Below are positions 1-64,000 of a DNA stretch of 64,000 nt, piece after piece. Numbering within the stretch: position 1 is the stretch's first letter; the number at the start of each line of letters is the position of its first letter. The position numbers and the translations under genes were made by a program. The DNA comes from Gemmobacter caeni (GTDB taxonomy: Bacteria > Pseudomonadota > Alphaproteobacteria > Rhodobacterales > Rhodobacteraceae), in the NCBI RefSeq assembly GCF_003054195.1, contig NZ_QBKP01000007.1, positions 186,001 to 250,000 of the forward strand, written 5' to 3'. A model generated the notes under the pieces. The model was not told where the DNA came from. It saw nothing but the letters and a program-made list of their open reading frames with translations, and did no database searches.

Positions 1-208
1 TTTCGCAGGTGGTCAGGCTGCCTTCCGGGGCGCCGATGATGCCGCGCCAGTGTTCGATGAAGCCCGCGCGTTTGCCCAGCAGGTAGCCCCATTGCGCGTC
101 ATCCGGCGCTGCCCAGACGGCTGCAAATTCGGCCATGGCGTGGGCCAGATCCTCGGCCTTGCCGGGATACTGGCCGATGGAGTGATAAAGGAAATAGCTG
201 TCTTGCAT
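1..208 (-). CDS. PLP-dependent class V aminotransferase / kynureninase-like protein, N-terminus only
   Basis: The first 69 codons are visible; the rest lies beyond the left edge. The protein begins MQDSYFLYHSIGQYPGK and continues with features I associate with class V PLP enzymes of the kynureninase type: an HSIGQYPGK stretch, then a GxxxxxW/FIExWRxxIGAPEG segment before an expected Thr/Asn-rich cofactor region. No PLP lysine is in view, so the assignment rests on N-terminal resemblance only. It starts 5 bases after the permease stop on the same strand, so it is very probably the last visible gene of the operon that begins at 2891. A transaminase, lyase or hydrolase acting on the imported amino acid would fit this context. 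Confidence 0.5.
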   Translation of the reverse strand, partial: MQDSYFLYHSIGQYPGKAEDLAHAMAEFAAVWAAPDDAQWGYLLGKRAGFIEHWRGIIGAPEGSLTTCE

Positions 209-213
209 AGGTC

Positions 214-888
214 TTACCGTTGATAGGCGCGCTGGAAGCGTTGCTCCAGCCAGCCGGTCAGCCGCACCAGCGGCCAGAGGATCGCCACATAGATCAGCGC
301 GGCGCCGATCAGGGGCGTGGGATTGGCGAACAGGGCCTGCGCATCGGTGGCCTGTTTCAGCAGGTCGGTCATTGCCACCACCGACGCAAGCGAGGTGTCC
401 TTGATGATGCTCACGCAGTTCGAGGCATGCGGCGGGATCACGATGCGCATGGCCTGCGGCAGCACGACCTTGCGCATGGCCAGCCAGAAATGGATGCCAA
501 GCGCGGCTGCGGCCTCGAACTGACCCTTCGGGACCGCCTGAATGCCCGCCCGCATCACCTCTGCCGTATAGGCGCCCAGCACCAGCGACAGCGCGATGGC
601 GGCGGCGGCGAAGGAGGACAGCACGACCCCCGCGAAGGGCAGGGCGTAATAGATCAGGATGAGCACCACCAGAACCGGCATGGCGCGCATGAGATCGGTA
701 TACAGCACCGCGAACAGCCGCAGCGGTTTCGGCGCATAAAGCCGCATCAGCGCGATGCCGACCCCCAGCGCCGTGCCCATCACGATGGCGGTGACACCAA
801 GCGCCAGCGTCATTCCCAGTCCGCGCAACAGGATCGGGAAAGCGCGTCGCATCACATCGGCGTTGAAGAAGATGTCTACGGCGTCCAT
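214..888 (-). CDS. Polar amino-acid ABC transporter permease (HisM/GlnP family)
   Basis: This 224-residue inner-membrane protein has several hydrophobic helices and the EAA cytoplasmic loop typical of amino-acid importer permeases, with AGIQAVPKGQFEAAAALG at about residues 112-130. The length is normal for the family. It should form the translocation channel for the binding protein encoded at 2091-2891. Its start overlaps the end of the DUF1445 gene by 13 bases, which implies translational coupling. No ATP-binding subunit is visible in this cluster. It may lie beyond the left edge or be shared from another locus. Confidence 0.9.
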   Translation of the reverse strand: MDAVDIFFNADVMRRAFPILLRGLGMTLALGVTAIVMGTALGVGIALMRLYAPKPLRLFAVLYTDLMRAMPVLVVLILIYYALPFAGVVLSSFAAAAIALSLVLGAYTAEVMRAGIQAVPKGQFEAAAALGIHFWLAMRKVVLPQAMRIVIPPHASNCVSIIKDTSLASVVAMTDLLKQATDAQALFANPTPLIGAALIYVAILWPLVRLTGWLEQRFQRAYQR

Positions 889-1655
889 GCGCTCGCTCCA
901 TGCGGCTGGGCGGGAAGGTCGGTGATCAGCATGTGCCCCGGTGCATGGGTGATGGCGAAGGGCAGCCGGGCGGAGGCGATGGCGCGTTCCATCGTCACGC
1001 CGCAGGCCCAGAACACCGCGACTTCGCCGGGCCGAACGTCGGTCAGCCCCAGCCCGTCGATCGGGCGTGACAGGTCGACCCCGATCACCGCCGGATCGCC
1101 GGTATGGACGGGCGCGCCATGCGCCTGGGGATGGTTGCGTGTGACCTCGGTCGCCAGCGCGACCTGATCCGCCGCGACCGCCCGCATCGTCACCACCAGA
1201 TTGCCGCCGAACAACCCAGCCGCCCGGTTGGGCAGCGCAGTATCAAAGGCGGAACAGCTTCGCCCCGGAGCATGGCAGCGCAGGGGAACGCCTGCCGCCA
1301 CCAGATCGGCTTCGAAACTCAGCGAACAGCCGATGGCGAAGGGCACCAGATCGTCGCGCCAATGCGCGGCGATGTCGGGCAGGGTGCCGGTTGGCTGCCC
1401 GTCGCGGAACGTCCGGTAAAGCGGCAGGTCGTGGCGCAGGTCGATGTCGCCCAGATCCGGCAGCGCCGGATCGCCCGCACTTCCACGCGCCAGCAAGGGG
1501 CAGGCGGCAGGATTGGCGTGCAGAAACGCCTCGAAATCATCGGCGAAGGCGGCGGGGATCAGCGCCAGATTGGCCTGTGTCCAGCCCGGACACAGCGCCG
1601 CCGTCTGCCGCACCTCGCCCGCGCGAAATCGTTGCCGCCAGTCCGCCGGGGTCAT
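876..1655 (-). CDS. Putative hydro-lyase / D-glutamate cyclase-like protein (DUF1445)
   Basis: The 259-residue protein has the layout of the DUF1445 family (UPF0317, YcsI-type): an N-terminal R-x-G-x-x-x-x-T-A region, the central PFAIGCSLSFE segment, and a C-terminal THAPGHMLITD segment. Mammalian DGLUCY carries this domain and converts D-glutamate to 5-oxoproline; bacterial members are usually annotated as putative hydro-lyases. Placement between an amino-acid importer permease and a START-like protein suggests it modifies the imported substrate, but the substrate cannot be read from sequence. It overlaps the neighbour at 1652 by 4 bases (ATGA). Confidence 0.8.
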   Translation of the reverse strand: MTPADWRQRFRAGEVRQTAALCPGWTQANLALIPAAFADDFEAFLHANPAACPLLARGSAGDPALPDLGDIDLRHDLPLYRTFRDGQPTGTLPDIAAHWRDDLVPFAIGCSLSFEADLVAAGVPLRCHAPGRSCSAFDTALPNRAAGLFGGNLVVTMRAVAADQVALATEVTRNHPQAHGAPVHTGDPAVIGVDLSRPIDGLGLTDVRPGEVAVFWACGVTMERAIASARLPFAITHAPGHMLITDLPAQPHGASAWTP

Positions 1656-2089
1656 GCCGCGTGCCAGTCGGTTTCGATCTGCGCTTTGAACAGCAGCACC
1701 TCAAGCTCATGCGTCTTGCGGGTGCGCATCCAGCGGTCGTCATCCATCCAGCCTGCGCGCCAGGTCGTCATCGCGACGAGGCAGGCGCCCGCAGGCAACC
1801 CCCAATCAGGCCCGGGCGTCACGCGGATAGAGACCCGCGGCACCCGCGCACCCGCCGCGCCAAGGTGAAAGTCGATCAGCCCCAGATCGGGATGCGGTCG
1901 GATTTCCACCGCCGCCTCCGACCCGTCGAAGAGCGATACCCCGCGCCAGAGGCCGGGTTCGGCCTCCGGCTGCAAATCCATCGACCCCAGTGCCCAACGG
2001 CCCAGCTTTCGCCCATCTGCCAGATGGCCGAAGGTGAAATCAGAAGGCGCCTCCACGCGCACCGAGGCCAGATGTGCGATATCCTGCAT
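1652..2089 (-). CDS. START/SRPBCC-like small protein
   Basis: A 145-residue soluble protein without signal peptide. Its alternating strand pattern and a TWRAGWMDDDRW...HELE ending suggest a SRPBCC (START-like) ligand-binding fold. It is clearly paralogous to the 142-residue protein at 34392: both begin MQD and share an AEPGL-x-x-G-x-S-x-F-x-G core, a later TWR motif and a terminal H-x-x-E/L-E stretch. Both lie in ABC-importer/hydrolase modules. The function is unknown; ligand binding or a small hydrolytic or cyclase role are possible. It follows the binding-protein gene by 1 base, in the same operon. Confidence 0.6.
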   Translation of the reverse strand: MQDIAHLASVRVEAPSDFTFGHLADGRKLGRWALGSMDLQPEAEPGLWRGVSLFDGSEAAVEIRPHPDLGLIDFHLGAAGARVPRVSIRVTPGPDWGLPAGACLVAMTTWRAGWMDDDRWMRTRKTHELEVLLFKAQIETDWHAA

Positions 2090-2090
2090 C

Positions 2091-2891
2091 TCAGTCGGCC
2101 GAGGTCGGCACCGGCATCGGCGTCACTGTATAGCTGTCCGCCGCCGGGGCGACGCCCATCCATTTCTCATAGATCGCCGCCATGGTGCCATCCGACTTCA
2201 TGTCGGACAGGATCTGGTTCACCTGTTCCAGCTTGTCCGAACCCTTCGGCATCATCATGGCGAATTTCTCACCCGTGACGATCTCTGCCCCCACGGTCAG
2301 GCCCTTCATCTGGGTGAAGGCATAGCGCAGGCCGACCACATCGTTCACCGCCGCGTCGATCCGCCCGTTCAGCAGATCGGTCAGCATGTTCGAAGTGGTG
2401 TCATAGCTTTTGTATTCAGCATAACCGATTTCGGCTTCGCGTTCTTTCAGCCAGTTTTCGGGGAAGGAGGTGGCAACCGACCCCACAACCTTGCCCTTCA
2501 GCCCCTCGACCGACACGATGTCGGACCCGTCCTTGACGCCGATCCCCAGCGCGCCCTGGAAGTAGGGCTGAGTGAAGGCCTGGCTGTCCAGCCGTTCATT
2601 GGTGATGGTCAGCGAGGAAATCACCATATCCACCCGGCCCGAGGCAGAGGCGACGAACAGCGCCTTGAAATCCATGCCGTCGATATTGGCGGTGCTGCCC
2701 ATGCGCCGGGCGATTTCGTTCACGATATCGACCTCGAACCCCTCGAACGTGCCCGCCTCGGTCTTGTTTTCCCATGGCGGGTTGGCCGGATAGGCACCAA
2801 CGCGCAGCGCATCCTGCGCGAAAGCGGCGGTCGACAAGCTCAGGCCAAGCATCAGACCGGCGACGATGCCGGTGCGGCGGGTCATTTTCAT
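2091..2891 (-). CDS. Periplasmic amino-acid-binding protein (ABC importer, SBP family 3)
   Basis: This 266-residue protein starts MKMTRRTGIVAGLMLGLSLS and has a Sec signal peptide cleaved near AFA-QD. The mature part shows family 3 binding-protein features: RVGAYPANPPWENK, then FEGFEVDIVNEIARRMG (the signature around residues 45-65) and a VGSVATSFPENWLK hinge region. I chose the start at 2891 because a GGGAGG ribosome-binding site lies just upstream and the signal peptide begins there; a longer open frame upstream has no such support. It is the first gene of the operon and is divergent from the GntR gene. The ligand is unknown. Confidence 0.9.
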   Translation of the reverse strand: MKMTRRTGIVAGLMLGLSLSTAAFAQDALRVGAYPANPPWENKTEAGTFEGFEVDIVNEIARRMGSTANIDGMDFKALFVASASGRVDMVISSLTITNERLDSQAFTQPYFQGALGIGVKDGSDIVSVEGLKGKVVGSVATSFPENWLKEREAEIGYAEYKSYDTTSNMLTDLLNGRIDAAVNDVVGLRYAFTQMKGLTVGAEIVTGEKFAMMMPKGSDKLEQVNQILSDMKSDGTMAAIYEKWMGVAPAADSYTVTPMPVPTSAD

Positions 2892-2952
2892 GGGAACCTC
2901 CCTGTTGGACTTCGGGTCTCTCATCGGCCCGATTCTGCAAGGAATGGTGCCA

Positions 2953-3052
2953 TAAACTGTATACTTTTCAAGAGATATTTCGGATTCAAAATGTCGCTCG
3001 GATATAAGAATACCCTTTATATATTGATAAAAATCAGTTTTTATACAGTTAA
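2953..3052. promoter_or_regulatory. Inverted half-sites in the AT-rich intergenic region, candidate GntR operator
   Basis: The divergent gap 2892-3068 is strikingly AT-rich compared with its surroundings. It contains TAAACTGTATAC at 2953-2964 and its near-inverse TTATACAGTTAA at 3041-3052. The cores TGTATAC and TATACAG resemble the short palindromic sites used by many GntR/FadR-type regulators. They flank the probable promoters of both the importer operon and the regulator, so looping or dual repression is possible. This is inferred from symmetry and position only. Confidence 0.4.
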
Positions 3053-3068
3053 TCGGCTTCCAAAGAGT

Positions 3069-3710
3069 ATGCAAATGTCCAGACAAAGTCATCGTGATCG
3101 GATCTATGACGTGCTGATGACGCGTATCCAGCGCGGCGAGGTCGGCTGGGAGGATCGGCTGATCGACACCGTCATTGCGACTGAACTGGGGGTGTCGCGG
3201 ATGCCTGCGCGCGATGCGCTGATGCGGCTGGCTGCCGAGGGCTATCTGGTGCCGACAACGCGTGGCTTCACGCTGCCGAACCTCAGCCGCGCCGAGGTGC
3301 TGGAGGTGTTTGAGCTGCGCCGCATGCTGGACCCCCGTGCTGCCGCCATGGCCGCGCAGGCGATGACGTCCGAGGTGCTGGCCGATCTGACGCATGCGGT
3401 CGCGCAGACGCAGGGCTCGCTGGTGTCGGGCGACGTGCCGCTGTTCTTCCACGCCTGCGAGGTTTACCGTAACCGCTGGCTCGACATCGTGCCGAACCGG
3501 GTGCTGGTCGACACCATCCGCCGTTACCTGGTGCAGGTGCAGACCGTCCGGCTGACCACGATGCGTGACGATGCAACCAACCGCATCATTGTCGAGGGGC
3601 AACGTGATCTGCTGGCCGCATTTCAGGCCCGCGACGCGGTTGCGGCTTCGGACCGGATGCTGCGCTTCGTGATCGAGGGCGAACAGGCGTTCCGGGCAAT
3701 CGCGTCCTGA
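3069..3710 (+). CDS. GntR-family transcriptional regulator (FCD type)
   Basis: A 213-residue protein. Residues 1-75 form a winged helix-turn-helix (TVIATELGVSRMPARDALMRLAAEGYL), and the remainder is an all-helical effector domain of FadR/FCD type with FELRRMLDP at its start. The start MQMSRQSHRDR was chosen because it sits immediately before the HTH; an in-frame ATG at 2991 would add 26 residues translated from AT-rich intergenic DNA. It is divergent from the amino-acid importer operon and probably represses it, releasing DNA when an amino-acid-derived acid is bound. Confidence 0.85.
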   Translation: MQMSRQSHRDRIYDVLMTRIQRGEVGWEDRLIDTVIATELGVSRMPARDALMRLAAEGYLVPTTRGFTLPNLSRAEVLEVFELRRMLDPRAAAMAAQAMTSEVLADLTHAVAQTQGSLVSGDVPLFFHACEVYRNRWLDIVPNRVLVDTIRRYLVQVQTVRLTTMRDDATNRIIVEGQRDLLAAFQARDAVAASDRMLRFVIEGEQAFRAIAS

Positions 3711-3726
3711 AGGGCCGGGGAAACGG

Positions 3727-4728
3727 TCAGGCCGGGGCGGGGCCGGTGCTGGCGCGCAGGATCAGCTCGACCGGCAGCACGGTATCGGCATCGCGGGCCT
3801 CACCCTTCAGGCAGGCCAGCATGCGTTCGGCTGCGGCGCGGCCGATCTCGGTCCGGGGCTGGCGGATCGTGGTCAGTGGTGGCGAGATATGGGCGACCAG
3901 TTCGATATCGTCAAAGCCCACCACCGACAGGTCGCCCGGCACGCGCAGCCCGTGGCGCTGCACCTCGCCGATGAAACCGCAGGCCATGGCGTCGGAGGCG
4001 AAGAATACTGCGGTCGGGCGGGTGGCGGCGGGTTGATCCAGCCAGATGCGCGCCGCCGTGCGCCCGGAATCCAGCGAGAAATCGCCGGGATAAAGATAGT
4101 CCTCGGGGAAGGGCAGGCCGCGCGCCGCCAGAGCCTCGACCGTGCCGGACAGCCGCGCCTCGGTCAGCACGTTGCCGCGTGGCCCGGCGACATGGCCGAT
4201 GCGGCAATGGCCCAGATCGGCCAGATGATCTACGGCCAGTCCCGCCGCAGCGCGATTGTCGATCTTCACGCGCGGCGCGGGCAGGCCGGGCACCCATTCG
4301 CAGGCCTCGACCACCGGCACGCGCCCTTGCAGCGCGGCGGCGGGCAGCGTGCCGTCAAGAATGATCAGCCCGTCGGCCCGGCTGGGTTCGGCGTAATCCA
4401 GCAGGGTTTGCGCGTCAGCGGTGCGGGTATCGGCAATCAGCAGGTTGTAACCGGCCGGGCCAAGGACCGAGGCGATGCCGGACAGGATCTGCGAAAAGAA
4501 CGGGTTGGCGAGGTTCGGCACCAGCGCCACGATGCCGCCCGTTCGCCGGTGGCGCAGATTGCGCGCGGCGAGGTTCAGCCGGTATCCCGTCGCCTCCACC
4601 GCCTGTTGCACGGCGGCGCGGGTGTCCTCGCTGACCCGCTCGGGGGTCGACAACGCCCGGCTGACCGTGGCGGTGGAAACCCCGGCAAGGCGGGCAACGT
4701 CGCTGATCTTGGGGCGGTCGTGCTTCAT
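3727..4728 (-). CDS. LacI-family transcriptional regulator
   Basis: A 333-residue regulator. The N-terminal HTH and hinge read ISDVARLAGVSTATVSRALS (residues 8-27), followed by a periplasmic-binding-protein-like effector domain with typical segments such as FASDAMACGF and VVGFDDIEL. The length is standard. It is divergent from the sugar catabolism/transport operon at 4869-10515. Two LacI-type operators lie in the 140-bp gap (4788-4803 and 4820-4835). It most likely represses that operon, and itself, until a sugar or polyol-derived ligand binds. Confidence 0.93.
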   Translation of the reverse strand: MKHDRPKISDVARLAGVSTATVSRALSTPERVSEDTRAAVQQAVEATGYRLNLAARNLRHRRTGGIVALVPNLANPFFSQILSGIASVLGPAGYNLLIADTRTADAQTLLDYAEPSRADGLIILDGTLPAAALQGRVPVVEACEWVPGLPAPRVKIDNRAAAGLAVDHLADLGHCRIGHVAGPRGNVLTEARLSGTVEALAARGLPFPEDYLYPGDFSLDSGRTAARIWLDQPAATRPTAVFFASDAMACGFIGEVQRHGLRVPGDLSVVGFDDIELVAHISPPLTTIRQPRTEIGRAAAERMLACLKGEARDADTVLPVELILRASTGPAPA

Positions 4729-4787
4729 GGCCTTTCATACGCCGGGGCTGCGGCGGGCTCAATCCGTTCAGATGTGCAAGAATCATA

Positions 4788-4803
4788 TTGCAAACGATTA
4801 CAT
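4788..4803. promoter_or_regulatory. LacI-type operator 1
   Basis: TTGCAAACGATTACAT is centred on the CG dyad usual for LacI-family sites. Its right half (GATTACAT) is identical to that of the second site at 4820-4835, and its left half fits the TGNAANCG consensus loosely. Confidence 0.6.
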
Positions 4804-4819
4804 CGCATGTCTATCGTTG

Positions 4820-4835
4820 ATGTAACCGATTACAT
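4820..4835. promoter_or_regulatory. LacI-type operator 2
   Basis: ATGTAACCGATTACAT is a near-perfect palindrome around a central CG with ATGTAA/TTACAT arms. Its centre is 32 bp from that of the site at 4788-4803, about three helical turns, placing two repressor dimers on the same face of the DNA. It lies 33 bases upstream of the isomerase start. Confidence 0.7.
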
Positions 4836-4868
4836 AATCGGTCCCGTCACCAGTTTTGGGAGGAGCTG

Positions 4869-5927
4869 ATGCGGACGATCAAAGGCCCCGGCCTGTTCCT
4901 TGCGCAATTCGCGGGGGACGCGGCGCCGTTCAACAGTTTCGCCGAGATTACCCGCTGGGCTGCCGATTGTGGTTACAGGGGGGTGCAGATCCCGACATGG
5001 GACGCCCGGCTGTTTGATCTGGACCGCGCCGCCGCCTCGCAGGACTATTGCGACGAGGTGAAGGGCATCGCCGCCGAGGCGGGTCTCTCGATCACCGAGC
5101 TTTCCACCCATCTGCAAGGCCAGTTGGTTGCGGTGCATCCGGCCTATGATGTGGCCTTCGACGGCTTCGCAGTGCCCGCCGTGCGCGGCAATCCGGCGGC
5201 GCGGGCGGAATGGGCGCAGGATCAGGTGAAGAAGGCGCTGACCGCCTCGCGTCGTCTGGGGCTTGGGGCGATGGCCACCTTCTCGGGTGCGCTTGCGTGG
5301 CCCTATATCTACCCCTGGCCGCAGCGCCCCGCCGGGCTGATCGAGGAAGCCTTTGACGAGCTTGCCCGCCGCTGGCGCCCGCTGCTGGATCATGCCGAGG
5401 ACTGCGGTGTGGATCTCTGCTATGAAATCCACCCCGGCGAGGATCTGCACGACGGCATCAGCTACGAGATGTTCCTTGAGCGCACCGGCAATCACGCGCG
5501 GGCCTGCATGCTGTATGACCCGTCGCATTATGTGCTCCAGCATCTCGACTATCTGGAACACATCGACATCTATCACGAGCGCATCCGCATGTTCCACGTC
5601 AAGGATGCTGAGCTGAACCCGACCGGGCGGCAGGGGGTCTATGGCGGCTATCAATCCTGGGTCAATCGCGCCGGGCGCTTCCGCAGCCCGGGTGACGGGC
5701 AGGTGGATTTCGGCGGGATCTTCTCGAAGCTTACGCAATACGGGTTCGATGGCTGGGCGGTGGTCGAATGGGAATGCTGCCTGAAACACCCCGAGGATGG
5801 CGCGCGGGAGGGGGCCGAATTTGTGCAGGCCCATATCATCCGCGTCACCGAAAAGGCGTTTGACGATTTCGCGGATGCGGGCACCGACCGCGCTGCCAAT
5901 CGCCGCATGCTTGGGCTGGAGGGCTGA
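4869..5927 (+). CDS. Sugar phosphate isomerase/epimerase-like TIM-barrel protein
   Basis: The 352-residue protein belongs to the xylose-isomerase-like TIM-barrel superfamily (AP endonuclease 2 fold). Likely metal ligands lie in CYEIHPGEDLHD, MLYDPSHYVLQH, RMFHVKDAEL and VVEWECCLKHPEDG, giving the usual Glu/Asp/His/Glu set. A strong GGAGGAGCTG ribosome-binding site precedes the ATG at 4869. It is the first gene of a sugar operon with a Gfo/Idh/MocA dehydrogenase and an RbsA-type importer. By analogy with inositol- or keto-sugar pathways, it would isomerise or epimerise the oxidised sugar. The substrate is unknown. Confidence 0.88.
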   Translation: MRTIKGPGLFLAQFAGDAAPFNSFAEITRWAADCGYRGVQIPTWDARLFDLDRAAASQDYCDEVKGIAAEAGLSITELSTHLQGQLVAVHPAYDVAFDGFAVPAVRGNPAARAEWAQDQVKKALTASRRLGLGAMATFSGALAWPYIYPWPQRPAGLIEEAFDELARRWRPLLDHAEDCGVDLCYEIHPGEDLHDGISYEMFLERTGNHARACMLYDPSHYVLQHLDYLEHIDIYHERIRMFHVKDAELNPTGRQGVYGGYQSWVNRAGRFRSPGDGQVDFGGIFSKLTQYGFDGWAVVEWECCLKHPEDGAREGAEFVQAHIIRVTEKAFDDFADAGTDRAANRRMLGLEG

Positions 5928-5931
5928 CACG

Positions 5932-7052
5932 ATGGAACCGATCCGGCTGGGCATGGTGGGCGGCGGGCAGGGGGCTTTCATCGGCGGGGTGCACCGCATA
6001 GCTGCGCGGCTCGATGGCCAGTATGCGCTGGTGGCGGGGGCGCTGTCCTCCGATCCCGCGCGGGCGGCGGCTTCGGCGGCGGAGCTTGGGCTGGCGCGCA
6101 GCTATGACGATTACCGCCAGATGGCGGCGCGCGAGGCGCGACGCAAGGACGGCATTCAGGCGGTGGCCATTGTCACGCCGAACCACATGCACGCGGGGCC
6201 GGCCATCGAGTTCCTAAAGCGCGGCATCCATGTGATCTGTGACAAGCCGCTGACCGCGACCATGGCCGAGGCGAAGCGGCTCGCCAAGGTAGCCGAAGCC
6301 TCGAAGGCGCTGTTCATCCTGACCCATAACTACACCGGCTATCCGCTGATCCGGCAGGCCCGTGCAATGATCGCGGCGGGCGATCTGGGCGCGTTGCGGC
6401 TGGTTCAGGTGGAATATGCGCAGGACTGGCTGACCGAGGCGGTGGCCAGCAAACAGGCCGACTGGCGCACCGATCCGCTAAGGTCCGGCCTTGGCGGTGC
6501 GCTGGGGGACATCGGCACGCATGCCTGGAATCTCGCAGCTTTCGTGACGGGGATGGAGCCGGAAGCGCTGGCCGCCGATCTGTCCAGCTTCGTGCCGGGG
6601 CGGGCGCTGGATGACAATGCCCATGTGATGCTGCGCTATCCCGGCGGGGCGAAGGGGATGCTTTGGGCCAGTCAGGTGGCGCCGGGGAACGAGAACGGGT
6701 TGCGGTTGCGGGTTTATGGCGCCAAAGGCGGGCTGGAATGGGAGCAGGAGAACCCCAACCGCCTGTGGTTCACGCCCTTCGGCGAACCCAAACGCCTGCT
6801 GACCCGCAATGGTGCCGGGGCGCTGCCCGAGGCGCAGCGGGTCTCCCGCGTGCCGCCCGGTCACCCCGAAGGCTATCTGGAGGGTTTCGCCAATATCTAT
6901 ACCGAGGCCGCGCGTGCGATCCGGGCGCATGAGGCGGGCGAAGCGCTTCCCGAGGGCGTGCTGTTCCCCGGCCTCTCGGACGGGATTTCCGGTATGCGCT
7001 TCGTCGCGGCCTGCGTGCAATCGGCGAAACGCAACGCGGCCTGGGTCGCGCC

Positions 7053-7056
<4 letters not shown>
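5932..7056 (+). CDS. Gfo/Idh/MocA-family NAD(P)-dependent oxidoreductase
   Basis: This 374-residue dehydrogenase has an N-terminal Rossmann fold ([18 protein letters not shown], residues 4-21). The conserved lysine appears in [15 protein letters not shown], a DKP variant of the family EKP motif, and a catalytic-region histidine in [11 protein letters not shown]. It probably oxidises a sugar or cyclitol taken up by the neighbouring ABC importer. It starts 4 bases after the isomerase stop, and its own stop overlaps the transporter ATPase start by 4 bases, so all are co-translated. Confidence 0.9.
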
Positions 7057-8541
<1,485 letters not shown>

Positions 8542-8549
<8 letters not shown>

Positions 8550-9513
8550 CCTTTCGCTTTCCACCCTCGGGCCACTGGCGGCGCTGATCCTTCTGGTGGT
8601 GCTGGGGGCCTTTCTGAACGCCAACTTCCTGTCGGCGGGCAATATTACCAATGTGCTGGCGCGGTCCGCCTTCATCGGGATGATCGCCGTGGGGATGACT
8701 TTCGTCATCACCTCGGGCGGGCTGGACCTGTCGGTCGGGTCGATGGCGGCTTTCATCGCGGGCATGATGATCCTTGCGATGAACGCCATGCTGCCCACGC
8801 TGGGGATTGGCGTGCCGCTCGTGCTGGCGGGTATGGCTGTTGCGCTTGGCGTCGGGCTTCTGGCGGGGCTGGCGAACGGGTTGCTGATCACCCGTGCCGG
8901 GATCGAGCCTTTCATCGTCACGCTGGGCACCATGGGCATCTTCCGCAGCCTCGTGACCTGGATTGCCGACGGCGGCACGCTCAGCCTCGATTTCGAGGCG
9001 CGGCAATTCTATCGCCCGGTCTATTACGGCGGCATTTTCGGCATCACATGGCCCATTCTGGTCTTCGCCGTGGTGGCCGTGCTGGGCGAACTTGCCATGC
9101 GCCGCACCCGTTTCGGCCGCTATTGCGAGGCCATCGGATCGAACGACCGGGTGGCGCGCTATTCGGCGGTGAAGGTCGAACGGGTGCAGTTGATGACCTA
9201 TGTCGCGCTTGGCGTGCTGGTCGGCCTCGCGACCATCCTTTACGTCCCGCGCCTTGGCTCTGCCTCCGGCTCGACCGGGCTTCTGTGGGAACTTGAGGCC
9301 ATCGCCGCCGTCATCATCGGTGGCACCGCGCTGAAGGGCGGCTATGGTCGGGTCTGGGGCACGGTGGTGGGCGTGCTGATCCTCAGCCTCATCGACAATA
9401 TCCTGAACCTTGCCGACCTCGTGTCGCCCTATCTGAACGGGGCCATCCAGGGGGTTATCATCGTGCTCGCCGTTGTGCTGCAACGCGGGAAATCTTCCGC
9501 CGAAGGGCGGTAA
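8542..9513 (+). CDS. Sugar ABC transporter permease (RbsC/MglC type)
   Basis: A 323-residue polytopic membrane protein with the BPD_transp_2 pattern. It includes [18 protein letters not shown] (residues about 54-71) and [20 protein letters not shown] near the C-terminus, both hallmarks of ribose-type permeases. I start it at ATG 8542, inside the end of the ATPase gene; an earlier in-frame start would add residues that merely overlap the ATPase. It probably works as a homodimer with the ATPase at 7053 and the binding protein at 9556. Confidence 0.93.
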
Positions 9514-9518
9514 CCATC

Positions 9519-9538
9519 CGCCGCCGGGGAGGGCGGCG
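9519..9538 (+). promoter_or_regulatory. Intercistronic hairpin before the sugar-binding-protein gene
   Basis: CGCCGCC (9519-9525) pairs with GGCGGCG (9532-9538) across a 6-base loop. It sits between the permease stop and the GGGAGGAAAG ribosome-binding site of the binding-protein gene. Such hairpins often protect the binding-protein mRNA and raise its level relative to the membrane subunits; that role is inferred. Confidence 0.4.
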
Positions 9539-9555
9539 CTCAGGGAGGAAAGACT

Positions 9556-10515
9556 ATGAAACGCAGACAGTTCTTCGGTGCCACCGCAGCGCTTGCCATG
9601 TCCGCTAGCCTTGCCACCATGGCGGTGGCCGAGGACAAGACCTATACCATCGGCGTCTCCATCCCCTCGGCCACGCATGGCTTCATGGGCGGGCTGAACT
9701 GGCACGCGCAGGACACGATCAAGCGGCTTGAGGCCACTTATCCCAACGTCAAATTCGTGCTGGCCACGGCGGGAGAGCCGGGCAAGCAGGTCGATGACAT
9801 TGAGGATATGCTGGCCACCCGCAATATCGACGGGCTGGTGGTGCTGCCCTTCGAATCCGAGCCGCTGACCGGGCCGGTCAAGGCGGTGAAAGACGCGGGC
9901 AAATGGGTGACCGTGGTCGACCGGGGGCTGTCGCAGCCGGGGATCGAAGATCTTTATGTCGCGGGCGACAATACCGCTTTTGGCCAGGTCGCTGGGGAAT
10001 ATTTCCGCGAAAATCTGCCCTCCGGCGCCAAGGTGGTGATCCTGCGCGGCATCCCCACGACACTGGACAACGAGCGGGTGGACGCCTTCGAGAAGGCCAT
10101 TGACGGCTCGGGCATCGAGGTGCTGGACAAGCAGCACGGCAACTGGAACCGCGACGACGCCTTCACTGTCATGCAGGATTACCTGTCGAAGTATCCCAAG
10201 ATCGACGCGGTCTGGGCGGCAGATGACGATATGGCGCTGGGTGTGATGGAGGCCATCGCCGCCGCCGGGCGCACGGATGAGATGTGGATTGTCGGCGGCG
10301 CCGGGATGAAGGAAATCATCAAGCGCGTCATGGACGGCGACAAGCAGGTTCCGGTGGATGTGACCTATCCGCCTGCGCAGATCTCTTCGGCCATCGAGAT
10401 GACGACACTGCATTTCGTGTCGGCGGCGCCGGTCTCGGGGCGGTTCATCATCGGATCGACCCTGGTGACGCCTGAAAATGCAGCACAGTTCTACTTCCCC
10501 GACAGCCCGTTCTGA
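9556..10515 (+). CDS. Periplasmic sugar-binding protein (ribose/inositol-type SBP)
   Basis: A 319-residue protein whose N-terminus MKRRQFFGATAALAMSASLA carries a twin-arginine-like RRQFF before a hydrophobic stretch, with cleavage near AVA-ED, so Tat export is possible. The mature part is a periplasmic-binding-protein-like sugar receptor: IGVSIPSATHGFMGGLNWHAQD at the start, VVLPFESEPL, and a DAVWAADDDMALGVMEAI hinge region. A strong GGGAGGAAAG ribosome-binding site precedes it. It is the last gene of the LacI-controlled operon and is followed by a hairpin terminator. Its ligand should be a monosaccharide or polyol. Confidence 0.93.
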   Translation: MKRRQFFGATAALAMSASLATMAVAEDKTYTIGVSIPSATHGFMGGLNWHAQDTIKRLEATYPNVKFVLATAGEPGKQVDDIEDMLATRNIDGLVVLPFESEPLTGPVKAVKDAGKWVTVVDRGLSQPGIEDLYVAGDNTAFGQVAGEYFRENLPSGAKVVILRGIPTTLDNERVDAFEKAIDGSGIEVLDKQHGNWNRDDAFTVMQDYLSKYPKIDAVWAADDDMALGVMEAIAAAGRTDEMWIVGGAGMKEIIKRVMDGDKQVPVDVTYPPAQISSAIEMTTLHFVSAAPVSGRFIIGSTLVTPENAAQFYFPDSPF

Positions 10516-10521
10516 CGTGAA

Positions 10522-10547
10522 GGGCGGGGGCTTTCCTGCCCCCGCCC
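10522..10547 (+). terminator. GC-rich hairpin ending the sugar operon
   Basis: GGGCGGGGGC (10522-10531) pairs perfectly with GCCCCCGCCC (10538-10547) around a 6-base loop, just after the binding-protein stop. There is no T-run after it, so it may act as a 3-prime stabiliser or Rho-assisted terminator. Confidence 0.6.
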
Positions 10548-10628
10548 GCCGCTGCCCTGCGTGACGCAACGTGACCCGGCCCTTCGCTTCGGCCCATGCT
10601 ATGATTGCGCCGAAGCAGGAGGCAGCCG

Positions 10629-11090
10629 ATGCGACTGAATGTGAACGGGACCATGCACGAGGTGGATGTCGAACCCGACATGCCGCTGTTGTGGGTATTG
10701 CGCGATGAACTGGGCCTGACCGGCACGAAATACGGCTGCGGCATTGCGCAATGCGGGGCCTGCACCGTCTGGCTGGGCGGCGAGGCGATGCGGTCCTGCC
10801 AGATCCCGGCTTCCGATGCCGAGGGCGCCGAGATCACCACCATCGAAGGGCTGGGCACGCCCGCCGCGCTGCATGCGGTGCAGGCGGCATGGGTGGAAGG
10901 GCAGGTGGCGCAATGCGGCTACTGCCAGTCGGGCCAGATCATGCAGGCGGCTTCGCTGCTGACGCAGATCCCGAACCCGAGCGACGCCGAAATTGATGAA
11001 GCGATGGCGGGTAACCTCTGCCGCTGCGGCACCTACCCGCGCATCCGTGCGGCGGTGTATCGCGCGGCGCAACTGATGCGGGAGGGTTGA
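10629..11090 (+). CDS. Molybdenum hydroxylase small subunit, 2x[2Fe-2S] (IorA-like)
   Basis: The 153-residue protein has a plant-type ferredoxin domain with Cys in [15 protein letters not shown] and then MRSC, followed by the second cluster domain with [10 protein letters not shown] and [12 protein letters not shown]. This two-cluster layout defines the small subunit of xanthine-oxidase-family enzymes. It passes electrons from the molybdenum site in the 11094 product. The pair resembles the isoquinoline 1-oxidoreductase or aldehyde oxidoreductase group, which lacks a FAD subunit. An AGGAGGC ribosome-binding site supports the start; the large subunit follows after 3 bases. Confidence 0.93.
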
Positions 11091-11093
11091 ATC

Positions 11094-13334
11094 ATGTCCC
11101 GGATCGGCAAGATCGCGCGCCGCAGCTTTCTCATCGGTTCCGCTGCTATCGCGGGGGGCGTTGCTTTCGGCCTTTACGCTGTGCGCAAGACCCCTGAAAA
11201 CCCGCTGCTGGCTGGGCTGGCGCCGGGGGAGTTAAGCTTCAACCCCTGGGTCAAGATTACCGCTGACCGCATCACCCTGATCACCCCGCATGCCGATCTG
11301 GGGCAGGGAGCCATGTCGATGCAGGCGCTGCTGATCGCCGAGGAGCTGGACGTTGATCCCGCGCAGGTCGCCACCGAATTCGGTCCGCCCGCTGCGGCCT
11401 ATTGGAATACTGCGCTGGGTGCTGAAAGCGCGCCCTTCCTGCCGGGCGATACCGGCCTCGCGGCCCGTGCCACGCGCGGCGCGATGAATGCGGCGTTCAA
11501 ACTGGTCGGGATGCAGGGAACGGGAGGCTCCAGCGCGGTGCCGGACAGTTTCGTGAAGCTGCGACAAGCCGGGGCCATGGCACGCGAGACGCTGAAGCGG
11601 GTGGCGGCACAGCGCCACGGTGTCGATGTGGCCCTGCTGCGCAGCGAGAACGGCGCCGTGATCCTGCCTGATGGCACGGCGGTGCCCTATACCGCGCTGG
11701 CGGCTGATGCCGCGCAGTCCGATCCGGTGCAGGAAGTGCCATTGCGCCCCGACAGCGACTGGCGGCTGATCGGCAAGCCGATGCGGCGGCTGGATATACT
11801 GCCAAAATCCACCGGCACGCAGGTCTATGGTATCGACCTGAAGGTCGAGGGTATGGTTCATGCGGCGGTGCGGCTGAACCCCCGGCGTGGTGTGCTGCTC
11901 AGCCATGACGCGACGGCGGCGAAAGCGATGCGCGGCGTTGCGCAGGTGCTGCCGATCCGCGATGGCGTGGCGGTCATCGCCGACAACACATGGCGCGCCA
12001 TGCAGGCGGCGCAGGCGGTGGTCTGTGACTGGGGCCCCGCGCCTTACCCCGCCGAAATGGCCGATCACTGGGCGGCAGTGGAGGCAGGCTTTGATCCCGC
12101 GCATCTGGACAAGGAATGGCGGGCCGACGGCGATATGGACGCGGGCCTCTCCGCCGCTGATGTCGTCAGCGCCGAATATCGCGCGCCCTATCTGGCGCAT
12201 CAGCCGCTGGAGCCGCTGAACGCGATTGTCCGCTATTTGGAGGCGGAAACCGAGGTCTGGACGGCGCATCAGCTTCCCCGGATGTTGCAGGATCTGGTGG
12301 CGGGTGTCACCGGGCAGGGCTCTGGCCAGATCACGCTGCACAACCAGTTCGCGGGCGGCAGTTTCGGACACCGGCTGGAGTTTGACCATGTGCTGCGCGC
12401 GGCCGAGATTGCGCGGCAGATGCCGGGCACCCCGGTCAAGCTGACCTATTCCCGCGAAGAGGATTTCGCGCAGGATTTCACCCGCCCGCCGGGCATGGCG
12501 CGCGGGCGTGGCACGGTGGCAAACGGGCAGGTGCAGGCGGTGGAGATCGTGACCTCCGGCCCCTCTCCCAGCCGCTCGCAACTCGGGCGCGCGGGCTATT
12601 CGGTGCCGGGGCCGGACAACCAGCTTCCCGCCGGGATCTGGAACGCGCCTTACGCGCCCGCCGCCTTTCGGGTGCGGGCGCATGCGGTGGAAGGGCTGGC
12701 GCCGGTCTCCAGCTGGCGTTCGGTCGGCGCCTCGCTCGGCGGGTTTTTCCTTGAAAGCTTTCTGGACGAGCTGATCCACGCCGCCGGGGCCGATCCGATG
12801 GCCGAACGGCTGCGGCTTTGCAATGACCCGGTGGCGCGGGGCGTGCTGGAGGCGGTGGCGGAACTGTCTGGCTGGCAAGGCCCCAGCCCGGCACCGGGGC
12901 AGGGCAGGGGCGTCGCGCTTGTCCAGAGCTTCGGGGTCAATGTGGCCGAAGTCGTGGATGTGCGCATGACCGACGCCGGGCTGCGTATCGACCGGGTGTT
13001 CTGCGTGGCCGATGTGGGCCGCGTCGTCGATCCGGTGAATATCGAGAACCAGATTCAGGGCGCGGTGATCTGGGGTCTGGGTCATGCGATGAACTGCGAA
13101 ATCACCTATGCCGATGGCATGGCCGAGCAGACGAATTACGACAGCCACAGCGGGATGCGGCTGGACCAATGCCCCGAGATTGTGGTGCGGGTGCTGGAAA
13201 ACGCGCCAGAGGTGCGCGGCATCGGCGAGCCGCCGGTGCCCCCCGCTGCGCCCGCGCTGGCCAACGCGATCTTCGCTGCCACGGGGCAACGGCTGCGCGA
13301 AATGCCCTTCGGCAAGTTTGTCGATTTCGCCTAG
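11094..13334 (+). CDS. Molybdopterin-binding large subunit, xanthine-oxidase family (IorB-like)
   Basis: The 746-residue protein begins with a Tat-type signal (IARRSFLIGSAAIAGG), which implies a periplasmic enzyme. The body matches isoquinoline 1-oxidoreductase/aldehyde oxidoreductase beta subunits. It includes HADLGQGAMSMQALLIAEEL, the moco-binding FAGGSFGHRLEFDHV, and near the C-terminus GIGEPPVPPAAPALANAI, which holds the conserved catalytic Glu. Substrates in this class are N-heteroaromatics or aldehydes. Related periplasmic enzymes often have a cytochrome c third subunit, and none is encoded next to it. Its stop codon overlaps that of the convergent IclR gene within CTAG. Confidence 0.92.
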   Translation: MSRIGKIARRSFLIGSAAIAGGVAFGLYAVRKTPENPLLAGLAPGELSFNPWVKITADRITLITPHADLGQGAMSMQALLIAEELDVDPAQVATEFGPPAAAYWNTALGAESAPFLPGDTGLAARATRGAMNAAFKLVGMQGTGGSSAVPDSFVKLRQAGAMARETLKRVAAQRHGVDVALLRSENGAVILPDGTAVPYTALAADAAQSDPVQEVPLRPDSDWRLIGKPMRRLDILPKSTGTQVYGIDLKVEGMVHAAVRLNPRRGVLLSHDATAAKAMRGVAQVLPIRDGVAVIADNTWRAMQAAQAVVCDWGPAPYPAEMADHWAAVEAGFDPAHLDKEWRADGDMDAGLSAADVVSAEYRAPYLAHQPLEPLNAIVRYLEAETEVWTAHQLPRMLQDLVAGVTGQGSGQITLHNQFAGGSFGHRLEFDHVLRAAEIARQMPGTPVKLTYSREEDFAQDFTRPPGMARGRGTVANGQVQAVEIVTSGPSPSRSQLGRAGYSVPGPDNQLPAGIWNAPYAPAAFRVRAHAVEGLAPVSSWRSVGASLGGFFLESFLDELIHAAGADPMAERLRLCNDPVARGVLEAVAELSGWQGPSPAPGQGRGVALVQSFGVNVAEVVDVRMTDAGLRIDRVFCVADVGRVVDPVNIENQIQGAVIWGLGHAMNCEITYADGMAEQTNYDSHSGMRLDQCPEIVVRVLENAPEVRGIGEPPVPPAAPALANAIFAATGQRLREMPFGKFVDFA

Positions 13335-14026
13335 GCGCCGTCCAGTTGCGCGACCAGGCATGTGGCGGCGGCATCCAGTGCGGCTACGGTACCTGACAGG
13401 TCGAGCGGCTGGGCGCTGACCACGCCCAGACAGGCTTCGATCCCGGCACGGCTAAGGAACCCCGCGCGCAGCGGCACGGCGATACCATGCGCGCCCGGCT
13501 GCAATTCGCCGCTGGTCGCCGACCATCCGTCCCGCCGCGCCTGCACCACCTGCGCGCTGTCACCGGGCTGCGGTGACCGGGCTGACAAGATCGCGATGCC
13601 CGCCGCGCCGCGCCCGATGGGATGGCGGGCGCCGACGCGATAGGTAATCTCCAGCAGCCCGCTCTTGCCCGGACTGGTCAGCAGCGCCAGACAGTCCTCG
13701 CCCGCCGCGACCGAAAGGAAGGCCGTCTGCCCGGTATCACGGGCCAGCGCATCCACCGCTTCTTGCCCGTGCAGCCGCAGGCGGGCATGGACTCCCTGCA
13801 TCAGCGGCAAGAGCCCCGGCCCGAGGATCGCCGTGCCATCCGCCAGCCGGGTGACGAAGGCATGCGCCTCCAGCGTGGCGACCAGCCGGTAACAGATACG
13901 CCGGTCCACCCCCAGCGCCAGCGCCAGCGCCGCCATGCCAATCGGCCCGCGCGCGGCAATGACGCTCAACGCCTGCAAGCCGCGGTCGAGGGTCTGCACC
14001 CGTTCGGGAGTCGTTGCAGTTGACAC
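13331..14026 (-). CDS. IclR-family transcriptional regulator
   Basis: A 231-residue regulator starting at GTG (14026). The N-terminal winged HTH contains TLDRGLQALSVIAARGPIGMAALALALGVDRRICYRLVATLEAHAFV in outline, and a C-terminal IclR effector domain follows (RVGARHPIGRGAAGIAILSA). It is divergent from the P450 fusion gene, and a perfect 20-bp palindrome lies between them at 14055-14074. It probably controls the P450 gene in response to an aromatic or organic-acid ligand, and may autoregulate. Confidence 0.9.
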   Translation of the reverse strand: MSTATTPERVQTLDRGLQALSVIAARGPIGMAALALALGVDRRICYRLVATLEAHAFVTRLADGTAILGPGLLPLMQGVHARLRLHGQEAVDALARDTGQTAFLSVAAGEDCLALLTSPGKSGLLEITYRVGARHPIGRGAAGIAILSARSPQPGDSAQVVQARRDGWSATSGELQPGAHGIAVPLRAGFLSRAGIEACLGVVSAQPLDLSGTVAALDAAATCLVAQLDGA

Positions 14027-14054
14027 GAGCGCCGCCCTTTCTGTAGCGTCAAAT

Positions 14055-14074
14055 ATAGCACATTTATGTGCTAT
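14055..14074. promoter_or_regulatory. Perfect palindromic operator between IclR and P450 genes
   Basis: ATAGCACATTTATGTGCTAT has 9-bp arms with no mismatch around a 2-bp centre. It is in an AT-rich 85-bp divergent gap, 29 bases upstream of the IclR start codon and 37 bases upstream of the P450 start. IclR-family dimers bind sites of this size and shape. Confidence 0.75.
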
Positions 14075-14111
14075 TATCGCTCATATATCAAGCCGCAGGG
14101 GAGGATCGCCA

Positions 14112-16382
14112 ATGACCACCGGATGCCCGGCCCATGCTGATGGCGCAGCCTGCCCCGTGTCGGACCGCGCCCGCGCCTTCGACCCGTTCACCGGCGCATA
14201 TCAGATCGACCCCGCCGCCGCGCTGGCCTGGTCACGGGCGGAGGAGCCCGTGTTCTACAGCCCCGAGACCGGCTATTGGGTGGTCAGCTGCTATGCCGAT
14301 GTGAAGGCGGTGTTCCGCGATCCATTGCTATTTTCTCCGTGCAATGTGCTGGAAAAGATCACCCCCTTCCCCGACGAAGCGATGGCTGTGCTGGCCTCCT
14401 ATGGCTATGCGATGAACCGGACGCTGGTGAACGAGGACGAACCCGCCCATACCGAACGCCGTCGCATGCTGATGGCGCATTTCCTGCCCGCCAATATTGA
14501 GGCGCACCGCGACCGTGTGCGGGTGCTGACGCGCGAGAAGGTGGATGCTTTCATCGCCAAAGGCCGTGCCGATCTGGTGGAGGAGATGCTGTGGGAAATC
14601 CCGCTGACGGTGGCGCTGCATTTCCTTGGTGTGCCGGAAAGTGACATGGCCCGCCTTCGCGAGTTCTCCATGGCGCATACCGTCAACACCTGGGGCCGAC
14701 CCTCGCGCGAGGATCAGATCGCGCTGGCGCATGAGGTGGGCCGGTTCTGGCAGTTCGCGGGCGAGGTGCTGAACCGGATGCGGGCGGAACCCCACGGCCA
14801 GGGCTGGATGCATGAGGCGATCCGGCAGAACGCCCTGCACCCTGACATCGTGACCGACAGCTATCTTCATTCGATGATGATGGCGATTATCGTCGCGGCG
14901 CATGAGACCACCGCCCATGCAGCGGCCAATGCGATCAAGCTCTTGCTGACCGATGGCGCGGGCTGGCGCGCGATCTGCGAGGATGCGGCGCTGATCCCCA
15001 ATGCGGTGGAGGAATGTCTGCGCTATGCTGGGTCTGTAGTGGCCTGGCGGCGGCAACTGACTTCGCCCGCCACAGTGGGTGGCACCGATTTGCCTGCGGG
15101 AGCGAAGCTGCTGATCGTCATGGCCAGCGCCAACCATGACGAACGCCAGTTCCAGAATGCCGACAGTTTCGACATCTACCGAGATAATGCCACCGATCAT
15201 CTGACCTTCGGTTATGGCGCGCATCAGTGCATGGGCAAAAACCTTGCCCGGCTGGAACTGCGCATCATCCTTGAGGAACTGTCCCGCCGCCTGCCGCATC
15301 TGCGCCTGGCCGAACAGGAATTCACCTATCTGCCCAATACCTCGTTCCGGGGGCCGGATCACCTTTGGGTGGAATGGGATGTTGCCGCCAATCCGGCAGA
15401 GGGGGCCGAGCGGGCGCGGTTCGAGATCGGCGCCCCGCGTCGCAAGGACATCGCCCGCAGCGTGGTGGTGACAGCGGTGCAGACGGAGGTTGAAGGCGTC
15501 ATCTCTCTGCATCTGGCCGATCCGCAGGGACGGCCGCTGCCGCGCTGGACCCCCGGTGCGCATGTGGATCTGGAGCTTGATGGCTTTGATCGCAGCTATT
15601 CGCTCTGCGGCGACCCGGATGCGCCGGGCTATACCGTCTCGATCCTGCGTGAAGAGGCCGGGCGCGGCGGCTCGCGTCGTTTCCACGCAGTAACACCCGG
15701 CACGGTGCTGCGGCTGCGCGGGCCGCGCAATCACTTCCCGCTGGACGAGGCGGCGCCTGCGCATCTGCTGATTGCGGGCGGTATCGGAATCACGCCGATC
15801 CTGGCCATGGCTGACCGGCTGAAACGGATCGGGGCGCGCTATCATCTGCATTACCTTGGCGGGGCCGAGGCGCGGATGGCGCATCTGGCGCGGCTGAGCC
15901 GCGATCACGCGGGGCAGGTGGCGGCGCATCCGCGCGACCGCGCACCACGCGCCGATCTGGCGGCACTGGTCGCCGCTGCTCCGCCGGGCACCCGCATTTC
16001 CGCCTGCGGCCCGGCGCGGATGCTTGAGGCCCTGCAAACCCTGACGGCCACGCGCCCCGATCTGGTGCTGGCCATCGAGCATTTCAGCGCGGGCGACGAT
16101 ACCGACCTTGCCGACAACCGTCCCTTCGAGGTCGAACTGGCCGACAGCGGCTTCACCCTGCCCGTGCCTGCCGACCGTACCCTGTTGCAGGTTCTGCGCG
16201 CGGCTGGCATCGACATCGCCTCGGATTGCGAGGAAGGGTTGTGCGGCAGCTGCGAAGTCGCGGTGCTGGATGGCACGGTCGATCATCGCGACAAGGTGCT
16301 GAGCATTGCGGAAAGGGCTGCGGGCACCCGGATGATGTGCTGCCGCTCGCGCGGCGCGGGGCGGCTGAAACTGGCGCTTTAA
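14112..16382 (+). CDS. Self-sufficient cytochrome P450 monooxygenase (CYP116B-like P450-FMN-[2Fe-2S] fusion)
   Basis: The 756-residue protein contains a full P450 domain. The oxygen-activation helix is AAHETTAHAAANAIK, the ExxR helix is VEECLRYAG, and the heme loop is FGYGAHQCMGKNLAR with the thiolate at about Cys373. A phthalate-dioxygenase-reductase-type module follows: FMN site DRSYSLCGDP, NAD site LIAGGIGITPILAMADRL, and C-terminal ferredoxin with CEEGLCGSCEV (about Cys706, 711, 714) and a final Cys in MMCC. This order is that of P450RhF/CYP116B enzymes, which need no partner proteins. The natural substrate is unknown. It is controlled by the divergent IclR regulator. Confidence 0.95.
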   Translation: MTTGCPAHADGAACPVSDRARAFDPFTGAYQIDPAAALAWSRAEEPVFYSPETGYWVVSCYADVKAVFRDPLLFSPCNVLEKITPFPDEAMAVLASYGYAMNRTLVNEDEPAHTERRRMLMAHFLPANIEAHRDRVRVLTREKVDAFIAKGRADLVEEMLWEIPLTVALHFLGVPESDMARLREFSMAHTVNTWGRPSREDQIALAHEVGRFWQFAGEVLNRMRAEPHGQGWMHEAIRQNALHPDIVTDSYLHSMMMAIIVAAHETTAHAAANAIKLLLTDGAGWRAICEDAALIPNAVEECLRYAGSVVAWRRQLTSPATVGGTDLPAGAKLLIVMASANHDERQFQNADSFDIYRDNATDHLTFGYGAHQCMGKNLARLELRIILEELSRRLPHLRLAEQEFTYLPNTSFRGPDHLWVEWDVAANPAEGAERARFEIGAPRRKDIARSVVVTAVQTEVEGVISLHLADPQGRPLPRWTPGAHVDLELDGFDRSYSLCGDPDAPGYTVSILREEAGRGGSRRFHAVTPGTVLRLRGPRNHFPLDEAAPAHLLIAGGIGITPILAMADRLKRIGARYHLHYLGGAEARMAHLARLSRDHAGQVAAHPRDRAPRADLAALVAAAPPGTRISACGPARMLEALQTLTATRPDLVLAIEHFSAGDDTDLADNRPFEVELADSGFTLPVPADRTLLQVLRAAGIDIASDCEEGLCGSCEVAVLDGTVDHRDKVLSIAERAAGTRMMCCRSRGAGRLKLAL

Positions 16383-17125
16383 CGCCCTTTCAGCTTGTCC
16401 ATCACTGCGTCGCAGGCGGCCTCCCATCCCGCACTGACGTCATGCGCTTTCAGTATCTGAAAGCCGCGTTCGGTGATGCCGCCGGGGGTGACAAGTTCGT
16501 GCAGCATCTGCGCCATCGGCTCGTGCTTGCTGTCGATCAGCGCCCCGGCCGCCGCGAAGGTCAGCGCGTTCAGCCGCCGCGCCACCAGTGGGTCAAGGCC
16601 CTGCGCGGCTGCCCATTCAGCGCTGCGCGCGATGAGATCCTGCGCCCAGCCATAGATCGCGGCGGAAACCGTGGCGATTTCAAACTCCGCCTCGCTGGTT
16701 AAGGGGATGACGGGCCCAAGTGCCTCCAGTAACCGTCGAGCTTCGGGCAGATCAGGGAAGCAGGCGGTCGGGCTGGCACCGACCTCGGCCGCCGTCAGGG
16801 GCATGATGCGCATGCGCCGGGCAGGGCCTGTGTCCAGCGCCGCAATTGGCACACCGGCGCAGGCCGAAACCAGCACCTGCCTCGCGCGCCACGGCAGCCC
16901 CGCCACCGCGCCGGGTGCCGCCGCTGGCCGCACCGCGAGCAGGACCAGATCGCAGCGCGCCACCAGATCGGCATTGTCGCGGGCTAGCGGATGCCCGTAT
17001 CGCACCGCCATCTCTGCCGCCCGGCCACGCGGCGACAGCAGCACCTCGCCGGGCGCGAACCCCGCCCGGTGCAGCCCCGCCAGCAGCGCCGCCGCCAGAT
17101 GCCCGATTCCGATGATCCCCAGCAT
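16379..17125 (-). CDS. Pyrroline-5-carboxylate reductase-like NADP-dependent oxidoreductase
   Basis: A 248-residue protein with an N-terminal Rossmann motif (IIGIGHLAAALLAGLHRAG, residues 3-21), where a His replaces the usual third-position small residue (GxGxxA becomes GIGHLA). The C-terminal helical domain carries MAQMLHELVTPGGITERGF, matching the P5CR dimerisation/active-site segment. It is slightly shorter than typical ProC (about 270 residues). It may be a true ProC or a paralog acting on another cyclic imine. It is divergent from the B12-binding protein gene, and its stop shares TTAA with the P450 stop. Confidence 0.8.
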   Translation of the reverse strand: MLGIIGIGHLAAALLAGLHRAGFAPGEVLLSPRGRAAEMAVRYGHPLARDNADLVARCDLVLLAVRPAAAPGAVAGLPWRARQVLVSACAGVPIAALDTGPARRMRIMPLTAAEVGASPTACFPDLPEARRLLEALGPVIPLTSEAEFEIATVSAAIYGWAQDLIARSAEWAAAQGLDPLVARRLNALTFAAAGALIDSKHEPMAQMLHELVTPGGITERGFQILKAHDVSAGWEAACDAVMDKLKGR

Positions 17126-17233
17126 CTTGCCCCCTTTTCCTTGCCGTATCCTCGTCCGCAGAAACGGCCCAGGCAAGGGCTGGCGCGCAGGCTGCGCCGC
17201 GCTATCCTGCCGCTGACCCCTGCGAGAGCGATC

Positions 17234-18949
17234 ATGTCCGAATCCCCGCCGCTCACTGACCCGCGCCTTCCTCCCGGTGCTGAACTTCTGTCGCGTGGCC
17301 GCGCGCTTGCCCGTGACTGGCGCGTCGGCCCTTGCCCGTTCTTCGCCGAGAAGGCTGTGACGTCCGAGGCGGAATGGAAGCGCCGCATCGGTAACAGCCG
17401 CATCATGCAGCACGCCCATATCGGTTTTCGCAATGTCGACCGCACGCTGGGCGCCATTGCCGAGGTGCATGACCGCTGTGCCGCCCAGAGCGTGACGGTG
17501 GATCGCTTCGGCATCACGCTCGACTGGTCGATGGGCTATCCGCAGGCGCTGCGGGAAAAGGCTGCGCGTGGCACCGGCATCGTGCTGACGGGGCCGGAAG
17601 ATTTCGCCCGCATCACCCATGCCGCCCCCGCCGCCGCGCATTTCGGCGATTTCATGATCGGCCTGCCGGGCTGTGTGGAAAACACCTGCGCCGCGCTGGC
17701 GGCAGGCGCCACCTCGGTCGGCAATCTGGGGCAGTATTTCACCTTCCGCCTGCCCTATTGGAACGATGACGTGGCGACGACCGAGGCGACCGTTACCGCC
17801 CTTGGCCTGATTGCCGCACAAGAAACGCAGGTGCTGGTGCATTCAAACCTCGATGACGGCTTCGCGGGGCTGTTTCTGGACATGGCCTCGGCGCTTGGCA
17901 TGGTGCTGGTGGAAAAGCACATCGTCGAAGGGCTGATCGGCGCACGGCTGGCGCATTGCTATGGCCACCATTTCAGCGACCCGCTGTCGCGCATGGCCTT
18001 CCATGCCGCGCTGGCGCGGGTGACAGACCCGCCGGGCACCATGATCTTTGGCAATACCGTCGCCTATCAGGCTGGGTCTGCGGGGAATTATGCAAGCCTT
18101 GCGAGCTATCTTCTGGCTGACATGATGGCGCTGGGTCGCTGGGCCACGGGGCATGCGGTGAACCCTGTGCCGGTGACAGAGAACCAGCGCATTCCCGATG
18201 TCGATGAAATTGTCGAGGCTCAGGCTTTTGCCCGTCGCCTGGCCGATCACGCGCCGCATCACGCCGCGCTGACCGACTGGCACCGGGTCGAGGCGCTGGC
18301 CGACCGGCTGGTCGCCGGGGGACGCGCCTTCGCGCAGGCGGTGCTGGCCGGGCTGGCCGACCGGGGTGTGCCGGAGGACGACCCCGCGGCCCTGTTGCTG
18401 GCGATCCGCCGTATGGGGCCGAAACGACTGGAGGCGCTGTTTGGGCAAGGCCCGCTGGCCGCGCGCGGTCGGGCGCCATTGGTCGCCGCCGAATGGGCGC
18501 GCGAACTGGATGAAAAGGCCGAACGCTGGGTCGCCGGGCAAACCGCGCTGCCGCGCCGTCTGCGGGTCTGTGTCGGCACCAGCGATGTGCATGAACATGG
18601 CAAGTATCTGGTCGAACAGGCGCTGGAAGGTATGGGCGTCGAGGTTCTGGACGGTGGCGTCAGCACAGATCCCGAAGCGCTGGTCGCGCAAGCCTTGGCT
18701 GAAGGGGCCGAGGCGCTGGCGATCAGCACCTATAACGGCGTGGCGCTTGGTTACGCGCAGGCTGTGATGGCGGCGCTGAACCAGAGCGGGGCGACGCTTC
18801 CGGTTCTGATCGGCGGCAAGCTGAACCAGATCCCCGATGCGTCAAACACCGGCCTCCCGGTTGATGTGACGGCGGAGATTGCGGCCCTTGGCGCCACGCC
18901 CTGCGCGGGGCTGGATGACATGCTGCCCGCGCTGCGAAAGCTGCTATAG
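17234..18949 (+). CDS. Cobalamin-binding protein: MutE-like TIM barrel fused to a B12-binding domain
   Basis: The 571-residue protein ends in a B12-binding domain (about residues 445-571). The base-off/His-on motif DVHEHG places D451, H453 and G456 in the DxHxxG pattern. An AISTYNG segment follows where the SxL motif belongs, and LIGGKLNQ supplies the GG motif. Residues about 60-390 look like a TIM barrel with distant resemblance to the glutamate mutase E chain, including a GNTVAYQAGSAGNYASLASYL stretch. This suggests an adenosylcobalamin-dependent isomerase with both parts on one chain, unlike two-subunit glutamate mutase. The substrate is unknown. It is convergent with ptb, and their stop codons are adjacent (18944-18949). 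Confidence 0.72.
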   Translation: MSESPPLTDPRLPPGAELLSRGRALARDWRVGPCPFFAEKAVTSEAEWKRRIGNSRIMQHAHIGFRNVDRTLGAIAEVHDRCAAQSVTVDRFGITLDWSMGYPQALREKAARGTGIVLTGPEDFARITHAAPAAAHFGDFMIGLPGCVENTCAALAAGATSVGNLGQYFTFRLPYWNDDVATTEATVTALGLIAAQETQVLVHSNLDDGFAGLFLDMASALGMVLVEKHIVEGLIGARLAHCYGHHFSDPLSRMAFHAALARVTDPPGTMIFGNTVAYQAGSAGNYASLASYLLADMMALGRWATGHAVNPVPVTENQRIPDVDEIVEAQAFARRLADHAPHHAALTDWHRVEALADRLVAGGRAFAQAVLAGLADRGVPEDDPAALLLAIRRMGPKRLEALFGQGPLAARGRAPLVAAEWARELDEKAERWVAGQTALPRRLRVCVGTSDVHEHGKYLVEQALEGMGVEVLDGGVSTDPEALVAQALAEGAEALAISTYNGVALGYAQAVMAALNQSGATLPVLIGGKLNQIPDASNTGLPVDVTAEIAALGATPCAGLDDMLPALRKLL

Positions 18950-19846
18950 CGCGGCGGCCTGCCCGGCCCGCAGCGCAGCGGCCAGCAGCAGACCCAGCCA
19001 GCGCTGCTCTGCCCCGTCTGCGCGCGAATTCAGCAGGATCGGCACGCGCCCGCCCAGCACAAGGCTGGCGGTGCGGGCATGGCCATGAAGTTTCCACGCC
19101 TTGACCGTGGCATTGCCCGCCTCGATGGACGGAAACAGGATCAGATCGGCGCGACCGGCCACCGCCGAGGCCAGCCCCTTCTTTGTGGCAGCGGCTGCCG
19201 ACAGCGCCACGTCATAGCCGAATGGCCCGTCAACCAGCGCACCGGAGATCTGCCCGGCGGCGGCCTCGGTAGCCAGAGCGCTGGCATCTGCCGTCGCAGG
19301 CTGGCTGGCGCTGACCTTTTCAGAGGCCGCAATGGCGGCAACCCGCAGGGGCGTGACGCCAAGACCCCGGAACAGCGGCACCGCATTCAGGATCATGGCG
19401 CGCTTCTGGTCCAGTGTCGGCAAGGGCACGATGCCATTGTCAGTGGCGCCGATCAGCCGGTCGAGGCCGGGCATTTCGGCCAGCGTCAGGTTTGACAGCG
19501 TGGCCGAGGCGCGCAGGCCGGTTTCCCGCGCCACCACGGCGCGCAGATAGGCGGCGCTGTCGATCCGGCCTTTCACCAGCACATCGGCGCGCCCCGCCCG
19601 CACTTCGGCCACCGCAACAGCGGCTGGGTCGTGGGTATCGGCGATTTCCACCCTCATACCGGGGGGCAACATTGGGCGCAACAGGGCCGCGTCATCGGCA
19701 AGAAAGGCACCGGCGATCAACCCGCGCGCCTGCGCCTCGGCCAGCGCCTCCAGAACCGCAGGATCGGCGGCCCCGGCGACAGCGGGGCGCAGGGGGCGGC
19801 TGCCTTTCAGTGCGCGTTCCAGTTCGGTGAAGCTGCGGATCACCAT
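18944..19846 (-). CDS. ptb: Phosphate butyryl/acyltransferase
   Basis: The 300-residue protein belongs to the phosphate acetyl/butyryltransferase family. Typical segments are VLVKGRIDSAAYLRAVV, a YDVALSAAAATKKG stretch, DLILFPSIEAGNATVKAW and GGRVPILLNSRA near the C-terminus. It interconverts acyl-phosphate and acyl-CoA. The start overlaps the end of the butyrate kinase gene by 7 bases, so the two enzymes are made together and probably convert a carboxylic acid to its CoA ester through the acyl-phosphate. The length suits Ptb better than the longer Pta or PlsX-type proteins. Confidence 0.88.
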   Translation of the reverse strand: MVIRSFTELERALKGSRPLRPAVAGAADPAVLEALAEAQARGLIAGAFLADDAALLRPMLPPGMRVEIADTHDPAAVAVAEVRAGRADVLVKGRIDSAAYLRAVVARETGLRASATLSNLTLAEMPGLDRLIGATDNGIVPLPTLDQKRAMILNAVPLFRGLGVTPLRVAAIAASEKVSASQPATADASALATEAAAGQISGALVDGPFGYDVALSAAAATKKGLASAVAGRADLILFPSIEAGNATVKAWKLHGHARTASLVLGGRVPILLNSRADGAEQRWLGLLLAAALRAGQAAAL

Positions 19847-20940
19847 GGCATCGGCTCCACCTCGGGGGTTGGCGGCCAGACCCGCGCAATCTCCTGCCCG
19901 GCCAGAACACGGGCCGCCCCCTCGGCCAGTGCCGCGCTTTCGTGACTGCCGGGATAGCAGACCACAGGTGCCAGTGCCGAACAGCGGGCGGTGATCGCCG
20001 CGCGCAGCCGGGCCGATTGCGCCATGCCGCCGGTCAGCAGCACCGCATCGGGCCGGAAGTCCAGCACCGCCGCCATGGCGCCGATAGCCTTCACGATCTG
20101 ATAGACCATGGCCTGCCAGACCAGATCGGCCCGCGCGTCGCCCGCGTCGATCATCGCCTCGACCTGGCGCATGTCCTTGGTGCCCAGATAGGCGAAAACC
20201 CCGCCCTGTCCGTAAAGCCGCCGCTTCAGCGCGGTCTTGTCATAACCGCCGGAATAGCACAGATCGATCAGTGCCATCGGTGGCAGCCCGCCTGCGCGTT
20301 CCGGGGAAAAGGGCGAATTTTCCATCCGGTTGGTGCTGTCGACGATCCGCCCGCCCTTCAGCGCGGCAATCGAAATGCCCGCACCCAGATGGGCGACCAC
20401 GGCATCCAGCGCGGCGAAAGGCTTGCCCAACTCGCCTGCCAGCCTGCGTCCGCAGGCCCGGATATTCAGCGCATGCACGAAGGAAAAGCGGGGGATGTCC
20501 GGGCAGCCCGATATACGGGCGACAGGCGGCAGTTCATCCACCGACACCGGATCGACGATGAAGGCCGGGCAGCCCGCCGCCGCCGCGATACGCTGCGCCA
20601 GCGGCGCCCCGAGGTTCGAGGCATGCGGATGCAGTGGCCGGTGCAGCGCAAAATCCACCAGCGCGTCATCGACGGCGATCACCCCTGGCGGCACCGGCGT
20701 CAGCATCCCGCCACGCCCTGCCACGGCCACCAGCCGAACCGAAGGGCGGCCGCGCAGGAAAGCCGTAATTGCCTCGGCCCGGAACGGCAGTTGTGCGGCG
20801 ATGTCGGGGAAAGCGGCCATGACCGTCTCGTCATGGTCCAGCGTCACTTCGGCCAGCGCCCGCACCCCGGCGCCATCCGAGGTGAACAGGCCCAGCCGCG
20901 TCGTCGTGGTGCCGGGATTGATGGTCAGGATCGCATCCAT
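19840..20940 (-). CDS. buk: Butyrate kinase
   Basis: A 366-residue ASKHA-fold kinase. The N-terminal phosphate loop is TINPGTTTTRLGLF (residues 6-19), the second phosphate motif is VVAHLGAGISIAALKGG, and the adenosine motif is VLLTGGMAQSARLR. Sequence and length fit butyrate/branched-chain fatty acid kinases rather than acetate kinase (about 400 residues). It phosphorylates a short-chain carboxylate with ATP. It lies in the gabT-ALDH-buk-ptb operon, 3 bases after the aldehyde dehydrogenase stop. Confidence 0.9.
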   Translation of the reverse strand: MDAILTINPGTTTTRLGLFTSDGAGVRALAEVTLDHDETVMAAFPDIAAQLPFRAEAITAFLRGRPSVRLVAVAGRGGMLTPVPPGVIAVDDALVDFALHRPLHPHASNLGAPLAQRIAAAAGCPAFIVDPVSVDELPPVARISGCPDIPRFSFVHALNIRACGRRLAGELGKPFAALDAVVAHLGAGISIAALKGGRIVDSTNRMENSPFSPERAGGLPPMALIDLCYSGGYDKTALKRRLYGQGGVFAYLGTKDMRQVEAMIDAGDARADLVWQAMVYQIVKAIGAMAAVLDFRPDAVLLTGGMAQSARLRAAITARCSALAPVVCYPGSHESAALAEGAARVLAGQEIARVWPPTPEVEPMPW

Positions 20941-20943
20941 GGC

Positions 20944-22383
20944 CTAACCCGCGAAACTATAAGAGGTTTTAACCGTGGTATAGAACTCCGCCGCGTGGCG
21001 GCCCTGCTCGCGAGGGCCAAGCGAGCTGCCTTTGGTTCCACCGAAAGGCACATGGTAATCCACCCCGGCGGTCGGCAGGTTCACCATGACCATGCCCGTC
21101 CGCGCCTGACGGCGGAACTCCCGCGCGTGCCGCAACGAGGTGGTGCAGATCCCCGCGGACAGGCCAAAATCACTGTCATTCACCACCACCAGCGCCTCGT
21201 CAAAATCCGCGACGCGGATGACGGCGGCGCAGGGGCCAAAGATTTCCTCCCGCGCCACGCGCATGTCGTTGCGGGCGTTCAGGAACAGGGCGGGGCGCTG
21301 GAAATGCCCCTCGGTCGGCAGGTCCAGCCGTTCGCCGCCGACCACCTCGCAGCCCTCGGCGCGGGCCAGATCGACATAAGACAGGTTTCCGGCAAGTTGC
21401 TGTACGGAAACCACCGGGCCGATCTGGCTGTCAGGCGCCAGCGCCGGGCCGACACGCAACGCCATCATCTGCCGCGTCAATTCCGCCACGAAGGCATCGT
21501 GAATCCCCGACTGCACGATCAGCCGCGACGAAGCGGTACAGCGTTGCCCGGTCGAAAAGAACGCGCCGTTCAGACAGGCTGCAACGGCGGTGGGCAGGTC
21601 GGCGTCATCCAGCACCACCATCGGGTTCTTGCCGCCCATTTCGAGCTGCACTTTCTTCATCCTCTCGGCCGCCGCGCGGGCGATGGCGCGCCCCGTCGGG
21701 ACCGAGCCCGTGAAGGAAATCGCCCCGATCTGCGGCGCCTCGACCATGGCGCGGCCCACAACCGAGCCCGGCCCCATGACGAGGTTGAACACCCCCGCCG
21801 GGCAGCCCGCCTCATGGATGATCCGGGCGAGCATATGGGCGGTGCCGGGCACCAGTTCAGCGGGTTTCAGCACCACTGAATTGCCATAGGCCAGCGCGGG
21901 CGCGATCTTCCACGCCGGGATGGCGGCGGGAAAGTTCCATGGGGTGATCAGACCGACCACGCCTACCGGCTCGCGTGTGACTTCGATGTCGACGCCGGGG
22001 CGGACAGAGGCCAGCGCCTCGCCCGACATGCGCAGCGCCTCGCCCGCGAAGAAGCGGAAGATCTGCGCCGCGCGGCGGGTCTCGGCCAGCGCTTCGGGCA
22101 GGATCTTGCCCTCCTCGCGCGCGAGCTTGGTGGCGATGTCTGTCGCGTCGGCCTCGATCCGGGTGGCGATGCGGTCCAGCAGATCGGCGCGCGCCTGCGG
22201 ACCGGCGGCAAACCAGCCGGGTTGCGCAGCCGCCGCCGCCCCGGCTGCCGCAGTCACATCCCCGGCGGTGCCTGCGGCATAAAGCCCGATCAGATCCGCG
22301 AGGTCCGAGGGGTTGCGGTTTTCACTCAGATGATCGCCCGGCACCCATGCGCCGTTGATCAGGTTCAGATGCGGGTCAGACAT
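20944..22383 (-). CDS. NAD(P)-dependent aldehyde dehydrogenase
   Basis: The 479-residue protein has the full ALDH pattern: substrate/cofactor segment TPWNFPAAIPAWKIAPALA, NAD-binding SFTGSVPTGRAI, the catalytic-base motif LEMGGKNPMVVLDDADL, and the nucleophile in FFSTGQRCTASS. The C-terminal FGGTKGSSLGPREQG resembles 2-oxoglutarate-semialdehyde dehydrogenases. I start it at 22383 because the protein opens with the normal family N-terminus there (NLINGAWV); a longer frame upstream lacks support. Placed between gabT and buk, it should oxidise the semialdehyde made by the transaminase. Confidence 0.9.
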   Translation of the reverse strand: MSDPHLNLINGAWVPGDHLSENRNPSDLADLIGLYAAGTAGDVTAAAGAAAAAQPGWFAAGPQARADLLDRIATRIEADATDIATKLAREEGKILPEALAETRRAAQIFRFFAGEALRMSGEALASVRPGVDIEVTREPVGVVGLITPWNFPAAIPAWKIAPALAYGNSVVLKPAELVPGTAHMLARIIHEAGCPAGVFNLVMGPGSVVGRAMVEAPQIGAISFTGSVPTGRAIARAAAERMKKVQLEMGGKNPMVVLDDADLPTAVAACLNGAFFSTGQRCTASSRLIVQSGIHDAFVAELTRQMMALRVGPALAPDSQIGPVVSVQQLAGNLSYVDLARAEGCEVVGGERLDLPTEGHFQRPALFLNARNDMRVAREEIFGPCAAVIRVADFDEALVVVNDSDFGLSAGICTTSLRHAREFRRQARTGMVMVNLPTAGVDYHVPFGGTKGSSLGPREQGRHAAEFYTTVKTSYSFAG

Positions 22384-22457
22384 GGCAGGCTCCGGGCAAA
22401 GCAGGGCCGCGCCCTGCCGGTGGGGCAGGGCGGGCGTCGCGCAAGGGTGGCTTGGGA

Positions 22458-23753
22458 TCAGGCGGCGCGGGCCGTCACGGCGGCCTCGATCGAGGCTTCG
22501 ATGATGTCCAGTGCCTCGTTCAGCTGATCCATCGGGATGGTCAGTGGCGGCAGCAGGCGGATGACGTTGTAGCGCGTGCCGCAGGACAAGAGGATCAGCC
22601 CGCGCGCCTCGGCCTCGGCCACGACGGCGGCGGTGAGGGCGGCGTCGGGGCCGTTGGTGGCGCGGTCGGTCACCAGTTCCAGCGCGTTCATCGCACCAAG
22701 CCCGCGCACCTCGCCAATACACTCCATTCCCTGCCGGGCCGCGATCTGGGTCAGGCGGGCGCGGATCACCTCGCCAATCTCGGCGGCGCGCAGGCAAAGC
22801 TGTTCATCCCCGATCACATCCAGCACGGCATGGGCCGCGGCCACCGCCAGTGGGTTGCCGGCATAGGTACCACCGACACCGCCGGGGTTCGGCGCATCGA
22901 CGATCCCGGCGCGGCCGGTCACCGCCGAAAGCGGGAAACCACCGGCCAGCCCCTTGGCCATGGTCACCAGATCGGGGGCGACGCCGGAATGATCAAAGCC
23001 GAACATGCGGCCGGTGCGGGCCATGCCGGCCTGCACCTCATCTGCGATCAGCACGATGCCATGTTGGTCACAAATCTCGCGCAGCGCGCGCAGGAAGCTG
23101 AACGGAGCGATATTGAAACCGCCTTCCCCCTGCACAGGTTCGATGATTATGGCGGCTACCCGCTCCGGGTCCACGGACGAGGCGAAAAGCCGCTCCAGAT
23201 GTCCCAGCGCATCGGCCTCGGTCACGCCGTGGAAGGCGTTCGGGAAAGGGGCATGTACGATTTCGGGCGGCATGGCCCCGAAGCCCTTCTTGTAGGGCGC
23301 AACCTTGCCGGTCAGTGCCATACCCAGCAGGGTGCGGCCATGGAAGGCGCCCGAAAAGGCGATGACGCCTGACCGCCCGGTGAAGGCGCGGGCCATCTTG
23401 ATGGCGTTTTCCACCGCCTCGGCGCCGGTCGTTACCAGCATGGTTTTCTTGTCAAAATCGCCCGGCGTTGCCGCATTCAGCCGCTCGGCCAGCGCGATGT
23501 AGCCCTCATAAGGTGCGACGTGGAAGCAGGTATGGGTGAAGGCCTGCGCCTGTTCTGCGACGGCGGCCATCACACGCGGGTGGCGATGGCCAGTGTTGTT
23601 CACTGCGATCCCGGCGGCGAAATCGAGGAAGCGGCGCCCCTCGGCATCCCAGAGTTCGGCGTTTTCGGCGCGGGTTGCATAGATACCGCGCGTGGCGACG
23701 CCACGGGCGACGGCGGCGGATTTGCGGCTGGCAAGGCGGGCGGATTCGGACAT
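22458..23753 (-). CDS. gabT: Class III omega-aminotransferase (4-aminobutyrate transaminase type)
   Basis: A 431-residue PLP enzyme with strong GabT features: FAAGIAVNNTGHRHP, VTTGAEAVENAIKMAR, the FSGAFHGRTL motif, EPVQGEGGF, the cofactor Asp in LIADEVQAGMARTG and the PLP lysine in MAKGLAGGFPLSA. It transfers an omega-amino group to 2-oxoglutarate, giving a semialdehyde for the ALDH at 20944. GABA, 5-aminovalerate or a related omega-amino acid are all possible substrates. It is the first gene of its operon and is divergent from the XRE-cupin regulator. Confidence 0.9.
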   Translation of the reverse strand: MSESARLASRKSAAVARGVATRGIYATRAENAELWDAEGRRFLDFAAGIAVNNTGHRHPRVMAAVAEQAQAFTHTCFHVAPYEGYIALAERLNAATPGDFDKKTMLVTTGAEAVENAIKMARAFTGRSGVIAFSGAFHGRTLLGMALTGKVAPYKKGFGAMPPEIVHAPFPNAFHGVTEADALGHLERLFASSVDPERVAAIIIEPVQGEGGFNIAPFSFLRALREICDQHGIVLIADEVQAGMARTGRMFGFDHSGVAPDLVTMAKGLAGGFPLSAVTGRAGIVDAPNPGGVGGTYAGNPLAVAAAHAVLDVIGDEQLCLRAAEIGEVIRARLTQIAARQGMECIGEVRGLGAMNALELVTDRATNGPDAALTAAVVAEAEARGLILLSCGTRYNVIRLLPPLTIPMDQLNEALDIIEASIEAAVTARAA

Positions 23754-23791
23754 TGCACTCTCCGGGGCTATACGGTGATTCTGTGTATCAA

Positions 23792-23809
23792 TGCTCAATA
23801 TATTGAGCA
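23792..23809. promoter_or_regulatory. Perfect 18-bp palindrome with adjacent TATAAT, candidate XRE-cupin operator
   Basis: TGCTCAATATATTGAGCA is a perfect palindrome in the divergent gap 23754-23898. A TATAAT hexamer follows at 23811-23816 on the plus strand, so the palindrome fills the region between -35 and -10 of a promoter reading towards the regulator. It is also 39 bases upstream of the gabT start. Binding here would control both directions. Confidence 0.7.
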
Positions 23810-23898
23810 ATATAATGCGGTGTGGCAATGCGCTGCATGGCAAAAGATTGCGCGCTTTCGGTGGGCTGACTATGCTGTGCAAAACCAAGGGGTTCGGC

Positions 23899-24477
23899 AT
23901 GCAGGATTTCGATGTGGGCGCGCGGCTGAAGCAGATGCGGCAGGCAGCAAACCTGTCGCAACGGCAATTGGCCGAGGCCTCGGATGTGCCGCATGGCCAG
24001 ATTTCGATGATCGAGACCAACCGCTCCAGCCCTTCGGTCTCGTCCCTGCGCAAGATTCTGGGCGGTCTGGGCGTCACCATGTCGGAATTCTTTGAACCCG
24101 ATGCCCCGGTCACCCAAGCGTTGTTCTTCAAGCCGCACGAGCTGCGCGATCTGACCACCCGGCTTTATTCGACGCTGGAAGGTCCGCGCGGGCGGATCAC
24201 CTTGCAACAGGTCGGGGACGCGCGGGCGCATAACCTGCAAATCCTTTACGAACGCTATGAGCCCGGCGCCGATACCGGCGAGCAGATGCTGGAACATGCC
24301 TCGCATGAGGGGGGCGTGGTGGTGGCGGGGGAAATCGAGGTGACGGCGGGCGACCATTGCGCGGTGCTGAAGGCGGGCGACAGCTATCTGTTCGATTCGA
24401 CTCTGCCACACCGCTTTCGCAACATCGGCGACCGCGAGGCGCTGGTGGTTTCGGCCTGCACGCCGCCCTATCTGTAA
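23899..24477 (+). CDS. XRE-family regulator with C-terminal cupin domain (PuuR-like)
   Basis: A 192-residue protein. The N-terminal HTH_3 domain reads RLKQMRQAANLSQRQLAEASDVPHGQISMIE in outline (residues 9-40), and a cupin_2 sensor domain follows, ending HASHEGGVVVAGEIEVT and GDSYLFDSTLPHRFRN. This architecture matches PuuR, the repressor of putrescine/GABA catabolism in enterics. An AAGGGG box precedes ATG 23899; an alternative ATG at 23872 would add nine residues. It is divergent from gabT and probably controls the gabT-ALDH-buk-ptb operon. Confidence 0.88.
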   Translation: MQDFDVGARLKQMRQAANLSQRQLAEASDVPHGQISMIETNRSSPSVSSLRKILGGLGVTMSEFFEPDAPVTQALFFKPHELRDLTTRLYSTLEGPRGRITLQQVGDARAHNLQILYERYEPGADTGEQMLEHASHEGGVVVAGEIEVTAGDHCAVLKAGDSYLFDSTLPHRFRNIGDREALVVSACTPPYL

Positions 24478-24480
24478 GAT

Positions 24481-24503
24481 GCGCACCCCGTAACGGGGCG
24501 CGC
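24481..24503. terminator. Bidirectional hairpin between convergent genes
   Basis: GCGC and CCCCG (24481-24490) pair with CGGGG and GCGC (24494-24503) across a 3-base loop, with one A-C mismatch. It lies between the XRE-cupin stop and the stop of the convergent binding-protein gene. No T-run is present on either side. Confidence 0.45.
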
Positions 24504-24510
24504 CATTGCC

Positions 24511-25686
24511 TCACTTGCCCAGCAGCACATCCAGCGGAACGGGCTGAGAGATCTGCCATTCATCGACCCGCGCGGGCTTGCCGCCGGTGATCTCGACAAT
24601 CTGCATCAGCGCGGTGTTCTGGTGGTGCAGCTCGGCGCTGAAGCTGCGCGGGCCGAAGGCGGTGGGTTCGGCCTGCATCTTTTCCAGTTCGGCGGTGACG
24701 GCGGCGCCATCCACGGTGCCCGCGCGTTCCACCGCCTTGGCCCAGAGGTCGATCAGCACATAGCCGGGATAGGCATACTGGCTGGCCGGACGCGCGCCGG
24801 TCCTGGCCTCATATGCGGCGTTGAAGGCCTCGACCTCGGGGCGGGGATCGTCACCGTAGATCGTTCCTTGCACCGGCAGCGCAAAGCCCGAAAGCCCCGG
24901 TACCGCATCCAGCCAGTAAGACCCGTCCACCGCCGAGCCATTGAGGATCAGCGCCTCGATCCCCGCCGCGCGGATCTGGCGCACTGCCGCCGCTGCACCG
25001 GGCATGACCGAGCAGAGCATGATCACATCGGGCGTCTTTTCCAGCGATTTGATGCGTGTGATCTGGCTGGCGATGGAGGCATCGTCGTTCTTGAAAGTGT
25101 CGCGGCCGAGGATCTCTGCGCCTTCCAGTTGCGGGAACATCCAGTCAAAGCCGGTGCAGATGCCCTTGTTATATTCGATAAAGGTGTCTTCCAGCACGAA
25201 GGCGGTGCGGGCGTCGCGTTTTGCATAGGCCCATTCCGCCATGGTCGCGCCTTGCACCGGCGCGAGGACAGACGACGAAAAGCTGTTCGGGCCAACACCC
25301 TGCAACCCGGCTTTCACATCCTCGGCGCAGAGAAAGAAGCTGTTCATTCCTTCGCCCTCCGCCACCAGCGCTGCGGGGGCGCCAAAGTCATAGTCGCAGG
25401 ACACGACCATCATCTGCGCGCCCTGATCCAGCACGTCGAGCCCGGCCTTGGCGGCCTCGGCCCGGTCGGTGCGGGTGTCGGCCTCCACCACCTTGATCTG
25501 CTGGCCCAGCAGACCACCCGCGGCGTTGATTTCCTCGATACGGATTTTCGCGGCGGTGGCGGCAGGGGTGTCATAGGCTTCCATCCAGCCGGATTTGGCG
25601 ATGGCGAAGCCGACGGTGATGTCATCGGCGGCACGGGCGGGCGCGGTCAGCGCCAGCAGGGCCAGCAAAGAGCAGGCGTATTTCAT
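24511..25686 (-). CDS. Branched-chain amino-acid-type periplasmic binding protein (LivK-like)
   Basis: The 391-residue protein has a Sec signal peptide (MKYACSLLALLALTAPARA, cleaved before AD) and a type I periplasmic-binding fold. Segments include ITVGFAIAKSGWMEAYD, the IEEINAAGGLLGQQI motif common to Liv-type receptors, and a VDAVPGL..G-F hinge. It is the last gene of the hyuB-hyuA-livGFHM operon, so its ligand is probably the cyclic amide or aromatic compound processed by the hydantoinase-like enzyme. It follows livM by 24 bases. Confidence 0.9.
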   Translation of the reverse strand: MKYACSLLALLALTAPARAADDITVGFAIAKSGWMEAYDTPAATAAKIRIEEINAAGGLLGQQIKVVEADTRTDRAEAAKAGLDVLDQGAQMMVVSCDYDFGAPAALVAEGEGMNSFFLCAEDVKAGLQGVGPNSFSSSVLAPVQGATMAEWAYAKRDARTAFVLEDTFIEYNKGICTGFDWMFPQLEGAEILGRDTFKNDDASIASQITRIKSLEKTPDVIMLCSVMPGAAAAVRQIRAAGIEALILNGSAVDGSYWLDAVPGLSGFALPVQGTIYGDDPRPEVEAFNAAYEARTGARPASQYAYPGYVLIDLWAKAVERAGTVDGAAVTAELEKMQAEPTAFGPRSFSAELHHQNTALMQIVEITGGKPARVDEWQISQPVPLDVLLGK

Positions 25687-25710
25687 GGCAAGTCTCCTGT
25701 TGGATCCGGG

Positions 25711-26763
25711 TCAGTTTTGCGATGTGCCGCGCCCGGTGACCCAGCGGGCGGGCAGCATGATCTCGCGCCCGGCCATCAGACCGGCGGGGCGAAAGACAAG
25801 GACGAGGATCATCGCAACGGCGATGATGATTTCCTGACTGCCGGGGGGCAGGGCGAAGGTGGCGGTGCCCAGGGTGAAGCCCTTCTCCAGCCGCACCAGC
25901 GCCTCCACCGCCAGCGACACTGCCAGCACGCCGATCACCGCGCCCGAAAGCGAGCCGATGCCGCCGACCACCAGCATGGCAAGCATGAGGAAGGTCAGGC
26001 TCAGGTAGAACCCGTCAGGATTGATGACACCGATGAAGTGCCCGGCCAGCGCCCCGCCCACGCCGCAGAAGAAAGCCGACAGCGTATAGGCCAGCAGGCG
26101 GTGGCGGTATTGGTCGATACCGGAGGCAGAGGCCGCCACCTCATCCTCGCGCGTGGCGCGCAGGGCGAGGCCTGAGGCAGAGGCGGCGTAAAGGCTTGCG
26201 GCAAGGATCGCGGCGATGGCCCAGCCAAGTGCCACCCAAGGGGTGACATAGCGCGCCAGCCCCACGACAGACGAAGTACCGCCGGTGACGGGCGTCCAGT
26301 TCGCCCAGATCGTGTTGACCATGGCAAGAAAGGCGAAAGTGGCGATGGAGGCGGCGATGCCCGAAAGGCGCAGGATGGCGGCCCCGGTCACCAGCGCCAG
26401 CGCGGCTGCCACCAGCCCGGCGGTCAGCGCGGCGGGCAGGACATGCCAGTGCGCCTCGGCCAGTGCGGGTGGCAGGCCGGGCAGCAGCGTCGCCTTCATC
26501 GCGGGGTTCAGCGTCGTCCAGGCCGAGACATAGGCGCCCACACAGGCAAAGGCGGCATGGCCAAAGCTGATGACCCCGGAATTGCCGGCGAAGATCCAGA
26601 ATCCTACGACCAGCGTGACCCGGATCAGGGTCTCTGACGCCATGCGTGCGGCGGCGCGGTCGCCGAGCGCAAGGGTCAGTGCCACGAAGGCCAGTAGCAG
26701 TAGCGCCAGCAGGATCGGTGTGGTGGTCGCCATGCGGCGGCGGATACGGTGTTGCGTGATCAT
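25711..26763 (-). CDS. livM: Branched-chain amino-acid-type ABC permease (LivM)
   Basis: A 350-residue polytopic membrane protein with the LivM signature: GNSGVISFGHAAFACVGAYVSAW near the N-terminus, an EDEVAASASGID cytoplasmic loop and VGGIGSLSGAVIGV towards the end. It pairs with LivH (26767) to form the membrane channel, powered by LivG and LivF. The first 30 residues include a basic stretch before the first helix. The spacing from livH is 3 bases, consistent with one operon. Confidence 0.92.
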   Translation of the reverse strand: MITQHRIRRRMATTTPILLALLLLAFVALTLALGDRAAARMASETLIRVTLVVGFWIFAGNSGVISFGHAAFACVGAYVSAWTTLNPAMKATLLPGLPPALAEAHWHVLPAALTAGLVAAALALVTGAAILRLSGIAASIATFAFLAMVNTIWANWTPVTGGTSSVVGLARYVTPWVALGWAIAAILAASLYAASASGLALRATREDEVAASASGIDQYRHRLLAYTLSAFFCGVGGALAGHFIGVINPDGFYLSLTFLMLAMLVVGGIGSLSGAVIGVLAVSLAVEALVRLEKGFTLGTATFALPPGSQEIIIAVAMILVLVFRPAGLMAGREIMLPARWVTGRGTSQN

Positions 26764-26766
26764 GGC

Positions 26767-27675
26767 TCAGACCCTTGGTTTGGCGTCGGCGGCGGCGAAC
26801 AGGCCCTGCGGGCGGAACAGCAGGACGACGATGACCAGCGCGTAAAGGAAGGCATCGCGGAACGGTCGCGCCGCATCGGGCAGACCGGCTTGCAGCAGGG
26901 CGGAGGCCGCGCCGATTGCCAGCCCTGCAGCCACGGCGCCGGGCAGGCTGCCCATGCCGCCAACCACGGTGGCGATGAAGGCGATCAGCATGATCTGCCC
27001 ACCCATCCGCACATCGGCGACCCCGGTCTGTGCCACCATGACCAGCGCGACCACTGCCGCCAGCGCCCCGGAAAGCGCGAAGGCACCCGAGATCACGCGG
27101 TTCGCCCGCACGCCCAGCAGTTGCGCCATGCCGAAATCTGCCGCTGCGGCGCGCATCTCCAGCCCGAGGCGCGAGCGTTTCAGCATCAGGCCAAGTGCGA
27201 GCAGGATGGCGATGACCGCCGCAATGACGATCAGTTGCAGCAAGGGCACCTCGGCCGGGCCAATGCGCACCGGGGCGCCCAGCCCGGCCCAGAGGCTGAT
27301 CGCCTTGGGCCGCCCGCCATAAAGCACCAGCAAGAAGTTTTGCAGCGCCACGCCAAGCGCGAAACTGCCCACCATCAACGCCACGGGCGAGGCATTGCGC
27401 AGCGGCCGGAACACCAGCGCTTCGGCTGCCACGGCAAGCCCCGCGCCGAAGCCAAGGATCGCCAGGATCAGCAGCGGCGTGGGCAACAGGCCCAGCCCCA
27501 GCGCCGCCACCGCATCGGTGGAGGGCAGGATCAGCGCGAAGACCGCGCAGGCGATGAACTGGCCATGGGCAAAGTTCACCAGCTTCATCACGCCGAAGAT
27601 CAGCGCGATCCCCAGCGCCGCAATGGCATAGATACCGCCCAGTGACAGGGCGTCGAACAGAAGTTGCAGGCTCAT
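26767..27675 (-). CDS. livH: Branched-chain amino-acid-type ABC permease (LivH)
   Basis: This 302-residue membrane protein opens with the standard LivH N-terminus (LGGIYAIAALGIALIFGVMKLVNFAHGQF in outline, residues 11-39). It ends with VGGMGSLPGAVAAGLAIG, the conserved cytoplasmic coupling segment. I chose the ATG at 27675 because it overlaps the livF stop by 4 bases and begins just before the first helix; a longer frame reading into livF is an artefact of overlap. It partners LivM. Confidence 0.92.
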   Translation of the reverse strand: MSLQLLFDALSLGGIYAIAALGIALIFGVMKLVNFAHGQFIACAVFALILPSTDAVAALGLGLLPTPLLILAILGFGAGLAVAAEALVFRPLRNASPVALMVGSFALGVALQNFLLVLYGGRPKAISLWAGLGAPVRIGPAEVPLLQLIVIAAVIAILLALGLMLKRSRLGLEMRAAAADFGMAQLLGVRANRVISGAFALSGALAAVVALVMVAQTGVADVRMGGQIMLIAFIATVVGGMGSLPGAVAAGLAIGAASALLQAGLPDAARPFRDAFLYALVIVVLLFRPQGLFAAADAKPRV

Positions 27676-28394
27676 GCCGGGTCTCCGAAATAGGCTTCCG
27701 ACAGCAGGTCGGCGGCGGCGAAACCGGCGGCATCGCCATCGGCGACGATGCGTCCGCCACGCATCAGGATCATGCGCCCGCCCACCCGCGCGGCGCGGGT
27801 CGAGGATTGTTCGACGATCACCAGCGTCAGCCCGCGCAGGGCTTGCAGGCTGCACAGCCGGTCATAGACCTCGTCCACCACCTTGGGCGCGAGGCCGAGC
27901 GAGGGTTCATCAACCAGCATGACCTTGGGGTTGGTCATCAGCGCGCGGGCGATGGCCAGCATCTGTTGCTGGCCGCCCGACAGCGCGCCCGCCGGGGCCT
28001 GGGCGCGGGTACGCAGGATGGGAAAGGCGGTAAAGGCCGTCTCCAGATCGTCGGCGACAGCGGCCCGGTCACGGCGGATGCCGGTGCCGACCATCAGGTT
28101 CTCCTGCACGGTCAGCCCGCCAAAGATACGCCGCCCCTCCGGCACCATCGACAGCCCGCGCCGCGCGATGCGTTCGGGGCCAAGGCCGGAAAGGATGTCG
28201 CCATCCATCTCGATCCGGCCATGCGCCGCAGGCACCGCGCCCGAGATCGCGCCCAGAAGCGAGGATTTGCCCGCACCATTGGGGCCGGAAATGAACAGCC
28301 GCTCCCCTTCGGCCACGGTGAAGGACAGATCGGAAATCGCGGTCAGCTTGCCGTAGCGCACCGCAAGGTCATGGATGCCCAGCTTCGCCATCAT
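27672..28394 (-). CDS. livF: Branched-chain amino-acid-type ABC ATPase (LivF)
   Basis: A 240-residue ATPase with Walker A GPNGAGKSSL, the signature LSGGQQQMLAIARAL and Walker B VMLVDEPSLGLAP followed by the switch region. The short form without extra C-terminal insert and the LSGGQQQ signature identify LivF rather than LivG. Two consecutive ATG codons (28394 and 28391) are available for initiation. It overlaps the livG stop by 4 bases and the livH start by 4 bases. Confidence 0.93.
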   Translation of the reverse strand: MMAKLGIHDLAVRYGKLTAISDLSFTVAEGERLFISGPNGAGKSSLLGAISGAVPAAHGRIEMDGDILSGLGPERIARRGLSMVPEGRRIFGGLTVQENLMVGTGIRRDRAAVADDLETAFTAFPILRTRAQAPAGALSGGQQQMLAIARALMTNPKVMLVDEPSLGLAPKVVDEVYDRLCSLQALRGLTLVIVEQSSTRAARVGGRMILMRGGRIVADGDAAGFAAADLLSEAYFGDPA

Positions 28395-29119
28395 GCGGCC
28401 TCCGCCTGGTCGGCGCCGAAATAGGCTTCGCGCACGGCAGCAGATCCAAGGATTGTGGCACGGTCGCCCTGTTCGATGACGCGCCCGCCATCCAGCACGA
28501 CAACATGCGCACAGACCGACAGCACGAGGCCGACATTGTGTTCAATGAGCAGGCAGCCGATGCCCTTTTCCGTGGCGATGCGGCGGATCAGGCCGGCCAG
28601 ATCGGCGGCCTCTTTTTCCGACATACCGGCGGCGGGTTCATCCAGCAGCAGGTAATCCGGGTTTCCGATCAGCGCGCGGGCAATGGCGATGCGGCGCTCG
28701 TCGGTATAGGGCAGGCCGGCGGCGGGGCGGCTTTCCAGCGCCTCCAGCCCCATCCAGTGCAGCACTTCTGCCGCTGCCTGTTCCGCCGCCGCGCGGCGCA
28801 TGCCAAGTCCCACGCCGGTGCAGGCGAGATTATCGAGCACATCAAGGCCCCCGAACAGCCGCCCGGCCTGAAAGGTGCGCGCCACGCCCGCGCGGCGAAA
28901 GCCATGGGCGGGCAGGCGCGACATGTCGCGCCCTTCCAGCACCACCCGGCCGGTGTCCGGACGCTGGAAGCCGGTGAGCGTGTTGACACAGGTCGTCTTG
29001 CCCGCCCCGTTCGGCCCGATCAGCCCGGTAACTTGTCCGGGCGCAATGGCAAGGCTGACCTCGGTCAGCGCCCGGAAGCCGCCGAAGGCGACCCCCACCT
29101 GTTCCAGCGTCAGGGTCAT
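28391..29119 (-). CDS. livG: Branched-chain amino-acid-type ABC ATPase (LivG)
   Basis: The 242-residue ATPase has Walker A GPNGAGKTTCVN, the LivG-type GFQRPDTGRV stretch, and Walker B YLLLDEPAAGMSEKEA with the typical AAGM/L continuation. Its signature motif is unusual: LPYTDERRIAIARAL replaces the normal LSYGxQRRLEIARAL, losing the central SxG. It still has a complete partner site in LivF. It starts 1 base after the hydantoinase A stop, so importer and enzyme are translated as one unit. Confidence 0.9.
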   Translation of the reverse strand: MTLTLEQVGVAFGGFRALTEVSLAIAPGQVTGLIGPNGAGKTTCVNTLTGFQRPDTGRVVLEGRDMSRLPAHGFRRAGVARTFQAGRLFGGLDVLDNLACTGVGLGMRRAAAEQAAAEVLHWMGLEALESRPAAGLPYTDERRIAIARALIGNPDYLLLDEPAAGMSEKEAADLAGLIRRIATEKGIGCLLIEHNVGLVLSVCAHVVVLDGGRVIEQGDRATILGSAAVREAYFGADQAEAA

Positions 29120-29120
29120 C

Positions 29121-31241
29121 TCAGGCGACCTCGGTCGCGCGCTGCGGCTGTGCCGCGCCGGTCTGGGTTGCCAGCGTCAGAACGTAAACGCCAGAGGCAT
29201 CCAGCTCCGCCAGCCAGCCGGGTTCGATCACGATGGTGGTCGTGACCTCCTGAATGACAGCCGGGCCGGTGATGCGGTCGCCCGCGCCCAGTGCCGCACC
29301 GTCATAGACGGGGGTTTCATGCGCGATGCCGTCGGCGTTGAAGATCATCTCGCGCGTGCCCTTCAGTGCCGAATGCGCGCCCTTGCCGGGGACGACGGTC
29401 ATGCGGCCGGGCTTGTCCACCGCGCCGGTGATCGCGCTTTCGACATTGACCACCTCGACGGCGCTGTTCGGCTCGGCATAAGTGTAAAGCTCTTCATGCC
29501 GGGCGTGGAAGGCGGCCTTCAGACGTTCCAGCGCGGCCTCGGTCACCTCGAACGGGTCGACGTCCACGGTGCATTCATGCACCTGCCCGACATAACGCAT
29601 GTCGAGGCTGCGGCGGATGCTGATCGTGTCATCGGTGAAGCCATCGGCCATCAGATCGGCACGGCCGCGTGCCTCCAGCCCGTTGAACAGGCCGTTCAGC
29701 TTTGCGGCGGATTCGGCGCCTTCCAGACGGGCGGCGGCGGGGGCCATGTAGTTGTATTTCACATCGGAAATGATCTGCCCAAAGGCGCAAAGCCCCGAGG
29801 CCAGCTTCGAGATCAGCACCTTGCGGGTGCCCATCTCGCGTGCCAGCGCCGTGATATGCGCCGCCGTCGCGCCGCCCGCGCAGTTCAGCACGAAATCGCG
29901 CGGATCATAGCCCCGCTCGACCGAGACGCGGCGGATCGCGTTCACCATGTTGTTGTTGACGATGGTGAACATGCCATAGGCGGCCTTTTCCACGCTGATG
30001 CCCAGCGGATCGGCCAGATGGGTCTTGATCGCGGCGCGTGCCTTTTCGACGTTCAGGGGCAGGCGGCCCCCCACCAGACCATCGGGGTTCAGATAGCCCA
30101 GCACCAGATTGGCATCGGTGGTGGTGGGTTTCTCGCCGCCTTGGTCATAACAGGCCGGGCCGGGTTCGGACCCCGCCGATTGCGGCCCCATCTGCATCAG
30201 GCCCATGCTGTCGATCCAGCCGATGGAGCCGCCGCCCGCGCCCAGCGTTTCGACCTGGATCATCGGAATACCGATGCGATAGCGCAGGAAATCGACGTTT
30301 TTCGACACATTCGCGCGGCCATCGCGGGTCAGCGTGATGTCGAACGAGGTGCCGCCCATGTCGACGGTGATGATGTCCTTCATGCCCCAGGGCTGGCCGA
30401 GCCACAGCGCGGCCTGCGGTGCCGAGGCGGGGCCGGAATTGATGGCATAGACCGACTGGTCCGACACAACCTTGCCGAGCGCCAGCCCACCGTTCGACTG
30501 GAAGTAGCGCACGGGATGGCGGGCGCCGAGGCTGCGGAAATAGGCGTCCACTGCCTCGACATAGCGTTGCAGGATCGGGGCGAGATAGGCATTCACGATG
30601 GCGGTGGAGGTGCGGGTATATTCGCGCACCTGCGGGTAAAGCTGGCTGCCCACGGTCAGCCGGACATCCGGCATCATCTCGCGCACGATTTCTGCGGCGC
30701 GGTTTTCATGTTCGGGGTGCAGCACCGACCAGACAAAGCTGATGGCGACGGATTCGACGCCCTCGCGCAGGAAATGCCGGCAGGCCTCGCGCACGTCATC
30801 CTCGTTCAGGGGGGTGTGGACCTGGCCGTTCGACAGCACCCGTTCACCGACGCCCCGGCGCAGATAGCGCGGCACCAGCATGGTGGCGGGCGGATAGTCG
30901 GGGTCGTAGCGATAGCCGTCTTCCTTGTGGCCAAGACGGATCTCGATGCTGTCTTCATGGCCGCGTGTGGCGATCAGGCCGGTCTTGGCGCCGTTATGGG
31001 TGATCAGCGCGTTCAGCCCGACCGTGGTGCCGTTGATGCAGAGATCGGCGTTGGAGACGATGGTTTCGGGGGAAAGCCCGGTTTCCTCTTCGATCAGGGC
31101 GAGGCCGTTGCGGATGGCGGCGGTCGGGTCGTTGGGGGTGGAGAGCGCCTTGAAGATGCGCACGCCGCCCTTGCGATCGGCGAGGATGAAATCGGTGAAG
31201 GTGCCGCCGGCGTCGATGCCGAGACGATACTGGTTCTGCAT
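29121..31241 (-). CDS. Hydantoinase/oxoprolinase family subunit A (ATP-dependent amidase or carboxylase type)
   Basis: A 706-residue ASKHA-fold protein of the HyuA/acetone carboxylase beta group. The N-terminal phosphate loop reads RLGIDAGGTFTDFIL (residues 6-20), the second motif TVDMGGTSFDITL, and later come LGAGGGSIGWID and a FVLNCAGGATAAHITALA region. Relatives include N-methylhydantoinase, 5-oxoprolinase, caprolactamase and acetophenone carboxylase alpha/beta chains, all ATP-dependent. Sequence alone cannot choose among these substrates. It forms a complex with subunit B (31331) and is co-transcribed with livGFHM and a binding protein. Confidence 0.9.
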   Translation of the reverse strand: MQNQYRLGIDAGGTFTDFILADRKGGVRIFKALSTPNDPTAAIRNGLALIEEETGLSPETIVSNADLCINGTTVGLNALITHNGAKTGLIATRGHEDSIEIRLGHKEDGYRYDPDYPPATMLVPRYLRRGVGERVLSNGQVHTPLNEDDVREACRHFLREGVESVAISFVWSVLHPEHENRAAEIVREMMPDVRLTVGSQLYPQVREYTRTSTAIVNAYLAPILQRYVEAVDAYFRSLGARHPVRYFQSNGGLALGKVVSDQSVYAINSGPASAPQAALWLGQPWGMKDIITVDMGGTSFDITLTRDGRANVSKNVDFLRYRIGIPMIQVETLGAGGGSIGWIDSMGLMQMGPQSAGSEPGPACYDQGGEKPTTTDANLVLGYLNPDGLVGGRLPLNVEKARAAIKTHLADPLGISVEKAAYGMFTIVNNNMVNAIRRVSVERGYDPRDFVLNCAGGATAAHITALAREMGTRKVLISKLASGLCAFGQIISDVKYNYMAPAAARLEGAESAAKLNGLFNGLEARGRADLMADGFTDDTISIRRSLDMRYVGQVHECTVDVDPFEVTEAALERLKAAFHARHEELYTYAEPNSAVEVVNVESAITGAVDKPGRMTVVPGKGAHSALKGTREMIFNADGIAHETPVYDGAALGAGDRITGPAVIQEVTTTIVIEPGWLAELDASGVYVLTLATQTGAAQPQRATEVA

Positions 31242-31274
31242 GGGTTGCGGTCCTTTGGGATGGTGGGGCCGGAC

Positions 31275-31293
31275 GGGGGGCTGTCTGCCCCCC
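31275..31293. repeat. GC hairpin and AT-rich box resembling a dispersed Rhodobacterales intergenic element
   Basis: In the 89-base gap between the B and A subunit genes, six G (31275-31280) face six C (31288-31293) across a 7-base loop. The hairpin is followed by CCCCCCGAGGATATTTTT at about 31297-31314. From memory, this combination of a C/G hairpin plus GAGGATATTTT recurs in intergenic spaces of Rhodobacteraceae genomes. I see only one copy here. It may attenuate or stabilise the mRNA between the two cistrons. Confidence 0.4.
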
Positions 31294-31330
31294 GAACCCC
31301 CCGAGGATATTTTTCGACAGAAAATGGGGA

Positions 31331-33079
31331 TCAGGCGGCGCGGAGTTTCGCGGTGGCGGCGTGATCGACGCTCAGGCTGTCGCGGTCGGTGATGACGACG
31401 CCATAGTCGAGGCGGGCGCCTTCGAGGCTGACGAGGCCGTTGCGCACGTCTTCGACCACCTTCTGGATGTCGCGTTCGAACGGGTTGCCGTAACCGCCGC
31501 CGCCGGGGTTCTTGTTGGCGGCGCGTTCGCCGGGCTGGATCGTCTCAATCACGTTTTCGGTGATGATCCGGGTCTGCCCGTTGCGTGTGACCTCCAGCCG
31601 TCCAACCTTGGGCTGGATCAGCGCCGATTTCGCGCCGGCGGCACCCATGGCGGGGATGCGGCGGCCTTCGCCGAAGGTGACGAGCGTCATGGGCGTGTCC
31701 ATCGGCTCCACCTCCCAGCAGGTGCCGGAGCCGCCGCGGTTCTTTCCCGCGCCGCCCGAATCTTCCATCAGCCCATAGCGGTGAATGATGATCGGGTAGC
31801 TGTGTTCCAGCATCTCGATGTCGCCGCTGGTCAGCGCGCCGAAGCAGCATTCCGGGCCGCAGGCATGCCAGCCATCCTGTGCGGCCGTGGCTCCCGCGCC
31901 CGAGATGATCGAGGCCAGCACCATGGTCACATATTCCTCGTCATGGCGCTTGTCCCAGCCTGCGATGTTGCAGCCATTGGCATGGCCCCAAGAGGCCGAG
32001 ACCTTGGCGGGCGCTGCCTGTTCAAAGGCAAGCCGCACGGCGTCGGTCAGGGTTTCCATCGGCGTGGTGGTGCAGTTCATGTGCGGAGCAGGGGATTTTG
32101 CGTTGCACAGCGTGCCCTTCGGCCCCATGTCGGTGGTGACACAGCGATAGAGCCCCTCGTTATAGGGTGGCGGCAGTTGGGCAAACATCATCAGCCCGAG
32201 ATAAACGCCGGAATGGCTGTTCCCTTCGTAGCTGTTGATGAAATAGGGCACCTGCGGCGGCGAGGCGATCTCGATATGACAGGCATCGCCCTTGATGGTG
32301 ACGGTGGCGGTGATGTCGAAATCGCCGAAGCCGTGACCGGCATCCTCAAGGATCGCGGTGCCGGTATAGGTGCCGTCGGGCACGCCCGCGATCAGCTTGC
32401 GCATATGCGCCTCGGCCATGTCGAGCAGTTCGGCGATGCAGTCCTGCACCACGTCTTTGCCGTATTTCTTCATCAGGTTGATGAGGTTGCGCGCGCCCAC
32501 CTGACAGGCGCCGATCAGCGCGTTGAAGTCGCCCTCCTGGTCGCGGCGTGCGCGCATGTTGGTCAGGAGCAGGTTCATCACGTCATGGCGCGGCTTGCCC
32601 TTGTCCCACAGTTTCACCGGCGGGATGCGCAGGCCTTCGGCGAAGATCTCGGTCGCATTGGGGTTGTAGCCCGCCGGAACCGGGCCACCGATATCGGTCA
32701 GGTGGCCCTTGCAGACGGTCCAGAATACCAGCTCACCTTCATAGAACACCGGGTAATACATGCAGGTGTCGATGATATGCGAACCGCCATAGGCCGGATC
32801 GTTGTGCAGGATCAGGTCACCCTCGTGGATCTCGCCCTCGAAGAACTTCGCCACCGATTTCATCGCGGGGATCAGCGAGCCGAGGTGGATCGGGATGTCC
32901 TGTCCTTGCAGGATCATCTCGGGCGTGTGGTTGAACAGCGCCGTCGAATAATCATGCGCGAGGTTGAAGACAGAGCTGCGCGCCGTCTGTTCCAGCGTCA
33001 GGGTCATTTCGCGCTGGGTGGTTTCCAGCACACCGCGCACCACCGAAAGGGTGATCGGGTCCACGTTGCGTTTGGTCAT
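31331..33079 (-). CDS. Hydantoinase/oxoprolinase family subunit B
   Basis: The 582-residue protein has the HyuB (N-methylhydantoinase B/acetone carboxylase alpha) pattern. It opens VDPITLSVVRGVLETTQREM and continues with HNDPAYGGSHIIDT (probable metal/active-site region), a GGSGTCWEVEPMD stretch, and the C-terminal Gly-rich NPGGGGYGNPFERD that typifies the family. I start it at 33079, where the family N-terminus begins; the open frame upstream runs into the regulatory region. It is the first gene of the seven-gene operon and is divergent from the AraC regulator. Confidence 0.9.
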   Translation of the reverse strand: MTKRNVDPITLSVVRGVLETTQREMTLTLEQTARSSVFNLAHDYSTALFNHTPEMILQGQDIPIHLGSLIPAMKSVAKFFEGEIHEGDLILHNDPAYGGSHIIDTCMYYPVFYEGELVFWTVCKGHLTDIGGPVPAGYNPNATEIFAEGLRIPPVKLWDKGKPRHDVMNLLLTNMRARRDQEGDFNALIGACQVGARNLINLMKKYGKDVVQDCIAELLDMAEAHMRKLIAGVPDGTYTGTAILEDAGHGFGDFDITATVTIKGDACHIEIASPPQVPYFINSYEGNSHSGVYLGLMMFAQLPPPYNEGLYRCVTTDMGPKGTLCNAKSPAPHMNCTTTPMETLTDAVRLAFEQAAPAKVSASWGHANGCNIAGWDKRHDEEYVTMVLASIISGAGATAAQDGWHACGPECCFGALTSGDIEMLEHSYPIIIHRYGLMEDSGGAGKNRGGSGTCWEVEPMDTPMTLVTFGEGRRIPAMGAAGAKSALIQPKVGRLEVTRNGQTRIITENVIETIQPGERAANKNPGGGGYGNPFERDIQKVVEDVRNGLVSLEGARLDYGVVITDRDSLSVDHAATAKLRAA

Positions 33080-33386
33080 GTCGGTCCTTCCCGTTGGGAA
33101 GCAGCCACGAAAACAGGCACGCCGGGGGCGCGGTTGTCCTTCTCCCTGTTTCCGGGCCGCTCGCCGGCCTCTCAAGATGGCAGACAGGATGACGCGGGAC
33201 GCGGCCACGATCTTGCAGACCGGCGCGGGATCATTTGCAAACCGGCGCAGGGATGGGCAGGGCCTTGACGCCCTGCGCATGACCCTTTGTCATTCCGTGC
33301 AGGCCGGGCGCGTCGCCGCGAAATTTTCTTGAACGGAAGGGCGTTCGTGGTTAGCGATTCTTGCAGGCCCTCCGGGGGAGATCGCC
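33080..33386. other. Divergent regulatory region between hydantoinase operon and AraC gene
   Basis: This 307-base stretch has no convincing gene. It holds the promoters for two divergent transcripts, a tandem direct repeat at 33213-33254 (annotated separately) and two looser TGCAGGCC-type copies near 33298 and 33361. The segment around 33330 (AAATTTTCTTGAAC) is the most AT-rich and may hold the promoter of the AraC gene. Confidence 0.5.
33213..33254. repeat. Tandem direct repeat with 22-bp period, candidate AraC operator
   Basis: TTGCAGACCGGCGCGGGAT (33213-33231) is repeated as TTGCAAACCGGCGCAGGGAT (33235-33254). The start-to-start distance is 22 bp, two helical turns. Direct repeats of this size and spacing are the usual binding arrangement for two AraC-family monomers next to the -35 box. 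The element lies about 135 bases upstream of the hydantoinase B start. Confidence 0.65.
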
Positions 33387-34340
33387 ATGGACATCACTGC
33401 CCACAGCACGGCCCTGACGGCCCCCGCGCAGCGGGCGGCGCACTGGAACCGTGTCATTGCCGAGACCTATTTTCCGCTGCATCTGACCTATCGGGATGCG
33501 CGCAGCTTCACCGGCACGCTGGAGCGGCGCGAGATGGGGCAGGTGTCCCTGTCGCGGCTTTGCACGGAACCCCTGCAATACGAACGCCTGCCCGACCACA
33601 TCTCGCATACGCGGGAGGAGGAATATCTGGTCACCATTCCGCGCCGCAGCCCGGTGGAGTTTCATCAGCTTGGCCGTCAGGTGCGCTGTGATCCCGGCGG
33701 GTTTATCCTGGAACGCGGGGACGAACCCTATCGGTTCTCCTATGGCGCTGCGAACGAACTGACGGTGCTGAAAATCTCGAAGCGCATGCTGGCGGAAAAG
33801 CTGCGCGACCCGGATCGGTTCTGCGCGCGCATCATAGACGCGGGCAGTGGCCTGCCCGCGCTGTTTTCGGCGATGATGGGGCAGCTGCAGGTACTGCCGG
33901 AAACCGAGGCGCGGGCGGCGGCCATTCTGGGGCGGCAGACGGTCGAGGTGCTGGCGCTGGCGCTGGAGGGCAATACCGAAGATGGCGAGGCGGGCGTGCG
34001 CACCGCCGTGCGGGCGGGTCATCTGCGGCGGGCAGAGCATGTCATCCGGCAGAACCTGTCAAACACCGCCCTGTCACCGGAATATGTGGCCGATGCCTGC
34101 GGCATCTCCAAACGCTATCTGCACGAACTGTTCAGCGATACCAACAAGACCGTCTCGCAATTCATCCGCGAGGAACGGCTGATCGCGGCGCGGGATGTGA
34201 TCGGCGCCTCGCGGCATCTGCCAATGGCCGAGATTGCCTATCGCTTCGGCTTCTCCGATCAGGCGCAGTTCTCGCGGCTGTTCAAGGCGTTGTTCGGCCT
34301 GACCCCGACCGACTGGCGCAGGCAGGCTGGCGATGCTTGA
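33387..34340 (+). CDS. AraC-family transcriptional regulator
   Basis: A 317-residue regulator. The N-terminal AraC_binding_2-type sensor has TYRDARSFTGTLERREMGQVSLSRL in outline and a PRRSPVEFHQLGRQ stretch. The C-terminal double-HTH region carries LSPEYVADACGISKRYLHELF and IAYRFGFSDQAQFSRLFKALFGLTP, the standard AraC signature. It is divergent from the hydantoinase/Liv operon and is its probable activator through the repeat at 33213-33254. A GGGGGAG ribosome-binding site precedes the ATG. Confidence 0.92.
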   Translation: MDITAHSTALTAPAQRAAHWNRVIAETYFPLHLTYRDARSFTGTLERREMGQVSLSRLCTEPLQYERLPDHISHTREEEYLVTIPRRSPVEFHQLGRQVRCDPGGFILERGDEPYRFSYGAANELTVLKISKRMLAEKLRDPDRFCARIIDAGSGLPALFSAMMGQLQVLPETEARAAAILGRQTVEVLALALEGNTEDGEAGVRTAVRAGHLRRAEHVIRQNLSNTALSPEYVADACGISKRYLHELFSDTNKTVSQFIREERLIAARDVIGASRHLPMAEIAYRFGFSDQAQFSRLFKALFGLTPTDWRRQAGDA

Positions 34341-34391
34341 CAGGCGGGCCGGGTGCTGCGCAGCCTGACCCCGCGAACAGGAGGGGGCGCC

Positions 34392-34820
34392 ATGCAGGAT
34401 CATCATTGTCACACCAGCAGCATCGTGGTGAACCGCCCGGCAGAGGTGGCCTTTGCCATCATGTCCGACGGGATAGCGCAGGGCCAGTGGGCCTGGGGCA
34501 GCGCCAACCGGCGCGAGGCGGAGCCGGGGCTGTTTGTAGGCACCTCGGTCTTTTCGGGCAAGGAAACCTGGGTCCGGCTGAACGCCGATCCGGCACGGTT
34601 TCAGGTGGATTACGACGTCGGCCCGTCGAAAGAGGCCATGCAGTTTCGCAACATGTCGCGGGTGATCCCCGGTGACGTGCTGAAGATCGGCGCCGACAAA
34701 TGCGTGGTGACGCTGCTGACATGGCGGCTGGCCACCCAGACCGATCCGGAATGGGAGCAGATGGGCTGCATCCACGAGGCGGAGATGTTTCTGATCCGGG
34801 GCCTTCTGGAACGGAGTTAA
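34392..34820 (+). CDS. START/SRPBCC-like small protein, paralog of the 1652-2089 protein
   Basis: A 142-residue cytoplasmic protein preceded by AGGAGGGGG. It shares with the protein at 1652 an MQD start, an AEPGL-F/W-x-G-x-S-x-F-x-G core (about residues 47-59), a TWR motif and a terminal H-E-x-E region. Predicted strands and a C-terminal helix suggest a SRPBCC fold. It follows the AraC gene by 51 bases and is probably co-transcribed with it, placing it in the hydantoinase regulon. The function is unknown. Its stop shares TTAA with the stop of the convergent decarboxylase gene. Confidence 0.6.
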   Translation: MQDHHCHTSSIVVNRPAEVAFAIMSDGIAQGQWAWGSANRREAEPGLFVGTSVFSGKETWVRLNADPARFQVDYDVGPSKEAMQFRNMSRVIPGDVLKIGADKCVVTLLTWRLATQTDPEWEQMGCIHEAEMFLIRGLLERS

Positions 34821-36214
34821 CCGTTCCCGGCCAGTGCGGTGATCACCTCGAAGGCCGTGGCCACATCGGCCTCGGTCGCGTCGAACTGGCCGACCTGAAA
34901 GCGGATCACCAGCCCATCCTGCACCCGCGTCTGCGTGATGTAGATGCGGCCATCATCGTTGATCCGGTTGATGAAGGCCTGCTGCGCCGCCTCATCCGCG
35001 CCTTTCAGCCGGAAGGTGAACAGTGACAGGACCGGCTCGGTCACGATCTCGAACCGCGGATCGGCGCGCAGCCGGTCTGCAAGCGCCTGCGACCAGCGCA
35101 CATGGTTGCGGATGCGGGTGCGCAGCCCTTCCAGCCCGTAATGCCGCAGCACGAACCAGAGTTTCAGCGCACGGAAGCGGCGGCCCAGCGGAATCGACCA
35201 TTCCGAATAATTGACGATCCCGTCCGCGCCATGGGTTTTCAGGTATTCCGGCCGGATCGCCAGCGTCCGCACCAGCGGTTCGGGGTCGCTCAGGAAATGC
35301 GCCGCGCAGTCGAATTGCACGCCCAGCCATTTATGCGGATTGAACACGATGGAATCGGCGCCTTCTATGCCGGTCCACAACTCGCGGAACTCGGGGCAGA
35401 TCATCGCGGCGCCTGCCCAGGCTGCATCGACATGGGTGTAAAGCTTGTGCGCCTTCGCCACGGCAAGCGTCGCCGCAATGTCGTCGCAGGCGCCGGTTCC
35501 GGTGCCTCCGGTGCAGGCGATCACCCCGCAAGGACGCAACCCCGCCGCCAGATCGGCACGGATGGCGGCATCCAGCGCCGCCAGGTCCATGCTGCGCCGC
35601 GGGCCTTGCGTCGGGATGCGGACGAGGTTCGCGGCCCCGATGCCGGAAATCCAGATCGCCCGGTCGATGGAGGTATGCACCTCGCCCGAACAATAGACCC
35701 GCAGGCGCGGCTGGCCGCTCAGGCCCTGTTCATTGCCCGCCCAATCCAGCGCGCGTTCGCGCATCGTCAGCACAGCGGCGAGCGTGGCGGACGAGGCGCT
35801 GTCCTGAATGACCCCCTTGAATCCTTCTGGCAGACCAACCGACTGGCGCAGCCAGTCCATCATCACCGTCTCCATCTCGGTCGCGGCGGGCGAGGTCTGC
35901 CACAGCATGCATTGCGCGGCGACGGTGCTGGCCAGAAACTCGGCCAGCATCGAGGGCGGCGTGGCATTGGCGGGGAAATAGGCGAAGAAGCGCGGGTGCT
36001 GCCAGTGCGTCATACCGGGCATCACGATCTGTTCGAAATCGGCGAAGATTGCCTCCATCGCCTCGGGCGTTTCCGGCGGACAGGCGGGCAGGGCGGCGGC
36101 CACTTCGCCGGGACGGGTGCCGGCGCGGACCGGGCGCTCGCGCAGACCCTGATGATAGTGTGCGCCCCAATCGGCGATACGGGCGCCCCAGCGGGCGAAA
36201 TCGGTCCAGTTCAT
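34817..36214 (-). CDS. Group II PLP-dependent decarboxylase (aromatic amino acid decarboxylase type)
   Basis: The 465-residue protein has the DDC-family layout. It opens HWQHPRFFAYFPANATPPSMLAE in outline (residues 70-92), continues with a CTGGTGTGACDDIAAT stretch and the cofactor Asp in HVDAAWAGAAM, and has the PLP lysine in SIVFNPHKWLGVQFDC. The length is typical. It should decarboxylate an aromatic L-amino acid (tyrosine, tryptophan or phenylalanine) to the amine, and acetaldehyde-synthase-type activity is also known in the family. It stands alone on its strand, convergent with the START-like gene and divergent from the cobalamin riboswitch. Confidence 0.88.
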   Translation of the reverse strand: MNWTDFARWGARIADWGAHYHQGLRERPVRAGTRPGEVAAALPACPPETPEAMEAIFADFEQIVMPGMTHWQHPRFFAYFPANATPPSMLAEFLASTVAAQCMLWQTSPAATEMETVMMDWLRQSVGLPEGFKGVIQDSASSATLAAVLTMRERALDWAGNEQGLSGQPRLRVYCSGEVHTSIDRAIWISGIGAANLVRIPTQGPRRSMDLAALDAAIRADLAAGLRPCGVIACTGGTGTGACDDIAATLAVAKAHKLYTHVDAAWAGAAMICPEFRELWTGIEGADSIVFNPHKWLGVQFDCAAHFLSDPEPLVRTLAIRPEYLKTHGADGIVNYSEWSIPLGRRFRALKLWFVLRHYGLEGLRTRIRNHVRWSQALADRLRADPRFEIVTEPVLSLFTFRLKGADEAAQQAFINRINDDGRIYITQTRVQDGLVIRFQVGQFDATEADVATAFEVITALAGNG

Positions 36215-36438
36215 CGGGGCTCCTTGGTCGTGGCTTCGGGGATGGCGCAGAGCTTACCGCATTGTGCCTGTGGGGCTGGGCTTTCCGGATCGTTCAGCCC
36301 GCATCCTGCGGCGTGGTCATCTGCGCTCCTCCCCCGGGTGGGCAAAGCTTTGCTGCTTGGCCCGGTCCCGTCAAGCAGGCGGGGTGCGTGCATGGTGCCA
36401 CAGCGGAATGCGATCCACCCGCCGCGCTGCGGCGCGGC

Positions 36439-36467
36439 CTTGACTCGCGCAGCCCCCGGACCCTAGA
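36439..36467 (+). promoter_or_regulatory. Sigma70-like promoter for the B12 operon
   Basis: TTGACT at 36439-36444 and CTAGAT at 36462-36467 are separated by exactly 17 bases. Transcription would begin around 36474, just before the conserved riboswitch core. The preceding 224 bases (36215-36438) show no gene; I see nothing else there. Confidence 0.6.
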
Positions 36468-36473
36468 TCGCAG

Positions 36474-36645
36474 GACCAAGTTCCGGCCCGCCGGATGAAA
36501 AGGGAATACGGAGGAACGCCTGCGTTCTGGCCGTAGCTGCCCCCGCAACTGTCAGCGGTGAGCGACGTCGATCATGCCACTGGGGCGGCAAAGCCCCGGG
36601 AAGGCCGGCAACGCTACGACCCGCGAGCCAGGAGACCTGCTTGGA
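36474..36645 (+). ncRNA. Cobalamin riboswitch
   Basis: Conserved elements of the AdoCbl-type aptamer occur in order. AAAGGGAATACGG is at about 36499-36511, GCCCCCGCAACTGTCAGCGG at about 36539-36558 with GAGC following, the GCCACTGGGGCGGCAAAGCC block is at about 36576-36595, then GGGAAGGCCGG, and the B12 box GAGCCAGGAGACCTGC is at 36625-36640. The 137 bases between it and the receptor start contain a CGGGCATTTGCCCG hairpin (36751-36764). Its left arm overlaps the right arm of an alternative stem (36734-36738 with 36748-36752). These are plausible switch partners upstream of the GGGAGAACGG ribosome-binding site. Confidence 0.93.
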
Positions 36646-36782
36646 GGATCACCCTTTCCGGGCGCGAGGGGCGCCATGGAAGCGGCCTTAACCGCAGCGG
36701 TGACAGCAAGCACTGTCTGCGGAGCCCTTTCCGCGACACATCGGGTCTGTCGGGCATTTGCCCGCGATTGGGAGAACGGAAC

Positions 36783-38669
36783 ATGGGTTCCAAACGCGTG
36801 TCGTATCTTGGTCTTCTGGCCACCACCTGCCTTCTGGTGCCGGGCGCTGCCGTGGCGCAGGAGGTCACCGAAATGGATGAGATCATCATTTCCGGCGGCC
36901 TGACCGGCATTGCCGCCAATGCCTATGGCCGGTCGGTCACCGTGCTGGATGGCGCCGAAATCGCGGATCGCGGCATCGCGACGGTGCAGGATGCCCTGCG
37001 CGCGCTGCCAGGGGTTTCCGTGACCGGCTCGGGCAGCACCTATACGCAGGTGCGTATCCGGGGCGGCGAGGCCAGCCATACGCTTGTGCTGATCGACGGG
37101 ATCGAGGCCAGTGCCGGGTCCGATGAATATGTCTTCACCGGGCTGGAAGCCGCCGATATCGACCGGATCGAGGTGCTGCGCGGCCCGCAATCGGCTTCTT
37201 ACGGCTCCAATGCCTCGACGGGGGTGATCAACATCATCACCAAAAAGGGCGATGAGGGCACGCATTACGGCGGCCGGATCGAGTTCGGCAACGGCACTGC
37301 CGCCTCGGCCTTCCTGTCGCAGCGCAGTGCGCGCGGCGGGCTCAAGCTGAGCCTCTCGGATCGTGATGACAAGGGCTATGACCAGTCCGGCGATGGCGGC
37401 GAGAAGGACGGTATCCGCCGCCGCACCCTGAACCTGTCGGGCGACTGGCAGGCGACCGAGGATCTGACGCTGGGCTTCACCCTGCGCCGCTCGAAAGAGC
37501 GCTACGACTATGATTCCGAAAACTGGGCCGCGACCGATGCCGACAGCTACGTCGTGGATGACCCGGCGCCCTACAGCAACCGCGATGAACAGACCGGCGC
37601 TTTGTGGGCGGAATTTTCGATGCTGGATGGCCGGATGACCCATCGGCTGGAATGGCAGAACACGCTGTTCAGGCAGAGCTTCAACGGCGGCCCGACCACG
37701 CGGGGTGAGACCGGGAAGCTGAAATACCGGCTCAGCTACGCGCTGGACGGACAGGCGGTGGAAGATGCGTCGCACCTGCTGAACCTGCTTGCGGAAAAGG
37801 AGGATGATGAATCCTCGGCGGCGCCGGGTTACAAGCGCGGCATGACCTCGGTCGCGCTGGAATATCGCGGTTTTCTTGACAACGGGCTGGACATCCAGGC
37901 TGGCATCCGGCGCGACAACAACAAGACCTTCGAGGATTTCACCAGCTGGAACATCGGCCTGTCGTGGCGCGTGCCGGATACCGGGCTGCGCGTCCATGCC
38001 TCGGCGGGCCGCGCCTCGGTCAACCCGTCCTATTACGAACTTTATGCCGATGACAGCTACACGCTGGGCAATCCCCGTCTGGCACCCGAACGCAACACCG
38101 GCTTCGATCTGGGGATCGAGACCGAGGTTCTGGGCGGTCGCGGCCTGATCGACATCACCTATTTCAACGAGAAGCTGGAAGACGAGATCACCTATGCCTA
38201 TGGCGCGGCACCCGATGGCTCGGGCCGGGCGACCTATGTCAACCAGTCGGGCAAAAGCCCGCGTCAGGGGATCGAGCTCAGCGGTCGCCTGCAAGCCACC
38301 GACACGCTGTCTCTGGGGATGAACTACACCTATCTGGACGCAAAGAACCCCGACGGCTCGGTCGAGATCCTGCGCCCCCGGCACGAGCTTGGCCTGTCAG
38401 GCACCTGGCAGACCTTTGGCGGCCGCGGTTCGGTTACGGCGGACATCCGCTATGCGGCGGGGAATTACAGCACCGAATACTGGGGCGCCTTTGCAACCCG
38501 CAAGACCCCGGTCTGGACCACCGTGAATGTCGCCGCGCGCTATGATCTGACCGACAGCGTGCAGCTGACCGGGCGCGTCACCAACCTCTTTGACCGCAAG
38601 AATGTGGAAACCTGGGGTTATGCAACGCCAGGTCGCACCGCATGGCTGGGGCTGGAGGCGAAATGGTAA
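36783..38669 (+). CDS. btuB: TonB-dependent cobalamin receptor (BtuB-like)
   Basis: The 628-residue outer-membrane protein has a signal peptide (residues 1-25, ending AVAQE), a TonB-box-like DEIIISGG directly after it, a plug domain (VRIRGGEASHTLVLIDG, then DIDRIEVLRGPQSASYGSNASTGVINI) and a C-terminal beta-barrel ending in an aromatic/Trp residue (GLEAKW). The length matches BtuB. The cobalamin riboswitch directly upstream and the B12 importer plus CbiZ downstream support corrinoid as the ligand. Its stop overlaps the start of the binding-protein gene by 7 bases. Confidence 0.93.
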   Translation: MGSKRVSYLGLLATTCLLVPGAAVAQEVTEMDEIIISGGLTGIAANAYGRSVTVLDGAEIADRGIATVQDALRALPGVSVTGSGSTYTQVRIRGGEASHTLVLIDGIEASAGSDEYVFTGLEAADIDRIEVLRGPQSASYGSNASTGVINIITKKGDEGTHYGGRIEFGNGTAASAFLSQRSARGGLKLSLSDRDDKGYDQSGDGGEKDGIRRRTLNLSGDWQATEDLTLGFTLRRSKERYDYDSENWAATDADSYVVDDPAPYSNRDEQTGALWAEFSMLDGRMTHRLEWQNTLFRQSFNGGPTTRGETGKLKYRLSYALDGQAVEDASHLLNLLAEKEDDESSAAPGYKRGMTSVALEYRGFLDNGLDIQAGIRRDNNKTFEDFTSWNIGLSWRVPDTGLRVHASAGRASVNPSYYELYADDSYTLGNPRLAPERNTGFDLGIETEVLGGRGLIDITYFNEKLEDEITYAYGAAPDGSGRATYVNQSGKSPRQGIELSGRLQATDTLSLGMNYTYLDAKNPDGSVEILRPRHELGLSGTWQTFGGRGSVTADIRYAAGNYSTEYWGAFATRKTPVWTTVNVAARYDLTDSVQLTGRVTNLFDRKNVETWGYATPGRTAWLGLEAKW

Positions 38670-39493
38670 GGCAGCTTGCGCTGCTTTTGCTGCTGGCCGG
38701 TCCGGTAAGCACCGGGCCGGGGTTCGCCGCGCCGGACGCCCCCCGGCGCGTCGTCTCGATCAATCTCTGTACCGATCAGCTTGCTATCCTCCTGGCCGCG
38801 CCGGGGCAGTTGATTTCCGTCTCCGATCTGGCGCAGGACCCGCGCTCCTCCACCATGGTCGAGGCGGCCATGGCCTATCCGGCCAATCAGGGTCAGGCCG
38901 AGGAGGTTTACCTGATGAAGCCCGATCTGGTTCTGGCCGGAGCCTATACGGCGCGTGCCACGGTATCGATGCTGGAAAGGCTGGGTATCCGCGTGGTCAC
39001 CTTCCCGCCTGCGAGTTCCATCGCGGAGGTGCGGCAGGGCATGATCGAGATGGGCCGCGCTCTGGGCCGTGAGGCGGCGGCGCAGGCCATGCTGGAGGCG
39101 TTCGATGCCCGTCTCGAGCGGCTGCCACCGGCCCCGTCGCAGCGCCCAACCGCCGCGACCTTCGCGGCCAACGGCTATGCCTCGGGCAGCCGGAGCCTTG
39201 CGGGCGAGATCATCGAACGCGCGGGCTATCACCATCTGGCCGAGGATCTGGGCATGCCCATGGGCGGCTTCCTGCCGCTGGAGGCGCTGATCATGGCCGA
39301 CCCCGATCTGGTGATTGCGGGCGATCCCTATCCCGGCGCCTCGCGCGCCGAAGAGGTGCTGCACCACCCCGCGCTTGCCGCGCTGACCGGCGGGCAGACG
39401 GTGCTGGAGGAGAATGACTGGGTCTGTGGCCTGCCCGCGCTGCTGGATGCGACCGAACGGCTTGCCGCGACCCGCAAGTGGGGCGCGCCATGA
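38663..39493 (+). CDS. btuF: Periplasmic corrinoid-binding protein (BtuF-like)
   Basis: A 276-residue protein with a short signal peptide (residues 1-22, ending FAAPD). The class III binding fold begins RRVVSINLCTDQLAILLA, followed by KPDLVLAGAYTARATVSMLERLG and DPDLVIAGDPYP near the second lobe. It delivers B12 from the receptor to the inner-membrane importer encoded next. ATG 38663 is favoured because it gives the signal peptide directly; ATG 38642 would add seven residues within the receptor gene. The assignment to B12 rests on family plus context. Confidence 0.85.
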   Translation: MVRQLALLLLLAGPVSTGPGFAAPDAPRRVVSINLCTDQLAILLAAPGQLISVSDLAQDPRSSTMVEAAMAYPANQGQAEEVYLMKPDLVLAGAYTARATVSMLERLGIRVVTFPPASSIAEVRQGMIEMGRALGREAAAQAMLEAFDARLERLPPAPSQRPTAATFAANGYASGSRSLAGEIIERAGYHHLAEDLGMPMGGFLPLEALIMADPDLVIAGDPYPGASRAEEVLHHPALAALTGGQTVLEENDWVCGLPALLDATERLAATRKWGAP

Positions 39494-40476
39494 GCTTTGC
39501 GCGGCTGCTGACCCTGCTGGCTGTGCTGGTTGCGCTGCTGTTCCTCGTCTCGCTGGTGACGGGCGTTGCGGCGGCGGGTCCAGGGGAATCCCTGCGCGCG
39601 CTGGTCTTTGGCGATGGCGGGCCGTTGACGCTGGTGATGCGGGAAATCCGGCTGCCGCGTGCGCTGCTCGCGGTGATGGTGGGGGTGAGCCTTGGCCTTT
39701 CGGGGGCGGCAATGCAGGGGCTCTTGCGCAATCCGCTGGCCGAACCCGGTCTGATCGGCGTTTCGGCCTCGGCGGCCCTCGGCGCGGTGCTGGCATTGCA
39801 GACTGGCTTTGCGGCCGCCTTCACCCTGGCACTGCCATTTTCGGCGCTGGCGGGGGCGCTGGCGGGAGTGTTGCTGATCCTGCTGCTGGCGGGCCGCAGC
39901 GGTGGCGCGCTGGCGCTGATCCTGGCGGGGGTGGCGCTGTCGGCGCTGGCCGCCGCAATGACCTCTCTGGTGCTGAACCTGTCGCCCAACCCGTTTGCGG
40001 CCAATGAAATCGTGTTCTGGATGATGGGATCACTGGCTGACCGCAGCTTTGCCCATGTCTGGATCGCCCTTCCGATCATGGCGGCGGGCTGGCTTGCACT
40101 GGCGCGGACAGGCCGGGGGCTGGAGGCGCTGACGCTGGGCGAGGATGCCGCCGCCGCCATGGGCACCGATCTCCGCCGCCTGCGGTTGCTGGTGGTGACG
40201 GGCGTCGCGGCCTCGGTCGGCGCCGCCACGGCGGTGGCAGGCGCGGTGGGCTTCGTCGGGCTGGTGGTGCCGCATCTCTTGCGTGGCGCGGTCGGGGGGC
40301 GCCCGTCGCGGCTGTTGCCTGCGGCCGCGCTGGGGGGGGCGGCGCTGGTGCTGGCGGCCGATATCGGCGTGCGCGTCATCCTGCCGGGGCGTGATCTCAA
40401 ACTCGGCGTTCTGATGGCGCTGGTGGGCGCGCCGGTGTTCCTGCATCTGATCTGGCGCATGCGGGGGCAGACATGA
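39490..40476 (+). CDS. btuC: Corrinoid ABC transporter permease (BtuC/FecCD family)
   Basis: The 328-residue membrane protein shows FecCD-family landmarks: EIRLPRALLAVMVGVSLGLSGAAMQGLLRNPLAEPGLIG in outline (residues 48-86) and GAVGFVGLVVPHLLRGAVG before the last helices. About ten membrane segments are visible. It forms the homodimeric channel of the B12 importer. The ATG overlaps the preceding stop by 4 bases and the next gene overlaps its own stop by 4, so the operon is tightly coupled. Confidence 0.9.
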   Translation: MSFARLLTLLAVLVALLFLVSLVTGVAAAGPGESLRALVFGDGGPLTLVMREIRLPRALLAVMVGVSLGLSGAAMQGLLRNPLAEPGLIGVSASAALGAVLALQTGFAAAFTLALPFSALAGALAGVLLILLLAGRSGGALALILAGVALSALAAAMTSLVLNLSPNPFAANEIVFWMMGSLADRSFAHVWIALPIMAAGWLALARTGRGLEALTLGEDAAAAMGTDLRRLRLLVVTGVAASVGAATAVAGAVGFVGLVVPHLLRGAVGGRPSRLLPAAALGGAALVLAADIGVRVILPGRDLKLGVLMALVGAPVFLHLIWRMRGQT

Positions 40477-41216
40477 GCCTGTTGACGCTCGACCGTCTGA
40501 GCCTGTCCCGCAGCAGCACGCCCGTTCTGCGCGAGATTTCCCTGACCATCGCGCCCGGCGAATGCGTGGGGTTGCTGGGACCGAATGGCGCCGGGAAATC
40601 CACGCTGATGCGCGCGGCGCTGGGGCTGGTGCAGGCCAGTGGCCAGAGCTCGCTCGCCCGGCTGCGCCCGGCAGAGCGCGCGGCGCAGGTCGCCTGGCTG
40701 CCGCAGGCGCGTGAAATCGCCTGGCCGGTCAGCGTGGCGCATCTGGTCTCGCTCGGCGCGATGGCGCGTGGCCGGGCCGAAGATCACCCCTCGGTCGCGG
40801 CTGCCATCGCCCGCATGGGGCTGGAGCCATTCCGCAACCGCGTGGCAACGGCCCTTTCTGGCGGGGAGCAGGCGCGGGTTCTGCTGGCACGCGCGCTGGC
40901 CCAGGATACTCCGCTCCTGATGGCGGATGAGCCCGTCGCGGGCCTCGACCCTGCCCAGCAGATCCGCAGCATGCGGGTGCTGCGCGCGCTGGCGGACGAG
41001 GGGCGCGGTGTTGTGGTCTCGCTGCACGATCTCGGGCTGGCGGCGCGACACTGCACCCGGCTTCTGGTGCTGCATCAGGGCGCGCTGGTGGCCGATGGCA
41101 CGCCCGAGGCGGTGCTGACGCCTGAGCTTCTGGCCGGGGTGTTCGACATCATCGCCCATCGTGCCGATACGCCCGAAGGCCCCAGTTTCCAGCCGCTCGC
41201 TACGGTGTCGGAATGA
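40473..41216 (+). CDS. btuD: Corrinoid ABC transporter ATP-binding protein (BtuD/FecE family)
   Basis: A 247-residue ATPase with Walker A GPNGAGKSTLMRAALG, the signature LSGGEQARVLLARAL and Walker B LLMADEPVAGLDPAQQ, then the H-loop SLHDLGLAARH. The family and length fit importers of B12, heme or siderophores; the riboswitch-controlled operon supports B12. It overlaps btuC and cbiZ by 4 bases each. Confidence 0.9.
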   Translation: MSLLTLDRLSLSRSSTPVLREISLTIAPGECVGLLGPNGAGKSTLMRAALGLVQASGQSSLARLRPAERAAQVAWLPQAREIAWPVSVAHLVSLGAMARGRAEDHPSVAAAIARMGLEPFRNRVATALSGGEQARVLLARALAQDTPLLMADEPVAGLDPAQQIRSMRVLRALADEGRGVVVSLHDLGLAARHCTRLLVLHQGALVADGTPEAVLTPELLAGVFDIIAHRADTPEGPSFQPLATVSE

Positions 41217-41881
41217 CTGTGCTCACCCTTGCCCGTCCCTGGCTGATCGCCGATCTGGGGCAGGAGATGCGCGTGCTCAGCTTCGCGCCGTGGCGGCCGG
41301 GCTTTGCCACTGCGCGCCGCATCCTGTGGCGCGAGGTGCGTAATGCTGATTTGACGCCGGATCTGGACGTGGACCGCTGGTTCGCGGCTGAAATGGCGGG
41401 GCAGGGCGCGTCGGGGGATGTCGGCATGCTGACCTCGCGCGATATCGGGCGACATTTCACCGCGCAGGCAGAGGTGGAGGGGATCGCCGTCACCTGTATT
41501 GCCACGGTCGGGCTTGGCAATGCCGAAACGGCGGGCGCCCGCCGCGCGACGGCCCCCGCGCCGGTGGGCACCATCAACCTCGCTGTGGTGGTCGGGGCCG
41601 GGCTGACCGAAACTGCGCAGCTTGAGGCGCTGACCATCGTGGCCGAGGCGCGCACGGCGGCGGTGATGGACAGCGGGTTGCGCCTCGGGAATGGTGCCCG
41701 AGCCACCGGCACCGGCACGGATTGCATCGCGCTGGCCGCCCGGCCGGGAGAGATGCGTTTCGCCGGGCTGCATACCGCCCTGGGCGAGGCACTTGGCCGC
41801 GCGGTGCGGCAGGCCGTTGCCGTGGGGGCTGAGGACTGGATGCTGGAAAACGGCAGGGTGGCCGACGGCTATCCGCCGTGA
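41213..41881 (+). CDS. cbiZ: Adenosylcobinamide amidohydrolase (cobamide remodelling)
   Basis: The 222-residue protein matches CbiZ: VGMLTSRDIGRHFTAQAEVEGI, the conserved VGLGNAETAGARRA and GTINLAVVVGAGLT stretches, and EARTAAVMDSG with ATGTGTDCIALAA near the C-terminus. CbiZ removes the aminopropanol side chain from adenosylcobinamide to give adenosylcobyric acid. In Rhodobacter sphaeroides it also cleaves pseudocobalamin, so that the lower ligand can be exchanged. As the last gene of the riboswitch-controlled import operon, it would process corrinoids as they arrive. Confidence 0.92.
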   Translation: MTVLTLARPWLIADLGQEMRVLSFAPWRPGFATARRILWREVRNADLTPDLDVDRWFAAEMAGQGASGDVGMLTSRDIGRHFTAQAEVEGIAVTCIATVGLGNAETAGARRATAPAPVGTINLAVVVGAGLTETAQLEALTIVAEARTAAVMDSGLRLGNGARATGTGTDCIALAARPGEMRFAGLHTALGEALGRAVRQAVAVGAEDWMLENGRVADGYPP

Positions 41882-41977
41882 ACACGGCGCCGCACGGGGG
41901 CGAGGCTTTCTCCGGGCGGGGATTTTTGCTAACCATGGCTCAGGCTGACGCCGTGCCGCACGTTTGAGGAAACGCCG

Positions 41978-42661
41978 ATGTCCGGTCAGGAACCCATCAC
42001 CGCCACGGCCCCTGCGCTGATGTCCTTCATCGCCATGGGCGGCCCTGCCATGTGGGCCATCGCCGTGCTGTCGGTTCTGGCGCTGGCCCTGATCCTGTGG
42101 AAGGTGATGCGGCTTCTGTCCTTCGGGGCCTGGTCCGGCGGGCGGCGCACGGCCGAGGCGCTGGAGCTTTGGCACACAGGGCAGCGGGATGCGGCGATGC
42201 AGCTGCTGGCCGGGCGCAGCTCGCTTCGTGCGCAGCTCGCACTGGCCGCAATGCGGGCGGCGCAGAACCCCGCCCTCGATCGTGAGGCAGCCGAGGCGGA
42301 AACCGCGCGGGTGGCGCGCAAGCTGCTGGCGCAGGCGCGGGCGGGTTTGCGGGGGCTGGAGCTTGCCTCGACCATCGGGCCGCTTCTGGGGCTGCTGGGC
42401 ACCGTGACCGGCATGATCGCGGCGTTTCAGGCATTGCAGGAGGCGGGCAGCCGCGCTGATCCGGCCACGCTGGCAGGCGGCATCTGGGAGGCGCTGCTGA
42501 CCACCGCCGCCGGCATGGCGGTGGCCATTCCGGCGCAGGTGGCGCTGACCTGGTTCGACAGTGTGGTCGATGCGCTGCGGCACGACATGGAGGATGCGGC
42601 GACGCAGATCCTGCATGGCGCACCGCCCGCCGCGCCGAAATTGCGACAGGCGGCGGAATGA
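41978..42661 (+). CDS. exbB: ExbB/TolQ-family proton channel subunit
   Basis: The 227-residue inner-membrane protein has three hydrophobic segments: WAIAVLSVLALALILWKVM near residues 26-44, ELASTIGPLLGLLGTVTGMI, and WEALLTTAAGMAVAIPAQVAL. The conserved pore threonines occur in GTVTGM and LTTAAG. It should form the pentameric scaffold that powers TonB. It starts a four-gene exbB-exbD-exbD-tonB set 96 bases after cbiZ, possibly from its own promoter or by read-through from the B12 operon. Confidence 0.9.
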   Translation: MSGQEPITATAPALMSFIAMGGPAMWAIAVLSVLALALILWKVMRLLSFGAWSGGRRTAEALELWHTGQRDAAMQLLAGRSSLRAQLALAAMRAAQNPALDREAAEAETARVARKLLAQARAGLRGLELASTIGPLLGLLGTVTGMIAAFQALQEAGSRADPATLAGGIWEALLTTAAGMAVAIPAQVALTWFDSVVDALRHDMEDAATQILHGAPPAAPKLRQAAE

Positions 42662-43035
42662 TCCGCTTCGGCCCTGACCGGCCGCGCCGGAGGCCCAATC
42701 TGACGCCGATGATCGACGTGGTGTTCCTGCTGCTGGTGTTCTTCATGCTCGCCTCGCGTTTTGGCACCGACCGGGCCCTGCCCGTCGCCACCGCAGGAAC
42801 GGGGGGCAGTTACAGCGGCCCCCCGCGCCTGGTGGAGCTTGCACCGGCTGGCCTGCGGCTGAACGGTGTCACCGTGACGCCCGATGCGCTGGTGGCCGGG
42901 CTGGAACGGCTGACCGAAAGCGGATCGGATGTGATCGTGCTGCGTGCCCGCGACGGTGCTGATCTTCAGGCGCTGGTCGCGGTGATGGACAGGCTGTCGG
43001 CGGCGGGCTTCAGCCGTCTGGTTCTGGTGCCCTGA
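42658..43035 (+). CDS. exbD: ExbD/TolR-family protein with the canonical membrane Asp
   Basis: A 125-residue protein with one N-terminal transmembrane helix. The segment NLTPMIDVVFLLLVFFML keeps the essential proton-carrying Asp (D20) in the PxID motif, equivalent to Asp25 of E. coli ExbD. The periplasmic domain includes GSDVIVLRARDGADLQALVAVMD. The first base of its ATG overlaps the exbB stop region (4-base overlap). It probably forms a dimer, perhaps a heterodimer with the second ExbD encoded next. Confidence 0.9.
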   Translation: MIRFGPDRPRRRPNLTPMIDVVFLLLVFFMLASRFGTDRALPVATAGTGGSYSGPPRLVELAPAGLRLNGVTVTPDALVAGLERLTESGSDVIVLRARDGADLQALVAVMDRLSAAGFSRLVLVP

Positions 43036-43036
43036 G

Positions 43037-43459
43037 ATGGATTTCTCGGACCCGCCCCGCTGTCGTGGCGATGAAAACCTGCTGCCGATGATCAACGTGG
43101 TCTTCCTGCTGCTGATCTTCTTCCTGATTGCTGCCCGGCTGACTGCGCCCGAACCTTTCGCGGTCGAACCACCTGAGGCCCGATCCGGGGCAGAGGCGCT
43201 GGGGGAGTTCACGCTGTTCCTGTCAGCAGACGGCAAGATCGGTTATCGCGATGCCGAAGGCGACCAGGCGCTTGAGGCCCTCGCTTCTGCCCGGGTGGAA
43301 CATTGCGCCGGGGTGGATTGTGCCGCGGTTCCGACCCGGCTGACCCTGCGCGCCGATGCGGCATTGCCTGCCGCCGATCTTGCGGCCTTGCTGCCCCGGC
43401 TGTCTTCGCTGGGCTTTGCGGCAATCGAGCTGGTGGCGCGGCCCGGAGGCGCAGAGTGA
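43037..43459 (+). CDS. exbD: Second ExbD/TolR-family protein, membrane Asp replaced by Asn
   Basis: A 140-residue ExbD paralog. The transmembrane segment ENLLPMINVVFLLLIFFLIA aligns residue for residue with the first ExbD, but position 20 is Asn (codon AAC) where the proton-translocating Asp is otherwise invariant. The periplasmic domain contains two cysteines (HCAGVDC) not seen in the partner. It lies 1 base after the first exbD stop and overlaps tonB by 4 bases. A structural role in a heterodimer is likely; it could not carry protons by the known mechanism on its own. Confidence 0.88.
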   Translation: MDFSDPPRCRGDENLLPMINVVFLLLIFFLIAARLTAPEPFAVEPPEARSGAEALGEFTLFLSADGKIGYRDAEGDQALEALASARVEHCAGVDCAAVPTRLTLRADAALPAADLAALLPRLSSLGFAAIELVARPGGAE

Positions 43460-44319
43460 GCGGGCGCCTGCAAGCCGTGCTGGCGCTGTGTCTGGCGGTG
43501 GGCCTTCATCTGGCGGCTTTTGCGCTGCGGCCCGGGGCTGCGGGGGCGGCGTCGTCCGGGGCAGGCGGGCTGGATCTGCTGACGCTGCAAGCCGCTGATC
43601 CCGCGATTGCCGGGCTGGTGGCGGAATGGGATCGCCCGCCCGTGCCCGTTGCGGAACCGTCGCTCCCGGATGCGCCCGAGGCCCCGTTACTTTCCGAAGC
43701 GCCGGATCTGCCCGCGCCAGAGGCGGCACCACCTGTGCCGCTGGCACCATCCGCGCTGGCGGTGCCAGAGGTGGCGGAGGCTGCCCCGAACCTTGATGCC
43801 AGCCCCGCCGCCCCGCCGCCGCCCGAGGTGCTGCCCGAGGCGGCCCGGAAGCCTGCGCCGAAACGACCGGAGCAGAAACAGGCGGCGGAACCGCCCAAGC
43901 CCGCCAGGACGACAGAGGCCAAACCTGCCGGAGCACCGAAGGCAGCAGGCGCTCCCAAGGCCGCGCCCGGTCAGAAGGCCAGCCGTGCCGCAGGCAGCGG
44001 CGGTGGCGATACGGCGGCGGCAAGCAAACCCTCGCAGGCGCAGACCGCCAATCTGGCGAAGCAATGGGGGGCGGCGATCCAGGCGCGGATCGAGCGCCGC
44101 CTGCGCCAGTATCCGGGCGTCGGCAGGGTCACGATTCAGGTGACGGTCGCCCGCTCGGGGCAGGTGTTGGGCATCCGCCTCGTCGCCTCCTCGGGCAAGC
44201 CCGCGCTGGACGAGGCGGCGCTGCGGGCCGCGCGTGCGGCGGGCCGGATGCCTGCCGCCCCAAAGGGCCTGACCGAGGACAGCCACAGCTTCAACCTGCG
44301 CCTGCGTTTCACTCGCTGA
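43456..44319 (+). CDS. tonB: TonB energy-transducing protein
   Basis: The 287-residue protein starts at GTG 43456 (GTGA overlap with the exbD stop). The N-terminal membrane anchor is LQAVLALCLAVGLHLAAFAL with the conserved His (residues 5-24). A long Pro/Ala/Glu/Lys-rich periplasmic spacer follows (about residues 60-195). The C-terminal TonB domain reads YPGVGRVTIQVTVARSGQVL then SSGKPALDEAALRAAR, ending FNLRLRFTR. It transmits proton-motive force to outer-membrane receptors, presumably the BtuB encoded 5 kb upstream in the same island. Confidence 0.92.
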   Translation: MSGRLQAVLALCLAVGLHLAAFALRPGAAGAASSGAGGLDLLTLQAADPAIAGLVAEWDRPPVPVAEPSLPDAPEAPLLSEAPDLPAPEAAPPVPLAPSALAVPEVAEAAPNLDASPAAPPPPEVLPEAARKPAPKRPEQKQAAEPPKPARTTEAKPAGAPKAAGAPKAAPGQKASRAAGSGGGDTAAASKPSQAQTANLAKQWGAAIQARIERRLRQYPGVGRVTIQVTVARSGQVLGIRLVASSGKPALDEAALRAARAAGRMPAAPKGLTEDSHSFNLRLRFTR

Positions 44320-44382
44320 CAGAAGCCGCTTCGGCCCTGCGGGGACGCGTGCTACCATCCCGCCGGGACAGGGAGGCGCGAG

Positions 44383-45543
44383 ATGGACACAGGATTGTTC
44401 CGCATTCTGATCGGCACCACCAAGGGGGCCTTTCTGCTGACAGCACTGGAGGGGCGGGGCGGCTGGAAGGTTTCCGGCCCGTTCTGCGACGGATGGCCGA
44501 TCAACCATATCATCGGCGACCCCGAAACCGGCACGATCTGGGCAGGCGGGGGCGGGGACTGGCATGGCGCCGGGGTCTGGCGCTCTGATGATGGCGGGCA
44601 AAGCTGGACGGTCACGCGGCTCAGCCGGGGCCAGCTTGACCGCTGGGCCGAAAGCGACGCCGATTTCGCCGCGATGATCGGATGGAGCCCCGAGCCGCTG
44701 CCTTTCGGCGAAACCATGACTCAGATCTGGTCGCTGGGGCTGGTCGGGGGCACGCTTTACGCGGGTACCAAACCGGCACATCTTCTGGCCAGCACCGATG
44801 GCGGCCAAAGCTTCGCGCTGGTCGAGGGGCTGGACAATCACCCCTCTGCCGGAAGCTGGAGCCCCGGTGCGGCGGGGCTGGTGCTGCATACCATCCTGTC
44901 GGACCCGGAAGCCCCCGAAAAGCTCTGGATCGGGATTTCTGCCGCCGGGGTCTTTGCCTCGGAAGATGGCGGCACGACATGGGAGCGCCGGAATCGCTTG
45001 TCCAATCTGGGTGGCTGTGCCGGGCATGACCATCCCGCAGGGCCGCAGGGTGGCGAGATCGGCCATTGCGTTCACAACATGATGCGCGCACCGGGGACGG
45101 GGGATGTGCTGTATCAGCAGAACCACCATGGAGTCTGGCGATCCCCTGACGGCGGGCGAAGCTGGGATGATATCACCGCCGGTCTGCCTTCAACCTTTGG
45201 CTTTCCGATCCGGGTGCATCCGCGCGATCCGAACCGGCTGTGGACGCTGCCACTGAACGGGGATCGTGATGGCCGTTTCCCGCCCGGCGCGGCGGCGGCG
45301 GTGTGGCAGTCGGATGATGCCGGGGCAAGCTGGCGGGCGCAGCGCGCGGGCCTGCCGCAACAGGGTTGTTTCTTCACGGTGCTGCGACAGGCAATGGCGG
45401 GCGATGCGCGCGACCCCGCCGGGGTCTATTTCGGCACCAATTCCGGCTCGGTCTTCGCCAGCATCGACGAAGGAGAAAGCTGGGAGGAAATCGCCCGCCA
45501 CCTGCCGACCATCCTGTCGGTGGAGGTGCTGGACCGCGGCTGA
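44383..45543 (+). CDS. Asp-box beta-propeller protein (BNR/sortilin-like, exo-alpha-sialidase fold)
   Basis: This 386-residue protein contains at least six Asp-box motifs: RSDDGGQSWT, STDGGQSFA, SEDGGTTWE, SPDGGRSWD, QSDDAGASW and SIDEGESWE. These indicate a six- or seven-bladed propeller like sialidases, VPS10 domains or photosystem II assembly factor Ycf48. I see no signal peptide and no sialidase arginine triad, so enzymatic activity is doubtful. It lies 63 bases after tonB with a GGGAGGCG ribosome-binding site. Its role is unknown. Confidence 0.8.
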   Translation: MDTGLFRILIGTTKGAFLLTALEGRGGWKVSGPFCDGWPINHIIGDPETGTIWAGGGGDWHGAGVWRSDDGGQSWTVTRLSRGQLDRWAESDADFAAMIGWSPEPLPFGETMTQIWSLGLVGGTLYAGTKPAHLLASTDGGQSFALVEGLDNHPSAGSWSPGAAGLVLHTILSDPEAPEKLWIGISAAGVFASEDGGTTWERRNRLSNLGGCAGHDHPAGPQGGEIGHCVHNMMRAPGTGDVLYQQNHHGVWRSPDGGRSWDDITAGLPSTFGFPIRVHPRDPNRLWTLPLNGDRDGRFPPGAAAAVWQSDDAGASWRAQRAGLPQQGCFFTVLRQAMAGDARDPAGVYFGTNSGSVFASIDEGESWEEIARHLPTILSVEVLDRG

Positions 45544-45551
45544 GGCCGCGG
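45534..45551. terminator. Hairpin across the propeller gene stop codon
   Basis: CCGCGGC (45534-45540) pairs with GCCGCGG (45545-45551) around TGAG, which includes the stop. The BCCT gene converges 12 bases later. No T-run follows, so termination would be weak or Rho-dependent. Confidence 0.35.
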
Positions 45552-45563
45552 CCCGGCATGGGT

Positions 45564-47204
45564 TCAACGTGGCTCGGACATCAGCCCCTTCAGCACGGCC
45601 CAGCACATCAGCAGCAGGACCAGCGCAAAGGGCAGCCCGGTCGAGATCACCATGGCCTGCAGGGCGCCGAGGCCACCACCGACCAGCAGCACGATGGCCA
45701 CCGCGCCCTCGAACGTTGCCCAGAACACGCGCTGCGGCATGGGCGCATCGACCTTGCCGCCCGCCGTGATCGTGTCGATCACCAGCGAGCCGGAATCCGA
45801 CGAGGTGACGAAGAACACGATGACCAGCACAATGGCGATGACCGAGGTGATGGAACTGAGCGGCAATCCCTCCAGCATTGCGAACAGGGACAGCGGCGGG
45901 TCGTAATTGTCGATGACCTGAGCCTTCACCGCCGAAGTGGCGGGGTCCGTCAGAACCTGATCAATCGCCACGCCGCCGAAGACGGCCATCCACAGCACGC
46001 AGACCAGCGAGGGAATGATGAGGACACAGGTGATGAACTCGCGCACCGTCCGGCCGCGCGAAACCCGCGCGATGAACATGCCGACAAACGGCGACCAGCT
46101 GATCCACCATGCCCAGTAGAACGCCGTCCAGCCCTCGCGGTAGTCGTCATCCGAACGGCCGAAGGGGTTCGACAGCGGCACGAGATCCTGCGCATAGGCC
46201 AGAAGCCCCTGCCCGAAATCGCCCAGAATGGCCAGTGTCGGCCCGGCGAGCAGTACGAACAGCAGCAGCAACGCCGCGATGCCCATGTTGATCTCTGACA
46301 GCAGCTTCACCCCGCCATCCAGCCCGCGCAGCACCGAAAACAGGGCGACGCCGGTGATCAGCGTGATCAGGATGACCTGCACCGTGGTGTCGACCGGAAT
46401 GCCGAAGACATGGTTCAGACCGGCATTCGCCTGTTGCGCGCCGAAGCCGAGGCTGGTGGCAAGGCCGAACAGCGTGGCGAAGACGGCCAGAATGTCGATG
46501 ATATGCCCGGTCCAGCCCCAGATCCTTTCGCCGAAGATCGGGTAAAAGGCGGAGCGGATGGTCAGTGGCAGACCCTTGTTGAAGGAAAACAGCGCCAGCG
46601 CCAGCGCGACAACGGCATAGATCGCCCAGGGGTGCAGACCCCAGTGATAGATCGTCGCGGCAAGGCCCATCGCCTTCGCCCGGTCCACATTTTCCGGAAT
46701 CAGGTTGCCTGCCTCGTCAAAGGGCGAGGGTGTGCCCAACGGGGCGGAAATCGCCATGTGATAGACCGGCTCCAGCACGCCGAAGAACATCAGCCCGATG
46801 CCCATCCCGGCAGCGAACAGCATCGCGAACCAGCCGGTGTAGCTGTAATCCGGCGTCGCATCGCGCCCGCCCAGCCGCACATTGCCCCAGGGGCTGACGA
46901 TCAGCACAAGGCAGAACACCACGAAGATGTTCGCGGCGATCATGAAGAACCAGTCAAAGGTGGAGGTCAGCCAGGGGCGGAGCCAGCCGAAAGCCGCGCC
47001 CGCCTGTTCGGGCAGTGCAAGGGCGTAAAACACAAAGGCCACGACCGACAGGGCCGAAACCAGAAAGACCGGGTTGTGGATGTCAAACCCCAGGGGGCCG
47101 AGGTTGCCCTCGATATTGTGTTGTCCGATTTCATATTCGGTATCAATGATCTGTGTCGCGCCTTCGGGCGCGGGTATGCCCTGCGTGTCGCCGGACTCGG
47201 CCAT
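45564..47204 (-). CDS. BCCT-family betaine/choline/carnitine transporter
   Basis: The 546-residue membrane protein has the BCCT pattern with about twelve helices. These include GWFAMLFAAGMGIGLMFFGVLEP (Gly-rich helix 3 region), the HWGLHPWAIYAVV segment, and the Trp-rich substrate region FYWAWWISWSPFVGMFIARVSRGRT. The ATG at 47204 is preceded by CAGGAGACAGG. Proteins of this group import glycine betaine, choline or related quaternary amines with Na+ or H+. The distal FAD/GcvT protein at 62065 acts on N-methylated glycines in its family, but no direct link is shown. Confidence 0.92.
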   Translation of the reverse strand: MAESGDTQGIPAPEGATQIIDTEYEIGQHNIEGNLGPLGFDIHNPVFLVSALSVVAFVFYALALPEQAGAAFGWLRPWLTSTFDWFFMIAANIFVVFCLVLIVSPWGNVRLGGRDATPDYSYTGWFAMLFAAGMGIGLMFFGVLEPVYHMAISAPLGTPSPFDEAGNLIPENVDRAKAMGLAATIYHWGLHPWAIYAVVALALALFSFNKGLPLTIRSAFYPIFGERIWGWTGHIIDILAVFATLFGLATSLGFGAQQANAGLNHVFGIPVDTTVQVILITLITGVALFSVLRGLDGGVKLLSEINMGIAALLLLFVLLAGPTLAILGDFGQGLLAYAQDLVPLSNPFGRSDDDYREGWTAFYWAWWISWSPFVGMFIARVSRGRTVREFITCVLIIPSLVCVLWMAVFGGVAIDQVLTDPATSAVKAQVIDNYDPPLSLFAMLEGLPLSSITSVIAIVLVIVFFVTSSDSGSLVIDTITAGGKVDAPMPQRVFWATFEGAVAIVLLVGGGLGALQAMVISTGLPFALVLLLMCWAVLKGLMSEPR

Positions 47205-47548
47205 GGCCTGTCTCCTGTTCTGATACATCATGTGGCGGAATGCGAATGCACCCATCCGCGTGGCAGAAGGGCCGAAACCCTGAACGGGACGTCAGATACG
47301 GCGCCTCAATGCCGTTGGGGCGACACCGGGCTGACCCGGCAGGAGCCCCGGAAACTGCGTGACGGCAAGGCTGGAGGCGGACCCGGTTGCGATGGATCGC
47401 GTCTTGCCGGTGCGGGCCGGGCGGCGCAGATCCACAGGAACCCAGGTTTTATCCAGCATACTCTTCCCTCACGGTTTCGAGACGTCACCCTAAGGAAAGT
47501 GCCTGCGGGAGTCCACCGGCGGGGGCACAAAAGCGACGTATCAGGTCG
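47205..47548 (-). other. Long leader region upstream of the BCCT gene
   Basis: A 344-base gap between the oxyR stop and the BCCT start on the same strand. It contains the oxyR terminator at the far end and one possible 55-codon frame (annotated separately). I checked for glycine, SAM and guanidine riboswitch cores and recognised none. The promoter of the transporter gene should be here. Confidence 0.4.
47292..47459 (-). CDS. Possible small basic protein or leader peptide, doubtful
   Basis: A 55-codon frame (MLDKTWVPVDLRRPARTGKT...) starts at ATG 47459 after a GAGGGAAGAGT ribosome-binding-site-like box, and ends 87 bases before the BCCT start. It is Arg-rich and low in complexity, with no recognised family. 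High-GC DNA produces such frames by chance; only the good Shine-Dalgarno and position recommend it. Confidence 0.2.
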   Translation of the reverse strand: MLDKTWVPVDLRRPARTGKTRSIATGSASSLAVTQFPGLLPGQPGVAPTALRRRI

Positions 47549-47550
47549 CT
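47532..47550 (-). terminator. Rho-independent terminator of oxyR
   Basis: On the minus strand AGCGAC and GTCGCT pair around a 7-base loop and are followed by TTTTGTG. The stem overlaps the oxyR stop codon. It is short but has the stem-then-T-run order of an intrinsic terminator. Confidence 0.55.
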
Positions 47551-48484
47551 AAATTCCTTTTCCGGACGTTTTGGCGCCCCTATTTGGAGGGTTTTCCCCG
47601 GATTCGACGGTGCGCAGGATCGTGGCGATGCGAGTCAGCTGCGGGGCCAGCGGGTTGGTCTTGCGCCAGACCATGCCAATGGTCCGGCGCGGGCGCGGCT
47701 CTGTCAGACGGGCCAGCGATACCGCTGCCGACCGGGTTTCGATCGGCGCTGCCATTTCCGGGATCAGCGTGACCCCGATCCCGGCGCCGACCATCTGCAC
47801 CAGTGTTGAAAGCGAGCTGCCCTCCATCAGATCGCGAGGGGTGGCCGCTGTCATTTCGCAGAACGACAGCGCCTGATCGCGGAAGCAATGGCCCTCTTCC
47901 AGCAGCAGAAGCCGCATCTCGCGCAGCTTTTCGGGTTTCGGAACCGGCTTTGCGGCATCCTCCTGTGGCCGCACCAGCACGAATTCCTCGTCAAAGAGGG
48001 CCTCTTCATGCAGGAAGGGTTCGGAAATCGGCAGGGCGACGATGGCGGTATCCATCCGTCCTTCGGCCAGATCCTCGATCAGGCGCTGAGTCACCGCCTC
48101 GCGCGGGCGCAGGTCAATGCCGGGGAAGGCAGCGGCCAGTTCCTTGATCACGCGGGGCAGGAGATACGGCGCGACGGTGGGAATAACGCCGATCCGCAAC
48201 TGCCCCACCAGCGGACCCTGCGAGGCACGGGCCAGTGCACCCAGTTCATCCACGGCCCGCAGGATATCCCGCACCCGCAGCGCAAAGGCCTCGCCCAAGG
48301 CCGTCAGCCGGATGCGTCGCGCCCCGCGTTCGACCAGAGGCGTGCCAAGGATTTCCTCCAGTTCCTTGATCTGAAGCGACAGTGCAGGCTGCGAGATCGC
48401 GCAGGCCTCGGCCGCGCGACCGAAATGGCCATATTGGGCCAGCGCATCGAAATATCGCAGATGGCGCATCGACAGACCGATCAT
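47549..48484 (-). CDS. oxyR: Hydrogen-peroxide-responsive LysR-family regulator OxyR
   Basis: A 311-residue LysR-type regulator. The N-terminal HTH is HFGRAAEACAISQPALSLQIKELE in outline (residues 20-43). The redox sensor is intact: Cys200 and Cys209 in GHCFRDQALSFC correspond to Cys199/Cys208 of E. coli OxyR, which form the peroxide-induced disulfide. It is divergent from katG, the classic OxyR target, with a symmetric LysR-type site at 48505-48526 in the 152-bp gap. Confidence 0.95.
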   Translation of the reverse strand: MIGLSMRHLRYFDALAQYGHFGRAAEACAISQPALSLQIKELEEILGTPLVERGARRIRLTALGEAFALRVRDILRAVDELGALARASQGPLVGQLRIGVIPTVAPYLLPRVIKELAAAFPGIDLRPREAVTQRLIEDLAEGRMDTAIVALPISEPFLHEEALFDEEFVLVRPQEDAAKPVPKPEKLREMRLLLLEEGHCFRDQALSFCEMTAATPRDLMEGSSLSTLVQMVGAGIGVTLIPEMAAPIETRSAAVSLARLTEPRPRRTIGMVWRKTNPLAPQLTRIATILRTVESGENPPNRGAKTSGKGI

Positions 48485-48504
48485 AAGTCCTGCATATCGC
48501 CATC

Positions 48505-50814
<2,310 letters not shown>

Positions 50815-50834
50815 CAGGGCAACGGAAACATCAG

Positions 50835-50863
50835 GCCGGGCGCGTGCATCGCGCCCGGCTTTT
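50835..50863 (+). terminator. Rho-independent terminator of katG
   Basis: GCCGGGCGCG (50835-50844) and CGCGCCCGGC (50850-50859) form a perfect 10-bp stem with a TGCAT loop, directly followed by TTTT. It is the clearest intrinsic terminator in the window. Confidence 0.92.
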
Positions 50864-50881
50864 CATTGTCGTTCAGACCGT

Positions 50882-51172
50882 TCAGCCGGGCAGGCCTTCA
50901 ACAATGACCACATGCACCGTTGCCGCCCCTTCACGCCGGGCGCGGGCGGCCCGGTATTCCGCCGAGTCGTAGCAGGCGCGCGCATCCGCCAGGGTCGGAA
51001 ATTCGATCACTACATGCCGGTCCAGCACCGGACCTTCGAGCACCTCGGAGGGACCACCCCGCGCCAGAAACCGTGCGCCGTGGGCGGTGAAGGCTGCCGG
51101 GGCCAATGCCTGATATCCGGCATAGGCATCCGGGTCCGTGACCGTCACATGGGCAATCCAATAGGCGCTCAT
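50882..51172 (-). CDS. DUF1330 family protein
   Basis: The 96-residue protein has the DUF1330 (dimeric alpha/beta barrel-like) pattern: YWIAHVTVTDPDAYAGYQALA at the start, ARGGPSEVLEG in the middle and FPTLADARACYDSAEYRAAR near the end. No biochemical role is established for the family. Its ATG overlaps the GntR stop by 4 bases, so regulator and DUF1330 protein are co-expressed, divergent from the monooxygenase pathway operon. Confidence 0.85.
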   Translation of the reverse strand: MSAYWIAHVTVTDPDAYAGYQALAPAAFTAHGARFLARGGPSEVLEGPVLDRHVVIEFPTLADARACYDSAEYRAARARREGAATVHVVIVEGLPG

Positions 51173-51852
51173 CCCTGATCCTCCAGCAATTGCCGGGCGA
51201 TTTCGGCCGCATCCCGCAGATGGGCGCGTACCGCGTCGGCAGCAGCTTCGGGGTCATTGGCGCAGATGGCGGCACAGATTCGCGCCATATGCGCGGGGCC
51301 GGAAATCCGACGGTCGGTTGTGGCCAGTGTCAGCGCCCGCAGCCGCGAGATACGGCTGTTCAGGCGCTGCACGATCTCCCATGCGATGTCATGCCCCGCG
51401 GAGGTGAAAATCACTTCGTAAAACGCTGTTGTAGCAGCGTAAAGTTTCTGCGGGGCCGCATCGGTGAAGGCGGCCTCAAGCTCTGCCAGCGCGGCGCGCA
51501 GCCTGTCCTTCACCGCCGCATCTGCGATGTCTGCACAGGCAGCAGCGGCATCGGCTTCCAGCAAGCGGCGGATATCATAGATCTGGCGTGCGCGCGTCCA
51601 GTCCAGCGTTGCCACGACCGGGCCGCTGCGGCCCAGCGTTTCCACCAGCCCCTCGGCCTCCAGATAGCGGATCGCCTCGCGCACCACGGACCGTGACACA
51701 CCCAGCTGATCGCAGAGCGTGCGTTCGACCAGTCGGTCACCGCCGGTGAAGCGGCCGGTGATGATGGCATGGCGGAGCCGTTCAACCGCCAGCTCCCGCA
51801 GGGTGGTAGGTGAATGGGCGATGCGCAGGTCGTGTTCGGGTGTCTGATCCAT
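51169..51852 (-). CDS. GntR-family transcriptional regulator (FCD type)
   Basis: A 227-residue regulator. The winged HTH contains LRELAVERLRHAIITGRFTGGDRL and LCDQLGVSRSVVREAIRYLEAEGLV (residues about 17-70), and the C-terminal helical FCD domain has RQIYDIRRLLEADAAAACAD and a metal-site-like HxxI...H region. It is divergent from the operon at 51956-62027, with a perfect inverted repeat (51910-51929) between them. It likely represses that operon until a carboxylate intermediate binds. Confidence 0.9.
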   Translation of the reverse strand: MDQTPEHDLRIAHSPTTLRELAVERLRHAIITGRFTGGDRLVERTLCDQLGVSRSVVREAIRYLEAEGLVETLGRSGPVVATLDWTRARQIYDIRRLLEADAAAACADIADAAVKDRLRAALAELEAAFTDAAPQKLYAATTAFYEVIFTSAGHDIAWEIVQRLNSRISRLRALTLATTDRRISGPAHMARICAAICANDPEAAADAVRAHLRDAAEIARQLLEDQG

Positions 51853-51909
51853 GGCCGCAGATTAGACGCGCCCCGGTCTTCGCGCAAGTTGTTCTTGACA
51901 TATCGTATT

Positions 51910-51929
51910 ATGGTATACCAACATACCAT
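51910..51929. promoter_or_regulatory. GntR operator overlapping the divergent promoter region
   Basis: ATGGTATACCAACATACCAT has perfect ATGGTAT/ATACCAT arms with a 6-bp centre, and TGGTATACCA within it is itself a palindrome. A TTGACA hexamer at 51895-51900 lies just upstream and may be the -35 box for the 51956 operon; I could not find a convincing -10. Confidence 0.72.
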
Positions 51930-51955
51930 CACAACGAACCGGAGGGACTCAGGGC

Positions 51956-52558
51956 ATGTCGGCGCAGATTCGCAAGACGCTCATCACCATCGAAACCACG
52001 CTGGTCGAAGGCGGCCGCGCCGCACCGCGTCCGCTGAAACTGATTGCGGCGGCGGCGGTGCTGAAGAACCCCTGGGCCGGGCGTGGTTTCGTCGAGGATC
52101 TGAAGCCGGAAATCCATGCCGTCGCGCCGGAACTGGGCGCGCTGCTTACCGGGATGATCCTGGATGCAGCGGGCGGCGCCGATAATGTCGAGGGCTATGG
52201 CAAGGCGGCAGTCGTGGGGCTCGACGGCGAGCTGGAACACGCCAATGCGCTGATCCACACGCTGCGCTTCGGCAATCATTACCGTCAGGCACTCGCCGCC
52301 AGGACCTATCTGGCTTTCACCAATGTGCGGGGGGCGGCCAACTGCCCGGTGATGATCCCGCTGATGGACAAGAATGACGAGGGTCGCCGCTCGCACTACC
52401 AGACCATTCATTTTGCCATTCCCGATGCGCCTGCGGCAGATGAAATCGTCGTGGCGCTGGGGGCCTCGACCGGCGGGCGCCCGCATCACCGTATTGGCGA
52501 CCGTTATCAGGATCTGAAGGATCTGGGGCATGATGTCTCGAACCCTGCGGCTGTCTGA
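51956..52558 (+). CDS. DUF1185 (amino acid synthesis family) protein
   Basis: This 200-residue protein matches DUF1185: IRKTLITIETTLVEGGR at the start, AAAAVLKNPWAGRGFVEDL, a GYGKAAVVGLDGELEHANALIH stretch and HYQTIHFAIPDAPAADEIVV near the end. The family is described as amino acid synthesis-like but no reaction is established. It is often found with flavin monooxygenase and ALDH genes, as here. It is the first gene of the operon and its end overlaps the hydrolase start by 29 bases. A GGAGGG box precedes the ATG. Confidence 0.85.
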   Translation: MSAQIRKTLITIETTLVEGGRAAPRPLKLIAAAAVLKNPWAGRGFVEDLKPEIHAVAPELGALLTGMILDAAGGADNVEGYGKAAVVGLDGELEHANALIHTLRFGNHYRQALAARTYLAFTNVRGAANCPVMIPLMDKNDEGRRSHYQTIHFAIPDAPAADEIVVALGASTGGRPHHRIGDRYQDLKDLGHDVSNPAAV

Positions 52559-53324
52559 CGGCAGCGCGGTCCGGTTGCTGGAGGCCGGATCCGGCGCGGC
52601 GCTGCTGCTGATCCACGGCGTCGGCCTTCGGGCCGAGGCCTGGGGGCCGCAGATCGGGGCGCTGGCCGACACCGCGCATGTGATCGCGGTGGACATGCCG
52701 GGCCATGGCGGCAGCGACCCGCTGCCCGAAGGCGCGCGCCTGCCCGACTATGTCTCCTGGGTGGCGCAGGTAGTGGAGTCGCTGGCCCTTGGGCCGGTCG
52801 CGCTGGCGGGGCATTCGATGGGTGCGCTGATCGCCGGGGGCCTCGCGGTTGAACGCCCGGATCTCGTGCGCGGGGTTGCACTTCTGAACGGCGTGCATCG
52901 TCGCAGTCCCGAGGCGCGCGCGGCGGTCGAGGCGCGGGCGACGGAAATCGCGACCGGGGCCAACGGGATCGAGGTGCCTTTGGCGCGCTGGTTCGGGCCG
53001 GGGGACGAGGCGGCGCGCGATCAGGTTGCGGGCTTGCTGCGCAGGGTCGATGCGGCGGGCTATGCCGCCGCCTATCGCGCCTTCGCGGAAGGTGATGATG
53101 TCTATGCCGACCGCCTGTCGGCCATCTGTTGTCCGCTGCTGGTGCTGACGGGTGACGGAGATGCCAACTCGACCCCGGCGATGACCGAGGCGATGGCCGC
53201 CATGGCGCCGCAGGGCCGGGCGGTCGTGATTGCCGGGCACCGCCATATGGTCAACCTCACCGCGCCCGAGGCGGTGACGGCCGAGATGAAACGCTGGCTT
53301 GCAACGATGGAGGCGCAGGCATGA
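52530..53324 (+). CDS. Alpha/beta hydrolase
   Basis: A 264-residue alpha/beta-hydrolase. The oxyanion-hole region is LLIHGVGLRAEAWG, the nucleophile elbow LAGHSMGALIAGG with Ser, the acid residue is in TGDGDANSTP and the catalytic His in AGHRHMVNLTAPEAV. This set fits esterases, lactonases or enol-lactone hydrolases. In this operon it may open a lactone or ester made by the luciferase-like monooxygenase (54245). Initiation at 52530 or 52533 (adjacent ATGs) lies inside the DUF1185 gene. Confidence 0.88.
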   Translation: MMSRTLRLSDGSAVRLLEAGSGAALLLIHGVGLRAEAWGPQIGALADTAHVIAVDMPGHGGSDPLPEGARLPDYVSWVAQVVESLALGPVALAGHSMGALIAGGLAVERPDLVRGVALLNGVHRRSPEARAAVEARATEIATGANGIEVPLARWFGPGDEAARDQVAGLLRRVDAAGYAAAYRAFAEGDDVYADRLSAICCPLLVLTGDGDANSTPAMTEAMAAMAPQGRAVVIAGHRHMVNLTAPEAVTAEMKRWLATMEAQA

Positions 53325-54241
53325 CCGGAACCCCGCTGGACCCCCGCGCGCTGCGCGATGCCTTTGGCTGTTTCATGACCGGGGTGACCGTGGTCACCGC
53401 CCTCGGGCCGGATGGCAAGCCCTTGGGCTTTACCGCCAATTCCTTCTCCTCCGTCTCACTCGATCCGCCGCTGCTGCTGGTGTCCATTGCCAACAGTTCG
53501 ATCAACCGCGCCGCTTTTGAAAGCGCGCCGGGCTTTGCCGTGAACATTCTGGCCGAGGGGCAGAAGGATGTTTCCGCCACTTTCGCGCGGCCGGTGGAGG
53601 ATCGCTTTGCCACCGTCTACTGGCGCAAGGGGCCGGTCGGCTCACCGCTGATCGCGGGGGTTTCGGCATGGTTCGACTGCACGCTGGAACAGGCCGTTGC
53701 GGCGGGGGATCACACCATTCTTATTGGCCGCATCGGCGGGTTCGAGGCCACGCCTGCGCCGGGGCTGGGCTATTACCGCGGCGCCTATGTCACCCCGGCC
53801 CAGACGGCGGCGCAACTGCCGACCGGGCCCGATGTCGTGATCTCGGCTATTCTGGAGGCGGGTGGCCAGATCCTGTTGATGGATGACGGGCAGGGCGGGC
53901 TGACTCTGCCCACCGCGCGGGTGGGCCGCGAAGGTGTCCAGACCGCGCTTGCGCAGTTGATCGCCGCGACCGGGCTGACCGCAGCGCCGGGCTCGATCTA
54001 CGCCGTTTACGAAGATGTCGCGCAGGGACGGCAGCATATCGCCTTCCGCTGCGCCGCCGAGACAGGCCGCCCCGCACGCGGCGCTTTCGTTGACCTGACA
54101 GCCGAAGGCGTGGCCGACGTGACGGACCCGGCGATGCGCGTCATGCTGGAGCGGTTGGCCGACGAGGCGCGGATCGGCAATTACGGCATCTATTTCGGGA
54201 CCCACGAACAGGGACGCGTGCAAAGGACCGGGGAAAGGTAA
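53321..54241 (+). CDS. Flavin reductase with C-terminal Nudix-like extension
   Basis: The first 160 residues form a flavin reductase-like (HpaC/RutF type) domain: FGCFMTGVTVVTALGPDGKPLGFTANSFSSVSLDPPLLL in outline, then FAVNILAEGQKDVSATFA. Normal proteins end near residue 165. Here about 140 residues follow, with a pattern recalling a degenerate Nudix fold (ILEAGGQILLMDDGQGGLTLPTAR), but no intact Nudix box. The reductase should supply reduced FMN to the adjacent luciferase-like monooxygenase. It overlaps the hydrolase stop by 4 bases. Confidence 0.88.
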   Translation: MTGTPLDPRALRDAFGCFMTGVTVVTALGPDGKPLGFTANSFSSVSLDPPLLLVSIANSSINRAAFESAPGFAVNILAEGQKDVSATFARPVEDRFATVYWRKGPVGSPLIAGVSAWFDCTLEQAVAAGDHTILIGRIGGFEATPAPGLGYYRGAYVTPAQTAAQLPTGPDVVISAILEAGGQILLMDDGQGGLTLPTARVGREGVQTALAQLIAATGLTAAPGSIYAVYEDVAQGRQHIAFRCAAETGRPARGAFVDLTAEGVADVTDPAMRVMLERLADEARIGNYGIYFGTHEQGRVQRTGER

Positions 54242-54244
54242 CCC

Positions 54245-55282
54245 ATGAAATTCTCACTTTTCATCCATATGGAGCGCGTCTCGGCCGAAGAGGACCAGAA
54301 GCAGCTTTACGACGAGATGATCGCACTGTGCCGGATTGCCGACGAAGGCGGGATGCATGCCATCTGGACGGGTGAACATCACGGCATGAACTTCACCATC
54401 GCGCCCAATCCGCTGTTGAACCTCGTCGATCTGGCGCATCAGACGAAGAACGTGCGTCTGGGCACCGGCACAGTGATCGCGCCGTTCTGGCATCCGATCC
54501 GGCTGGCGGGCGAGGCGGCGATGGCCGACATCATCACCGGCGGGCGGCTGGAACTGGGTATCGCACGCGGCGCCTACAACTTCGAATACGAACGGCTGAT
54601 GCCGGGGATGGATGCCTGGGGCGCGGGCGGCCGGATGCGCGAGCTGGTGCCGGCCATCAAGGCGCTGTGGCAGGGCGATTATGCCCATGACGGCGAATAT
54701 TGGCAGTTCCCGAAAACCACCTCCGCGCCCTTGCCGATGCAGCAGCCGCACCCGCCGATCTGGGTGGCGGCGCGTGATCCGAACAGCCATGAATTTGCCG
54801 TCTCGCAGGGCTGCAACGTGCAGGTGACGCCGCTGCATCTGGGCGATGAGGAAGTGCAAAGCCTGATGGAGCGTTTCAACGCGGCCTGCGCCAAATTCCC
54901 TGAGATCGCCCGGCCCAGGATCATGGTCCTGCGCCACACCTATGTCGCGGATAGCGAGGCCGATGCGCAGCAGGGCGCGGAGGAGCTGAACATGTTCTAC
55001 AACTACTTCGGCGCCTGGTTCAAAAATGAACGTCCCATCTCGATGGGTCTGATCGAAACGCTGACCCCTGAGGATGTCGCCGCCCATCCGTTCTATTCAG
55101 CCGAGGCGATGCGCAAGAACCAGATCATTGGCGAGGCGCCCGAGGTTATCGAACGCATCAAATCCTATGAGGCGATGGGCTATGATGAGTTCAGCTTCTG
55201 GATCGACAGCGGCATGAGCTTCGCGCGGAAGAAGGCTTCGCTCGAACGCTTTATCCGTGACGTGATGCCCGCCTTCGCCTGA
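54245..55282 (+). CDS. LLM-class (luciferase-like) flavin-dependent monooxygenase
   Basis: The 345-residue TIM-barrel flavoprotein has bacterial-luciferase features: WTGEHHGMNF near residue 42-51, VRLGTGTVIAPFWHPIRLAGEAAMAD and GRLELGIARGAYNFEYERL. It would use reduced FMN from the 53321 reductase to oxygenate a substrate, as in Baeyer-Villiger or ring-cleaving reactions known for this class. It follows the reductase stop by 3 bases. The nearby ALDHs suggest that an aldehyde is produced later in the pathway. Confidence 0.9.
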   Translation: MKFSLFIHMERVSAEEDQKQLYDEMIALCRIADEGGMHAIWTGEHHGMNFTIAPNPLLNLVDLAHQTKNVRLGTGTVIAPFWHPIRLAGEAAMADIITGGRLELGIARGAYNFEYERLMPGMDAWGAGGRMRELVPAIKALWQGDYAHDGEYWQFPKTTSAPLPMQQPHPPIWVAARDPNSHEFAVSQGCNVQVTPLHLGDEEVQSLMERFNAACAKFPEIARPRIMVLRHTYVADSEADAQQGAEELNMFYNYFGAWFKNERPISMGLIETLTPEDVAAHPFYSAEAMRKNQIIGEAPEVIERIKSYEAMGYDEFSFWIDSGMSFARKKASLERFIRDVMPAFA

Positions 55283-55291
55283 GGACAGACC

Positions 55292-56749
55292 ATGGACCGT
55301 TTCCAGCACTATATCGACGGGCGTTTCGAGGATGCCGCGCAGGGGTTCGACAGCATCGACCCCGCGACCGGCACGCCTTGGGCGCGGATGCCCGCCGCCT
55401 CGGCCGAAGATGTGGGCCGGGCGGTGGTGGCGGCGGACCGGGCCTTTGGCACCTGGGCCGCGACCACGGCGACCGCGCGGGGCAAGCTGCTTTATCGTCT
55501 GGCCGATCTGGTGCAGGAAGCGGCGCCGCGTCTGGCAGCGCTGGAAACCCGTGATACCGGCAAGATCATCCGCGAGACCAGCGCGCAGATCGCCTATGTC
55601 GCGGAGTACTATCGCTATTACGCAGGGTTGGCCGACAAGATCGAGGGCGCGCATCTGCCCATCGACAAACCGGATATGGAGGTCTGGCTGCGGCGTGAAC
55701 CCGTGGGCGTGGTGGCGGCCATCGTGCCGTGGAACAGCCAGCTGTTCCTCAGCGCGGTGAAGCTGGGCCCGGCGCTGGCTGCGGGCTGCACGGTGGTGCT
55801 GAAGGCCAGCGAGGACGGCCCCGCGCCGCTGTTGGAATTTGCCCGACTGGTCGATCAGGCGGGGTTCCCGGCAGGGGTCGTGAACATCCTGACCGGCGGG
55901 CCCGAGGCGGGGGTGGCGCTGACCACCCATCCGAAGGTTGCCCATATCGCCTTCACCGGCGGGCCGGAGACCGCGCGGCATATCGTGCGCGCGTCTGCCG
56001 AAAACCTTGCGAAAACCTCACTGGAACTTGGCGGCAAGTCACCCTTCATCGTGTTTGACGACGCCGATCTGGACAGCGCAGCCAATGCGCAGGTGGCAGG
56101 CATCTTCGCGGCCACCGGGCAAAGCTGTGTCGCCGGTTCGCGCCTGCTGGTGCAGCGCAGCGTGAAGGATGCTTTCCTTGCCCGGCTGAAGGCCAAGGCC
56201 GAGGCGGTGGCCATCGGCGCCCCCGATGCGATGGAAACCGAGGTCGGCCCGCTGTGCACCGCGCGGCAGCGCGACCGGCTGCACGGGCTGGTGACGGAAA
56301 CGCTGGCGGCGGGGGCAAAGCTCGTGACCGGCGGGCAGATGCCGCAAGGCGCGGGTTTTTACTATCCGCCGACGATCCTTGATTGTTCCGACGTGCCCGA
56401 TGCGCCTTCGGTCAGGCAAGAACTGTTTGGCCCGGTCCTATCCGTCGTCACCTTCGATACCGAGGCCGAGGCGCTGCAACTGGCCAATGACACCGCCTAT
56501 GGCCTTGCCTCGGGCGTGTTCACCCGCAGTCTGACGCGGGCGCACCGGATGATCCGCGGTATCCGCGCCGGGATCGTCTGGGTGAATACCTATCGCGCCG
56601 TTTCTCCCATCGCGCCTTTTGGTGGCCACGGTCTTTCCGGCCATGGCCGCGAGGGCGGGCTGGCGGCGGCGCTGGACTACACGACGGTGAAGACCGTGTG
56701 GCTGCGCACCTCGGACGATCCGATCCCGGACCCGTTCGTCATGCGCTGA
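55292..56749 (+). CDS. Aldehyde dehydrogenase (pathway copy 1)
   Basis: A 485-residue NAD-dependent ALDH with VPWNSQLFLSAVKLGPALAAG, FTGGPETARHI, the base motif LELGGKSPFIVFDDADLD and the nucleophile in ATGQSCVAGSR. The C-terminus (FGGHGLSGHGREGGLAA) is of the betaine-aldehyde/HpcC-like group. It comes 9 bases after the monooxygenase gene and before the polyamine-type binding protein. It probably oxidises an aldehyde from the pathway; the substrate is not defined by sequence. Confidence 0.9.
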   Translation: MDRFQHYIDGRFEDAAQGFDSIDPATGTPWARMPAASAEDVGRAVVAADRAFGTWAATTATARGKLLYRLADLVQEAAPRLAALETRDTGKIIRETSAQIAYVAEYYRYYAGLADKIEGAHLPIDKPDMEVWLRREPVGVVAAIVPWNSQLFLSAVKLGPALAAGCTVVLKASEDGPAPLLEFARLVDQAGFPAGVVNILTGGPEAGVALTTHPKVAHIAFTGGPETARHIVRASAENLAKTSLELGGKSPFIVFDDADLDSAANAQVAGIFAATGQSCVAGSRLLVQRSVKDAFLARLKAKAEAVAIGAPDAMETEVGPLCTARQRDRLHGLVTETLAAGAKLVTGGQMPQGAGFYYPPTILDCSDVPDAPSVRQELFGPVLSVVTFDTEAEALQLANDTAYGLASGVFTRSLTRAHRMIRGIRAGIVWVNTYRAVSPIAPFGGHGLSGHGREGGLAAALDYTTVKTVWLRTSDDPIPDPFVMR

Positions 56750-56778
56750 AAACTGAAAACACAACAGGGAAGAATGCC

Positions 56779-57789
56779 ATGAAGAAAACGATGTTCGCGC
56801 TGGCCGTCGCCAGCGCCCTGACGGCGCATGCCGCCATGGCCGAGGATATGGTCTTCACCTCCTGGGGCGGCACAACCCAGGATGCGCAGGCCGCCAACTG
56901 GGCCCAGCCCTTCACCGAGAAAACCGGCACTGGTGTGATGCAGGACGGGCCAACCGACTATGGCAAGATCAAAGCCATGGTCGAGGCGGGTGCCGTGACC
57001 TGGGATGTGGTCGATGCGGAATTTGACTGGGCGCTGCAAGCGGGGAAGCAGGGCCTGTTGGAGCCGCTGGATTTCACGGTGATCGACAAGGCGAAGCTCG
57101 ACCCGCGCTTCGTGTCGGATTACGCGGTGGGCTCGTTCTATTATTCCTTCGTTCTGGGCTGGAACCCGGCAAATTTCAGCGATGCGCAGCCCGCCACGCT
57201 GGCCGATCTGTTCGACACCACCAAATTTCCCGGCAAGCGGACCTTCTACAAATGGTCGGCCCCCGGTGTGATCGAGGCGGCGCTGCTGGCCGATGGCGTG
57301 GCCCCGGATGCGCTCTATCCGCTGGATCTGGACCGGGCGTTTGCCAAGCTGGATACCATCAAGTCCGATATCATCTGGTGGGAAGGGGGCGCGCAGTCGC
57401 AGCAGCTTCTCGCCTCCGGCGAGGCGCCGATCGGTTTCTTCTGGAACGGCCGTCTGGCCGCGCTGCAAGCTGACGGTATGCGGGTCGGCATCAGCTGGGA
57501 CCAGAACATTACCGCCGCCGACGCGCTGGTCGTGCCGAAGGGCACCGCCCACAAGGACGCCGCGATGAAGTTCATCGCCCAAGCGACCAGTGCGGAGGGG
57601 CAGGCCGCCTTTGCCGCCGCGACCGGCTATGCGCCCGTTAACCTCGGGTCGGCCGATCTGATGGACCCGGCGGTTCGTGCCACGCTGCCCGATGCGCAAA
57701 CGGCGGTGCAGGTGAATGCCGACATGGCCTATTGGGCCGAGCACCGCGACGAGATCGGCAACCGCTGGTACGCCTGGCAGGCACAGTAA
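56779..57789 (+). CDS. Polyamine/opine-type periplasmic binding protein (PotD-like)
   Basis: The 336-residue protein starts MKKTMFALAVASALTAHAAMA (signal peptide, cleaved before ED), followed by a class II binding fold: VFTSWGGTTQDAQAANWAQPF, YGKIKAMVEAGAVTWDVVDAE and IIWWEGGAQSQQLLASGEAPI. This matches the PotD/PotF family, which also binds opines and other amino-group compounds. It is the receptor for the permeases and ATPase encoded next. An AGGGAAG box precedes ATG 56779. Confidence 0.9.
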   Translation: MKKTMFALAVASALTAHAAMAEDMVFTSWGGTTQDAQAANWAQPFTEKTGTGVMQDGPTDYGKIKAMVEAGAVTWDVVDAEFDWALQAGKQGLLEPLDFTVIDKAKLDPRFVSDYAVGSFYYSFVLGWNPANFSDAQPATLADLFDTTKFPGKRTFYKWSAPGVIEAALLADGVAPDALYPLDLDRAFAKLDTIKSDIIWWEGGAQSQQLLASGEAPIGFFWNGRLAALQADGMRVGISWDQNITAADALVVPKGTAHKDAAMKFIAQATSAEGQAAFAAATGYAPVNLGSADLMDPAVRATLPDAQTAVQVNADMAYWAEHRDEIGNRWYAWQAQ

Positions 57790-57802
57790 CGCCTGATCGC
57801 CC

Positions 57803-57831
57803 GCCCGGATGCCCGCCGTGCGCATCCGGGC
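57803..57831 (+). promoter_or_regulatory. Intercistronic hairpin after the polyamine-type binding-protein gene
   Basis: GCCCGGATGC (57803-57812) and GCATCCGGGC (57822-57831) form a perfect 10-bp stem with a 9-base loop, between the binding-protein stop and the permease ribosome-binding site (TGGAGG). There is no T-run. A 3-prime-stabilising or partial-termination element that keeps the binding protein more abundant than the permeases is the usual role. Confidence 0.6.
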
Positions 57832-57859
57832 CCTGTCCCGACTTTCTGGAGGTTCTGCA

Positions 57860-58696
57860 ATGCTCTCCGCCACTTCCGGCGGCCGCGGTTCGGGGTTGGG
57901 CTTCGCCATGCCCGCGATCCTGCTGCTGCTGGCTTTCTTCGTCATCCCCGTCGCATTCCTGCTGATGCGTTCGGTGACCGAGCCTGCGCCGGGCCTGCAG
58001 AACTATGCGACCCTGCTGGGCAGCACGACCTATGCGAAGATCTTCTTCAACACCTTCTTCGTGGCAGGGGTGGTGACGGCCATCACCGTGCTGATCGCTT
58101 TCCCCGTTGCCTGGGCACTGGCCATCATGCCCGCCCGCTGGTCGGCGGTGATCTTTGCGGTCATCCTGCTGTCAATGTGGACCAATCTGCTGGCCCGCAC
58201 CTATGCCTGGATGGTGCTGCTGCAACAGACGGGCCTGATCAACCGTATGCTGAAGGCCATCGGGCTGATCGACCAGCCGCTGCAACTGACCAACAACCTG
58301 ATCGGCGTGACCATCGGCATGGTCTATATCATGCTTCCTTTCATGATCCTGCCGCTGCTGGGCGTCATCAGGAAGATCGACCCCGCCATCCTGCAAGCCG
58401 CCGCGCTGTGCGGTGCCACCAGGGCGCAGGCCCTGCGCCGGGTGCTGCTGCCGCTGGCAGGGCCGGGGCTGGCCTCTGGCGGGCTGATGGTCTTCGTGAT
58501 GTCGCTGGGCTATTTCGTCACGCCCTCGCTACTGGGCGGGACGGCCAACATGATGCTGGCCGAGTTGATCGCCCAACAGGTGCAAAGCCTTGTGAACTGG
58601 GGCATGGGCGGCGCGGCTGCCTTCGTGCTGCTGGTCGTCACGCTCGGCCTTTATGCCGTGCAACTGCGGTTCTTCGATCAGGCGGAGGCGCGCTGA
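57860..58696 (+). CDS. Polyamine-type ABC transporter permease 1 (PotB-like)
   Basis: A 278-residue membrane protein with six predicted helices. The PotB-type cytoplasmic EAA loop appears as PAILQAAALCGATRAQALRRVLLP (residues about 175-198). Its N-terminus is GLGFAMPAILLLLAFFVIPV. A TGGAGG box lies just upstream of ATG 57860. It forms a heterodimer with the 58696 product. The stop overlaps the next start by one base (TGATG). Confidence 0.92.
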   Translation: MLSATSGGRGSGLGFAMPAILLLLAFFVIPVAFLLMRSVTEPAPGLQNYATLLGSTTYAKIFFNTFFVAGVVTAITVLIAFPVAWALAIMPARWSAVIFAVILLSMWTNLLARTYAWMVLLQQTGLINRMLKAIGLIDQPLQLTNNLIGVTIGMVYIMLPFMILPLLGVIRKIDPAILQAAALCGATRAQALRRVLLPLAGPGLASGGLMVFVMSLGYFVTPSLLGGTANMMLAELIAQQVQSLVNWGMGGAAAFVLLVVTLGLYAVQLRFFDQAEAR

Positions 58697-59496
58697 TGCT
58701 TCTGGATTTCGACAAGCTGGGCGCGTGGAAATGGGCGCTGTCGGCCATCTGTGCAGTGATGGCGCTGTTTCTGCTGCTGCCGATCCTGTTCATCGTGGCG
58801 CTGTCTTTCGGATCGTCCCGCTGGCTGATCTTTCCGCCACCGGGCTGGACGCTCAAATGGTATGAGGAGCTGTTCGCCGATCCGCGCTGGATCGGGGCGG
58901 CGCTGACCTCGGCCAAGATCGGGGTCATCGTCATGGTGCTGTCGGTGGTGCTGGGGTTGCTGGCCTCGATGGCGCTGGTGCGCGGCACCTTCCGGGGCCG
59001 GGCGGTGCTGCGTGCCTTCTTCCTGACGCCGATGGTGCTGCCGGTGGTCATCGTCGCCGTGGCGCTTTACGCGGCCTTCCTGCGGTTGGGGCTGAACGGC
59101 ACCTTGCCCGGTTTTGTTATCGCACATCTGATCGTGGCGCTGCCTTTTGCCATCATCACCATCTCCGGCGCGCTGGAAACCTTTGACCCTTCGATCGAGG
59201 ATGCGGCCATCCTCTGCGGGGCAAGCCCGTGGGAGGCGCGGCTGCGCGTCACCCTGCCGGGCATCCGCCATGGCCTGTTCTCGGCCGCGATCTTTTCCTT
59301 CCTCATCTCCTGGGATGAGGTGGTGCTGGCGATCTTCATGGCCTCCCCCGCGCTTCAGACGCTTCCCGTGAAGGTCTGGACGACGCTGCGGCAGGATCTG
59401 ACCCCGGTGATCGCCGCCGCCTCCACCCTGCTTGTCGCGCTGACGGTGATCCTGATGATCGTCGCCGCCCTGATCCGCAAAGGCAAATCCGAATGA
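58696..59496 (+). CDS. Polyamine-type ABC transporter permease 2 (PotC-like)
   Basis: A 266-residue membrane protein of the PotC type. The first helix is WALSAICAVMALFLLLPILFIVALSF and the EAA loop is PSIEDAAILCGASPWEARLRVTLP. It partners the permease at 57860. The ATG is at 58696 in the TGATG overlap, giving the family-normal N-terminus; longer frames upstream translate the previous gene out of frame. Confidence 0.92.
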   Translation: MLLDFDKLGAWKWALSAICAVMALFLLLPILFIVALSFGSSRWLIFPPPGWTLKWYEELFADPRWIGAALTSAKIGVIVMVLSVVLGLLASMALVRGTFRGRAVLRAFFLTPMVLPVVIVAVALYAAFLRLGLNGTLPGFVIAHLIVALPFAIITISGALETFDPSIEDAAILCGASPWEARLRVTLPGIRHGLFSAAIFSFLISWDEVVLAIFMASPALQTLPVKVWTTLRQDLTPVIAAASTLLVALTVILMIVAALIRKGKSE

Positions 59497-60581
59497 CCAC
59501 GCCCTTCCTGCACATCAACGGCATCCGCAAGACCTATGGCGATGTCGTGGCGACCGATCATGTGGAGCTTTCCATCGCAGAAGGCGAGTTCATGACCTTC
59601 CTCGGCCCATCAGGCTCCGGCAAGTCCACCACGCTTTATATTCTGGCAGGCTTTCAGGACCCGACGGCGGGCGACATCCGCCTGCGCGGGCAGTCGATCC
59701 TGCGCACGCCTTCGCACAAGCGCAACATCGGCATGGTGTTCCAGCGCTATACCCTTTTCCCGCATCTGAGCGTGGGCGAGAACGTCGCCTTCCCGCTGCG
59801 CGTGCGCCGGATGGGGCAGGCCGAGGTGGCAGCAAAGGTGAAGCGCGCGCTGTCACTGGTGAGGCTGGACGGGTTCGAGGACCGGATGCCGGCCAGGATG
59901 TCGGGCGGCCAGCAGCAGCGCGTGGCCCTTGCGCGGGCGTTGGTCTATGATCCTCCGGTCCTTCTGATGGACGAGCCGCTTTCTGCGCTGGACAAGAAGC
60001 TGCGCGAGGAAATCCAGTTCGAGATCCGCCGCATCCATCAGGAAACCGGGGTGACCATCCTCTACGTCACACACGATCAGGAAGAGGCGCTGCGCCTGTC
60101 GGATCGCATCGCCATCTTCAACCGTGGCAAGATCGAACAGGTCGGCACTGGGCCGGAGCTTTACGCCAACCCCGCCACGCATTTCGTGGCCGATTTCATC
60201 GGGGACAGCGCCTTTCTTTCGGGCCGTCTGGCCTCATTGAAGGGTGGCCGCGCTGCGATCCGGTTCGAGGGTGGGCAGCAGATCGTCGACGTGCCGCTGC
60301 ATGGTGCGGGACAGGAAGGGCAGGCGGCCGATCTGATGCTGCGCCCCGAGCGGATGGAATTGACACCCGAGGCGGGACCGGCGGGCGCCTCGCTGCCGGT
60401 GACGGTGCAGGACATCACTTTTCTCGGCAATTGCACTTCGGTCGCGGCGCGCACCGACTGGGGCGATGCGCTGACCGTGCGGCTGAACTTCGGTCATCCG
60501 CTGGCAGGCCGCGTGGCGCGCGGTGACCGGCTGAACGTGCGCTGGTCGCCCGAGGCCGCCCATGCCTTCGTGCGGGGGTAA
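59493..60581 (+). CDS. Polyamine-type ABC transporter ATP-binding protein (PotA-like)
   Basis: The 362-residue ATPase has Walker [10 protein letters not shown], the signature [15 protein letters not shown], Walker [19 protein letters not shown] and an H-loop in [10 protein letters not shown]. It also has a C-terminal TOBE domain (about residues 270-350, with LRPERMEL) typical of PotA/UgpC-type importers. It starts with a 4-base overlap with the permease stop. Together with 56779-59496 it makes a complete importer. Confidence 0.93.
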
Positions 60582-60584
60582 GCG

Positions 60585-62027
60585 ATGCGGTTGAACGATC
60601 CGACATTGCTGGAAACCCGCGCCTTCCTCGCCGGGGTCTGGGTGCAGGGCGGAAGCCACATCGCGGTGCATGACCCTGCACGCGGCAGCCTGCTGGCCGA
60701 GGTGGCGGATTGCACGCGCGCTGACGCCGCGGCGGCCATCGCGGCCGCGCAGGCGGCGCAACCCGGCTGGGCCGCGCTGACAGGCAAGGAACGTGCGGCT
60801 CTTCTGCGGCGCTGGCATGATCTGGTCATCGCCAATGCCGACGACCTTGCCGCGATCCTGACTGCCGAGATGGGCAAGCCGCTGGCCGAGGCGAAGGGCG
60901 AGATCCTCTATGGCGCCTCTTACATCGAATGGTTCGCCGAGGAAGCGAAGCGGCTTTACGGCGAGATCATCCCCGGCCACCAGCGGGACAAGCGGCTGTT
61001 GGTGATCCGCCAGCCGGTCGGCGTGGTGGCCGCGATCACGCCCTGGAACTTCCCCAATGCGATGATCGCCCGCAAGCTTGCGCCTGCTCTGGCGGCGGGC
61101 TGCACCATCGTGGCGAAACCGGCGGCGGAAACCCCGCTGTCGGCACTGGCGCTGGCGGTACTGGCCGAACGCGCCGGGCTGCCGAAGGGCGTGCTGTCGG
61201 TCCTGCCGTCAACCGATGCGGTCGGGTTGGGGCTGGAGTTCTGCGAAAACCCGGCGGTGCGCAAGATCAGCTTCACCGGATCGACCAACGTGGGCCGCAT
61301 CCTGATGCGGCAGGGCGCGGCGCAGATCAAGAAACTGTCGCTGGAGCTTGGCGGCAACGCCCCCTTCATTGTCTTTGATGATGCGGATCTGGAGGCGGCG
61401 GTGCAGGGCGCGCTGGTGGCGAAGTTCCGCAACGCCGGGCAAACCTGCGTCTGCACGAACCGTATCTATGCGCAGGCCGGTATCCATGATGCCTTCGTCG
61501 CGCGCCTGTCCGAGGCTGTGGCGGCCCTGCGGGTCGGCCCCGGCGATGAGGCAGGCAGCGAGATCGGGCCGCTGATCTCCGTCGCCGCACTGGCCAAGGT
61601 TGAAGCGCATCTGGTGGATGCCCGCGCAAAAGGCGCGGTCGTCACCACCGGCGGCGCGCGGCTGGAGGGCACCTTCTTCCAGCCTACCGTCCTTTCCGGC
61701 GTCAGGGCGGATATGCAGATTGCGCACGAGGAAACCTTTGGCCCGCTGGCCCCGGTCTTTCGGTTCGATACTGAGGCCGAGGTGATCGCCGCCGCAAATG
61801 ACACCGAATTCGGGCTGGCATCCTACGTTTTCACCCGTGACCTCGGCCGGGTCTGGCGGGTGATGGAGGCGCTGGAATACGGCATGGTCGGGGTGAACAC
61901 CGGCCTCATCTCGACCGAGGTGGCGCCTTTCGGCGGCATCAAGCAATCGGGTCTGGGCCGCGAGGGCAGCCGCCACGGGATCGAGGATTACACGGAACTG
62001 AAATACTCCTGTCTGAGCCTTGGCTAA
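60585..62027 (+). CDS. gabD: Succinate-semialdehyde dehydrogenase-type ALDH
   Basis: A 480-residue ALDH close to the GabD group: FAEEAKRLYGEIIP, the signature ITPWNFPNAMIARKLAPALAAG, base motif LELGGNAPFIVFDDADLE and the nucleophile in KFRNAGQTCVCTNR, which is typical of succinate-semialdehyde dehydrogenases. The end (FGGIKQSGLGREGSRHGIEDYTELKY) is also GabD-like. It probably oxidises a C4 or C5 semialdehyde to the dicarboxylate. It closes the GntR-regulated operon, 3 bases after the ATPase. Confidence 0.9.
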   Translation: MRLNDPTLLETRAFLAGVWVQGGSHIAVHDPARGSLLAEVADCTRADAAAAIAAAQAAQPGWAALTGKERAALLRRWHDLVIANADDLAAILTAEMGKPLAEAKGEILYGASYIEWFAEEAKRLYGEIIPGHQRDKRLLVIRQPVGVVAAITPWNFPNAMIARKLAPALAAGCTIVAKPAAETPLSALALAVLAERAGLPKGVLSVLPSTDAVGLGLEFCENPAVRKISFTGSTNVGRILMRQGAAQIKKLSLELGGNAPFIVFDDADLEAAVQGALVAKFRNAGQTCVCTNRIYAQAGIHDAFVARLSEAVAALRVGPGDEAGSEIGPLISVAALAKVEAHLVDARAKGAVVTTGGARLEGTFFQPTVLSGVRADMQIAHEETFGPLAPVFRFDTEAEVIAAANDTEFGLASYVFTRDLGRVWRVMEALEYGMVGVNTGLISTEVAPFGGIKQSGLGREGSRHGIEDYTELKYSCLSLG

Positions 62028-62036
62028 GACCCGGGC

Positions 62037-62059
62037 GGCGGGCGTCGGTGACGCCCGCC
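62037..62059. terminator. Bidirectional hairpin between convergent genes
   Basis: GGCGGGCGTC (62037-62046) and GACGCCCGCC (62050-62059) form a perfect 10-bp stem with a 3-base loop in the 37-base gap between the gabD-like gene and the convergent FAD/GcvT gene. No T-run is present. Confidence 0.6.
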
Positions 62060-62064
62060 ATCGC

Positions 62065-64000
62065 TCAGCCTGTGCCGCGCAGGCGCTTGCCATCGGGGTC
62101 GAAGGGCGGTTCAGCGAGAGCCCGCGCGGTATGCGGACGGCCAAGGATCGCCACATGGACCGTGTCACCGGGCTGCGTCGTCCCTGCCTTCAGATAGGCG
62201 ATGGCCAGTGACTTGCCGACCGAATAGCCATAGGCGCCGGAAGTCACCTGCCCGACGGGCGTGCCGTCGGTCAGAAATATCGGCTCCCCGCCTGTGGCAT
62301 CGGCATCTGCCGCGTCGATTTCCAGCATGGTCATCACGGCGCGGGGGGGCGTGACCGGCAATGCTCTGCCACGCCGCCTTGTTCAGGAAGTCCTTGTCAG
62401 CCCTGATCAGCCGGTCCAGCCCGCTTTCCTGCGGCCAGTATTCGGGGCTGTAATCCCGGCCCCATGAGCCGTAACCCTTCTCGATCCGCAGGCTCATCAG
62501 CGCACGGCTGCCCACCGGACCGGCACCAAGGGCGCGGCCAGCGTCCAGCAGCGCGGCGTAAAGCCGGGTCTGGTCGGCCTCGGCGCAGTGCAGTTCCCAC
62601 CCCAGATCGCCGGTAAAGCTGACGCGGATCGCCACGCAATCCACCCCCGCCACGCTGTTGCGGGCCGAACGCATGAACGGGAAGGCCGTGTCCGACAGAT
62701 CGGCCCCGGTCAGCCCCGACAGCAGATCGCGCGCCTTTGGTCCGGCGACGTTGAAACCGCATATCGCCTCAGTCCGGCTTGCGAAACGGGTGCCTTCGGG
62801 CAGCGGCATCTGACGGAAGAACCGCAAATGAAACCGTTCGGCCATGCCGGAGCCCACGATCAGGAATTCCTCTGCCCCGAGCCGGGTCACGGTGAAATCG
62901 CCCGCGATGCCGCCCCGCCGCCCGATCAGCGGCGTCAGGCAGGACCGCCCCACCGCCCTGGGCATATGGTTGGCGAACAACGCGTTCAGCCAGTCCTCGG
63001 CCCCCGGCCCGGTGACGCTGTATTTCGCGAAGTTCGAGATGTCGATGATCCCGGCGCGCTCGCGCAGCATCCGCGCCTCGCGCCCGACCGGCGCCCACCA
63101 GTTCTGCCGGGTGAAGCCGCAGGTTTCGTGGTCCGGCTCGCCCTCGGCCGCAAACCACAGGGGATGTTCCCAGCCGTAGTTCAGCCCGAAGATCGCGCCC
63201 ATGTCCTTTTGCATCGCGAAGGCCGGGCGCGTGCGGACCGGGCGGCCCGCAGCGCGTTCTTCATTCGGGAAGTGGATCTTGAAGCGGTGGGAATACTGAT
63301 CTTCGACCCGCGCTTTGGTGAAAGCCCGCCCCGCCCAGTGGCCAAAGCGCGCCATGTCCCAGCCGAACATATCGAGCGAGGGCTCCCCCTCGACGATCCA
63401 TTCCGCCGCAAGCTTGCCCAACCCCCCGGATTGCGAAAAACCGGGGATGATGCCGTTGCAGCAGAAATAGCCGGTCAATTCCGGCACCGGGCCGAATAAC
63501 GCCGCGCTGTCGGGCGACCAGATCATCGGGCCGTTGATGACGCGCTTGATACCCGCCGCGCCCACTGCGGGCACGCGGTCAATGGCGCGCATCATATTCG
63601 GCTCGATCCGTTCCAGATCGTCGGCGAAAAGTTCGTGGCCAAACCCCTGCGGCGTGCCGTCCTCGGCCCAGAACTTCATGTTCTTTTCATAGGCGCCGAC
63701 CAGCAGGCCAAGCCCTTCCTGCCGCAGGTAATATTCGCCGTCGCGATCCGCGACCGAAGGCAGACGGCGGCCCAGATCCGCGATGGCGGGGATGGTTTCG
63801 GTGACGAAATACTGATGTTCCGTCGGGATCAGCGGCAGTTCGATCCCCGCCATCCGCGCCACCTCGCGCGCCCAGAGCCCTGCGGCATTGACGACCCATG
63901 GTGTGCGGATGTCGCCCTTGTCGGTGCGCACGATCCAGCTGCCGTCGGGCTGCGCCTCGGTCCCGGTGACGGGGGTGAAGCGCAGGATTTCCGCCCCTAT
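62065..64000 (-). pseudogene. FAD-dependent oxidoreductase/aminomethyltransferase (DMGDH/sarcosine dehydrogenase-like), partial and frameshifted
   Basis: About 644 C-terminal residues are visible; the N-terminal FAD GxGxxG region is outside the window. The visible part shows the DAO-type end (PTEHQYFVTETIPAI, GPMIWSPDSAALFGPVPE), then a GcvT-like folate domain (DISNFAKYSVTGPGAEDWLN, SFTGDLGWELH, GYGSWGRDY) and the GcvT C-terminal barrel. The frame breaks at seven C (coding strand, 62343-62349): removing one base joins SIAGHAP to RAVMTML and restores YGYSVGKSLAIAYLKAG. The family N-demethylates dimethylglycine or sarcosine. A homopolymer sequencing error is as likely as a true mutation. Confidence 0.82.
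62343..62349 (-). other. Homopolymer frameshift site
   Basis: Seven G on the plus strand (seven C in the coding direction) sit at the point where coding similarity switches frame by one base. Six bases would give one continuous gene. Confidence 0.8.

Follow-up and report, generated by a model that had tools for sequence, protein, structure and literature searches.

The locus studied here raises the question of which reaction is catalysed by the product of a gene, MUT, a protein with a predicted cobalamin-binding domain and AdoCbl-mutase fold and no named family. The window is the whole stretch of DNA that was analysed, 64,000 nucleotides in length. The features discussed below are listed in Table 1.

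Table 1. Positions of MUT, its predicted parts and its neighbours in the window
Feature	Position	Strand	Basis
ProC-like gene (pyrroline-5-carboxylate-reductase paralogue), divergent neighbour	16379..17125	-	PF03807, PF14748; start codon inferred
Divergent intergenic region, ProC-like gene to MUT, 108 bp	17126..17233	.	coordinates
MUT (AdoCbl-mutase-fold enzyme gene)	17234..18949	+	open frame, 571 aa plus stop; conserved family
Predicted TIM barrel, residues about 58-345	17405..18268	+	AlphaFold2 model; conservation
Helical linker, residues 346-443	18269..18562	+	secondary structure of model
Cobalamin-binding Rossmann domain, residues 444-571	18563..18946	+	Pfam B12-binding; PDB matches 2yxb, 4r3u, 1bmt
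DxHxxG motif (D451, H453, G456); H453 as predicted lower axial cobalt ligand	18584..18601	+	sequence; 94/96 rows
GG motif (G527-G528)	18812..18817	+	100% over 95 sequences
PTB	18944-19846	-	phosphate butyryltransferase 209 bits, below cut-off 410
Butyrate kinase	19840-20940	-	TIGR02707 376 vs 289

The MUT gene and its predicted fold

Translation of MUT showed no internal stop, and the gene is intact. The in-frame ORF is open already from position 16991, upstream of 17234. Because the alignments of most relatives begin at MUT residues 1-15, the start at 17234 is favoured. A scan of genome contigs gave 233 stretches with a MUT relative (E <= 1e-3), some perhaps with the cobalamin domain only, and the best 80 of these 233 were taken as loci, among which the closest named relative was that of Gemmobacter lutimaris (95%). 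MUT was found in 4 of 11 genomes of the genus, its own included. In large genome searches, where scoring covered the best 3-4 candidates of each genome, a full-length match was obtained in 12 of the 289 genomes of the class sample (own genome included), the remaining class-sample matches listed covering no more than the C-terminal, cobalamin-domain part; in the phylum sample a match was found in 4 of 398 genomes, all four from the same class. Full-length copies in the plasmid records examined carry the name 'cobalamin-dependent protein' or 'hypothetical protein', or have no listed gene. On one contig of another genome of the same genus (G295), the MUT homologue is split into two frames near residue 361 (L053 and L055), which we read as a frameshift or an assembly error.

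The cobalamin domain was identified by Pfam B12-binding, which matched MUT residues 449-530 with an E-value of 3e-9 (37.2 bits, cut-off 32.1) and all 48 aligned members, window included. This bears out the C-terminal DxHxxG...GG motif of base-off/His-on type that the earlier note had described. The window is among the rows that carry DxHxxG, and the two that depart from it, L050 and L054, keep D-x-H without the G. Residue conservation was taken over 95 sequences, leaving out L050 (the most distant row, 34%); the MUT tree, made with a quick method, has 96 rows, with L033, L036, L052, L053 and L124 dropped.

The AlphaFold2 model of MUT (48 sequences; mean pLDDT 92.6, pTM 0.93) has strands and helices in alternation over the barrel region, so that the barrel and cobalamin domain proposed earlier for a single chain were both recovered. 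Fifteen barrel residues are 100% conserved over the 95 sequences (H60, R66, D97, M100, H136, D139, N164, Q167, R172, H203, D207, D208, T275, H307 and E316), and all of them lie at or near the C-terminal ends of strands in the model. No Pfam barrel family was matched in the 48 members at E-values up to 10, and no NCBIfam was found for the barrel of the window protein; 16 Pfam families besides B12-binding gave weak matches in 1-3 members each (best E 0.0013). No named Pfam or NCBIfam family was assigned to MUT, in agreement with the statement in the earlier note that no named enzyme was recognised.

The model was compared with the PDB by Foldseek. Ranks 1-18 were methylmalonyl-CoA mutases (best E 2.8e-13), the top one with a TM of 0.48 by query and 15 A over the whole chain. 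Rank 19 was methionine synthase (E 3.7e-9, TM 0.26), ranks 21 and 22 were glutamate mutase E (1.7e-8; TM 0.54 by target, 5.6 A), rank 23 was ornithine 4,5-aminomutase 3kow_B (5e-8) and rank 39 was lysine 5,6-aminomutase 8t0v_A (3.7e-5). The methionine synthases listed had TM values of 0.19-0.36, against 0.43-0.49 for most mutases, and the TM of the barrel to PDB folds was moderate throughout (0.54 or less). The ranking therefore indicates an AdoCbl-mutase fold for MUT, with moderate similarity. Enzymes known to combine such a fold with this motif are either mutases or aminomutases. The features by which the superfamily is recognised, a TIM barrel (here predicted) and a cobalamin Rossmann domain with DxHxxG...GG, were found together in MUT, and we consider it very probable that MUT is an unnamed family within the AdoCbl-mutase superfamily.

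Structure prediction and profile search had been proposed in the earlier note as checks. The former found the barrel, with chiefly AdoCbl mutases as the nearest PDB folds at moderate TM; the latter recovered the B12-binding domain and gave no MutE or methylmalonyl-CoA mutase barrel match in Pfam. The single chain, which the earlier note had set against the two chains of glutamate mutase, is not special: the methylmalonyl-CoA mutase and OraE chains matched by Foldseek carry both domains, and L139 and L140 have a MutE barrel (PF06368) behind an N-terminal part that is MutS-like by eye, on a single chain.

Methylmalonyl-CoA mutase resembles MUT in having one chain with the barrel followed by a C-terminal cobalamin domain and the same motif. 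However, the two share 15% identity, MUT is 165 residues shorter than the 736-residue chain, and PF01642 (MM_CoA_mutase barrel) was not matched by any of the 48 members in Pfam. In OraE, PMC3958899 places the PLP lysine (Lys629) 11 residues after the cobalt His618. The corresponding MUT residue at His +11 is Leu464, and Leu is found there in 87% of the family. D-ornithine 4,5-aminomutase OraE and lysine 5,6-aminomutase thus share the fold class with MUT but not the PLP lysine, and membership of PLP class III (OAM/LAM) was rejected. The main candidate for a putative kinship is 2-methyleneglutarate mutase, an enzyme with one chain, a C-terminal cobalamin domain and a non-CoA substrate.

Genes that recur beside MUT

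ORFs of the loci were clustered to count recurring neighbours. The counts below refer to 99 of the 101 loci collected, window included, with the repeats L033 and L052 left out; each locus was cut to 4-36 kb, close relatives are numerous, some contigs are short, and neighbours were assigned to families from representative proteins.

The gene divergent from MUT in the window encodes a protein with the NAD(P) and dimerisation domains of P5CR (PF03807 4e-12, PF14748 1.4e-10). It scores below the ProC equivalog cut-off (TIGR00112, 109 bits vs 197), whereas another P5CR copy on a different contig of the genome scores above it (244), indicating that the window gene is a paralogue. A ProC-like homologue was found in 64 of the 99 loci, window included. 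In a set of 20 loci chosen for their distance (34-59% identity), which does not include L035 or L038, the ProC-like gene lies directly downstream of MUT in 12, and the next recurring gene that does not overlap MUT or the ProC-like gene was found in 5. The rough chance expectation is about 1%, from three P5CR-family matches in the 5.1-Mb own genome and stretches of ~20 kb. Of the adjacent pairs on the same strand, 8 of 13 overlap by exactly 4 bp (longest ORFs), which suggests that MUT and its ProC-like partner may be translationally coupled in such pairs. In L035, a gene of another P5CR subfamily stands beside MUT (NF005063, 308 vs 254).

A second setting was found in 16 loci, where MUT lies between an upstream 4-hydroxyproline-epimerase-type gene and a downstream second gene of the proline-racemase family (centres within 3.3 kb). 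Eight of these loci are from Ancylobacter, three from Brucella/Ochrobactrum, two from other Xanthobacteraceae and one each from Bosea, Methylocapsa and Lichenifustis. A D-amino-acid-dehydrogenase-type gene is present in every one of the 16, and a DHDPS-family gene in 13. In the type locus, L112, the epimerase scores above its cut-off (NF010578, 574 vs 376), and the D-amino-acid dehydrogenase and DHDPS score below their equivalog cut-offs and are assigned at family level only; its first racemase-family protein has a Cys/Cys pair and the second a Ser/Cys pair. PMC4113996 describes a Ser/Cys pair for a 4HypE cluster, and a trans-4-hydroxyproline route of 4HypE, D-amino-acid oxidase, DHDPS-type deaminase and ALDH. 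Since an ALDH like that of the window was found in none of the 16 loci, the published route is incomplete there. The ProC-like gene was likewise found in none of the 16, and across the 99 loci it occurs together with a racemase-family match only in L035. Both L035 and L070 have DHDPS, DAO, ALDH and racemase-family genes near MUT. Neither partner was found in 18 of the 99 loci, 7 of them on stretches under 16 kb.

The active-end barrel residues are 100% conserved across ProC-type and hydroxyproline-type loci. As these residues are identical in both contexts, MUT likely has, judging from sequence, a single chemistry with two follow-up gene sets. The context labels cluster on the MUT tree (20 changes, against a shuffled mean of 52.4), and the deepest well-sampled split, with support of 82 and 81 and no star, has ProC-type loci in both of its branches.

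Many rhizobial loci have a larger cluster, with genes for a KstD-like FAD enzyme (30/99), Asp-dehydrogenase family (49/99), cupin (46/99), alpha/beta hydrolase (43/99), acetoin-type dehydrogenase E1 alpha (30/99), 3HCDH (27/99), GntR (38/99), NIPSNAP (22/99) and a protein without firm Pfam family (33/99). SDRs and parts of a branched-chain-type ABC transporter are also present in the rhizobial clusters. Separately, a phytanoyl-CoA-dioxygenase-family gene lies upstream of MUT in 6 of the 99 loci (L117, L128, L124, L092, L133 and L046; centres 1.3-2.5 kb apart), that of L117 being Pfam PhyH, and the distant loci L126, L127 and L132 have a common gene cluster that is trimethylamine methyltransferase (MttB)-like by eye from L127.

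In the window itself, profile matches confirmed the neighbouring transaminase, ALDH, butyrate kinase and PTB genes that the earlier note had listed, the transaminase being of 4-aminobutyrate type (TIGR00700, 560 vs 507). Their operon is convergent to MUT, with an overlap of 6 bp at the 3' end of MUT. Its use as a functional clue did not survive the comparison of loci: only 2 of the 99 loci, the window and G. lutimaris, both Gemmobacter, have PTB and butyrate kinase next to MUT. A functional link was rejected, and the operon is best read as a separate pathway. Beyond it on the same strand are, by eye, genes for a branched-chain-type ABC transporter and HyuA/HyuB-like genes; the whole run (18944-33280, -) could serve to turn a lactam or omega-amino acid into an acyl-CoA. 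The B12-uptake region that had been placed nearby was found again, marked by a strong cobalamin riboswitch match at 36461-36658 (+; 117.9 bits), about 17.5 kb downstream of MUT and ahead of a gene that is TonB-receptor-like by eye and ends at 38669. On the other side, a frame at 13935-16382 (+) resembles by eye a self-sufficient P450 with P450, reductase and 2Fe-2S parts, and the G. lutimaris stretch at the matching place matches Pfam p450.

The reaction of MUT

The reading that we prefer, and to which we give an even chance, is that MUT works alongside a pyrroline-carboxylate-type reductase and, as an AdoCbl radical isomerase, converts an imino acid related to proline or the open-chain form of that acid. 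By analogy with the superfamily, cobalamin would be bound base-off with His453 as the lower ligand, the Co-C bond would break above the barrel to form the 5'-deoxyadenosyl radical, and this radical would start the rearrangement of the substrate at the C-terminal ends of the barrel strands. Gene context points to a proline- or hydroxyproline-related imino acid, or to an open-chain amino acid in equilibrium with a pyrroline, as the putative substrate or product. The P5CR paralogue would reduce (or form) the cyclic imine in most lineages, and the hydroxyproline-type gene set would serve instead in others. For the MUT step itself, the known relatives would suggest a rearrangement of the carbon skeleton and the analogous HypD-P5CR pair a dehydration; either may apply. 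Several observations speak against this reading. The KstD-like, Asp-dehydrogenase, acetoin-type, 3HCDH and SDR co-genes are superfluous for plain proline or hydroxyproline breakdown; the loci with neither partner do not fit; the hydroxyproline-type loci gave no window-like ALDH, and in L112 the D-amino-acid dehydrogenase and DHDPS fall short of equivalog level; the ProC-like gene is the only one of all recurring partners that adjoins MUT in the window; ProC-like folds are also suited to other imines or to ketones; and the fold matches are moderate in TM, including that to methylmalonyl-CoA mutase. The substrate class was kept broad mainly because the rhizobial co-genes do not fit simple hydroxyproline breakdown.

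Those same rhizobial clusters, rich in oxidoreductases unrelated to proline, lend some weight to a tentative alternative, in which MUT is an AdoCbl-dependent isomerase or carbon-skeleton mutase whose substrate is some other small acid. Proline chemistry would then play no part, and the ProC-like protein would be just an NAD(P)H oxidoreductase belonging to that pathway. The Foldseek neighbours of MUT, chiefly mutases and aminomutases, agree with this alternative as well. However, the hydroxyproline-type genes that flank MUT in 16 loci are not explained in this way, nor is the recurrence of the P5CR family, which in L035 involves a second subfamily.

An AdoCbl hydroxyproline dehydratase, which would remove H from C5 and water from C4 and leave P5C to be reduced by the ProC-like protein, would make MUT a B12 counterpart of HypD. 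In gut Clostridiales, according to PMC7077986, the gene of the glycyl-radical enzyme HypD lies near one for P5C reductase; the same paper gives B12-dependent counterparts for several glycyl-radical eliminases. MUT, too, is accompanied by a P5CR-family gene and lies elsewhere among hydroxyproline genes, although cofactor and family differ from those of HypD and the analogy is one of gene pairing only. We regard the dehydratase as unlikely. The known B12 eliminases of diol-dehydratase type bind cobalamin base-on and have no DxHxxG; moreover, the 16 hydroxyproline-type loci gave no ProC-like gene and possess most of an oxidative route, beside which a dehydratase would be redundant.

The possibility that MUT is a corrinoid methyltransferase or demethylase was suggested by the cobalamin domain. 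In the alignment its motif DVHEHGK resembles DVHDIGK of MetH, and with the family profile the domain scored best against methionine synthase (5.2e-12), with B12 mutase next (1e-11) and glutamate mutase 1be1 at 3.8e-7. Methionine synthase also stands ahead of glutamate mutase by E-value in Foldseek, and four helices precede the cobalamin domain in the model. On the other hand, the first 18 Foldseek ranks are methylmalonyl-CoA mutases, the TM values of methionine synthases are lower, and the 17 Pfam families with a match in any of the 48 members do not include the helical cap B12-binding_2. These results make a methyltransferase very improbable.

Still less probable is a glutamate mutase isoenzyme with MutE and MutS fused. 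Glutamate mutase (MutE and MutS) has a TIM barrel and a cobalamin domain like MUT, and the fold class is common to both, but the gene partners differ. The MutE resemblance proposed in the earlier note stood at the level of fold and was not recovered in sequence: none of the 48 members matched PF06368 in Pfam (E up to 10), and hhalign of the MUT family with six MutE barrels, local and global, gave nothing (probability 0.4%), which is weak evidence because both alignments are shallow (Neff about 2.7 each). In NCBIfam, the window protein matched no MutE and the S-subunit domain alone, below its cut-off, and the own genome has no PF06368 match. PMC9545868 gives R66, R100 and R149 as the arginine claw of glutamate mutase. 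A forced alignment, statistically unsupported, placed R66 on H62, R149 on H136 and R100 on R91 across a 3-residue gap, and MUT E316 on MutE E330. H136 and R91 are invariant in the MUT family. Two of the claw arginines thus fall on His, and the match of R91 with R100 is doubtful because R91 starts strand 2 in the model. Methylaspartate ammonia-lyase was absent from the seven window neighbours scanned, unlike the cluster of Gemmobacter fulvus. Membership of the glutamate mutases was rejected on the Pfam results (48 members and own genome) and the hhalign result. The G. fulvus cluster (L143) is a glutamate-mutase/methylaspartate cluster on a plasmid, adjoining a histidine-utilisation cluster, so that Gemmobacter has both kinds of enzyme. 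Another proteobacterial locus, L141, has a MutE barrel on a longer chain (by gene length), its neighbours including an adenylation-domain gene and a gene for an amino acid racemase.

That MUT is an acyl-CoA mutase serving the adjoining transaminase-ALDH-butyrate kinase-PTB operon has a negligible chance of being right: methylmalonyl-CoA mutase is the top fold match, but the adjacency is confined to two Gemmobacter loci, the operon is convergent and the 48 members lack a methylmalonyl-CoA mutase match in Pfam.

Returning to the radical isomerase of proline-related imino acids, a further and rather doubtful step would make MUT the first B12 radical enzyme of proline/hydroxyproline-type metabolism, with a pyrroline carboxylate, formed by dehydration or rearrangement, being reduced by a dedicated P5CR paralogue, so that the two would form a B12 version of the glycyl-radical HypD-P5CR pair. 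A literature search for MUT or for a B12 enzyme of hydroxyproline, its scope lying mostly outside subscription journals, named none among the matches listed. The base-off/His-on AdoCbl mutases have few known reactions, on glutamate, methyleneglutarate, several acyl-CoAs, lysine and ornithine. If the preferred reading is true, MUT would bring a new substrate class to a known superfamily and a testable pathway to rhizobia and their relatives.
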